Of a stretch of 38,981 nt of DNA, positions 1 through 38,981 are shown piece by piece. Each line of letters starts with the position of its first letter. The stretch's first letter is position 1. This DNA comes from Plectonema cf. radiosum LEGE 06105. GTDB lineage: Bacteria; Cyanobacteriota; Cyanobacteriia; Cyanobacteriales; Nostocaceae. The notes under the pieces are model-generated. The model ran no database searches. It was not told where the DNA came from and saw nothing but the letters and a program-made list of their open reading frames with translations. The stretch spans positions 1 through 38,981 of the forward strand of contig NZ_JADEWL010000062.1 of assembly GCF_015207665.1 (NCBI RefSeq), written 5' to 3'. The position numbers and the translations under genes were made by a program.

Positions 1-60
1 ACCTAGCAAACGCTGTGATTCTTTAGGATTCTTTTCAATATAATCTAATAGACTAGTCAT
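1..60 (-). CDS. N-terminus of a transposase-like protein, cut by the window edge
   Basis: An ATG at position 60 opens a minus-strand frame that stays open to the window edge and begins MTSLLDYIEKNPKE, ending in QRLLG. This resembles the N-terminus of small helix-turn-helix plus DDE transposases (IS5-like group) of cyanobacteria, whose proteins often start with a 'LLEYIEKNPKEtqRLLGI' type motif. Only 20 codons are visible, so family and integrity are inferred from memory of the motif and not from a domain. Confidence 0.4.
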   Translation of the reverse strand, partial: MTSLLDYIEKNPKESQRLLG

Positions 61-202
61 AAGATTCCGATAAAAACACCATTTTATATTATTTTATCAG
101 AGTTTAATTATTTTTTGGAGATGTCTAATGAGCCGTGGGGCGCCTTTAACGAGGAACCGACATATTTATACCTTTTCGACTTTCGACAACAAAGCTTTTC
201 GT

Positions 203-1192
203 TTAAACTGTTTCGTCACGAGTGAGCCATTCCTCCATTTCAAGAGGCTGTTGCCAATTAAGCATTGCTGCCGTAAAATCATCAAGTTGCTTGGCGTTTA
301 ACTTTTGCAGCTGACTAACTATCTGTGGCGTGAGAACGTCAGCCCCAAACTTGACTCGAATTATAGTACTTGCTAACTCAATCATGCCTTCTAGTTTGCC
401 TTCTAGTTTGCCTTTTGACTCAGCCTTGTTCATTTGTGCTTCATACCAAGCATCGATTTCTGTCATCGTTCTCATAAAATCTTTCTCCTCTATAGTCAAG
501 TTATCAGCAGGTATGTCTCTTAGATAAACACAATATTTAATACATGCACTGATTATATCATTTTTCTCTCTACGAGTCGGCGATAACTGCTTGATTGATT
601 CAAAAGCAATCTTAGCGCTTTCAAAATCTCCCAACATTTTCAACCAAACCGTGTCAGGACTATCAACCAATTGCTCGATAATTACAATTCCCATCCGCCA
701 AATTTGAGGAAGTCGATATACACCAATGCCTAATTCCGCCGCCGGTTGAGCGCCAGATAATTTCAATAGTTTTGCACTGCAATTTACCGTCAGTATCCAA
801 GTAAATGGATTTTGATTTTCTATTTGTTGTTTTGCCTGTTTCGATAGTCGGTCTCGACCTGTCAACTTCTCTTTATTTTTGGCATTTTCTACCAGTTCTT
901 TTTGCTTTTGCGTCCAATATAAATTCTTTCGAGTGACCGATTGACTAATATCTGTCTCTTCTAAATAGGAGCTATAATGTTCGATGATAATTGTTGGATG
1001 CTCTTGCATTAATTGGTCGAATAAACCTAAATTCTCTTGCTGCCATCCGATATCTTCTCGCCCCATAAACATCAAATCAATTTCGAGGTCTTCATCGTTG
1101 CGAACTTGGATGTTTTGTAAAGTATCCCCTTTCGTCTTATATAGAGATTGAATATAGACTTTGAAGAATCTATCGTGTTTGTATTGAGCCAT
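203..1192 (-). CDS. Rpn-like / DUF4351-type hypothetical protein
   Basis: A 329-residue soluble protein. The C-terminal ~60 residues (RVKFGADVLTPQIVSQLQKL ... EEWL) resemble the DUF4351 tail found on Rpn-type PD-(D/E)XK nuclease-like proteins that are abundant in filamentous cyanobacteria. The N-terminal half (KHDRFFKVYIQSL, then LEIDLMFMG and TIIIEHYSSYL) has the layout of such a nuclease domain, but no catalytic motif can be fixed by eye. A 12-bp unit (GCCTTCTAGTTT) is duplicated at 386-409 and gives a KLEGKLEG linker just before the tail. Rpn proteins are linked to recombination and, in recent work, to phage defence; a defence role here is only inferred. The gene stands alone between a transposase edge and a repeat-rich gap. 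Confidence 0.6.
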   Translation of the reverse strand: MAQYKHDRFFKVYIQSLYKTKGDTLQNIQVRNDEDLEIDLMFMGREDIGWQQENLGLFDQLMQEHPTIIIEHYSSYLEETDISQSVTRKNLYWTQKQKELVENAKNKEKLTGRDRLSKQAKQQIENQNPFTWILTVNCSAKLLKLSGAQPAAELGIGVYRLPQIWRMGIVIIEQLVDSPDTVWLKMLGDFESAKIAFESIKQLSPTRREKNDIISACIKYCVYLRDIPADNLTIEEKDFMRTMTEIDAWYEAQMNKAESKGKLEGKLEGMIELASTIIRVKFGADVLTPQIVSQLQKLNAKQLDDFTAAMLNWQQPLEMEEWLTRDETV

Positions 1193-1247
1193 TTAAATTT
1201 ATCTAGTCCTTGACAACACTTTCATTTTTTGACAGTTATTTTCTATA

Positions 1248-1385
1248 TAAGTAAGTCGGCACAAATAAAACTAACTATGTAACAGAATATAAACTGGCAT
1301 CAAAGTCTTACCCCTACTGCCTATTCCCTATTCCCTATTCCCTATTCCCTTGTCCTGATTACAATTTTCAACGCCGACCTACTTA
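1248..1385. repeat. MITE-like element with imperfect 13-bp terminal inverted repeats
   Basis: TAAGTAAGTCGGC at 1248-1260 is the inverted complement, with one mismatch, of GCCGACCTACTTA at 1373-1385. The 138-bp interval has no ORF and encloses a heptanucleotide repeat. Size and ends fit a non-autonomous miniature element; mobility is inferred. No clear target-site duplication was seen. Confidence 0.55.
1321..1350. repeat. Heptanucleotide short tandem repeat (STRR), four CTATTCC units
   Basis: Four perfect copies of CTATTCC followed by CT. Heptamer short tandem repeats of this kind are well known from heterocystous cyanobacteria. Related heptads recur at 5345, 5565, 6390 and near 11953. Confidence 0.8.
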
Positions 1386-1553
1386 GAGAAAAAATCATTA
1401 AACCATTATAACCAAAATTAGTGTTCAAGGCACCGCGTCCTTGAGATGTCTGCACCGTATAATACGGATGAAGTTGGGAAACACTATAAGCGTTTAGCCT
1501 TCACAAGAATAATTCTAGTAGGGAGAGGGAGCTAAATCGAGCGAACGCGCAGC

Positions 1554-1793
1554 TTGAATTTATTTTATTTCCTTCTCCAATGGTGGAGAGACTTACAAAT
1601 GTTTCTCCTGCCAATTACCCATAGATACCCAGAATCATTGAAGTTAGAGCGCGATATGCGATCGCATGAATTTGCGAGATTAGGATATTTGGCAAATGCA
1701 GTACCAATACTACAACTCACCCTTGAGGATAGTTTAGCTGGGTTATCTCAGGTGTGCAATCGCATTTTAGAAGATGTCGCGGGGTTACGTTGA
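1554..1793 (+). pseudogene. C-terminal remnant of an HPr-kinase-like gene
   Basis: The frame encodes 79 residues. From about residue 20 it aligns with the last ~65 residues of the complete HPr-kinase-like protein at 2731-3708: RYPESLKLERD versus KYPESLKLDKD, EFARLGYLANAVPI versus EFADLGRLVKMVPI, and CNRILEDVA versus CDAILEDVA. The Walker A half of the family is absent, so this is a decayed partial duplicate. The first ~19 residues are probably not part of the original gene. The two copies are separated by a Uma2 gene. Confidence 0.6.
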
Positions 1794-1903
1794 TATATGT
1801 TTTACTTGTTTATATCGCGGTTTAAGCTATCGTAAAATATCAATATATATGATTCAATTGGGTCGGAACACTTTTTAAATCCCGCCTTCTCAAAGAGGTC
1901 AAA

Positions 1904-2515
1904 ATGATACAAACACCTGCTTCCCAACACCAAACTCTACCTTTGAACTTACCATCCTCAATCGGATTGTATGTTACCCAAGAACAATTTACACTACTAA
2001 GTGCAGCAAACCGAGATTTGAAGCTGGAAAGAACAGCACGAGGAGAATTAATTGTGAATCCACCAACTGGTTGGGAAACTGGGGAACGCAATTTCAGTAT
2101 TAGCGGACAACTATATCGCTGGTACGAAGACAACGACGATTTGGGAAAAGCCTTTGATTCTTCGACTGGCTTTATTTTACCTAATGGTGCAACCCGCTCT
2201 CCCGATACTTGTTGGGTAAGTCAAGAACGTTGGGATGGGTTGAGTGGAGAACAAAAAGGTACTTTTGCGAATATCTGTCCCGATTTTGTGATTGAATTAC
2301 GGTCTAGTTCGGATCGAATTGAGCCGTTGCAAGAAAAAATGAGGGAATATATTGAAAATGGTGCGAGATTGGGATGGTTACTAGATCCGCAGCAAAAACA
2401 GGTAGAAATTTATCGTCAGGGTTTACCTGTGGAAGTATTAGAAAATCCCGAATCCTTGTCTGGTGAGGAAGTTTTACCGGGTTTTGTGTTAAATTTGCGT
2501 CGGGTGTGGAGTTGA
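1904..2515 (+). CDS. Uma2 family endonuclease (DUF820)
   Basis: A 203-residue protein with the Uma2 fold signature: ELIVNPPTGWETGERN, then SPDTCWVSQERWDGL, then ICPDFVIELRSSSD, then LQEKMREYIENGARLGWLLDPQQKQVEIYR. The acidic residues in SPD and PDFVIEL and the following EK form the PD-(D/E)XK active-site pattern. A good ribosome binding site (AGAGG, about 7 nt upstream of the ATG) supports the start. Uma2 genes occur in dozens of copies per genome in filamentous cyanobacteria; their function is still unsettled. The gene sits between the two copies of an HPr-kinase-like gene, so it may have been brought in when that gene was duplicated. Confidence 0.88.
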   Translation: MIQTPASQHQTLPLNLPSSIGLYVTQEQFTLLSAANRDLKLERTARGELIVNPPTGWETGERNFSISGQLYRWYEDNDDLGKAFDSSTGFILPNGATRSPDTCWVSQERWDGLSGEQKGTFANICPDFVIELRSSSDRIEPLQEKMREYIENGARLGWLLDPQQKQVEIYRQGLPVEVLENPESLSGEEVLPGFVLNLRRVWS

Positions 2516-2730
2516 AAATTTATTTTAGGTTAATTATGTGGTTATATCATGTGGTGCAAATGGTCGTTTGCAATCGGGGTAAATGATTATGACCATCTGT
2601 ATTGAACTTAATTGGCTTTAAGTACATCTATTTTGGCTCATTTAAGATTGCAAAAACCACCTGGTGCTAAAAATGACAAAGCTAAAGGACTAAAATTAAT
2701 ACACCCAAATTAAAATTAGGAAATATATAA

Positions 2731-3708
2731 ATGTACCTATGTACCGAGGCATTATACTACCAAGTCTACAGTCTAACCCTACGCACCAACCTACCGCTAC
2801 CAATTTTAGTCCCCACCTCAACCACTACAATAGTAGATGTAGAAGTTAATTTAGTCGAAGGTGAATTATCCACGCGATCGCATCGAGATCAAGAGTATCA
2901 CTCTGGTTGGTACACACAACAAAAAGCCGATGGTATCTATTATTGTTTGTCTCTGGGTGGTAGTAAGGAAAAATTAGACGTAGAAATTGCTCCCAATGGT
3001 AAGCAAATCTGGATAAATTGGGCAAATGTACCCCTGGCTGAAGTAACTGCAATTTTACTCGGTTGCATTATCGGTACAGCTTTGCGATTACAAGGAAAAA
3101 TCTGTCTCCACAGCAGCGTGATTAAAGTAGATAATTACGCCATAAGTATTATCGGTGCAAAAGGTGCGGGTAAATCAACTACCGCAGCAGCATTTGCAAA
3201 ACGTGGCTATCCGATTTTAGCCGATGACATTGCTGTTCTGGCTGACTGTGGCGATTCCTTCCTGGTTCAACCAGGTTATCCCCGTCTACGGCTGTGGAAA
3301 TCTGCGGTAAATGCGGTTTACGGTTCAGAAGTAGAGTTACCGCGCGTATTTAGCCAAACTGATAAGCATTTTGTACAACTCAACCAAAATGGTGCCGAAG
3401 AATGGCGTTTTCACTCCAAACCCCTTCCCCTAGCTGGTATATATATGTTAGGGGAGCGTCAGCCTACTTTAAATGCTCCTAGTATTGAACCAATTTCTCC
3501 ACAAATGGGGTTAATGCATTTACTAACACACAAATACCCAGAATCTTTGAAATTAGACAAAGATCGACAAAGGCGCGAGTTTGCGGATCTAGGTCGTTTG
3601 GTAAAGATGGTGCCGATACGACAAATCAATCGTTCAGACAGTTTAAACGCACTGCCTCAACTGTGTGATGCGATTTTGGAGGATGTGGCTTGCGTTATGA
3701 AATGGTAA
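2731..3708 (+). CDS. HPr-kinase-like P-loop protein
   Basis: A 325-residue protein with a P-loop GAKGAGKST at residues 142-150, followed by FAKRGYPILADDIAVL, the ADD motif typical of the HprK/serine kinase C-terminal fold. The N-terminal ~130 residues (YSLTLRTNLPLP ... WINWANVPLAEVTAILLG) match the non-kinase part seen in 'HPr kinase-like' proteins outside Firmicutes, which often accompany PqqD-type or peptide-modification genes. No such partner is seen here. A true HPr phosphorylation role is unlikely; the substrate is unknown. AGGA lies about 9 nt upstream of the ATG. The 3' third is duplicated as a remnant at 1554. Confidence 0.7.
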   Translation: MYLCTEALYYQVYSLTLRTNLPLPILVPTSTTTIVDVEVNLVEGELSTRSHRDQEYHSGWYTQQKADGIYYCLSLGGSKEKLDVEIAPNGKQIWINWANVPLAEVTAILLGCIIGTALRLQGKICLHSSVIKVDNYAISIIGAKGAGKSTTAAAFAKRGYPILADDIAVLADCGDSFLVQPGYPRLRLWKSAVNAVYGSEVELPRVFSQTDKHFVQLNQNGAEEWRFHSKPLPLAGIYMLGERQPTLNAPSIEPISPQMGLMHLLTHKYPESLKLDKDRQRREFADLGRLVKMVPIRQINRSDSLNALPQLCDAILEDVACVMKW

Positions 3709-3791
3709 TTTGCAAGCTTGTTTTCGTCGTTACAAGTTTTTGGATATACTACAATCATATGTAGATTTGAGAAAATTGAAAATACCTCTTC

Positions 3792-3820
3792 AATTTTGAA
3801 TTTTGAATTTTGAATTTGAA
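3792..3820. repeat. Heptanucleotide tandem repeat (AATTTTG units)
   Basis: Three full copies of AATTTTG and a partial fourth lie in the gap after the HPr-kinase-like gene. This is the second heptad type of the window. Confidence 0.7.
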
Positions 3821-3939
3821 CGAAGTGAGTGGCGCCTTTTTATTTTTGAATTAAGGGAAAATATGTAGATTGACAGGTGCTGATTAATTGATTATTTGTC
3901 CGCACAAGTAATTTATCGTGGCTGAATTTAACTAAGTAA

Positions 3940-4375
3940 TTAAGATATTGTCCAATCTTCGATTCTTAAATTAGGAACTTTGCTAAAATCTTTGTTGTTG
4001 CGGGTAACTAAAATGGCGTTTCTAGAAAGCGTAATTGCAGCAATACGTAAATCTCTAGTACCAATACGAACTTTCTGACAAATTAACTCTTTGTAACAAT
4101 CGTGAGCAAGTTGGTCAAAATCGAGCAAAGTAATTTTGTTTATATACTCTATACTATCTCTCATACCTTTGTAAGCTAATATCAATTTTTCGGATTGAGA
4201 AGGTTGATCGTTATACTTATTAATAAGATTAAGCCATCCCTTCATTTGCTCTTCCAATGTTACAACTGTAATCGATGAATGCAAGACCAATTTCATCGAA
4301 ACGCTGTTTTACATTTGGATAGCCCCGTTGTATAAGCGATAAATGATCTGTATCCAGCACCCATATAGTAGTCAC
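3940..4375 (-). pseudogene. PIN-domain (VapC-type) toxin, frameshifted
   Basis: The downstream part (3940-4296) encodes a PIN C-terminus: TVVTLEEQMKGWL, LDFDQLAHDCY, RIGTRDLRIAAITLSRNAILVTRNNKDF, LRIEDW. The PIN N-terminus is present just upstream in another frame: a GTG at 4375 gives VTTIWVLDTDHLSLIQRGYP, containing the first catalytic Asp. The two frames meet at about 4265-4290, so a one-base indel splits the gene. VapC-type toxins are RNases that cut tRNA or other RNA. The GTG is 6 nt after the stop of the antitoxin gene, the usual operon spacing. The ATG at 4296 starts inside the domain and would lack the first catalytic Asp, so the toxin is probably dead unless the shift is a sequencing error or is bypassed. 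Confidence 0.75.
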
Positions 4376-4381
4376 TTTGAC

Positions 4382-4759
4382 TCATCCTTGCTCATCATCA
4401 ATTTGTTTGTAATACTCTTCCATTTTTGCATCTAGCTTCGCACGTTCTGCTTCTATTTCAGCTAGTACCTCATCAAAAAGTGGGTTATCTTTGTGCATAC
4501 CAAATATATTCTTCCAAGAATCTTCATCTGGTGTTGATTCTATTTCTAAAGTAAGTATTTTTGAATTTTTTAAACGTTCTTGCAAAATTTGCTGCAACTT
4601 TGATACCGCTTCATCTTCGGTTTTACCTAAACTTTTATAGTCTGACAACCCTAGTACGCTTGCACTGAATTGACCATCTTGTTCTTGCTCAATTAGCACG
4701 CCGTAAGTCAGCTTAGAAGATTCAGCTTCATAGTTTTTTGAAAGACTTAAACTAACCAT
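4382..4759 (-). CDS. Antitoxin-like protein paired with the PIN toxin
   Basis: A 125-residue acidic protein. Residues ~17-60 (TYGVLIEQEQDGQFSASVLGLSDYKSLGKTEDEAVSKLQQIL) have the HicB-like partial RNase-H-fold pattern of antitoxins: a strand-strand pair, a 'G..A..LGL' turn and an amphipathic helix. The C-terminal part (LFDEVLAEIEAERAKLDAKMEEYYK) is a charged helix that could bind the toxin. It lies directly upstream of the broken PIN toxin and is probably co-transcribed with it. Antitoxin function is inferred from position and fold impression. The upstream gap carries an AT-rich stretch with TATAG and CTATA arms but no convincing operator. Confidence 0.6.
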   Translation of the reverse strand: MVSLSLSKNYEAESSKLTYGVLIEQEQDGQFSASVLGLSDYKSLGKTEDEAVSKLQQILQERLKNSKILTLEIESTPDEDSWKNIFGMHKDNPLFDEVLAEIEAERAKLDAKMEEYYKQIDDEQG

Positions 4760-4859
4760 ATATTTTTGCTTAACTTGGTATTTATAGTTATATTCTATAT
4801 TTTAACCTTTTTATAACAGTTGCGAGATTCCCGACAACACGCTGCGGAAGTCAAGAATC

Positions 4860-4950
4860 TAAGAGGTTGTTTGAAAAGTACCGTTTTATGTCATGCTGAA
4901 CCCAGTGTAATCCGCAGGATTTCCCGCAGGGTAGCATCTAAGTATACCTG
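4860..4950. repeat. Dispersed cyanobacterial intergenic repeat (TCATGCTGAAC type)
   Basis: The stretch containing AGAGGTTGTTTGAAAAGT and GTCATGCTGAACCCAGTG, ending in GTAGCATCTAAG, looks like the noncoding dispersed repeat widespread between bacterial genes (tcatgctgaa...gaagcatct). It overlaps the 5' part of an open frame that is therefore unlikely to be a gene start. Recognition is from memory. Confidence 0.4.
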
Positions 4951-4970
4951 TCAAACCCAGATTTTACCCT

Positions 4971-5146
4971 GCAAGAAAAGCTCCGATTTACTCAAATGTT
5001 TAGAATCTGGGAAAATTGATACCGGAAAATTGATGGGATTAGAGAAAACTTTGGTGGTTGCTTATTGGTTGCAGAGTTTGCAGGAAGATACTCGGTTTGA
5101 TGGTGTTGATTTACTTATGGAAAAGGCAGTAGTTAGGGCTTTTTAA
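4971..5146 (+). pseudogene. C-terminal fragment of an unidentified protein
   Basis: The last ~55 residues of an open frame (SSDLLKCLESGKIDTGKLMG, LEKTLVVAYWLQSLQEDTRF, then DLLMEKAVVRAF) look like real protein, with helical periodicity. The frame upstream runs into a dispersed intergenic repeat, so a native start is missing. I do not recognise the family. It is most likely the tail of a gene whose front was replaced by repeat DNA. Confidence 0.35.
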
Positions 5147-5635
5147 CTTCACAAGATGTTAGCTCATTGGCTTTTTTAATAAACTTTTCATCAAAAAACA
5201 ACTGTCAAAACTTACTTCCTACAGGATTTAAAGTGTAATAAGATTCCGACTCGATATTTTATAGAACTATTTCCCCGTTAAGTTCTTGCGAGAGAGCATT
5301 TTCTGAGATAGATAGTTTTTGATTAAGAATAGAGTTCATAAATATAGGGAATGGGGAATAGGGAATAGTGGAAATATATAAGCCAATTCATATTTTGCGC
5401 GATAAAATGGCTTTCGTCAAAAGTAATTAAGTGTTTTTACTTACTATAAGATTTACTTTTTATACGCCAGTTAGCTTTGTAAATTGGCTTGAGTTAGTGC
5501 GTAATTCTGCAATAACTTATTACTACGTTCAAATTTTTTCATCGCGTTATACACTCAACAAAACACTATTCCCCATTCCCTGTTCCCCATTTATTTATGT
5601 TCTATCATGTAAGTACATAACGTACATACATAAAT
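5147..5635. other. Intergenic region with two inverted heptad repeats
   Basis: No convincing gene is seen. A heptad-rich block at 5345-5369 (ATAGGGAATGGGGAATAGGG...) is nearly the reverse complement of 5565-5590 (ACTATTCCCCATTCCCTGTT...), about 195 bp away, so transcripts could form a long stem. The 3' end carries the operator and promoter region of prlF-yhaV. Confidence 0.6.
5607..5631. promoter_or_regulatory. 25-bp palindromic operator upstream of the PrlF/YhaV operon
   Basis: The two halves read ATGTAnGTACnT and AnGTACnTACAT around a centre at 5619: 20 of 25 positions are symmetric. It ends 4 bp before the prlF ATG. PrlF/YhaV of E. coli represses its own promoter, so this is a natural candidate binding site. 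TATCAT at 5603-5608 overlaps its left edge and could be a -10 box. Confidence 0.6.
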
Positions 5636-5968
5636 ATGAGCAACTCCTACAGGATTCGCAGTACCAAAATTGGTAATAGTACTGGATTTCGGCTACCTGC
5701 GGATTTTTACCGCGAACACCCCCAATTTACTAATGCTTCGGGCTGGATAGAGGTATTGTCCCCCGATACTGCGATTCTCAGAATTATTCCTGAATCTGAT
5801 GATGATTCGGACGAAGATTCTTTAATGATGCGGTTGTTTCTCGATTTTGCGATGACAGAAGCATTGAAAGATAATACATTAGTGCCTTATACAACCGAGA
5901 TGTCTAAAACTGCTCACGAATTAATTGACGGTGTGGAATTAGAGTCAGATTCCCAGGAAGATGGTTAA
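5636..5968 (+). CDS. PrlF-like antitoxin (AbrB/SpoVT swapped-hairpin domain)
   Basis: A 110-residue protein. Residues 5-50 (YRIRSTKIGNSTGFRLPADFY ... GWIEVLSPDTAILRI) have the SpoVT/AbrB-type DNA-binding hairpin pattern, with a 'GNStGFRLP' turn. The rest is strongly acidic (ESDDDSDEDS; ELESDSQEDG), as expected for a toxin-neutralising tail. It overlaps the downstream yhaV-like gene by 8 bp, so translation is coupled. By analogy with E. coli, it should neutralise the YhaV RNase and, in complex, repress the operon through the palindrome just upstream. No good Shine-Dalgarno is visible before the ATG. Confidence 0.75.
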   Translation: MSNSYRIRSTKIGNSTGFRLPADFYREHPQFTNASGWIEVLSPDTAILRIIPESDDDSDEDSLMMRLFLDFAMTEALKDNTLVPYTTEMSKTAHELIDGVELESDSQEDG

Positions 5969-6407
5969 GTTTGTCAGCAACAATTGGCAAATTTATTTTC
6001 ACCCCCAGTTATTTGGAGTTCAGTATCAAGAATTATTAAATCGGGTTGCCGATTTACGGGAGAAGCTGTCAGAAGCTGAGTTTAAAACCCATGCAACTGT
6101 GAAGCTATTTGCAGCAATCACCGTTGCAATTGAAACTAAAATACCAAATGATCCAATTGCCAGCTATTTCGCTTTGACAGGAGCCTTGAAGCGCTATGGA
6201 AGAGTGAAGAAGATGGGTTTACCTCAAAGGTATCGATTGTTTTTTCGGGCTTTTGATACTTCAGAACTAAAGGCTATTGTGATTGTATGGTTGGGTTTTC
6301 CCCGTAAGGAAGGAGCAAAGAATGATTGCTATCAAGTATTTACGAAAATGCTTGAAGGAGGGACTTTCCCGGATAGTTTGGATGAATTGATAGGGAATGG
6401 GGAATAG
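5961..6407 (+). CDS. yhaV: YhaV family toxin (type II toxin-antitoxin)
   Basis: A 148-residue protein that matches the YhaV family along its length: NNWQIYFHPQLFGVQYQELL at the start, KTHATVKLFAAITVAI, IPNDPIASYFALTGALKRYG, then GLPQRYRLFFRAFD, IVIVWLGFPRKEGAKNDCYQVFTKML. YhaV is a ribosome-associated RNase with a RelE-like fold that inhibits growth. It follows its PrlF-like antitoxin with an 8-bp overlap, the canonical order. This is the only toxin-antitoxin pair in the window with both reading frames intact. The last residues (IGNGE) and the stop codon are encoded by a heptanucleotide repeat, so the native C-terminus may have been altered by repeat growth. Confidence 0.88.
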   Translation: MVKFVSNNWQIYFHPQLFGVQYQELLNRVADLREKLSEAEFKTHATVKLFAAITVAIETKIPNDPIASYFALTGALKRYGRVKKMGLPQRYRLFFRAFDTSELKAIVIVWLGFPRKEGAKNDCYQVFTKMLEGGTFPDSLDELIGNGE

Positions 6408-6413
6408 GAATAA
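6390..6413. repeat. Heptad repeat covering the yhaV stop codon
   Basis: ATAGGGAATGGGGAATAGGA, with 3 more bases, overlaps the last codons of the yhaV-like gene; the in-frame TAG of the repeat ends the protein. Confidence 0.6.
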
Positions 6414-6456
6414 GATGTTATAATAATGTAGTTACAATACTCCCAACTACCAAAGG

Positions 6457-6920
6457 TTGGCGATAAAAGAAGTTATTGCTCTCCAGATAGAAGTCATTAA
6501 AGACTATGGGGGATGTTCTGGTATCTTAGATCAGGGAGCTTTGGAATCAACCCTATACCGTCCTCAACAATTAGCATACTATGAACCCATCATCTAATAT
6601 CTACGATTTAACAGCAGCCTACGGATATGGATTGGTGAAAAATCATTGTTTTGTCGATGGAAATAAACGAATAGGCTTTGTAGTGATGGCAGTTTTCTTG
6701 TTGAGAAATGGATATGATGATTAATATCAAATCCGTTTGTATCGGAATTATATATTTTTAACGCAAAGTGACGCGGAGGTAAGCGCAGAGGAACGCAGAG
6801 TTTTTTTGCACATACTTTTTATCATTCCGATGTAAGCGTAAAGGACATAACTTAGCCAAAGGAAACATCTCTCAAGATGAGTTAGCATCTTGGTTGACTC
6901 GTAATTCTGTTGTGCTGTAA
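6457..6920 (+). pseudogene. Doc (death-on-curing, Fic-fold) toxin remnant
   Basis: Three pieces of one Doc protein are seen. Piece one, from 6457: LAIKEVIALQIEVIKDYGG, DQGALESTLYRPQQ, LAYYEP, ending at a TAA (6595). Piece two, in another frame from about 6582: NPSSNIYDLTAAYGYGLVKN, then the Fic/Doc active-site motif HCFVDGNKRIG, up to RNGYDD. Piece three, from about 6851: LAKGNISQDELASWLTRNS, the family C-terminus. A ~105-bp MITE-like element lies between pieces two and three and replaces the EAV.VML section. Doc AMP/phosphotransferases inactivate EF-Tu. The gene is dead. Its end overlaps, antisense, the 3' end of the glycosyltransferase gene that follows. No antitoxin (Phd) gene remains upstream. 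Confidence 0.8.
6734..6838. repeat. MITE-like insertion inside the Doc gene
   Basis: CGTTTGTATCGGAAT (6734-6748) and ATTCCGATGTAAGCG (6824-6838) are inverted repeats matching at 12 of 15 positions. The interior (6760-6800) carries the ACGCAAAG / ACGCAGAG repeat common in cyanobacterial intergenic DNA. It separates two recognisable segments of a Doc toxin, which shows that it was inserted. Confidence 0.65.
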
Positions 6921-8054
6921 TGACCCCAAAATCGCCTGTTTCAACCCCTGCGCCATCTTCTGCGGGGTATAATCAGCAATAATCTCTTGAGAATGCAAAC
7001 CCATCTTTTCCCTCAAACTCTCATCTTCTACCAATATCTGCAAAGCCTCACTTAACTTTTCCACATCACCCACTGGTACAAGATAGCCATTCCCTCCATT
7101 CACAACCAAATCATCCGCAGCACCCGCAGCATCGGAACAGACAACAGGTAAACCAGCAGCCATCGCTTCATTCAATACTAGTCCCCAAGTATCGCTTCTG
7201 GTGGGGAAAACAAAAATATCGGCTATCCCGTAATACTGCGGTAAAGTGCTTTGGGGTTGAAATCCAGTAAACACAACATTATCGAGATGATTTTGCTGAC
7301 AATATGAATGATAATCTTGCAATCGCGAACCATCACCAACAATAACTAATGTTACCTGCTTATTTCCTGAAAGCTTGGCAAATGCTTCTAATAATTCTGG
7401 AATACCTTTTTCATCAATTAACCGACCAATGTATAGAATCACACATCCACTAATTCCCAGTTTTTCTTGACAAATTGCCTTTTGCTGACGGTAAACCTGG
7501 GCTTGGGAAGTAAAGAAAACACTATCTACAGCGTTGGCTGCTATATAAATCTTATCTTCCCTCGCTCCCAAATTTAGTAAGTATTTTTTCTGAGCCTTAC
7601 CAGGTATAATATAGCCATCAGCTTGATTGATAATCCAAGTCCTTAGCTTGTGCTTAATGATACTTACAGACCTTTCATCCTTGAGCGTACTTTCACTCCA
7701 AATCAGCAGAGGAGTTTTCGTCATCTCTGCATAAACTAAAGCCAACCAATGAGTAAAATGGTGCCATCCCCCGCAGATAATGACATCGGGTTGTTGCTTC
7801 CACAATTGATAAATAACATCGGGATTGAGAAAAACCGGCGCACTTTGATAAGATTTACCCAGTTGTAAACCCCATAACACTTGATAATTAAACTGTATTT
7901 TCTCCTTTTCTACCAACCAACTTCTGCGGCTTTCCGTCTCTGCGAAAAAGAAGACTGTTAAATCAATCTCTTCATCTTGAGCCAAGTAATTAAAAGGTGG
8001 AATGCGGTAAGGGGAAATAATTTCTGTGAGGATAATTGCTTTGGTTTTTGGCAT
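6882..8054 (-). CDS. GT4 family glycosyltransferase
   Basis: The chosen start is the ATG at 8054, giving 390 residues that begin MPKTKAIILTEIISPYRIPP, the usual N-terminal strand of a GT-B fold. The frame is open further to 8096, but that part overlaps the preceding ABC gene, whose stop is 2 nt before this ATG. The C-terminal GT4 domain shows the donor-site pattern YIGRLIDEKGIPELLEAF and the E-x7-E region as SDTWGLVLNEAMAAGLPV, in which Asp replaces the first Glu. GT4 enzymes transfer sugars from nucleotide diphosphate donors with retention. It is the last gene of the polysaccharide operon. The 3' end runs antisense into a Doc pseudogene, so the last residues (ITSQPRC) may be non-native. Confidence 0.88.
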   Translation of the reverse strand: MPKTKAIILTEIISPYRIPPFNYLAQDEEIDLTVFFFAETESRRSWLVEKEKIQFNYQVLWGLQLGKSYQSAPVFLNPDVIYQLWKQQPDVIICGGWHHFTHWLALVYAEMTKTPLLIWSESTLKDERSVSIIKHKLRTWIINQADGYIIPGKAQKKYLLNLGAREDKIYIAANAVDSVFFTSQAQVYRQQKAICQEKLGISGCVILYIGRLIDEKGIPELLEAFAKLSGNKQVTLVIVGDGSRLQDYHSYCQQNHLDNVVFTGFQPQSTLPQYYGIADIFVFPTRSDTWGLVLNEAMAAGLPVVCSDAAGAADDLVVNGGNGYLVPVGDVEKLSEALQILVEDESLREKMGLHSQEIIADYTPQKMAQGLKQAILGSLQHNRITSQPRC

Positions 8055-8056
8055 AA

Positions 8057-9895
8057 TTAACTCAACGCTTTTTCTGCTTCCAATTGTAACTGCCAAGATT
8101 GAGCATAATTACCACCCTTAGCTAATAACTGCTGATGGGTTCCCGATTCTACCACCTTTCCCTGTGCCATCACATGGATTGTGTCTGCGTGCTGGGCTGT
8201 AGTCAAACGATGGGTAATTATTACTACCGTCCTACCCTGAGCTAATTGCCGCAAACTTCCCAGCCAATTATTTTCTGCCCAGGTATCCATTGCACTGGTT
8301 GGTTCATCCAAAATAACTATCGGTGCAGAACGCAACCATGCTCTAGCTAGTGCCAAACGTTGCCACTGTCCTCCACTCAGTTCTGTGCCACCAAAGCGTT
8401 TTCCCAGCAAAGTATCATATCCTGCTGGTAATTGCCGAATAGTGATATCTGCTCCTGTTGCTTGGGCTACGGTATCAATTTGCGCGGGTGTGGGATTTGT
8501 ATTTAAAGCTCCCATTATCATGTTATTCGTGACTGTATCGTGGTAACGAGCGGGAAACTGGAACATAACGCTGAAAAATTGCCGTAGTTCTGTTGTGGGG
8601 ATATCGCGAATATCTACGCCATCGAGAGTAATTTTACCTGCCTTTGGGTCATAAAAACGACATATTAATTTGCTCAGGGTGCTTTTACCCGCTCCATTTT
8701 CACCAACAATCGCCACTATTTGTCCTACGGGAATAGTTAAAGTAAAATCATCCAAAGCCAAATGCTGACTGCCGGGATAAGCAAAGCTAACCCCTTCAAA
8801 ACAAATCCCCTTACTTAAACCCAAATTGACATTTTCATGCGGTTTGCATTCTCCATCTTTGCTTGTCAACAATGGTTGTAGGGAAATAAATTCAAATAAA
8901 TCTTGCAGTAAAAGTAAATTTTGGTAGGTTTTACCGCAGGTTCTCAGTAACCTGTGGAGCAATCCTTGGGCAAGCCAGAGGGATTGTAACAGCAAAGCTA
9001 AATCGCCTAAACTGAGTTTACCCCGTGCCATTTGTGACACCATCCAACTCAAGGCAATACCAAGTATAACTAAGGATAAAAAACTCGCAAGAAATTGAGC
9101 CAGACTGCGCGATCGCATTAACCGCATTTTCTCAGTTCGCAACTTTTGCCGTAGCTTTTGGTACTCATCGTGAAAGCGATCGCCCAATGCAAATAAGCGT
9201 ACTTCGGCGGCGAATTCGCTTTCTATAAGGAGATTTTCGTAGTATTCAATGTAGCGTTGTGTCATTGTATTTTGCAATCGCCATTTATTTTGAATTTGAT
9301 TGCTTTTATACATGACAAAAAACGGCGGAAAACTACTCAACAATAATCCCAAGGGTAGCCAAATACCTAAAGGTAGCAACACTACAGCTACCGATAACAG
9401 CGTCAAGGTACTTACACCCAATTCTCCTAAATTTTCTAGTAGGATAACGGGTTGATTTTTGCCTTCCACACAAGCCCGATGCAGGTGATTGTAATAATCG
9501 GGACTCTCGAAAAAAGCCAAATCAAGGGAAATTGCTTGACGGTGAATCGCCGAACTAGCATAATCTTGAGTTAATTCTGCAATTTGCGATTGCACCCAGA
9601 TATTGAAATTGGCGATCGCTCCTCCAAATAGCAAAAGTCCCACCAAAATTGCAATGTAGATGAGAGCAGCAGTCAGATTAGTAGAGCGAATATCCGTTTT
9701 GACAACTGCAACAAAGCTATTAATGGCAGTTTTGACAAGATAAATTTCGATAGCGGGTAAAATTCCTTGGAAAACGAGTAAAATTACCCAGATAATCATC
9801 CAATAACCTGCTGCCTGCCAAACTAATTTAATAGCTTTGGGTAGATAAGGTAATTGGGGTAAGATTGAGCGCAGTTTGATGACAATTTTGGTCAT
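8057..9895 (-). CDS. ABC exporter, fused membrane and ATPase domains (MsbA-like)
   Basis: A 612-residue half-transporter. Residues ~1-330 hold about six membrane segments, for example AGYWMIIWVILLVFQGILPA, TAALIYIAILVGLLLFGGAI and FLASFLSLVILGIALSWMV. The ATPase domain has Walker A GENGAGKST (~residue 400), Q-loop MFQFPARYHDTV, signature LSGGQWQRLALARA (~505), Walker B IVILDEPTSAMD (~527) and H-loop ITHR. It acts as a dimer in the inner membrane. Placed among glycosyltransferases, it probably moves a lipid-linked glycan or glycolipid. It overlaps nothing; the next gene starts 2 nt after its stop, so the two are co-translated. Exporter substrate is inferred from context only. Confidence 0.9.
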   Translation of the reverse strand: MTKIVIKLRSILPQLPYLPKAIKLVWQAAGYWMIIWVILLVFQGILPAIEIYLVKTAINSFVAVVKTDIRSTNLTAALIYIAILVGLLLFGGAIANFNIWVQSQIAELTQDYASSAIHRQAISLDLAFFESPDYYNHLHRACVEGKNQPVILLENLGELGVSTLTLLSVAVVLLPLGIWLPLGLLLSSFPPFFVMYKSNQIQNKWRLQNTMTQRYIEYYENLLIESEFAAEVRLFALGDRFHDEYQKLRQKLRTEKMRLMRSRSLAQFLASFLSLVILGIALSWMVSQMARGKLSLGDLALLLQSLWLAQGLLHRLLRTCGKTYQNLLLLQDLFEFISLQPLLTSKDGECKPHENVNLGLSKGICFEGVSFAYPGSQHLALDDFTLTIPVGQIVAIVGENGAGKSTLSKLICRFYDPKAGKITLDGVDIRDIPTTELRQFFSVMFQFPARYHDTVTNNMIMGALNTNPTPAQIDTVAQATGADITIRQLPAGYDTLLGKRFGGTELSGGQWQRLALARAWLRSAPIVILDEPTSAMDTWAENNWLGSLRQLAQGRTVVIITHRLTTAQHADTIHVMAQGKVVESGTHQQLLAKGGNYAQSWQLQLEAEKALS

Positions 9896-9952
9896 TCCGT
9901 TGGATTACTTAATTCTTTCAATTCCAATTGTTTGGACAAAATAGACAAATAA

Positions 9953-11104
9953 CTAATTAGTATCAGAATTATGGAATAACCCAATTTTCTCATAAATATC
10001 AAATACTTCCCGACACATCTTTTCTACAGAAAAATCTTTATTTACCATCTCCAATCCTTTATTTCCCATCTCATTTCTAACATGAGGATTTTGCAGCAAC
10101 TTAAGCATTGCATCAGCCAAAGCAGGAACATCTTCTATAGGTACTAATAAACCTGTTTCTTGATGAATCACAACTTCTGGAATTCCTCCTACAGGAGTCG
10201 CAATAACTGGTAAACCTGCTGCCATTGCTTCTAAAATCACTAAAGGTAAACCCTCTGTATAAGAAGGTAAAACTAATAAATCAGATAAAGCTAATAATTG
10301 AGGAATATCAGCACGATGACCTAAAAAATAAACTAAATTATTAATTCCTAATTTTTGAGCCATATCTTTTAAATATGTTAGATAGGCTCCATCTTGTTCC
10401 AAGTCTTTACCAACAATCAAATATACAGTCTCTTGTCCCAACTGATGTAAATTTGCAGCAGCTTGAAGTAAAAGATGTTGTCCTTTGCTTTTACAAAGTC
10501 TACCGACATGAATCACAACCGGAATATCTTCAGGAATATTTAACTCGTTACAAATATCCGTGTTAATTTGCTGATGATTAACATGAGTACCGTTATGTAC
10601 AACATGGAATTTACGGGAATCAAAACCTTCTGTAATCAATGCATCTTTTACCTGATGAGAAACAGCAATAATCGCATCGCAACAGTTCCGATTTGTCCAA
10701 TAGTTCATTAGATTTTGATAGCTCCTGATGAAATAATTACTACTGAGAGAATCTTGTAAATGAGCATGAATAATAACAGGTACACCAGCTAATTTCCCAG
10801 ATAAAGCAGATATAATCGAACCAGCAAAAGGAGCATGAGCGTGAACCAGAGAAACATCTTCTTTATTGATTAACTGTGCCATTTTTACTGCTGATAACCA
10901 ATTAAAAGAGCGAGTAGTATCCAAATGGTAAACTTTAACTTTCTTTTCTCGAAGGATATCGCAAAATCTTCCTTCGGAAGGTGAATTAACTAAAACATCC
11001 CAACCTTGATTTAATGCTGCTTCGATTAGATGCAAACAAACAATATTACCACCCGTAACTTGTCCATCAATGATGGGGTATAGTATTTTAGGATTTGTGT
11101 TCAT
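9953..11104 (-). CDS. GT4 family glycosyltransferase
   Basis: A 383-residue GT-B protein. The N-terminus PKILYPIIDGQVTGGNIVCL contains the Gly-rich acceptor loop. SLVHAHAPFAGSIISALSGK and VPVIIHAHLQDS follow, then the C-terminal domain VIHVGRLCKSKGQHLLLQAA and the full E-x7-E motif in SYTEGLPLVILEAMAAGLPV, followed by GGIPEVV. Such enzymes build cell-surface polysaccharides in the cytoplasm. The start ATG overlaps the end of the methyltransferase gene by 17 bp, and the ABC exporter starts 57 nt downstream. The sugar and linkage cannot be read from sequence. Confidence 0.9.
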   Translation of the reverse strand: MNTNPKILYPIIDGQVTGGNIVCLHLIEAALNQGWDVLVNSPSEGRFCDILREKKVKVYHLDTTRSFNWLSAVKMAQLINKEDVSLVHAHAPFAGSIISALSGKLAGVPVIIHAHLQDSLSSNYFIRSYQNLMNYWTNRNCCDAIIAVSHQVKDALITEGFDSRKFHVVHNGTHVNHQQINTDICNELNIPEDIPVVIHVGRLCKSKGQHLLLQAAANLHQLGQETVYLIVGKDLEQDGAYLTYLKDMAQKLGINNLVYFLGHRADIPQLLALSDLLVLPSYTEGLPLVILEAMAAGLPVIATPVGGIPEVVIHQETGLLVPIEDVPALADAMLKLLQNPHVRNEMGNKGLEMVNKDFSVEKMCREVFDIYEKIGLFHNSDTN

Positions 11105-11918
11105 AAATCATTTTTTGACTGTTAATACCAAGCAAAACTAAATCAGCACCAAAATAATCATCTAGCCAACTTGATTTTTCTCGAATTTGCAAATTTGCAG
11201 AAGTTGAAATATTTGAACCGAAAATTTTCTGGAAAATATGAGTTGAGCGATAAATTTGGACATATCTGTGAAAATCACTCAAAAATGCAGAACCCATTAA
11301 TTTGGAATTACTAAGCTGAAGCTGACGAGCAAGCTTAAAAAATTCTTTACGACTAAAAGCACCTTCATAGCCCAATTCCCATTTATTCTTTCTTTGCAAA
11401 TAAGCTTTTAAAACCTCATGGGGAAAAAAGGCTTTATTTGGCACGCTTATGACTATAGCTCCACCATTTCGCACGAGATTAATATGGGTTTCAATCATTT
11501 GTAAACGTTGGGGATAGCGAAAGTGTTCCACTGTTCCAAAAGACATTGCAACATCATATCTACTATGTAAATCACTATTTAATGAAAGTGCATCTTGAAG
11601 TATGAAATTTGCCTTTAAACTATGTTTTTGAAAGCATTCTTCAGCTAAAGTCAGAGCTTGTTTGCTGTAGTCTAATAAAGTTACTTCTGCACCGAGACGA
11701 GCAAAAATAAAACTATAAATTCCTAACCCCGAACCAACTTCAATGGTTTTCAGTTGACTGATATCTCCTACATTAGTACGAATATAATCCTGGACTTTTG
11801 TACCTCTGAAACCATTTGATTCGCGCTCTACCCATTCCCAAAACTCGCTTTTTTCATGAGAAGACTGACTCCACACTTGATTCCATAAATTGGGGTTACT
11901 TGTTTGTTGAGTTAACAT
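11088..11918 (-). CDS. Class I SAM-dependent methyltransferase
   Basis: A 276-residue protein with motif I IEVGSGLGIYSFIFARLG followed by the acidic strand end VTLLDYS, motif II/III around DVAMSFGTVEHF (a Methyltransf_11/25 type pattern) and VRNGGAIVISVPNKAFFP. The extended C-terminal part (LRQLQLSNSKLMGSAFLS) may bind the acceptor. In this operon it most likely methylates a sugar residue of the glycan (inferred). It overlaps the downstream GT4 gene by 17 bp and follows the sulfotransferase gene by 34 nt. Confidence 0.85.
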   Translation of the reverse strand: MLTQQTSNPNLWNQVWSQSSHEKSEFWEWVERESNGFRGTKVQDYIRTNVGDISQLKTIEVGSGLGIYSFIFARLGAEVTLLDYSKQALTLAEECFQKHSLKANFILQDALSLNSDLHSRYDVAMSFGTVEHFRYPQRLQMIETHINLVRNGGAIVISVPNKAFFPHEVLKAYLQRKNKWELGYEGAFSRKEFFKLARQLQLSNSKLMGSAFLSDFHRYVQIYRSTHIFQKIFGSNISTSANLQIREKSSWLDDYFGADLVLLGINSQKMIYEHKS

Positions 11919-11952
11919 AATTATAAGTACCTATATTGATTTTATATTTTCT

Positions 11953-12996
11953 CTATTCCCTGTTGCCTATCTTCCTCAAAACATCCTGAGCTTTTAAAAC
12001 ATAAACAATTGACTTAATATTGTTTCTCCCCCACCATTTAAAATCCTCAAAGCGATTCCAAACTTTCCACAAATAATTCATATTCTCACATTTTTTCTCA
12101 TAGCCAAATTGAACTAAATACTCTCCAGCAATCCAATTGAATCTTTGATGCAGTTTTTGATTCCAATGACTCCAACGTGAATTTGGATTAAATTCATTCG
12201 TTTTGTTGACTGACTTCCAATGCAAAGATTTATCATTTCCTCGGAAAGATGATGAACCTCTAACGGGAGATTTATTTGCTTCTTCAAAACTGTATAAATC
12301 TGGATTTAAGCAAAGAAAATCGAAGATTTTGAGTAATTCTTCTTTATTGTTGTTACATAAATCCTCATATTTAACTACATAGAATTTTTGATTCTTATAA
12401 TTTTGATTATTTTCAATAAAATTGAGAATCTCTTGAGCAGCTTTAGCCCATTCACGCATTGCTATTTCGTAATAACCGTTAAAGCTTTTTACATATGATT
12501 CCGTCACGGCTCTACCGTCGCGTACTATAATTATCAGTTTGCAATTTGGAAAAAGTTTGAAAAAACAATCCAAGTTTTCAACACTAGGGGTTTTAGTAAC
12601 TAATCTTTGAGGAGAAGGTTTAAATATGTAACTTAATAGCGGTTCTTTTTGCAAAGCAACATTTAACCATTTTTCCGATGTTTGTTCTTTAAGAAATGAA
12701 ACTAAACTATTTCCAATATTAGAATAAAGTAAATTTGTAAACTCTTCATCATCTATCCAACCGCGCCAAGTATAACTTAAATTACTAATATAACTTTGAA
12801 TAAAATCGGCATAATGTAATAAAAAATCTTCTCGAACTGCACCAGCACCACAATCGGGATGCAAACAGAGAATATCTTGAAGAAAGTTTGTCCCACATCT
12901 CGGTGTAATTCCTAAAATAAAAATAGGATTTGTATTTGTATGTGTATTCTTCTTATTATTAGATTTATTAATCTCTTTAACATCAGAAATTTGCAT
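11953..12996 (-). CDS. PAPS-dependent sulfotransferase
   Basis: A 347-residue protein. The 5'-phosphosulfate-binding loop is PIFILGITPRCGTNFLQDIL near residue 25, and the 3'-phosphate-binding segment is CKLIIIVRDGRAVTESYVKS near residue 155, as in the Sulfotransfer_1/3 families. It transfers sulfate from PAPS to a hydroxyl, here probably of a surface glycan. The start overlaps the end of the upstream GT4 gene by 14 bp. The C-terminus ...RKIGNRE and its stop lie in a CTATTCCCTGTTGCCTAT heptad-like repeat, so the last residues may come from the repeat. A sulfotransferase inside a polysaccharide operon points to a sulfated exopolymer, common in cyanobacterial sheaths. Confidence 0.88.
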   Translation of the reverse strand: MQISDVKEINKSNNKKNTHTNTNPIFILGITPRCGTNFLQDILCLHPDCGAGAVREDFLLHYADFIQSYISNLSYTWRGWIDDEEFTNLLYSNIGNSLVSFLKEQTSEKWLNVALQKEPLLSYIFKPSPQRLVTKTPSVENLDCFFKLFPNCKLIIIVRDGRAVTESYVKSFNGYYEIAMREWAKAAQEILNFIENNQNYKNQKFYVVKYEDLCNNNKEELLKIFDFLCLNPDLYSFEEANKSPVRGSSSFRGNDKSLHWKSVNKTNEFNPNSRWSHWNQKLHQRFNWIAGEYLVQFGYEKKCENMNYLWKVWNRFEDFKWWGRNNIKSIVYVLKAQDVLRKIGNRE

Positions 12997-14146
12997 GATT
13001 TATAACTCCTTTAGAAATAACTTTATCAATTACATTCCAAGTCTCTAAAGCACATTTTTCCCAAGAAAATTTAGCTGCTTGCTGCTGTGCTAGTTTGCTA
13101 ATTTTTTGTAATTCTGTCGGATTTTTCAATAGAAATAATATTTTCTCTATAAGTGCAAGAGTATCTCCTAACTCAACTAAATAACCTCCATCACCAACAA
13201 CTTCCGGTAAAGAAGCCACTTCCGTTGCAATTACCGCAGTTCCCGCAGCCATTGCTTCACATACTTGCAATCCAAAACCTTCATAGCGGGACATCTCAAT
13301 ATAGATATCTGCATTGCTGTAAAGAAAAGGTAAATCGTCATCGGGGACATATCCGGTAAAGTATAATTTATCCAAACAATCCAGTTTAACTGCTGTTTCC
13401 ACTAACGTCGATTTTTGCAACTCCGAACAATTTCCTGCAATTACCAGATGATGGGGAATCTGGGAATTACATTCACCATAAGCACGTACAACTTGTTCTG
13501 GTACTTCACGTTTGTCTCCAGTTGCAAATGTCAGTAAATAAGGATGTGGTATACCTTTAAAGTAACTAGAACTAGTTAGAGATTCTGTTTGGAAAAATCT
13601 TATATCCGCACCTTCATAGGTAACGCTAATTTTTTGACGGCTAATCTGAAACTCTCTTTGCAAATCTGTTGCTGTACTTCGAGAGATAGCGAGTAAATGA
13701 GCAGCTTGACGGCAGGTACTTGGTAAGAAAATTTCAGTAAGTCGCTGACTGAGACGGTGATATAAAGATTTATTTGTATTTCCTACCAGCTTGCGATAAA
13801 GATGTGGTAATTCGTGGATAGTTAGGATGTAGGGAATTGGTACAAAAGCTAATGGTGTTTCCCCTAAAACAAATAATAAGTCAGTGTTTAACCTCCTTAA
13901 TATACGCGGTAAAGTTAGTATATGCCAAAGGTGAGTAGATTTGATTGTAACTCCCTTGATTTTCCAATTCGGATTATTTATTTTTATTCGATTAATAGTT
14001 TCTTGACGCATCAATACGGTAAAACGTATAGGAAGTAATAATTTTTGTAACGCGGTTAGTAAAGAAAGAGCATATACAGAAGCACCTTTAGTATCGGTGA
14101 CAATACAGGTACCATCTATACAAATATGGGGGAGATTCTCAATCAT
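12983..14146 (-). CDS. GT4 family glycosyltransferase
   Basis: A 387-residue GT-B enzyme. The N-terminal part has ICIDGTCIVTDTKGASVYAL (acceptor loop) and IPYILTIHELPHLYRK, typical of mannosyltransferase-like GT4 proteins. The C-terminal domain has PYLLTFATGDKREVPEQVVR in place of the usual 'GR...KN' donor strand, then YFTGYVPDDDLPFLYSNADI and E-x7-E in RYEGFGLQVCEAMAAGTAVI. It overlaps the sulfotransferase gene by 14 bp and starts 36 nt after the GT2 gene ends, so it is in the same transcript. The sugar donor is unknown. Confidence 0.88.
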   Translation of the reverse strand: MIENLPHICIDGTCIVTDTKGASVYALSLLTALQKLLLPIRFTVLMRQETINRIKINNPNWKIKGVTIKSTHLWHILTLPRILRRLNTDLLFVLGETPLAFVPIPYILTIHELPHLYRKLVGNTNKSLYHRLSQRLTEIFLPSTCRQAAHLLAISRSTATDLQREFQISRQKISVTYEGADIRFFQTESLTSSSYFKGIPHPYLLTFATGDKREVPEQVVRAYGECNSQIPHHLVIAGNCSELQKSTLVETAVKLDCLDKLYFTGYVPDDDLPFLYSNADIYIEMSRYEGFGLQVCEAMAAGTAVIATEVASLPEVVGDGGYLVELGDTLALIEKILFLLKNPTELQKISKLAQQQAAKFSWEKCALETWNVIDKVISKGVINHANF

Positions 14147-14182
14147 ATATAAACTATCATCAATCTGAAGTCTAAAATAAAC

Positions 14183-15130
14183 TTATCCTTTGTTAAAATC
14201 TAAAATTATCTGACGAATCCAACAACCAAAATACTGTCGCCAAAAACTTTTATTTAAAACTGTTTCCCAATCTTTAATAAAAGCCTTTTGCCAATAAATT
14301 CTACTTTGATGATAATTTCCCAAGCGATAATGAGTTTTTGCCAAAGCTTGATAAAGTAGTTTTTTAGCTTCAGTAATTCTATCTGTGACACCAAGTTTTA
14401 GACATTGGTTCAAATGTTTTTCATATACTTGTAAATAACTATAATTAGACCTTATTTCATCAGTATTATTTTCGTGACAGCGATATTTAATTAATGGAGG
14501 TTTTGAAATAAAAGCAAAACGATAATTTTTCAGAAGTAAGCGTAAATATAAATCTAAATCTTCTCTTCCTTGTATAGAAACATCGTAACCATTAATTTCT
14601 AAAAGTATCTTTTTTCTGACTAAAATAGTAGAAGTAAAAATACAAGGAGATTTCAAGTAATTAAAATAAGTTTCTTCTCCTCTTTCAGCTAGAGAATATA
14701 AATTGCGAAGCTTCAATTCCCACCCCGGTAGTGGTTGAAGATTTTTATCAACCATACATTTATAACCATGTACCAGAACTACATTATCGGGTGCAGATTC
14801 TAAAATAGGAACCTGACGTTCAAGTTTATCTGGAAACCAAACATCGTCGGAATCTAAGAACGCAATATATTCACCCTTAGCTAATTTAATACCATGATTG
14901 CGAGCCGCCGAACGTCCTTGATTATCTTGATAAATATACCTGATATTATCTTGATAATCTGCTAAAACTTCCTTAGTATTATCTGTTGAACCATCATCAA
15001 TAACAATTAATTCAAAATTTTTATAAGTTTGATTGAGAACGCTTTCTACTGCATCTTTAATTAAATGCGCTCGATTGTAGGTTGGGATAATAATGGTAAA
15101 TTTGGGAGACAAAATAGGTTGGCTTTTCAT
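14183..15130 (-). CDS. GT2 family glycosyltransferase
   Basis: A 315-residue GT-A enzyme. FTIIIPTYNRAHLIKDAVES and FELIVIDDGSTDNT form the nucleotide-binding half, GRSAARNHGI follows, and IAFLDSDDVWFPDKLERQ carries the DxD metal site. QGREDLDLYLRLLL is the ED motif of the catalytic base region. Inverting GT2 enzymes add single sugars to a lipid- or glycan-bound acceptor in the cytoplasm. It lies 10 nt downstream of the preceding GT4 gene. The C-terminal ~60 residues are basic and aromatic and could touch the membrane surface. Confidence 0.9.
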   Translation of the reverse strand: MKSQPILSPKFTIIIPTYNRAHLIKDAVESVLNQTYKNFELIVIDDGSTDNTKEVLADYQDNIRYIYQDNQGRSAARNHGIKLAKGEYIAFLDSDDVWFPDKLERQVPILESAPDNVVLVHGYKCMVDKNLQPLPGWELKLRNLYSLAERGEETYFNYLKSPCIFTSTILVRKKILLEINGYDVSIQGREDLDLYLRLLLKNYRFAFISKPPLIKYRCHENNTDEIRSNYSYLQVYEKHLNQCLKLGVTDRITEAKKLLYQALAKTHYRLGNYHQSRIYWQKAFIKDWETVLNKSFWRQYFGCWIRQIILDFNKG

Positions 15131-15140
15131 TTATTAATAT

Positions 15141-16298
15141 TCAAACATTGATTCCAAGTTTTACAAACTTTTCTATATTATTTTCTAATAATTGATAGTA
15201 AATTGCTTCCGTTTGAGAAATCATCCGCTCTACAGTAAATAGTTTCATAAACCGTTTTCTACCTTTTTCTCCCATCTGTTGAGCAATATCCGGATTATCA
15301 ATTAAAAAATTTATCTTTTCTGCTAATTTTTCAGGGCTTCTAGGTTCAATTAAAAAACCCGTTTCATTATCTGCTACAGAATAGCGCATACCTCCAACAG
15401 CCGTAGCTACAACTGGAACACTCATTGCAGCAGCTTCCACCACAGCGTAACATAAGCCTTCAAATAGTGAAGACATAGTAAATATATCAACCGCACATAA
15501 AAATTCTTCAATATTATTTACAAATCCAGGTAACAAAAATTTGCTTGATAAACCTAAATTGTTGATTTGAGTTGCTAATTGAGTTCTTAAACTTCCTTCT
15601 CCGACAAGAACAAAGGTAACATGATCATACTTGAAGCAAATAATATTTGCAGCTTTAATTAAATCTAATTGAGCTTTTTGAGCTTCTAATCTTCCAGCAC
15701 TACCTATAACAATATTCTTTTGAGGAATCTGTAATTTTTCTCGAATATCTCCTCGAATAGTATCTCTTTGAACCTGAGTTTGCGAAAACTTATTCATATC
15801 TAATCCATAAGCAATTACTTTTGATTTATAAGCAGGAATATTATCTAACTTACTTCCTATTTCTTGGTCGTATTCAGAAGTAAAAATAAAGTAATCTGCT
15901 AGCTTAAATGTCAAAGTTTTTGCTAAGTTTCCCTTCCAATTATATTGAGTTTTGAGTTCAGGAGTATGGTGTGTAATTACCACTTTCTTTACACCAGCAA
16001 GACGTGCTGCAATCACACCTAAAGGGCTGGGGTCATTAATATGTATAATATCTGGATCAAACTTCCTAATTTCTTTGGCAATAGAATAAGCGTAACGAAT
16101 CAAATTACCTGCAAAATACTTAGATTTAACCGCTAAAAGCTGAATATTCTCTAGTTTGCTAAAAGCTTGAAGTGCTGGAACATCAGGATATAAAATTCCT
16201 ACCTGAAAATCAGCTTTATTCAATCTTTGAGCTAAAGTATATACATAATTTTCAGTTGCACCATAAACTGGATGAGCTTGAAAATATAGAATTTTCAT
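15141..16298 (-). CDS. GT4 family glycosyltransferase
   Basis: A 385-residue GT-B enzyme: MKILYFQAHPVYGATENYVY at the N-terminus, DPDIIHINDPSPLGVIAARL and KKVVITHHTPELK in the acceptor domain, then VIGSAGRLEAQKAQLDLIKA for the donor domain and E-x7-E in SLFEGLCYAVVEAAAMSVPV. It begins 24 nt after the flippase gene. The order flippase - GT4 - GT2 - GT4 - sulfotransferase - methyltransferase - GT4 suggests a repeat unit of at least four or five sugars, modified by sulfate and methyl groups. Confidence 0.9.
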   Translation of the reverse strand: MKILYFQAHPVYGATENYVYTLAQRLNKADFQVGILYPDVPALQAFSKLENIQLLAVKSKYFAGNLIRYAYSIAKEIRKFDPDIIHINDPSPLGVIAARLAGVKKVVITHHTPELKTQYNWKGNLAKTLTFKLADYFIFTSEYDQEIGSKLDNIPAYKSKVIAYGLDMNKFSQTQVQRDTIRGDIREKLQIPQKNIVIGSAGRLEAQKAQLDLIKAANIICFKYDHVTFVLVGEGSLRTQLATQINNLGLSSKFLLPGFVNNIEEFLCAVDIFTMSSLFEGLCYAVVEAAAMSVPVVATAVGGMRYSVADNETGFLIEPRSPEKLAEKINFLIDNPDIAQQMGEKGRKRFMKLFTVERMISQTEAIYYQLLENNIEKFVKLGINV

Positions 16299-16322
16299 AA
16301 TTATTTTTACCTCAAAAGCACA

Positions 16323-17846
16323 TTAGTTACTCGCCAAAATGCTATGAACTTTTAATTGATATTTATACCACAACAACAAGATTCCATAACTTACTGTCAT
16401 CCCTATTAATATACAAAATATTGTGAATATTTTTCCTATCAAAAGAGCCTGTACTTGGGAAACTATAAAGAAAATCGTAAAACACATTAATATAGGAATC
16501 AACGTATCTTGTATCAACCAGCGTCGATATTCTTGATGTAAAATGTAGCAATGTGTAATTCTCGACAGCACTAAATAATAAAGTATATTCAAACCAGTTT
16601 TAATTAACGCTGCTCCAAGCAAGTGTAATTCTGGAACTACATATAACATTGCTGGAATTACCAAAACCACGCTAAAACTATTAAAAATAGCTGCTATTTG
16701 TGGTTTTCCAATTGCAAGCTGTATTTGAGATGAAATATTAGAAATACTATCTAACATCGCACCAAAGGTTAATATTGCTAAGATACTCGATGCTTGTGCT
16801 GCAACATCCGGGGATTGAGTCCATAATTCTAGAATTATCGGGGCAAAAAATATAAATGTAGAAGCTACGGGTATTACAGTTAGCGATATAAATAAACTGC
16901 TTTTATGAAATAAATTGATCAACTTTTGTTCGTCTGGTTGAGCAGCTAATGTTATGATTTGTGGTGAAATAGCAACAACAAAAGGTTGAAATATTAGAGA
17001 GATTTTCTGAGCTAAGGTACTGGCTAGCATATAATAGCCAAATTGTTCTAAAGAAACGAATTTAGAAAGCAATATTTTGTCTATTTGTGATAGCATCATC
17101 GATACTATCGTCGTCCAACTTACCCCAACAGCAAACCGCCATATTTCTTGCAATATTTCCAACTTAAAGCTTGCTCGATTTTCCGTTTTAGGCACATAGC
17201 ACCAAGCAAACACCATCATTAATAAAACTTCTACAATTGCGATGAATGCTTGCCACAGCAATAACCCTATAATTGTTGGCGAAATCATCACTAAAATTAT
17301 AACCGCTCCTAATTCCCTGAAAGTTTTTAATATTACCTCCAAAATATTAAGCTGTACCTGTTTTTCTAACGCAATTAACGTTCCTCTGTAGGTTGTAACG
17401 GGCCACCTAACAGCTACAGTTAAACCTAAAATTATCACCGCCCATTTAACAGTTGTTAAGTCAATATTTTCGGCATTAATCCATTGAGTGCTAATTGGTT
17501 GTGCAAGAAATACCATCAGCAAAAGTATTACCGTACCCGTACACCAGTAAATTATCTCTGTTGTTCTTAATAAGTCTGGTATAGTTAAAACTTTTTCCGG
17601 GATAGCATTACGTAAAGCGACTTCCCGTTTAATAGTTGCACTTAAACCTAAATCGAGCAGCCCAACAAATGAAATCATTGCATAAAATCCGCCAATTAAA
17701 CCATATGCTTCTACCCCTAAATAATGCAGGTAGACTGGTACCAGTAAAAAACTGAGCAAGTTTGACCAGAAGTTACCAGCATAATTGGCGATCGCATTCA
17801 ATTTTAATTGAGACAACGACTTAAGTTTCTGTATTAATGCGCTCAT
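16323..17846 (-). CDS. Wzx-like polysaccharide flippase (MOP superfamily)
   Basis: A 507-residue integral membrane protein with about 12-14 hydrophobic segments, for example NLLSFLLVPVYLHYLGVEAY, IIYWCTGTVILLLMVFLA, ILGLTVAVRWPV, VIILVMISPTIIGLLLW, and FTIFFIVSQVQALLIG near the end. The start NAIANYAGNFWSNLLSFLLVPVYLHYLG and the YGL motif match the polysaccharide biosynthesis/O-antigen translocase family. It flips undecaprenyl-linked units across the inner membrane. The start is 11 nt after the stop of a truncated upstream frame, so the operon once began further upstream. A flippase and an ABC exporter in one operon is an unusual pairing. Confidence 0.9.
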   Translation of the reverse strand: MSALIQKLKSLSQLKLNAIANYAGNFWSNLLSFLLVPVYLHYLGVEAYGLIGGFYAMISFVGLLDLGLSATIKREVALRNAIPEKVLTIPDLLRTTEIIYWCTGTVILLLMVFLAQPISTQWINAENIDLTTVKWAVIILGLTVAVRWPVTTYRGTLIALEKQVQLNILEVILKTFRELGAVIILVMISPTIIGLLLWQAFIAIVEVLLMMVFAWCYVPKTENRASFKLEILQEIWRFAVGVSWTTIVSMMLSQIDKILLSKFVSLEQFGYYMLASTLAQKISLIFQPFVVAISPQIITLAAQPDEQKLINLFHKSSLFISLTVIPVASTFIFFAPIILELWTQSPDVAAQASSILAILTFGAMLDSISNISSQIQLAIGKPQIAAIFNSFSVVLVIPAMLYVVPELHLLGAALIKTGLNILYYLVLSRITHCYILHQEYRRWLIQDTLIPILMCFTIFFIVSQVQALLIGKIFTIFCILIGMTVSYGILLLWYKYQLKVHSILASN

Positions 17847-17857
17847 TATGGGAACTG

Positions 17858-18074
17858 CTAATTAGGGATTAAATACGCCCGTATCCCTTTTGTTGTTATT
17901 TTCAAACAGCGCCAAGCTAACCGATTTTTACAGGTAATGGCAACCGTATACTGATAATATTTGCTTATATTCTTTGTCAAGTTATTTGCTTTATGCGGTG
18001 GTTTAAACCATTCAATTAAAGTTGTTTTTGTAATTTCTGCCAGTAAATCATGAGAAAATTCCAGCGAAGGAATT
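17858..18074 (-). pseudogene. C-terminal fragment of the original first gene of the polysaccharide operon
   Basis: A minus-strand frame enters from the inverted repeat of the IS630-type element and encodes RIPSLEFSHDLLAEITKTTL, WFKPPHKANNLTKNISKYYQ and YTVAITCKNRLAWRCLKIT before a TAG at 17858. The flippase gene starts 11 nt later. Composition and spacing look like the end of a real operon gene, but I do not recognise the family. The 5' part is not found on the far side of the transposons (23845 onwards), so it was deleted or moved. Confidence 0.45.
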
Positions 18075-18107
18075 CTAATACCAATTCTTTATGAAGATGC
18101 GCTAAAT
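18075..18107. repeat. Left terminal inverted repeat of the IS630-type element
   Basis: CTAATACCAATTCTTTATGA and the following 13 bases match the right repeat (19202-19234, inverted) at 30 of 33 positions. The transposase stop codon lies inside it. Confidence 0.8.
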
Positions 18108-19171
18108 AGAGCTTCGAGAATGAAGTCGTAAGAGGTTAGAGAAATAATCATGTCTGGGGTGATTGTTTCTAATACAGAGGTTAATTTTTCTCGCAGTTGA
18201 GCAAGGGTTTTAAAATTCTCCCACTTTAATTTGCTCTTGAGGAACTCCCAAAACCTCTCAATTGGGTTTAATTCTGGAGAGTGAGGCGGCTGAAAAATCG
18301 GTATAATATTTTCTGGACAGTCAAGTGTTTTGACTGTATGAAACGAGCCTTGGTCAAATTGTACAACTGCAACATCTGAACCAAGTTCTACTGATAACAA
18401 CTCTAAAAACTTTTGAAAACAATCACCATCCACATGAGAAAATTCGTAGAAAAAACTGTATCCGTTTAAAGGTTCAACAACACCGTATAGGTAAAAATTA
18501 TCACGTTCCCACTGATTTATAGCAACGGGTTTTACACCAGGAGCCGTAATTAAACGTCCAGGAATGGTCTTTAGTCCGAGGCGAGTAACGTCTTGGCACA
18601 TATATCTTAGTGGTTTACCTTCTCCAAATTCTTCCTGCAAGAATTTAAGGGCTAAAGGAAGTTTTTTTTAAAGTGAGATTGGCTTTCTGGATGCTGTTTT
18701 CGACTTTTCGGACGGGGAACTTTCAGCTTTGCTCCTAGTTTATATCTTACGAGTTGGTATACAGTTTTATAAGCAATGTTGAAACAAGTTCTTGTTTCAA
18801 CCATTGTTGAATCTGGCTATAGCTTTTCCAACCTTGTTCGGAGCATAATTTTTGTTTTAAGCGCTCTAAATTCTCTCCACTGACGGCAGGTTCTTTACCA
18901 GGGGCTTGTTTTATACTTAATAACCCACTTCGTCCCTCGTCTTTATACCTTCTTATCCAACGAGTTATGGTTGCTTCGTCCCTTCCTAAACGGTTGGCGA
19001 TACGGCTTAAGCCGTTAGCTTCGCTATCGCCAACCGACTTGTGAGTTGACCACTTTTAAGCCAGTAGAGCATTTGTAATCTTTCTTTGTTGCTTGCCGTT
19101 TTTGCGTATTTAACAGCTTTTTCCAATTCTTCAAGACTTTCTTTAATCTCCACTTTAAATCTCAAGCCCAT
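18089..19171 (-). pseudogene. IS630-family transposase, multiply disrupted
   Basis: The helix-turn-helix half starts at an ATG at 19171 (LEELEKAVKYAKTASNKERL, LKSGQLTSR). It is broken by a 46-bp palindromic repeat (18991-19036) that brings in a TAA. The frame resumes as LGRDEATITRWIRRYKDEGR and is broken again by a one-base loss near 18785; VYQLVRYKLGAKLKVPRPKS follows in the next frame. At A8 (18662-18669) the frame reaches a -1 slippery heptamer A AAA AAC, and a -1 shift would join it exactly to the catalytic part, LPLALKFLQEEFGEGK. That part (18089-18640) has the DDE residues: MCQDVTRLGLK, QFDQGSFH and HSPELNPIERFW. IS630 elements are known to use such frameshifting, so only the first two lesions are certainly damage. 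Confidence 0.78.
18991..19036. repeat. 46-bp palindromic repeat inserted in the transposase
   Basis: Outer arms CGGTTGGCGATA and TATCGCCAACCG enclose an inner perfect palindrome CGGCTTAAGCCG and TTAGCTTCGC. It interrupts the transposase HTH domain between LTSR and LGRDEAT. It is related in sequence (GCGATAGCGAAGC) to the repeat at 25014. Confidence 0.7.
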
Positions 19172-19201
19172 AACCTTTAAACCAAACGCACCCTTATTTT
19201 A

Positions 19202-19234
19202 ATTTAGCGCAGCTTCATACAGAAATGGTATTAG
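19202..19234. repeat. Right terminal inverted repeat of the IS630-type element
   Basis: Inverted partner of 18075-18107 with three mismatches; it ends in GGTATTAG. Confidence 0.8.
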
Positions 19235-19239
19235 TATTA

Positions 19240-19277
19240 GGGGTAATGCTAGAGAAGCTGTCACGAAGTGCCAACGC
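19240..19277. repeat. Left inverted repeat of the Tn3-family transposon
   Basis: Starts GGGGTAATGCTAGAGAAGCT; the first 34 positions match the right end except C/T at position 25. Confidence 0.85.
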
Positions 19278-19290
19278 CTCTGAAATCCCT

Positions 19291-20001
19291 TCACACAGGG
19301 AATTTCACCATCACTTGGTCATAGATTTCTTGAGCTTCCCCAATGCTCAACCTTGAATATACTTCTAAGGATTGCCGGGAAGAATGCCCCGAATACGGCT
19401 GGATTAACGCATCATCAATCCCTTGTTTTTTCAACCAAGTCAGCAGAAAGTGGCGCAATTGGTGGGGTGAGATGGGCTTACTTAGCCCCGCTTCTTCTGC
19501 GTACTTCGCCAAAATCTTTCTAATTCCTCGGTCGCTATACTTGCGTTTCCAGTTAGACTCAAACAGGTAGGTGGCTTGTTGTTGAACCATCCGGTCAACG
19601 TGCATTGCTAAAACTTCTTTAAATGGAACCGGGAAAGGAACAATTCTATCTTTACCTCCCTTACCCGAATTAATCCGAATTTGACAGCGCTTAAAATCTA
19701 CATCATCTAACCGCATATTTACTAGTTCGCTGACTCGTACTCCCGTGTAAAGTAGAGTTTTGATAATCACCATATCCTGTACGTTCCGGGTTTTCCAAAC
19801 CGCTTCATAGTAGCGTTTAATTTCCTCTTCGGTTGGTACGTATGGTAATTTTTTAGTCTTAGTTGATACTTCTACTTCCAGTTCTTGACGCAGATGTTTA
19901 AAAATACTTTTTAGATAGTTATAATCCGGTCTTTCGCCACGCAAATATTTCGCCAATTCTTTGGCTTTCTTCTTGGCTGGTGTACGTTGGAAATTCATCA
20001 C
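19291..20001 (-). CDS. Tyrosine recombinase of the transposon (TnpI-like resolvase)
   Basis: A 236-residue integrase-family recombinase with the complete catalytic set: Arg89 in TGVRVSEL, a Lys in GKGGKDR (114-118), His180/Arg183 in PHQLRH, His206 in YSGHSS and Tyr215 in SLEVYSRL. The N-terminal core-binding part is short (~50 residues). Its ATG overlaps the tnpA stop by 4 bp, so it belongs to the transposon's operon. In Tn3-family elements of the Tn4430 kind a tyrosine recombinase resolves cointegrates; that role is inferred here. No resolution site could be identified. Confidence 0.85.
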
Positions 20002-21689
20002 ACTACCTCCAGTTTGCGGTCAATTTTTAATCGCTTGCTCAGGTCTAGCTGAAAAGTTCCGTAGGGATTGACATGACCGTAAATTAACGGTGTCAGCGCT
20101 CGTTGGTCATTGATATTTAATTTTTTAGACCAAGCTGGTTCGGAAAGAACCTCTTGCAACATTGCATACTTAATCATTTGGTCGTACTGTTGGCGAATCA
20201 ACTCCCAGTTGATGGGACGAGTCAAAACCAGTTGTAGATGGGGGTAAGCACTTGGATTACCAGTTTCTGGACGATACAGTTTCTGCCGGTGAATTCCCTT
20301 AAGACGAGGCATTAACTGAAAACCAAGCAAATGACAGAAAGCGAATGCCACTTCACTTTGTCCGTGACTGTCCACAAAGTTCTTTTTCACCGTCATTTCT
20401 GTATCGTGGCGCAGCACTCCTTCAATCATGGCAGCGACTTCAGAGGAGGAGCAGGTTTTAAGTTGGGAGTAGATACAGGTTGATTTCTTCTCAACGTGCC
20501 AGTAAATCATGACTCCCCGTCCACCATAACGGATATGCCATTCCGTCATCAGATTTTGATCCCAAGCTCCAAACTTTTTGGAGTCACTTGCACAAGTAGT
20601 AGTCCCTTCTCCCCAAACTTCAGTTAAACGTGCTGTGAAAATCGCATTTACAACTTTGGTTATGGCATTCCTTAATTGCTCTTTGTTAATAAATCGGCGC
20701 TTGATATAGCGTAAGTCATAAAAGTTAATACCGTCCGTACCATCACTCACCCGCTTTAGTCCCGTATTGGTTCCCAAACCGTATAAGCACAGCAACAAGC
20801 GTTTTTGTATGGTTTCGTAATCTAAAGCTTCCCGTGATGCGACACTTTTGAAGCATTCTGTAAATCCAATACGTAAATCAACTTCTTTCAAAATGTCCAA
20901 CAAACTGGTCATTGGCCATCGGCGAATGAGTTCTGTTTTCAATCGCAGAATATTCACGGGTTCCGGTTGTTTGTCCAAAGGAGAAAGACAAATCCAACCG
21001 TTATTTTTAGTCAAAATTTTAACTGATGGGTTTTTGGGCAATCCATCATTTAAGGTAGCAAGAGATTCCATCATCCCTTGTTTTAGAGGTACGATGAACT
21101 CTTCAATTGATAACGGCTGCTTTAATGCTTGGTAGTAAGTTTCCCGTTGCTGTTCAAAATCACTAGGTAAATCTTCATCAGGATTACGGTAGCGGTTAGC
21201 TCCCACAACCCAGATTTCTTTGCAGCGCAATCGGTCTCTCAGGACTTGAAGAACGCTAATTTCATAATTAATGCGATTGATGCGTTCGTTACCGTCTGGG
21301 TCTTTCTCCAAGAGAATCTCCCGCCAACCGCTTTTGAGTACCCCTTCAATTGGCACTTCGTCTTCTGGTGAATAGTACCTTTGTTTGCTATCGGCATATT
21401 TTTTCAGCAGTTCTAAAGCCTGAATCACCGGACGGTGGACATCATTATTAGAACGGAACTCTAGAACAGCAAGCAATTTTGGGACTATGCGTCGGTAGTG
21501 GCGGCTGTAGGAAGAACGAATTACCGTGTGTACTTTTTCACGGTAGGCAGTGCCGTTGGCTTTAAATTCTTTGACTAAATCTTTTAGGGTTTGTTCGCTA
21601 ACTACTGGGTAAATGACTTCTTTGACTGTCCCAGAAGGTTGTTCAAGACTGGCATCGGCGATACGGTAAAGTACTTCCCTTGAGAATGT
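19998..21689 (-). pseudogene. tnpA: Tn3-family transposase TnpA, 5'-truncated
   Basis: The frame is open from 21689 (after a TGA at 21690-21692) to the stop at 19998, about 563 codons; family members have ~1000. The first natural start inside is only a TTG at 21476, while homologous-looking sequence already begins upstream ([40 protein letters not shown]), so the whole N-terminal half is missing. The DDE domain is present: [40 protein letters not shown], and the end [20 protein letters not shown]. TnpA cuts and joins the 38-bp ends. The break falls 1-4 bp from the start codon of the divergently placed NACHT gene, so arrival of the cargo removed the 5' half. Confidence 0.82.
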
Positions 21690-21693
21690 TCAA

Positions 21694-23643
21694 ATGGCGG
21701 GAATAGCAGGACGTGACCAGAAGGTGACTCAAACTCAAATAAACGGTCAGGTTATTTCTGTGACGGTGTATGACTCCATTCGTGTAGATGGACTGGGTAC
21801 AGATCATGTTAATCAGGTAGAAAATATTAATTCTTCAAAGCGGGAATATAAATGGCGTAAATGTTTGCTCAGAAGAGTTGAGGTTTATTGGATTGAAGAA
21901 CATTTAAAAACACTGCTTCATAGAAAAGTTTTGATTGAACTTGGACTGGAAAAGCGATTCGATCTCGTACAGCGTCCTTTCAGCCATGTAAGGGAGGAGT
22001 CTCTTAAAAAATCCGGAGAACCTTTACCTGAAGGCACAAGAGTAATTGATTTCTTCAACCAAATGGGTGAGGGGCGAACTTTACTAATTCTAGGAGAGCC
22101 TGGGTCTGGGAAAACTACAACTCTCGTCAAATTAGCACAGAGTCTAATTGCTCGAATTGAGAAAGATCCAACTTTGCCTATTCCGGTAGTATTTGATTTA
22201 TCTTTGTGGGCAAATAAACGAGAAACAATTGCAAAATGGCTGGTTGAAGTACTCTTTGATGAATATGGTATTACTGATAAGTCTATTTGTGAAAAATGGA
22301 TTAAAGAGGAACAATTAATACTGCTTCTAGATGGGCTTGATGAGGTAAAAGCGGAGCATCGTAATAATTGCCTTCTAGCTTTGAATCAATTTATTCAATC
22401 ACATGGCATGACAGAGATAGTCGTATGTTGTCGTATCCAAGAATATCAAGCTATCTCCAACTATTTAAAACTCCAAGACGCAATTTGCATTAAAACTTTG
22501 ACTGCCGAGCAAATTTACGAATACCTCGAACAGTTTGGCGAACAATTGGTTGCTTTGAAAACTTTGCTTCAACAAGATATCGAACTGCTGGAATTTGCAA
22601 AATCGCCTTTGATTTTGAGCGTGATGAGTTTGGTATACCAGGGTTGTTTACTAGAAGATTTACCTCAGCCAGCTTCTTTACGAGAAAACTTCCATCAAAA
22701 GTTGTTTGATGCTTATATTGAGAAAATGTTTGAGCGCCGACGCTCTTCAAGTCAACAATACAAGAAGTCACAAGCAAAATATTGGTTGGCTTGGTTGGCT
22801 TCTAAGATGGTTGAGGAGTCACAGACAAAATTTGTGATTGAGGGAATAAAACCTGAATGGCTAAACTTTCGGCAGTATGTACTATATGGCATTAGCACTA
22901 GTTTAATTACTGGCTTTAGTAGGTTACCCGTAGCATTATTTATTACAGGATTGTTCTTTGGAATGATTATGTTGTCATTGGACAATCATGATTATTTAAA
23001 GCAAAATATACATCATTTTGTTAAAATATACTTAGCCACAGCGTTAATTTTATCAATACTCTTTGAATATTTTACATTAAGGGATATAAAGTTTATTGAA
23101 ACACTTCAATGGTCATGGATTAATGTAAAGGAACATATAAAGTGGTTGCTCCAGTTACTATTTAATAGTGAACATACTCGGCTTAAGAGTTACACTACGG
23201 GTTGTTTGAATATCTTCATATTCGGACCAATAATTTTTCCATTATGGGTCTTAATTATAGTATTTGGTATTCCAACTAGTTCGATAATTATTCCAGAACC
23301 CGAAAAAGAGAAAATAGTTCCAAATCAAAGCGTGTGGAAGTCACTTAAAAATTCTATAATTGGTGTTTTGATTGGCGTTCTAATTGGTGGATTAATTGTC
23401 GAAGCATTCTATTGGTGGATTTATTTCATAACGCCTGCTTTTGACCCAGAGTTTGATTTTAATTTTTATAATCTGAAAATTGTACAAACTATCAAGTACC
23501 TTTTCATTGGATTGAGTGGACTGATTGGTTGGGTATCTTACGGTGGTCGAACCTGCATACAACACTTTTACTTGCGCCTCATTCTTACCTTAAAAGGTTA
23601 TACACCTTGGAATTATGCCCGCTTCCTCAAATATGCTCAGTAG
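21694..23643 (+). CDS. NACHT-family STAND NTPase with C-terminal membrane segments
   Basis: A 649-residue protein. Residues ~50-130 form the cyanobacterial NACHT linker (RVEVYWIEEHLKTLLHRKVL, then IELGLEKRFDLVQRPF). The NTPase has Walker A GEPGSGKTT (134-142) and Walker B LILLLDGLDEV (208-218), then VVCCRIQEYQ and winged-helix-like regions. About five hydrophobic segments follow, for example LPVALFITGLFFGMIMLSL, YLATALILSILFEYF, FIFGPIIFPLWVLIIVFGI and IGVLIGVLIGGLIVEAFYW. Bacterial NACHT proteins act in anti-phage defence. A TAG at 23641 stops the frame in the middle of the usual tail: in-frame downstream codons (to 23745) read GGSYRFIHRMLMEHFAQM, the conserved family end. The protein is thus ~33 residues short unless the stop is read through. 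It is cargo of the Tn3 element. Confidence 0.88.
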   Translation: MAGIAGRDQKVTQTQINGQVISVTVYDSIRVDGLGTDHVNQVENINSSKREYKWRKCLLRRVEVYWIEEHLKTLLHRKVLIELGLEKRFDLVQRPFSHVREESLKKSGEPLPEGTRVIDFFNQMGEGRTLLILGEPGSGKTTTLVKLAQSLIARIEKDPTLPIPVVFDLSLWANKRETIAKWLVEVLFDEYGITDKSICEKWIKEEQLILLLDGLDEVKAEHRNNCLLALNQFIQSHGMTEIVVCCRIQEYQAISNYLKLQDAICIKTLTAEQIYEYLEQFGEQLVALKTLLQQDIELLEFAKSPLILSVMSLVYQGCLLEDLPQPASLRENFHQKLFDAYIEKMFERRRSSSQQYKKSQAKYWLAWLASKMVEESQTKFVIEGIKPEWLNFRQYVLYGISTSLITGFSRLPVALFITGLFFGMIMLSLDNHDYLKQNIHHFVKIYLATALILSILFEYFTLRDIKFIETLQWSWINVKEHIKWLLQLLFNSEHTRLKSYTTGCLNIFIFGPIIFPLWVLIIVFGIPTSSIIIPEPEKEKIVPNQSVWKSLKNSIIGVLIGVLIGGLIVEAFYWWIYFITPAFDPEFDFNFYNLKIVQTIKYLFIGLSGLIGWVSYGGRTCIQHFYLRLILTLKGYTPWNYARFLKYAQ

Positions 23644-24069
23644 CATATCTTTATGCAAAAACAAGGTGGTAGCTATAGGTTTATCCATAGGATGTTAATG
23701 GAGCATTTTGCTCAAATGGAGTTGGAACGAAAGCAGAATCGATAACCCTATAGCAAATTTTATGACTTAGCAATGCTGAAATCTCCTCTATGGAAGGTTT
23801 TCAGGAACAGTGGCACTTCATGACAGCTTCTCTAGCATTACCCCAATAAATCACGCTTCAACATTATCTTTTCGTTTTTTAGTCCTATGCTCACTTAGCT
23901 AAAACCCTCATTATTACGTTTAACTACTCCTATGCTCACTTTCATTTAAGTTGCTTGTGTGTAGTATAGCTGCACAGTACCTACGGTGAGCGCCTGTCGC
24001 TAATAGTGTTCTACTTGTACATCTGGCTGTAGTGTAAAATTGTAATACTCCCTTCGGAAGTTAGAAGTT
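23644..24069. other. Region between NACHT and xisH: transposon end and 14-bp direct repeats
   Basis: It holds the stranded NACHT tail (to 23745), the right Tn3 end (23807-23844) and two copies of TCCTATGCTCACTT (23883-23896 and 23928-23941). No gene is seen. CTCCCTTCGGAAG just before xisH is a short inverted repeat. Confidence 0.6.
23807..23844. repeat. Right inverted repeat of the Tn3-family transposon
   Basis: The reverse complement starts GGGGTAATGCTAGAGAAGCT and matches the left end closely over 38 bp; CTGAAA just inside is also shared. Confidence 0.85.
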
Positions 24070-24100
24070 ATGTCAGCAAAAGATAAATTTCACGACCCAC

Positions 24101-24487
24101 ATGAGATTAGCTTTGGAAAAGGATGGGTGGAATATTACAAATGACCCCCTATATATTAACTTTGGTCAAGTTCAGATGCGTATCGATTTGGGAGCAGAAA
24201 AGTTAATTGCAGCTGAAAAGGAAGGAGAAAAAATCGCTGTTGAAATAAAAAGTTTTCTAAATCCATCAGCTATCACTGATTTTCATGCGGCTCTGGGACA
24301 ATTCCTTAACTACCGCACTGCTCTTCGGGCAAAAGAACCAGAACGTAAGCTATATTTAGCTGTTGATATAGAAACCTATAATGATTTTTTTAAGCTTCCA
24401 TTTCTACAGCTTCAAATTCAAGAATTTCAATTAAAACTAGTAGTTTACGATACTGAAATAGAGGAAGTAGTAAGATGGATAAGTTAG
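24101..24487 (+). CDS. xisH: XisH-like PD-(D/E)XK protein, N-terminus frameshifted
   Basis: XisH was named as a control factor for excision of the fdxN element in heterocysts, yet xisH/xisI pairs exist in many copies unlinked to that element. The protein has RIDLGAEKLIAAEKEGEKIA followed by VEIKSFLN, the D...ExK nuclease-like core, and ALGQFLNYRTAL. The normal N-terminus MSAKDKFHD lies just upstream from an ATG at 24070 but in another frame: an extra C in GACCCACATGAG shifts it, since without it the join would read HDPMRLALEKDGW. The protein shown uses the internal ATG at 24101 and lacks about 10 residues. It overlaps xisI by 13 bp. Confidence 0.85.
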   Translation: MRLALEKDGWNITNDPLYINFGQVQMRIDLGAEKLIAAEKEGEKIAVEIKSFLNPSAITDFHAALGQFLNYRTALRAKEPERKLYLAVDIETYNDFFKLPFLQLQIQEFQLKLVVYDTEIEEVVRWIS

Positions 24488-24810
24488 AAAAATATAGAGA
24501 ATATGTTCAGCAACTTTTGGTAAAGTATGGTAGCTATAAACCTTCATACGGAGATGTAGAGGTAGAACAGATATTTGATACTGTACGCGACCATTATCAA
24601 CTTGTTAATGTAGGCTGGGAAAATAAACATCGTGTTTATGGTTGTTCAATACACATAGATATCAAAAATGAAAAAATTTGGATTCAGTGGAATGGAACAG
24701 AAATAAATATTGCTGAAGAACTAGTTTCGATGGGGATTCCCAAACAAGATATTGTAATAGGATTTCATTCACCATTAAAAAGGCAATTTACAGATTTTGC
24801 TATGGGTTAG
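24475..24810 (+). CDS. xisI: XisI-like protein
   Basis: A 111-residue protein typical of the XisI family: MDKLEKYREYVQQLLVKYGS, VEVEQIFDTVRDHYQLVNVG, RVYGCSIHIDIKNEKIWIQW, then GTEINIAEELVSMGIPKQDI and VIGFHSPLKRQFTDFA. It overlaps the end of xisH by 13 bp, the usual arrangement, so the two are translated together. A direct part in excision is shown only for the fdxN element of Anabaena; a toxin-antitoxin-like role for the pair has been suggested, and here that is inference. Confidence 0.9.
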   Translation: MDKLEKYREYVQQLLVKYGSYKPSYGDVEVEQIFDTVRDHYQLVNVGWENKHRVYGCSIHIDIKNEKIWIQWNGTEINIAEELVSMGIPKQDIVIGFHSPLKRQFTDFAMG

Positions 24811-24938
24811 CAAGCGATTAATTAAAAGTGCTGGAAAAGTCTTTTTATATGCAAACGCTTATTTCTCAATAAGAAAATTACGACCTAACATATATTGACA
24901 CCACATTTTGAGTAATATTCCGTCAATTTTATATTCAA

Positions 24939-27900
24939 CTATCTTTCAAATTCCTGTAACGCTTTGTTTAGTCCGTAAACTCCTGTTTGGGCTATACAAT
25001 CAACTATATCTAGACAGCGCGATAGCGAAGCGCTGCTGCAAGCAGATCGCAATTTTTTATCTTTGCTTTGGCTATAAACTCGAATCAATAATTTGCTGAT
25101 TTTATCAGCATAAGGAATATGACTAGCGTCACTACGATTATCTGATTTAGAAATCCTGACTATTTTTTCACAAATAGAACAGGTAATATCTGGAAGTTTC
25201 GCCGTTGTTTTGTCAAGAGCATGAATTAAATCGCGATAATTAGTTGCAAATGCACTACTTTCAACAAAATCTTCAACTAATTGGCGATAAATTCCTAATT
25301 CATCTCTCTCAAACTGGAAAAAACATCTAGCAGCTTCTGCACGAACTTTTTCATCTACATCATTAAATAGCTGAGTTAATTTATTCTCACAAAATTGACG
25401 AAAATGTGCAGATTTTAAATTATCTACAAAGACTGTGGTGGCTGAAATACGATGCTGCTCTGTGCTAGAAAGGCAATTTTCTGCTAATGGATAAGCTTCT
25501 TCTATTACTAAAGATGCTCTACAAACTTGCTGAGTAACAACTTTTATTACTTCAGGTAAATTAGAAGTAATCATTCGCTCTAATATTGGCATCAATACTT
25601 GAAAATATTTTGGTAAAACATAATATAAAAATCTTTCCACAGTTGGTGTACCTAAAATATCATCTTCTGTTTGGCAAAGTTTTATAAAAAGACTAACAGC
25701 CAAATCATGATCATAATTCAATACAGCCGTTAAAGCTTCAGCTGCACAGCACTTAACACTAATGGAAGGGTCTTGGATTATTTGCTCTAAGTATCGCTGA
25801 AAGTAAACAGTACGGCTTTTATCGGCAAAAATAAGTTTTGCGATCGCGCTGACAGCAGCACCCCTTGTTGAGTTAATTCCGAAGCTGACTATATTGCCAC
25901 TATTATTTGTACGCCAAGATTCTTCCTGTGGATTCGGGTCATTTAATGCATACCAAATCAAAATTTCAAAAGCTTCTTCACTCCATTGTAATTTTGATAG
26001 CTTGTTAAATAACCATGCAATCGAACGACCGCAGGGACGATTAGGTAATTGGTGGCAACGTTGACATACTTGGAGTGCGGTTTCAACATCTGTACTAACT
26101 TCAGCAATACCAGTTAGAATCGCATCAAAGTATGATGAATTAGCATTGTCTGGAATTTTCCATATTAAAGATGCAAAACGTAATGGTTGTTTTTTAACTT
26201 GATTTTCTAAATTACTTGATAGTTGATGCGCTCCTCCTATCAGTTTACCAGTACGTTGAAATAATGTACCCAAATCACCATAATCATAGTGAGCAATAGC
26301 TTGTAACCATTGCTTATCACTCATTTTGTCTGCTGCATCTTTAGGTATTGGAGATTTAACAAGTGAAGCTTCAAGCGAATCTGGCGGTTCGTTTTCTTGT
26401 AATATTTCGATTCCCTTAGTATCAGGAAATTTACGTCGCCATTCTTGCAATCTACGAGTAGCTAATTCTGAACGTCTAGAAGAATCAATAGCTTCCAACA
26501 AAAGAAGTTGTGCTTCACCTCGACATATAAAGCCTTTCGCAGTTTTTTCAAACTCAGTGTAATAATTAAGAATAATATCTTCGAGCTTAGATAACTTTTC
26601 CTCAGAGGAATGGGGAGTAATTGATTTTAATAAAAGTTGGGTTGCCCAATAAGGTTCATTACCAATAACTGCACTTCTACATAAATCTCCTCCCGTTTCT
26701 AGTCTGAGAGGTTGCTCGCAAAGATAATCAATAGCTTCGTTCGCAAATTTTTCTCCATTTGCAGTATAAGCACGAACTAATAGATACTGTATTGTTTCAA
26801 AATTGGAATAGCGTAAGTGCTGTTCGGTAATCATTGTAAATTCTTCAGGGTCTTGTACAGCTAAATTTGATAAAGCTGCTTCCATATTTTTTAGCAGTAA
26901 TTTATCAATACCATAGTCATCACCATAAATACGAAACCACCAAACAGCATCTTGCCAAGGTGGATTAACTTGCCGGAAAGCAGTTAAATCCATAACTTGA
27001 AGCATGAAAGGCAACACATTTTCAATAAATGCTTGTGGAGCATTACTAGCACTTTCGCTTATTGCTTCCTTGTAATAAGCACTATAAGGAAAAACTCCAT
27101 ACTTTTCTTCAAATGGATTAGGATTTTTAGATTTTAAACTAATATTTAATCGACGATTTAAAAAATGACCTATTGCTTCGCAACTCCATTCTGAATTTTG
27201 CTTTGGTAAATTATAGATAAGACTCCAAAAGTCTCGTTGAATGTTTCCATCATCCGTTTGGCTATCTAATATACCTATATCTACTAAACGTAGGAATAAA
27301 TCAAAAAAACGTCTTCCAGTACCAAATTCTGCAAAACTGGTTAATTTTACAAATCTTTGCAACCACCTTTCCGAATTACCAACAAAAGGTTCCAACAACT
27401 CAGCAACTCGATCTGGAAGCTGCTTCTGCATAAAAGAAAGTAGCGTTACCGTTTTGTCAATGTGACTCTCGTTTTCGTCTTGCAGCCACTGTTCAATTAT
27501 CCCTAGACTATCTAACAACTGAAACCAGTGAATAGAAGTGTTCAAAATAACCCATACTTCCTTGCTGAGAGGGTTTTGAGAACACATCAGTTCTTTGATT
27601 ATTTCCCATTTTTCTTCTGTGGGATTATCCAATGTTTCTAATAGGGCAATTACTACCTTTTTCAAATGGAATCTAATATCTGAACTATTAAGCAGTTCTC
27701 GCAGATTTTGTAGATAACCATCAAAATTTTCCTCTCGTTGATGGATGAGAATTTGCCTAACTTGAGCGCGACGAAACAAATGTTGCTCACTACATCGTAA
27801 AAACGTTAATAGTTCTTGACCACGATATGCAAACCGACGGGCAAAAGCATAATCAAAAAAGCTTTCATGGAAAAACGAAATACGTTTATTTTCCCAAGTT

Positions 27901-29510
27901 AATATATGCTCGGAAGCCATTGCCCTCGCATCATCAGCAAATTCATCAACAACGCTTTCTGGAGCAGATAAACTTTGTTGTTGCTGGCTGCTCATATAGT
28001 CACATAAGCGATCGATAACTTGAGTCCATTGAACCGAACAACCGAGACGTTCTCGTAATTTGCCTTGCTTTTTGCTCCAAAACTGGTCGTATAGTTCCTT
28101 TGCTGTTTGAAACAATACAGCATCTACAGTAGAATCTTCAGCTATTTCTGCCAACAAGCTCAAATGCAAGGGTATGGATAATAAGTTAAGCTGCTTTTCA
28201 GTTAGTCGCGTGGTTTCTAAACCTAATTTGGTAACAACATCTCTGACCGTGGAGTGAGGAAGACGATTAATAGCGATCGCCTTAGCAACACCATTTTTCT
28301 CGTCAATCAAACGTTTTAATCTATTATCATTATCCAAATCAAACTTGCGACAAGCTAATAATAAATGGATGTTGGGATGTGCCTGGGCTTGTTTGATAAT
28401 CTCGAAGATACAATCGAAAAATTGAGGATTGCGACCTGATGCAAAACTCACGGCATCAAGTTGATCGATAACAAGCACACAATCTCGACTTTGGGCGATA
28501 TTAGCTAAAACTATCGCAGGAGAGCCAGGTAAACCCAACTGTTCCCCTAATTTATCAGGTAGCGGCATTGCTTCCAAGCGATCGACACGAAATGCAAGTA
28601 CGGGAACACCTTGGTTGTGTAGCTTTTCCAAAACTTGCAACATCACACCGCTTTTGCCAACTCCAGCTTCTCCGACAGCTAAAATGCTTTGTTTCTTTTG
28701 GGTGATGAGTTGCTCAAATGCAGCTTGCGCTTCATTACGAGGAATAATATTACCTCCAATAGCCCTTTGCTCGGTTAAAGAAGAAATGTAAATATTATTT
28801 GCATTTTCAACCGCAGCTAAAACATGAGGATCTTTTCCCCACTGACGACGACGATAACCTCTTTCCTGTAGTAAATAATGCCAAATATCATGTGCTGTTA
28901 GTTCGCAATGAATTTTTTCCAAAGCTAACTCAGCAAGTTCAATTCTGATCGTTTTTGGGTCGCCCTCTACTAAAGCGGCGATACGGTTTTCTACTGTTTC
29001 AACTAGAACATCTTCGCCAAATGTTACCACCTTCACACGTTTCAAAGCTTCAAAAGCAGCAATTTCCGAACAATTTTCCCATTTTTTACGCAGTGTGTTG
29101 AAATGACCAAATAGCGTCTTATTAAGAAAATCGCGCTCAAATTCCGTCCAAGATGCAGCACCTCTGGCTCTCTGGGCTAACTCTCCCAACTCATCCGCAT
29201 CTTGAGTAGAAACAAATACACAGATAACTTTAGGATTGCTAAGGCTTTTCCAAAAATCCGATAAAACCTGAACTTGTTTATCCTCCAATGCACTGAGTGT
29301 CCAGCGTCCCCGTCCGCTCCTTTGACGCTTAACTTGATGGCACTCCAACTTCTTATTTTTACTAACAAAAAACTCGAAAGCATCCTCACCAGGTTTTTCT
29401 AGACGGATAGAAGTAGCTTTCTCATCCATGACATCAATGATACAATGCACAGTCCAACGACCTTCATAGCGGTTGCCGATTTTGTCAGTTTCTCCTCCTG
29501 GTAAGGGCAT
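24939..29510 (-). CDS. STAND NTPase with N-terminal Cap4-like nuclease (Avs-like)
   Basis: A 1523-residue protein in three parts. Residues ~5-210: a PD-(D/E)XK nuclease of the Cap4/DUF4297 type, with GGETDKIGNRYEGRWTV, Glu38 in SIRLE, FEFF, and HQVKRQ (Lys61). Residues ~245-560: STAND NTPase with Walker A GEAGVGKS (~282), Walker B CVLVIDQLDAVS (~347), LLLACRKFDLD and a winged-helix region ending SFFHESFFDYAFARRFAY. The remaining ~950 residues are all-helical, HEAT/TPR-like, suited to sensing a ligand. This layout is that of Avs-type anti-phage proteins, in which target binding triggers oligomerisation and DNA cleavage; the target here is unknown. The C-terminus RSACSSASLSR (25014-25052) is encoded by a small dispersed repeat inserted in frame. 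It is monocistronic as far as seen. Confidence 0.82.
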   Translation of the reverse strand: MPLPGGETDKIGNRYEGRWTVHCIIDVMDEKATSIRLEKPGEDAFEFFVSKNKKLECHQVKRQRSGRGRWTLSALEDKQVQVLSDFWKSLSNPKVICVFVSTQDADELGELAQRARGAASWTEFERDFLNKTLFGHFNTLRKKWENCSEIAAFEALKRVKVVTFGEDVLVETVENRIAALVEGDPKTIRIELAELALEKIHCELTAHDIWHYLLQERGYRRRQWGKDPHVLAAVENANNIYISSLTEQRAIGGNIIPRNEAQAAFEQLITQKKQSILAVGEAGVGKSGVMLQVLEKLHNQGVPVLAFRVDRLEAMPLPDKLGEQLGLPGSPAIVLANIAQSRDCVLVIDQLDAVSFASGRNPQFFDCIFEIIKQAQAHPNIHLLLACRKFDLDNDNRLKRLIDEKNGVAKAIAINRLPHSTVRDVVTKLGLETTRLTEKQLNLLSIPLHLSLLAEIAEDSTVDAVLFQTAKELYDQFWSKKQGKLRERLGCSVQWTQVIDRLCDYMSSQQQQSLSAPESVVDEFADDARAMASEHILTWENKRISFFHESFFDYAFARRFAYRGQELLTFLRCSEQHLFRRAQVRQILIHQREENFDGYLQNLRELLNSSDIRFHLKKVVIALLETLDNPTEEKWEIIKELMCSQNPLSKEVWVILNTSIHWFQLLDSLGIIEQWLQDENESHIDKTVTLLSFMQKQLPDRVAELLEPFVGNSERWLQRFVKLTSFAEFGTGRRFFDLFLRLVDIGILDSQTDDGNIQRDFWSLIYNLPKQNSEWSCEAIGHFLNRRLNISLKSKNPNPFEEKYGVFPYSAYYKEAISESASNAPQAFIENVLPFMLQVMDLTAFRQVNPPWQDAVWWFRIYGDDYGIDKLLLKNMEAALSNLAVQDPEEFTMITEQHLRYSNFETIQYLLVRAYTANGEKFANEAIDYLCEQPLRLETGGDLCRSAVIGNEPYWATQLLLKSITPHSSEEKLSKLEDIILNYYTEFEKTAKGFICRGEAQLLLLEAIDSSRRSELATRRLQEWRRKFPDTKGIEILQENEPPDSLEASLVKSPIPKDAADKMSDKQWLQAIAHYDYGDLGTLFQRTGKLIGGAHQLSSNLENQVKKQPLRFASLIWKIPDNANSSYFDAILTGIAEVSTDVETALQVCQRCHQLPNRPCGRSIAWLFNKLSKLQWSEEAFEILIWYALNDPNPQEESWRTNNSGNIVSFGINSTRGAAVSAIAKLIFADKSRTVYFQRYLEQIIQDPSISVKCCAAEALTAVLNYDHDLAVSLFIKLCQTEDDILGTPTVERFLYYVLPKYFQVLMPILERMITSNLPEVIKVVTQQVCRASLVIEEAYPLAENCLSSTEQHRISATTVFVDNLKSAHFRQFCENKLTQLFNDVDEKVRAEAARCFFQFERDELGIYRQLVEDFVESSAFATNYRDLIHALDKTTAKLPDITCSICEKIVRISKSDNRSDASHIPYADKISKLLIRVYSQSKDKKLRSACSSASLSRCLDIVDCIAQTGVYGLNKALQEFER
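25014..25052. repeat. Small dispersed repeat (GCGATAGCGAAGCGCTGCTG) inside the STAND gene
   Basis: GCGCGATAGCGAAGCGCTGC followed by TGCAAGCAGATCGC, with partly self-complementary halves, resembles a common cyanobacterial repeat. It encodes RSACSSASLSR near the C-terminus of the STAND protein. Confidence 0.55.
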
Positions 29511-29769
29511 ATAATTGCTGTTCTCTCTATCGGGGATGTGATTTGTTCTTATTTATTTCCAAATTTACAACTCAAACTTGATGATATTATGCCGTAATTG
29601 AGGAAGGCAATTGCTTTCATGTTCGCATAACGTACTACTTACCCTTGTGCCATTAAACCATTGATTTAAGATTTATGTCCTTGCATTGAAAAAATATAGA
29701 CGTAAATTAATTTGAATAAACAAGTCTTTCAATCCAATAACATCTCTAAGTATTTCGGAGTAGCGATCG
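29511..29769. other. Gap between the STAND gene and the Trypco1 gene
   Basis: AT-rich, with no ORF or RNA recognised. A HIP1 site (GCGATCGC, 29763-29770) abuts the Trypco1 stop. Confidence 0.5.
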
Positions 29770-30156
29770 CTATTTATTTTCTTCTTCTTTAGGAAATGAG
29801 CATTCGACAGTAATCTTCATGTTGCTTTTCGCTGTACCTTTGGTCACATAGGGTACTCCTGCTTCTCCACCCAGTTCGATACCAAACTCTAAGGTGACTT
29901 TATCTACATTGGCATTTGCGATCGGCATTTGTTTAAATGCATTTAAGGTATAAATTGTGTAAGCGCGAATAGTGCTTTGAATTGCTTGGAAATTTTGCAC
30001 CATTTGCTTGCGGATTGCTTCCGGACTCATTCCCTTTTCATCTAAAGCTTCTTCTTCCTCTTCTTCAGTAAGGACAGGGGGAATATTCACGTCTTCCGAT
30101 GCTTCGATGTAGATGATTGTGTTGTCATCTAGTTGGATAGGTGTAAGTTTGGTCAT
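29770..30156 (-). CDS. Trypco1-domain protein (CU044_2847 family)
   Basis: A 128-residue acidic protein. PIQLDDNTIIYIEASED gives the opening strand pair, a middle helix (RKQMVQNFQAIQSTIRAYTI) follows, and the end VDKVTLEFGIELGGEAGVPY ... SNMKITVECSF carries the 'vEFG.klg.eaG' signature of the trypsin-co-occurring domain 1. In published comparative work this domain accompanies trypsin- or caspase-like proteases and STAND NTPases in bacterial conflict systems, probably as an adaptor or regulator. Here it is divergent from a caspase-like gene, sharing a 178-bp promoter region, and close to an Avs-like STAND gene. The role is inferred from this association. Confidence 0.72.
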   Translation of the reverse strand: MTKLTPIQLDDNTIIYIEASEDVNIPPVLTEEEEEEALDEKGMSPEAIRKQMVQNFQAIQSTIRAYTIYTLNAFKQMPIANANVDKVTLEFGIELGGEAGVPYVTKGTAKSNMKITVECSFPKEEENK

Positions 30157-30334
30157 GCGATTTTGGAGTTTAGATTGAATTACAGTATTTGGCGTATCGC
30201 GCAGAAGACAACAGAAGAATCTACAATTTTTAATTTAAACGGAATTTCAGCAAAATTACTTGGAAATCATGGTAAATATGTTGTAACTGTATAAGTAAAA
30301 TCATTACTCGAAAAACTAAGTAAGGCTTGCTGCT

Positions 30335-31774
30335 ATGAGTCGAGACGCTTTGGTTGTTGGCATTAATACCTATAGTTACGAGCGTCTGAGTAATTTAACA
30401 GCACCAGCTATTGATGCAGAAGCGGTAGCCAAACTATTGGAAAACTACGGTGAGTTTAACGTGAAACGGCTACCTGCGGTTAAGGATAAGGAAAATAATA
30501 CCAGTCGGGTAGGGCAGAAAACTCAAGTTACTTTAACTCAATTAGAAGCAGCCATAGTTCAATTATTCAAACCTGAAGGCAGAAATATTCCCGACACCGC
30601 GCTTCTGTATTTTTCCGGTCATGGGTTGCGGAAAAATCAAGGCATTCAAGAAGGATTTTTAGCCACCAGTGACACAAACCCAGATGTGGGTAACTGGGGT
30701 TTGCGGTTGAAATGGTTGCGGGAATTGTTGCAAGAAAGCGAAGTTCGGCAGCAAATTATTTGGCTCGATTGTTGTTACAGTGGGGAATTGCTCAACTTTG
30801 CCGAAGCCGATCCAGGAGATAGAGGAAAAGGTCGAGATAGGTGTTTTATTGCCGCTTCACGGGAGTTTGAGCCAGCTTTTGAGGCGATCGGGACAAATCA
30901 CAGTGTCCTCACCACAGCGCTGCTACAGGCTTTGGAACCGAAAGAGAAACAGGTGACAAACTATACTGTAGTTGATGTCATCGACCAAAATATCGCCAAA
31001 TTTCCCCAGCGTCCGATATTTAGCAATTCTGGGGGAGTGATAAATCTTATTCGTGGAGTACCAATTATTGAGAATTCTTCATCTCAGCGCAGGAATAATA
31101 TATATAATGAAGAGATATTAGAAGAATCCAATGAATCAGAGGAAGCAAACTTTGAGGAACCAAAAGGGTTCAATTCATCTACTGATGATTTCTATAGATT
31201 TCTTAGGGAAAACTCTTCGATTTCTCCAGAGGAAAGTAAGCTTTTTTTGTCAACTTTAATTATTATTGTTATCTTAGTTAGTTTTGCTTCTTGTATTGGA
31301 AATGTTTTTGTAGAATCGAGACGCGAAGATATGAAAGAAAATTTGATATCTGCTCATAGACTAGGTAATAATGAACTAGTAAAACAAATGATAATAAAAA
31401 TATTTAATGAAAATCCAAGTACTAGCAACATGGAAAAAATAGACTTAGCTAAAATAGATTTAAGTGGTGCAAATATTAGTGATACAAACCTTGTAAATTT
31501 CAATTTTTCTGATGCCTACCTTATAGGTACTAATTTCAGTAACACTAATCTTCGCAATGCTAATTTAAAAAATGCGAATCTCCGAAATGCCGACCTTAAA
31601 AATGCCAACCTTGAAGATGCGAATCTTGATGGAACTAATTTAACTGGAGCTAATATTGAAAATGCAATCCTTACTGGTTACAACAATTTGAAACCAGAGC
31701 AAGTAACATCTGCTAGGGGTTGGAAAATGGCAAAATATAATGAAGAGATGAGGGAAAAATTGGGACTGAAATAG
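30335..31774 (+). CDS. Caspase-like protease (C14) with membrane segment and pentapeptide repeats
   Basis: A 479-residue orthocaspase-type protein. The p20-like domain (1-245) has the catalytic His96 in YFSGHG and Cys147 in WLDCCYSG. A low-complexity acidic linker (EEILEESNESEEANFEEPKG) leads to one hydrophobic segment near residue 310 (LFLSTLIIIVILVSFASCI), then pentapeptide repeats (NANLKNANLRNADLKNANLE, DANLDGTNLTGANI), a right-handed beta helix used for binding. The N-terminal protease would face the cytoplasm if the N-terminus is inside, with the repeats across the membrane; topology is not certain. Bacterial caspase-like proteases can act as death effectors in conflict systems. AAGG sits about 11 nt before the ATG. 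It is divergent from the Trypco1 gene. Confidence 0.88.
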   Translation: MSRDALVVGINTYSYERLSNLTAPAIDAEAVAKLLENYGEFNVKRLPAVKDKENNTSRVGQKTQVTLTQLEAAIVQLFKPEGRNIPDTALLYFSGHGLRKNQGIQEGFLATSDTNPDVGNWGLRLKWLRELLQESEVRQQIIWLDCCYSGELLNFAEADPGDRGKGRDRCFIAASREFEPAFEAIGTNHSVLTTALLQALEPKEKQVTNYTVVDVIDQNIAKFPQRPIFSNSGGVINLIRGVPIIENSSSQRRNNIYNEEILEESNESEEANFEEPKGFNSSTDDFYRFLRENSSISPEESKLFLSTLIIIVILVSFASCIGNVFVESRREDMKENLISAHRLGNNELVKQMIIKIFNENPSTSNMEKIDLAKIDLSGANISDTNLVNFNFSDAYLIGTNFSNTNLRNANLKNANLRNADLKNANLEDANLDGTNLTGANIENAILTGYNNLKPEQVTSARGWKMAKYNEEMREKLGLK

Positions 31775-32224
31775 CAAAACATAATTATTTTAAAAATTTA
31801 CAGTTTTCTCTTACACACTTAAGCTAGCAAATTTCTCGATGCGAAGGAATCAACTGTAACCTATAACTGTTCAAAATTTGACAGATTTACCTACCATCCA
31901 GCTGTTGTTAACGCATTTGGTGTATTAATTGGAATTGTATGCGAACCCACCACATTATGTATCCGTTTATCCAGTTGAATCTTCCCATGCCGACACCAGA
32001 GAGTTGATGCTGTGCGTACTGAAATTGAACCATTTTTTTTGACGATAGCATAAGAAAATGTTCTACTCAAACCATCAGTGTTTAGCGACACAGAGGAAGT
32101 CTAAGGCTACGTCAACGACCACCGCGTCTTAGGGTTTGTGGAGTTATGCGATTGCGGTTGAGGGTTTTTTGGGAGTGCGATCGCTTGCGCCAAATGCTAG
32201 GATATTCAACAAAAAGGTAAAAAA
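31775..32224. other. Gap with an unassigned small frame
   Basis: A 66-codon minus-strand frame with a GTG start (31891-32091; SLNTDGLSRTFSYAIVKKNG, STLWCRHGKIQLDKRIHNVV) has protein-like composition but no family I recognise and no clear ribosome binding site. It may be a gene remnant. A HIP1 site lies near 32178. Nothing else is seen. Confidence 0.35.
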
Positions 32225-32476
32225 ATGAAAGCGATCGAAGTTACTGGCAAAATTGACCAATATGGAAACCTACTTTTGGATGAACCGATTCAAGGAACAA
32301 CTTATCCCCATCAGGTGCGGGTGATTGTGTTGGTTCCAGAAGACACAGAAGATATTGACCCCGATGATACACCAGTTGAGGAGATTAAAGCTAGCTTGAA
32401 AAGAGCTTTACACCAAGCGAAAACAGGTCAAACTAGACCTATTAGTGAGTTATGGGACAGGATTGATGCAGAATAA
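32225..32476 (+). CDS. RelN-type antitoxin
   Basis: An 83-residue protein: MKAIEVTGKIDQYGNLLLDE, HQVRVIVLVPED, a strongly acidic spacer (DTEDIDPDD), then VEEIKASLKRALHQAKTGQT and PISELWDRID. This is the cyanobacterial RelN antitoxin layout, with an AbrB-like N-terminal hairpin and a C-terminal toxin-binding helix. AAGG lies 8 nt before the ATG. It overlaps the relE-like frame by 11 bp, the normal coupling of the pair. As its toxin gene is interrupted, it may survive as a free antitoxin. Confidence 0.82.
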   Translation: MKAIEVTGKIDQYGNLLLDEPIQGTTYPHQVRVIVLVPEDTEDIDPDDTPVEEIKASLKRALHQAKTGQTRPISELWDRIDAE

Positions 32477-32828
32477 TCATGCAGTTTATATTCGCTTTTC
32501 CCATGAGTTTGAAGAGGAGCTTTACAGACTTTCTAAGAGATTCCGCAATATTCGCTCTGATGTTCAACCGCTTACCCCGCAGTTACAATAAGGAAATATT
32601 TTGGGAGATAGAATTGGGGGTATTGGTGAAGAGTATGTGGTTTATAAGGTAAGGATTCGCAACAGTAATATCCAAAAAGGTAAAAGTGCTGGATATCGAT
32701 TAATGTATCAAGTTGAGTCACTTACAAGTATTTTATTATTAACAATTTATTCCAAATCCGACCGAGAAGATATTACTGCCAATGAAATTATAGATATTTT
32801 AGCTAATTTTGATAGAGAGGAAAGTTGA
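32466..32828 (+). pseudogene. relE: RelE-type toxin, interrupted by a nonsense codon
   Basis: From the ATG at 32466 the frame reads QNNHAVYIRFSHEFEEELYR, then FRNIRSDVQPLTPQLQ, then TAA at 32589-32591, and goes on in the same frame as GNILGDRIGGIGEEYVVYKV, SAGYRLMYQVESLTSILLLT and SKSDREDI to a stop at 32828. The two halves make one RelE-fold mRNA interferase of the expected ~120 residues. The context (QLQ, then GN) suggests an original CAA changed to TAA. RelE cuts mRNA in the ribosome A site. Only 41 codons remain before the stop, so the toxin is presumably inactive. Confidence 0.8.
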
Positions 32829-33024
32829 AGAACTTGATGCAAATTCGTTGTTCCCATCTTCTTTTTCTGTAATCTTCATTCTACTCTCCAGTATTTATCT
32901 ATCTTGCTAGTTTTATATACAGTAATTACAAATTAATCCTAATTATAAAAGAGTAAATTTATAACTGTAGATGGAAGCTGGTTGGCACAGTCGTAAATTT
33001 GCGCTAGCAGCGATGCAGGTAGAT

Positions 33025-34908
33025 TCATGATTCATCATCGAAAAATGCCAGTTTAGCAAATTGTACGGTTGGAAGTAATACAGAACGGTCTAAGTATTTA
33101 TTACCGCGCTCGCAAGATGTTTCGGGGCTAAATAAGCAAGCGTGACAAGCTGCCCAATGCAGAGATGTATTACCTTGGAAGGGTGTATGTTCGGCGCATA
33201 AGGGGTCGGAAGCACACAAGCCCATTTGTTCTAAAGCTTGGTCGATATGATGTCCTAAAGTTAACGGCTCTCCCAAGCTGACTAATCCCCCTAAAGTACC
33301 TTCGCTGTCGGGAGCGGCAGTGTAAATTAATACTCCCGCCATTGTTTCACCTTCTTCTTCTGGTCGTTTGGAATAAATTCTTTCTTTAAGACTAGCTGCA
33401 TTGTAACCGCATTCGATAGCCATTTGCCGCATCAATGCATGAGCGAAGGAATGAAGTAAAATGTAGCGAACACTGGGAAATCTGACTTGTTCGGGATCGA
33501 GGGAACGAAGTTTACACCAACTGTTATGAGCTTGAATTGCTTGATTTTCGTAAGCTTTTAGTTGAGTGTCTTTTTCCCAGTGGTGGAGTTTACTTTCTTT
33601 GAATTGAATAAAAATTCCTTCTCCTTTAACTTCATTTGCTGGAACCCATTTAGGTTTATTCCGACACAGAGGAACTTGATGTTCGTTGAGAATTTCTCCA
33701 GCATCAATGAAATCACCGGGGGATTGAATTCGGGTAAATCCGATCAGAGCGCGGACTTCTCGCAGTCTTTGAGCGAGGACTACTTTTTCGATATACTTGG
33801 AATAACCCGTTGGTGGTGAAACGGTTTTTAATTGGAAGTCGGGAGTATTAAGACGGGGGTTAGCGTTGGAAAAAACTGACCATTCTGGGGTTTTTAAATC
33901 TCTAATAGCTGATTCGTCTGTATTTTCTGGCTGATGTTGTTTATTTTCGATTATTTGCCAAACTTTTTCGATGGAATGCTTTGATAATTCTTGTAATAAT
34001 TCTGGAAATTGATTTGTAGCTTGAAAAACTTGAATCAAGGTTTCTAAAGTAGCTTGATTGGGTGCTTTCCCCAAAGAAGTCCAATATTTTTCGACTGTTT
34101 GTACTAACTGATTGGAAGTGGTAGGTATTGATAAAGCCGATAAAGTGATGGGAAACCAACTATTTGATGCTCCGAGCAAAATAGTTTTCATTTGTTTTTC
34201 GCACTCGTCATCAAAATTGCGTAAATGGGGATTACGAGCGCGACACCTGGGCATATTTTTCTTGCCTTCCTCACCAAAAGCATCCGATAATCGACGACGA
34301 GCATCACAGCGATCGCACTTTACCTCAATATCTGTAGGAGAACCGGAAACACCCAATTCTTCTAACCGCAACCTTGGATTACAGCTAGTATCTCCCCTAT
34401 GAACGAAATAAACCCAAGGAAAATCATCTAAATGTCCTTTTTCGCAAGATACTAGAAATTTTGCAGGAATTACTGTAGGCTCGTGTTTAGCTTTGGGACA
34501 TTGTTTGTGAACGTAACGGGTTTGATCTGGTCTATAAGCATTTTCTTTAAGTTGAAAAAAACCAGATTGTAAAGGAGCGAGTAACCGACATTTAGGACAT
34601 ACCATCCATCCCGGAAAAGGAGCTACCGGAATTCCGATTCTGTTATCCTCATTAAAAGGACTTGATTGACTTACTTCCTCTTCCGGTACAGGTGGAGCAA
34701 GTAATTGTTTAACCTGAAATCCCAACTCCTTACGAACAGCAGCTAATAAACGTTCTTCGCCTAATTCCTTCGTACCATTAACACTCCAATCATCCAACCC
34801 CATCACCATAGCGGAAAGATTGGGTAAATCCAAAACCGCACCCACTCCAAAGGAAAATAATATTTGGCTTGGTCTAAGTTCGCCGACTCTATACTTATAA
34901 TTTGACAT
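33025..34908 (-). CDS. drmB: DISARM protein DrmB (DUF1998)
   Basis: A 627-residue protein starting MSNYKYRVGELRPSQILFSF, GVGAVLDLPNLSAMVMGLDD, which is characteristic of DrmB. It holds several Cys pairs likely to bind zinc (CPKCR at 104-107, CEKGHLDDFPW, CDRCDARRR) and a C-terminal DUF1998 domain (ILLHSFAHALMRQMAIECGY, GVLIYTAAPDSEGTLGGLVS). DrmB forms a complex with the DrmA helicase; in DISARM the core is DrmA, DrmB and the PLD protein DrmC, with a methyltransferase. It begins 17 nt after the drmA stop and is surely co-transcribed. No drmC follows: the region downstream (32829-33024) is empty and the next gene is relE on the other strand. Confidence 0.9.
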   Translation of the reverse strand: MSNYKYRVGELRPSQILFSFGVGAVLDLPNLSAMVMGLDDWSVNGTKELGEERLLAAVRKELGFQVKQLLAPPVPEEEVSQSSPFNEDNRIGIPVAPFPGWMVCPKCRLLAPLQSGFFQLKENAYRPDQTRYVHKQCPKAKHEPTVIPAKFLVSCEKGHLDDFPWVYFVHRGDTSCNPRLRLEELGVSGSPTDIEVKCDRCDARRRLSDAFGEEGKKNMPRCRARNPHLRNFDDECEKQMKTILLGASNSWFPITLSALSIPTTSNQLVQTVEKYWTSLGKAPNQATLETLIQVFQATNQFPELLQELSKHSIEKVWQIIENKQHQPENTDESAIRDLKTPEWSVFSNANPRLNTPDFQLKTVSPPTGYSKYIEKVVLAQRLREVRALIGFTRIQSPGDFIDAGEILNEHQVPLCRNKPKWVPANEVKGEGIFIQFKESKLHHWEKDTQLKAYENQAIQAHNSWCKLRSLDPEQVRFPSVRYILLHSFAHALMRQMAIECGYNAASLKERIYSKRPEEEGETMAGVLIYTAAPDSEGTLGGLVSLGEPLTLGHHIDQALEQMGLCASDPLCAEHTPFQGNTSLHWAACHACLFSPETSCERGNKYLDRSVLLPTVQFAKLAFFDDES

Positions 34909-34917
34909 AGTTTGTAG

Positions 34918-34972
34918 TAAGGGATTTATCCCTTATTATGATCATTTTGAGGGATAAATCCCTCACTACTAG
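34918..34972. repeat. Pair of palindromic repeats at the drmA stop codon
   Basis: Two copies of a GTAGTnAGGGATTTATCCCT-type palindrome: one at about 34918-34941, read on the plus strand (AGTAAGGGATTTATCCCTTA), and one at about 34951-34972 in the opposite sense (GAGGGATAAATCCCTCACTA). The drmA stop (TAA, 34926-34928) lies inside the first. A third copy is at 38609. Confidence 0.75.
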
Positions 34973-37900
34973 CAGCCATCGGTTGCGGTACGCGACTAAA
35001 ATCATCATCGGGGGTACAGTCGTGTAATATCAAACCTACTGTTGGTTCGACGTTACGTAAAGAATTTAAACAAGTAAAATCTTGCCAGTCTTGCTGTCCT
35101 GCCGATCGCAATAATTCAACAGTCACTCCATCGCGTTTCCCCGATTTGTACTTTAAAATACCACCACCTTGAATATTTTCCGCTTGGCTTAACCAAGTAT
35201 CTATTTTTGATTCGAGCGCTTGTTTTACTAGTTTCTGGGTTTGATTATCTGCGATTAATCCAGCACGTTTACATATCGCGTCAACGGCAGCTTTAATATA
35301 AGGATGATTGCGTTCGATGCGTCCGGGTTGTTCGTTGCCGTTGAATTCGTTACCCGCTAATCGAATCATGGATACTAATAATGCAGCTAAACCTCTGTCG
35401 ATCGCACGGGATGCAAATGGTGTTAAGGATAATGCTTCGACGTGCTGGTAGAATGTGGCGTGGTAATGTTGAAAGCGTTCGTAATGTGATAAGTCTCTGG
35501 GACGCGCCCAATTATACACGGTAATTACTAAGCCGGGATAGCTACGACCGACGCGACTGGTGGCTTGGATGTATTCTGCGGTGTTTTTGGGTTGTCCGGT
35601 AACTGCCATGATTCCCAAGCGTTTTACGTCTACTCCGACGGATATCATGTTGGTTGCGAGTAAAACTGCTAAGGGTTCGTATTGGTCTACTTTTTGTTTG
35701 GCTCTGCGTTTGGCTTTGATTTCTGCTTCTTGTTTGGGGTCGAAGGATGTTTCTAATTTATCTAAAACTATAGGTATATCTGTGGAGTCTTTACGGGATG
35801 TGAGTTCTTCTAAATCAACTCGCAATCTTTTCGCAAGTCCCCGACGATCCATTTTTGCTAAACGGGTGCGAATATCATCTTCGACTAATCTTCGCATTCC
35901 TCCGAGTTCGCGCATGGAGTTAAAATAACCTACTAAGGTCATCCACGGGTCAACATCAGTTCCATATTGTTCGTATAAGGATTGAGAAGCTGCGAGGATG
36001 GCTACATAAACTCGAATTAATACTGCTTTTAATCTCCTTCCGGTAGCGCAGATTCCTAAATAACGTCTTCCGGGATTTTCGGGGCTGGGGGTGCGTTGAC
36101 GAGAGAAAAAGTTATCGGAAACGTCTAATCCTTGGGGTGGGAATACTTGGACTTTGCGTAAAAATAAGTTGTATACCTGGGATGATGCTTGACGAATCGT
36201 TGCTGTGGAAGCGATTACTTTGGGACGTACTTTTTTACCGTTTACTTCCCAAGAAGCAAGTTCGTCTACAGCTGTTTCATAAAGTCCGACTAATGTACCC
36301 AAGGGACCACTAATTAAGTGTAATTCGTCTTGGATAATTAAATCGGGTGGTCTGAGTAAATTTGAAGGTACCGTTTTAGCTGCTGGTAAATCTCTAAGTT
36401 TACGATGGGTATCCGTATCTTCGATATCCGGAGAACGAAAACCGTGGCGATCGCAATATCCATTCACTTTACCAAATAGCATTTGCACTTCACCTTTCCA
36501 CGGCATTTGTGCAAATTTATCGACGGTGGCAATTAATAATGTCGGTAAGCGACGATATATTTCTTCGTCTACGACTAAGATTGGTAATCCTTCGTCTTTG
36601 GATTGCTTTTTGGTAAATAAACAGCGTCCTAAACTATCACCACAATAAACTAAAGTGCGTCCCCTACCTTTACTAACGGTTTCGACTTCGATATTTTTAC
36701 CGGGGTCAATTTTAGTCCCGCACCAAGGACAATTAGTCAGTTGATGGGGTGAACCGCTACCGCTATGCTGATATTGTCCCCGCGCTTTTTTACTGAATTC
36801 TTCGCTTTGCTCGGTATGATTGGGAGTTGTACGTTGTCCTACCCATAAACCGATGCGAAAAGGTTCTTTACCCCATTGCGGCTGTTCCCGACGGATAGAT
36901 TCGCAAGCACAAATTAAGGTTGTAGCCCGTTGAAATTGCTGTAAGGTCAAAAGTCGTAAAGTATAGCGCATCAGCACCGCAACGCCCGATTCACCGTTAC
37001 GTCCACCGATGTTTGGTTGCAGTCGTCGCAGTGCTATAGTGTATGCCGTCAATCCTAAATAAGCTTCGGTTTTACCACCACCTGTGAGGAACCATAATAA
37101 ATCTGCTACTGCATCGGTTTCGTGACTTCTATCGGGATGATGTAAATCGGTACTGCTGGGTAAGTTGAGTAAGATAAACGCTAATTGGAAGGGATACCAG
37201 GTAGGATTGGGAATTTGATCTAATTCTGGTTGTTTCCCCTGTCTTACTTGTTCCGAGTAAATTGAACGCAAGCGTTGTAAATACATGGCTTTGTTCATAA
37301 ATCGGAATGCTTCAGCTGCTTTTTCGTTGGTTTCTAGCAGTTGTAAACCCGATTGAATTCGTTTTAAAGCGCGATCGCAATTATTTATCGCAGTATTTGC
37401 GGTGTCTTGGTAATCTGTCAATCCTTCTTTGGGGTCAGATATCCGCTTTGATTGGGTTTGAATCCAGGTTTCGTAAGCTGTAATTAACGGATTGAGTTTG
37501 GTTGTTAAGTCGGTGGTTTGAGAAAGTTCTTGCATATCCAAAACCAAACCTGATAATTCCGGTATTTCGTCAGCTTGAGGAGGTGTGGATTTGGGAACTT
37601 CGTATACAGGAACAACAGAAGTAGATAATTTTACAGCTTTTTCTGTAGTTTCCGCAGCAGTTTCAGCACTTACGCTTACACCATGTCCGATCGCAAATTC
37701 TACCTGTTTGCGGTACAGCATAGCCATTGCTTTTTCTTCGGCTGCAATTACCGGATCTAATTTACTGGATGCTCTTTGATGTCCCCGTTTGAGGAAAATA
37801 TCGGTATGTTGTGAATCTGCTGAAACAACGCTTAATTCCGGTTGAAACAACCAAGCTCTATCTCTTAATTTATCAAGTTCCTTTTGTGCGTTGATTAAAA

Positions 37901-38948
37901 ATAAACTAACAATCCAATCTTGATTACTTTGTTTTTTTATACGTCCTAATACGATAACATCGGGAAAATCTTGATTAACTACCCATTTATTAATTTCACC
38001 TTCCTTTAAAGGTATGGGAGAGGAAGTTTCCAGAATTTGATGACGTTTCCAAACAGTTTTCGGTTGACTATTATCGAACGGTGTTATTTCGCTTTTAGTC
38101 CGTTCGTATTGTCCCCAACCAGCAGTTACCTGTAAAGCTGTAGCTGTATTGCTGACACAAAAAGTCATGCCAAAAGAAGAAGGAAACATGGTTTCATTAG
38201 AGACAGTATTAGATTCCGTCGTTCCTTCCTCAGTATTACCCGAACCCGCAACAGCTAATTCATCCTGTTGTTCCAAACTTACTTGCTGTCGCTGGGGTGC
38301 AAGCAATCCGACTAAATAGCGATCGCGCACGCTTGCTTCATTAATTTCTTCATTTTCACCACCAGCGGGACCTAGTAAATCTGCTAGTATTGCTTGTTCT
38401 AGTTTTGCTCGGATTTCGTAGGGGGAGGGTACTTGTAATTGAGTATCTGATTCTTTTTTGTCAAATTCATCCGTTATATTATTTTCATCCGTTGCCAAAT
38501 TTTCATCCGTTATATTATTTTCATCCGTTATATTCTTTTCATCCGTTGCCAAATCTTCATCCGTTACATTATTCTCATCCGTTGCAAAATCTTCTTCGGT
38601 TTCGGATGGGGGATGAGGGATAAATCCCTCACTACGAACAAGGGCAATTTTATTATTTTGTTTTTGTTTTGATTGGGATTTTGAAGTTGATTTTTTAGAC
38701 TTTTTATTTTTATTATCAAAATAACGAATTATATCGTTAGCAATATTTTCGGCAATTTCTTCCTCTACTCCCAAGCTATCAGCGTCTTTATCTAAATCAA
38801 GCTGGTTTAAAAGGATATTCAGTTGGGATTCGGGAGCAGAAATAACAGCACTCCAATCTAATTGAGCCGTACCTTGACGCAATTGTTTATTTAATTCTTC
38901 TAAGTTCAATTTCCCAGGAAGTATTGTTGGGAGAGTGATTGTTTGCAT
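34926..38948 (-). CDS. drmA: DISARM helicase DrmA
   Basis: A 1340-residue superfamily 2 helicase. Domains seen: a DrmA N-terminal region (ILADLLGPAGGENEEINEAS, VRDRYLVGLLAPQ), Walker A in FLTGGGKTEAYLGL (~residue 624), a zinc-finger-like NCPWCGTKI with a later CGDSLGRC, DEAH-type IIQDELHLISGPLG (~874), SAT motif IASTATIRQASS (~916) and motif VI QATSRVGRSYPGLVITVYNW (~1129). DrmA binds DNA and, with DrmB, detects phage DNA with 5' overhangs; DISARM then restricts it. A linker at residues ~119-160 consists of seven 6-residue repeats (DENNIT / DENLAT). The motif SEGFIP occurs both near residue 108 and at the C-terminus, each encoded by the same palindromic repeat. Upstream genes run past the window edge. 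Confidence 0.92.
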   Translation of the reverse strand: MQTITLPTILPGKLNLEELNKQLRQGTAQLDWSAVISAPESQLNILLNQLDLDKDADSLGVEEEIAENIANDIIRYFDNKNKKSKKSTSKSQSKQKQNNKIALVRSEGFIPHPPSETEEDFATDENNVTDEDLATDEKNITDENNITDENLATDENNITDEFDKKESDTQLQVPSPYEIRAKLEQAILADLLGPAGGENEEINEASVRDRYLVGLLAPQRQQVSLEQQDELAVAGSGNTEEGTTESNTVSNETMFPSSFGMTFCVSNTATALQVTAGWGQYERTKSEITPFDNSQPKTVWKRHQILETSSPIPLKEGEINKWVVNQDFPDVIVLGRIKKQSNQDWIVSLFLINAQKELDKLRDRAWLFQPELSVVSADSQHTDIFLKRGHQRASSKLDPVIAAEEKAMAMLYRKQVEFAIGHGVSVSAETAAETTEKAVKLSTSVVPVYEVPKSTPPQADEIPELSGLVLDMQELSQTTDLTTKLNPLITAYETWIQTQSKRISDPKEGLTDYQDTANTAINNCDRALKRIQSGLQLLETNEKAAEAFRFMNKAMYLQRLRSIYSEQVRQGKQPELDQIPNPTWYPFQLAFILLNLPSSTDLHHPDRSHETDAVADLLWFLTGGGKTEAYLGLTAYTIALRRLQPNIGGRNGESGVAVLMRYTLRLLTLQQFQRATTLICACESIRREQPQWGKEPFRIGLWVGQRTTPNHTEQSEEFSKKARGQYQHSGSGSPHQLTNCPWCGTKIDPGKNIEVETVSKGRGRTLVYCGDSLGRCLFTKKQSKDEGLPILVVDEEIYRRLPTLLIATVDKFAQMPWKGEVQMLFGKVNGYCDRHGFRSPDIEDTDTHRKLRDLPAAKTVPSNLLRPPDLIIQDELHLISGPLGTLVGLYETAVDELASWEVNGKKVRPKVIASTATIRQASSQVYNLFLRKVQVFPPQGLDVSDNFFSRQRTPSPENPGRRYLGICATGRRLKAVLIRVYVAILAASQSLYEQYGTDVDPWMTLVGYFNSMRELGGMRRLVEDDIRTRLAKMDRRGLAKRLRVDLEELTSRKDSTDIPIVLDKLETSFDPKQEAEIKAKRRAKQKVDQYEPLAVLLATNMISVGVDVKRLGIMAVTGQPKNTAEYIQATSRVGRSYPGLVITVYNWARPRDLSHYERFQHYHATFYQHVEALSLTPFASRAIDRGLAALLVSMIRLAGNEFNGNEQPGRIERNHPYIKAAVDAICKRAGLIADNQTQKLVKQALESKIDTWLSQAENIQGGGILKYKSGKRDGVTVELLRSAGQQDWQDFTCLNSLRNVEPTVGLILHDCTPDDDFSRVPQPMAASSEGFIPQNDHNKG
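38466..38591. repeat. Seven 18-bp tandem repeats inside drmA
   Basis: Units of the form TTCATCCGTTATATTATT or TTCATCCGTTGCCAAATT are repeated seven times in frame, giving an acidic, Thr/Asn-rich linker. Confidence 0.9.
38609..38630. repeat. Third copy of the palindromic repeat, in the drmA 5' region
   Basis: GAGGGATAAATCCCTCACTA is identical over 20 bp to the copy near the drmA stop and encodes SEGFIP in frame. Confidence 0.8.
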
Positions 38949-38981
38949 AATTTTTAATGAGAGGGGGAAGAGGGGGAAGAG
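38949..38981. repeat. G-rich tandem repeat upstream of drmA
   Basis: GAGGGGGAA units repeat at least twice up to the window edge, directly before the drmA start, where a promoter or upstream gene end should be. No ribosome binding site or promoter can be judged here. Confidence 0.5.

Follow-up and report, generated by a model that had tools for sequence, protein, structure and literature searches.

Transposons of the Tn3 family are best known for their resistance and metal genes, and the family makes a 5-bp target duplication. In Tn4430, tnpI precedes tnpA, and the element has no known passenger gene. According to the available text of PMC7157771, terminal inverted repeats in the family are 38 to 40 bp or longer, and in Tn4430 tnpI and tnpA run colinearly, irs lying upstream of tnpI. 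The elements described here resemble the Tn4430/Tn5401 (TnpI) type in having a DDE TnpA of about 1000 aa, ends of about 38 bp and a tyrosine recombinase. They differ in carrying a NACHT passenger and in gene order: instead of the tnpI-upstream-of-tnpA arrangement of the Tn4430 subgroup, tnpA comes first and is followed by the recombinase gene, at the element end. Tn3 elements on plasmids of Priestia megaterium, Paenibacillus bovis and Deinococcus aetherius share the tnpA-recombinase order, with cargo upstream of tnpA, as well as GGGG or GGCCC ends. Their cargo, however, is not NACHT but metabolic or metal-resistance genes (Priestia carries nucleotide-metabolism genes, Paenibacillus arsenic and metal genes, and Deinococcus amino-acid genes).

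Among described immune systems, the bNACHT proteins (bNACHT25, in the available part of PMC12169576) offer a parallel in that they, too, combine a NACHT domain with the Walker A and Walker B motifs. EAD-type adaptor systems, as presented in the accessible text of PMC7159879, parallel the short N-terminal tag common to the NACHT protein and a neighboring small protein. The Tn7-like transposons with defense cargo of PMC8649781 are likewise transposons with immune-type genes, but they use another transposition system, and NACHT is not named in the main text of that paper. No link between Tn3 and NACHT was found in the open-access literature searched, a scope outside which most subscription journals fall.

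Boundaries and contents of the unit

The window, a stretch of 38,981 nucleotides from the cyanobacterium Plectonema cf. radiosum LEGE 06105, holds a unit of 4,605 bp (19240-23844) bounded by two inverted repeats that agree at 34 of 38 bases, and at 33 of the outer 34; both ends begin with GGGG. The 6-kb region contains an inverted exact 24-mer, and none of 200 base-composition shuffles contained one. The inverted arms as a whole (19240-19328 and 23756-23844) measure 89 nt and are 78% complementary, with similarity weaker beyond the outer 38 bp. The unit encodes a tyrosine recombinase, a broken Tn3 tnpA and a NACHT gene.

18071-19238, minus strand: degenerate insertion sequence with a DDE_3 transposase fragment and 37-nt arms; it adjoins the Tn3 unit and is not part of it
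19240-19328, plus strand: terminal inverted repeat, recombinase end; the outer 38 bp are the Tn3-type repeat
19291-20001, minus strand: tyrosine recombinase, presumed cointegrate resolvase, frame intact
19998-21673, minus strand: tnpA remnant; its N-terminal third is missing, and so are 108 residues internally, at the break 20162/20163
21674-21678, no strand: boundary of the tnpA and NACHT homologies, read as a deletion junction; it spans about 5 nt by protein comparison and up to 13 nt by DNA comparison
21679-23643, plus strand: NACHT gene, 5'-truncated, first ATG at 21694, early TAG at 23641; homology continues to 23736
23756-23844, minus strand: terminal inverted repeat, NACHT end

The degenerate insertion sequence, which we take to be IS630-like, has its arms at 18071-18107 and 19202-19238, and its end lies one base outside the repeat at 19240. 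To the right of the transposon are a XisH/XisI pair (24101-24810) and, in a row, a large STAND/HEAT protein (PADLOC candidate PDC-M54A, 4.1e-21), a Trypco1 protein and a caspase-pentapeptide protein (24939-31774). DrmB and DrmA, presumably the core pair of DISARM, are adjacent on the minus strand at 33025-38948 (PADLOC 1.6e-80 and 0). At 5636-6407, a YhaV-type toxin gene (PF11663) and a small upstream gene with no Pfam match are likely to form a toxin-antitoxin pair.

A more complete relative lies in the MAG of Xenococcaceae cyanobacterium MO_234.B1 (contig JASJEK010000126.1, our contig L051; hereafter G280). This unit of 6,588 bp has matching 37-bp ends at 2537-2573 and 9088-9124. Repeats of about the 38-bp Tn3-type length are present in both copies, with 34/38 identical bases in the window and 37/37 in G280.

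2627-4756, minus strand: G280 NACHT gene
4770-5213, minus strand: G280 gene for a 147-aa protein
5440-8367, plus strand: G280 tnpA, a frame of 975 codons
8368-9075, plus strand: G280 recombinase gene

The G280 NACHT gene occupies the same slot and orientation as that of the window, amid unrelated genes, and in both copies NACHT homology stops 20-25 bases from the extended repeat at the NACHT end. Identity between the two units is 84% for the recombinase, 76% for tnpA and 41-45% for NACHT. The initial annotation had proposed a 4.6-kb unit between two 38-bp repeats starting with GGGG, containing a tyrosine recombinase, a 5'-truncated tnpA and a TM-tailed NACHT gene. The repeat match and the shuffles uphold the ends; matches to PF00589, PF01526 and PF05729, together with four hydrophobic segments, confirm the contents; and the recurrence in G280 of the layout, matching ends, recombinase, full-length tnpA frame and NACHT gene argues for a single unit. 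Comparison of the two copies thus supports the reading of the window unit as one Tn3-family element with a NACHT gene inside its ends.

The annotation had also proposed a search for empty sites with a 5-bp duplication, and neither feature was found. The 5-base flanks of the window unit (TATTA and AATAA) agree at three of five positions and those of G280 at one of five, so that neither shows a target duplication; no empty site was detected in 31 genomes and six fetched stretches. Support for insertion as one unit is therefore indirect. Of ten elements for which both ends were located, three are flanked by an exact 5-bp duplication (G126, G168 and the Deinococcus aetherius element, with AACTA), those of Priestia, Paenibacillus and C. 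bowmanii have flanks agreeing at four of five positions, and no duplication is seen in G174, whose left end is uncertain, or in Saprospiraceae. The missing duplication fits an old or rearranged copy, without proving it. In G588, the left and right flanks of the window unit lie on different contigs. Intergenic sequence of the right flank (23864-23942) recurs, partly in tandem, in the same-genus genomes G588 and G589; G515 has it once.

Nine of 291 genomes contain a 30-base core of the ends (up to three mismatches), and none contains its reversed control. In G174 and G217 the core has tnpA and recombinase genes beside it, and two places in G160 combine it with recombinase remnants; other matches stand alone. 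The initial annotation had recognized that the repeats, if found alone elsewhere, could be a dispersed repeat unrelated to a transposon. Some do stand alone, but the genes beside the core in G174 and G217, and the remnants in G160, led us to reject that explanation.

Transposase, recombinase and candidate resolution sites

The recombinase matches PF00589 (4.6e-33) and has a conserved ATG start at 19998, beside the tnpA stop. The tnpA remnant, though truncated, is recognizable as the large DDE TnpA of the Tn3 family (PF01526, 8.8e-92, profile positions 1-244 of 389); against NF033527 (1.2e-143) it scores 480 bits, below the 500-bit cut-off, as expected for a truncated protein. Its frame is open for 563 residues. 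It lacks the first 334 alignment columns present in relatives and, through a second deletion overlooked in the initial annotation, 108 residues near the end that are equivalent to G280 residues 816-923. The catalytic residues of Tn4430 TnpA are given as D679, D751 and E881 in the available text of PMC9579193; by hand count on the alignment, E881 corresponds to residue 899 of the G174 protein, within the block absent from the window. With both the front third and the position of the catalytic glutamate gone, the window TnpA is very likely dead twice over.

The tnpA gene of G174 is complete (999 aa) and matches the Tn4430 TnpA structure PDB 7qd8 (1.5e-74). Its identity with the remnant is 92% over the main part and 83% over the tail, so that it matches on both sides of the internal gap. 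Relative to G174, dN/dS is 0.050 for the remnant and 0.064 for the recombinase; these similarly low values imply that decay is recent relative to that split. Thirteen residues that Hyella retains are missing from a conserved stretch of the DDE domain in the G280 tnpA. Thus the G280 element may also be inactive, and no NACHT-bearing copy with an undamaged transposase has been seen. Of the other copies that the initial annotation proposed to look for, those with a full tnpA are represented by the full-length frame of G280 and the complete gene of G174, and those with different cargo by the plasmid relatives. In the LEGE 06105 genome itself, a 323-contig draft, no full TnpA of this subgroup was found; its two other Tn3 transposases are 26-27% identical, and the 15-16 kb around them contain no window-type repeat at up to 11 mismatches.

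Matches to tnpA at E 1e-20 occur in 68 of 291 genomes of the order, across Tn3 clades. Twenty-one tnpA loci were compared, comprising the window and 20 fetched regions, several of them short contigs. A recombinase at least 80% identical and in the direction of tnpA is present at six of these, and a NACHT gene (E 1e-8) at two, the window and G280; no recombinase of the window type was found in G126 or G168. A phylum-wide search of an evenly drawn sample located the recombinase in 2 of 386 genomes, the LEGE 06105 genome included. The recombinases of the Priestia, Paenibacillus and Deinococcus plasmid elements are 63-72% identical to that of the window; six of the 25 plasmid recombinase records were examined. 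The gene order of the subgroup is cargo, resolution-type site, tnpA, tyrosine recombinase, end, with tnpA and the recombinase gene abutting or overlapping.

The motif AAGTTCC-N16/18-GGAACTT (up to two mismatches) lies just upstream of tnpA, twice each in the Priestia, Paenibacillus and Clostridium elements and once each in G174 and G280, where base-composition shuffles give an expectation of 0.05-0.30. The Deinococcus element has a weak site (two mismatches) upstream of tnpA and one match inside the gene. Among the chosen elements and stretches that were searched, no site was found in the Saprospiraceae element, G217, G126 or G168, nor in L143, L053, L057, L060, L107 or L063; L058 and L148 have one weak site each. 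In the window, the site upstream of tnpA is absent, and one match with two mismatches lies inside tnpA (20054-20085; expectation 0.05). From its place and form, the motif is a plausible resolution site for the tyrosine recombinase. Palindromes inside the ends were considered as recombinase sites without success, three of 22 ends reaching shuffle p <=0.01 and none being shared. Elsewhere in the genome, contig C174 at about 26287-26554 (L019 4288-4555) holds an element of about 268 bp in which two Tn3-type ends surround two resolution-type sites, with no gene seen; this fits a Tn3-derived miniature element. The TIME and MITE elements of PMC4133298, as described in its accessible text, are better matched by this element than by the window unit, which has 4,605 bp and genes.

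The NACHT gene, its junction with tnpA and its probable partner

The window NACHT protein matches PF05729 (1.1e-11); it has a NACHT domain with Walker A and B motifs and 649 open codons. Hydrophobic segments follow the domain, four in the window and six in G280. Matches in PADLOC and NCBIfam are weak, most being confined to the NTPase, and no solved structure matching the G280 NACHT was found at E 0.01. An antiphage role may be supposed by analogy with the family. Homology to G280 starts at 21679, ahead of the first ATG at 21694, and runs on to 23736, beyond an in-frame TAG at 23641-23643 that was overlooked initially and that ends the protein about 31 codons early. The window NACHT is thus cut at both ends.

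At the protein level, homology to tnpA extends as far as 21673-21674 and that to NACHT begins at 21679, and the two genes meet head to head within their coding parts, about 5 nt apart. The initial annotation was correct in placing the NACHT start within a few bases of the tnpA break. Its further proposal, that the cargo had replaced the front of the transposase, gives way to another. Since the NACHT gene of G280 lies upstream of an unbroken tnpA frame, the two starts being 0.7 kb apart and the genes pointing away from each other, a deletion that ran through the starts of both genes and took the space between them is the best reading of the window junction, in preference to a replacement.

The space in G280 is occupied in part by the gene for the 147-aa protein, which matches no Pfam family and shares about 36 N-terminal residues with the neighboring NACHT. 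A match to this partner is present at seven of 26 loci (20 NACHT loci, four plasmids, G280 and the window); of seven plasmid NACHT records, these four were examined. It lies directly upstream of NACHT in six, namely Acaryochloris pREC2, Acaryochloris 'Moss Beach' (where NACHT is annotated in pieces), Nostoc HK-01, L163, L164 and G280; at L160 it lies downstream. The first 36 or so residues of the partner resemble the NACHT start in three plasmids and G280; L163 and L164 showed no such tag where NACHT begins. Besides G280, the partner-bearing loci contain no match to the tnpA or recombinase of this subgroup in the fetched stretch. The window NACHT probably remains from a module of two genes, one for NACHT and one for a protein of about 147 aa with the same N-terminal tag, and the tag may work as a homotypic adaptor, in the manner of the effector-associated domains treated in the available part of PMC7159879. 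If such a module is ancestral, the partner and some of the tag were lost in the window deletion.

Origin of the unit and spread of NACHT genes

The window unit is, with good probability, a decayed deletion derivative of a NACHT-bearing Tn3-family transposon with the order cargo, site, tnpA, recombinase, end. The ancestor would have carried NACHT, and probably a small partner gene, between the left end (the cargo side) and the site, transcribed away from tnpA. Comparison with the relatives shows two deletions: one removed the front third of tnpA and the NACHT start, along with all that lay between them, and another the 108 tnpA residues around the position of the catalytic glutamate. The ancestor would have moved by replicative transposition using its repeats and TnpA, with the paired AAGTTCC-N16/18-GGAACTT sites immediately before tnpA serving the recombinase in cointegrate resolution. 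The copy that remains would be stranded, and mobile only with a related TnpA from elsewhere. Its intact cargo may have been a membrane-linked NACHT switch, with the shared N-terminal tag joining the partner protein. It counts against this explanation that G280 is known from a MAG contig.

It could be argued instead that NACHT belongs to a neighboring host defense island and that the repeats bracket it through rearrangement or two partial Tn3 insertions. The right side of the window does hold XisHI, the large STAND/HEAT protein, the caspase, DrmB and DrmA; there is no target duplication; and at least 18 NACHT matches occur in the genome, 12 of them over the cut-off including the window's (150 of 205 candidates scored), so that one near a transposon is not rare. 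A rearranged island does not readily account for the same layout with matching ends amid the unrelated genes of G280, however, nor for the 20-25 bases that separate NACHT homology from the extended repeat in both copies, with NACHT pointing away from tnpA. We regard this origin as unlikely, although it keeps some weight because the relic lies at the edge of a defense neighborhood. The 649 open NACHT codons with their Walker motifs and the intact recombinase frame might also suggest that the short tnpA and NACHT form a stable domesticated unit, in which NACHT is expressed and selected and the ends were kept by chance. Such a unit is hard to reconcile with a junction that took the gene start and upstream region and with a stop that cuts the conserved tail; the absence of a sigma-70-like promoter at 21300-22000 is a weak argument in the same direction, as shuffles expect only 1.1. 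Domestication therefore seems quite improbable.

Within the reading as a decayed transposon, it is an even question whether the two NACHT copies belong to one lineage or are independent captures by a transposon of varied cargo. The much lower identity of NACHT than of tnpA and recombinase favors separate captures, as does the variety of cargo in relatives (nucleotide metabolism, arsenic/metal, amino-acid genes). The tree does not group the two NACHTs (5% of 200 bootstrap trees), and six others outscore G280 against the window NACHT by BLASTP, in a set that kept L170 as a 186-aa fragment with a stop in its frame. Yet the G280 NACHT shares the slot and orientation of the window's, has the shortest path to it in the tree and is the best non-self match in a whole-genome search of 291 genomes (four candidates scored in most), and fast evolution of a sensor could produce the same identity gap.

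The initial annotation went on to suggest that Tn3 elements with such cargo explain the spread of NACHT genes through cyanobacteria. This is not sustained: none of 20 other high-ranking NACHT relatives lies near a Tn3 transposase or an end repeat (up to 10 mismatches) within about 8 kb on each side, or less at contig ends, with NACHT matches considered at E up to 1e-20 and these 20 loci searched without the G280 NACHT as a query. The presence of NACHT on Tn3 is genuine but rare here, an occasional association seen in two cases that are possibly two captures. The broader proposal, that a Tn3 subgroup with tnpA, a terminal tyrosine recombinase and paired sites carries two-gene NACHT immune modules, whose common N-terminal tag would link a membrane NACHT switch to a small partner, between distant cyanobacteria, with the window holding a fossil of one such element, is a tentative one to which we give somewhat less than an even chance. 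Its effect should not be exaggerated: the cases seen are two, and the other NACHT relatives examined lack a Tn3 link. The Tn3 cargo points to a NACHT-partner module, and a Tn3 subgroup with NACHT cargo, if true, would be an added route for immune-type genes between cyanobacteria.
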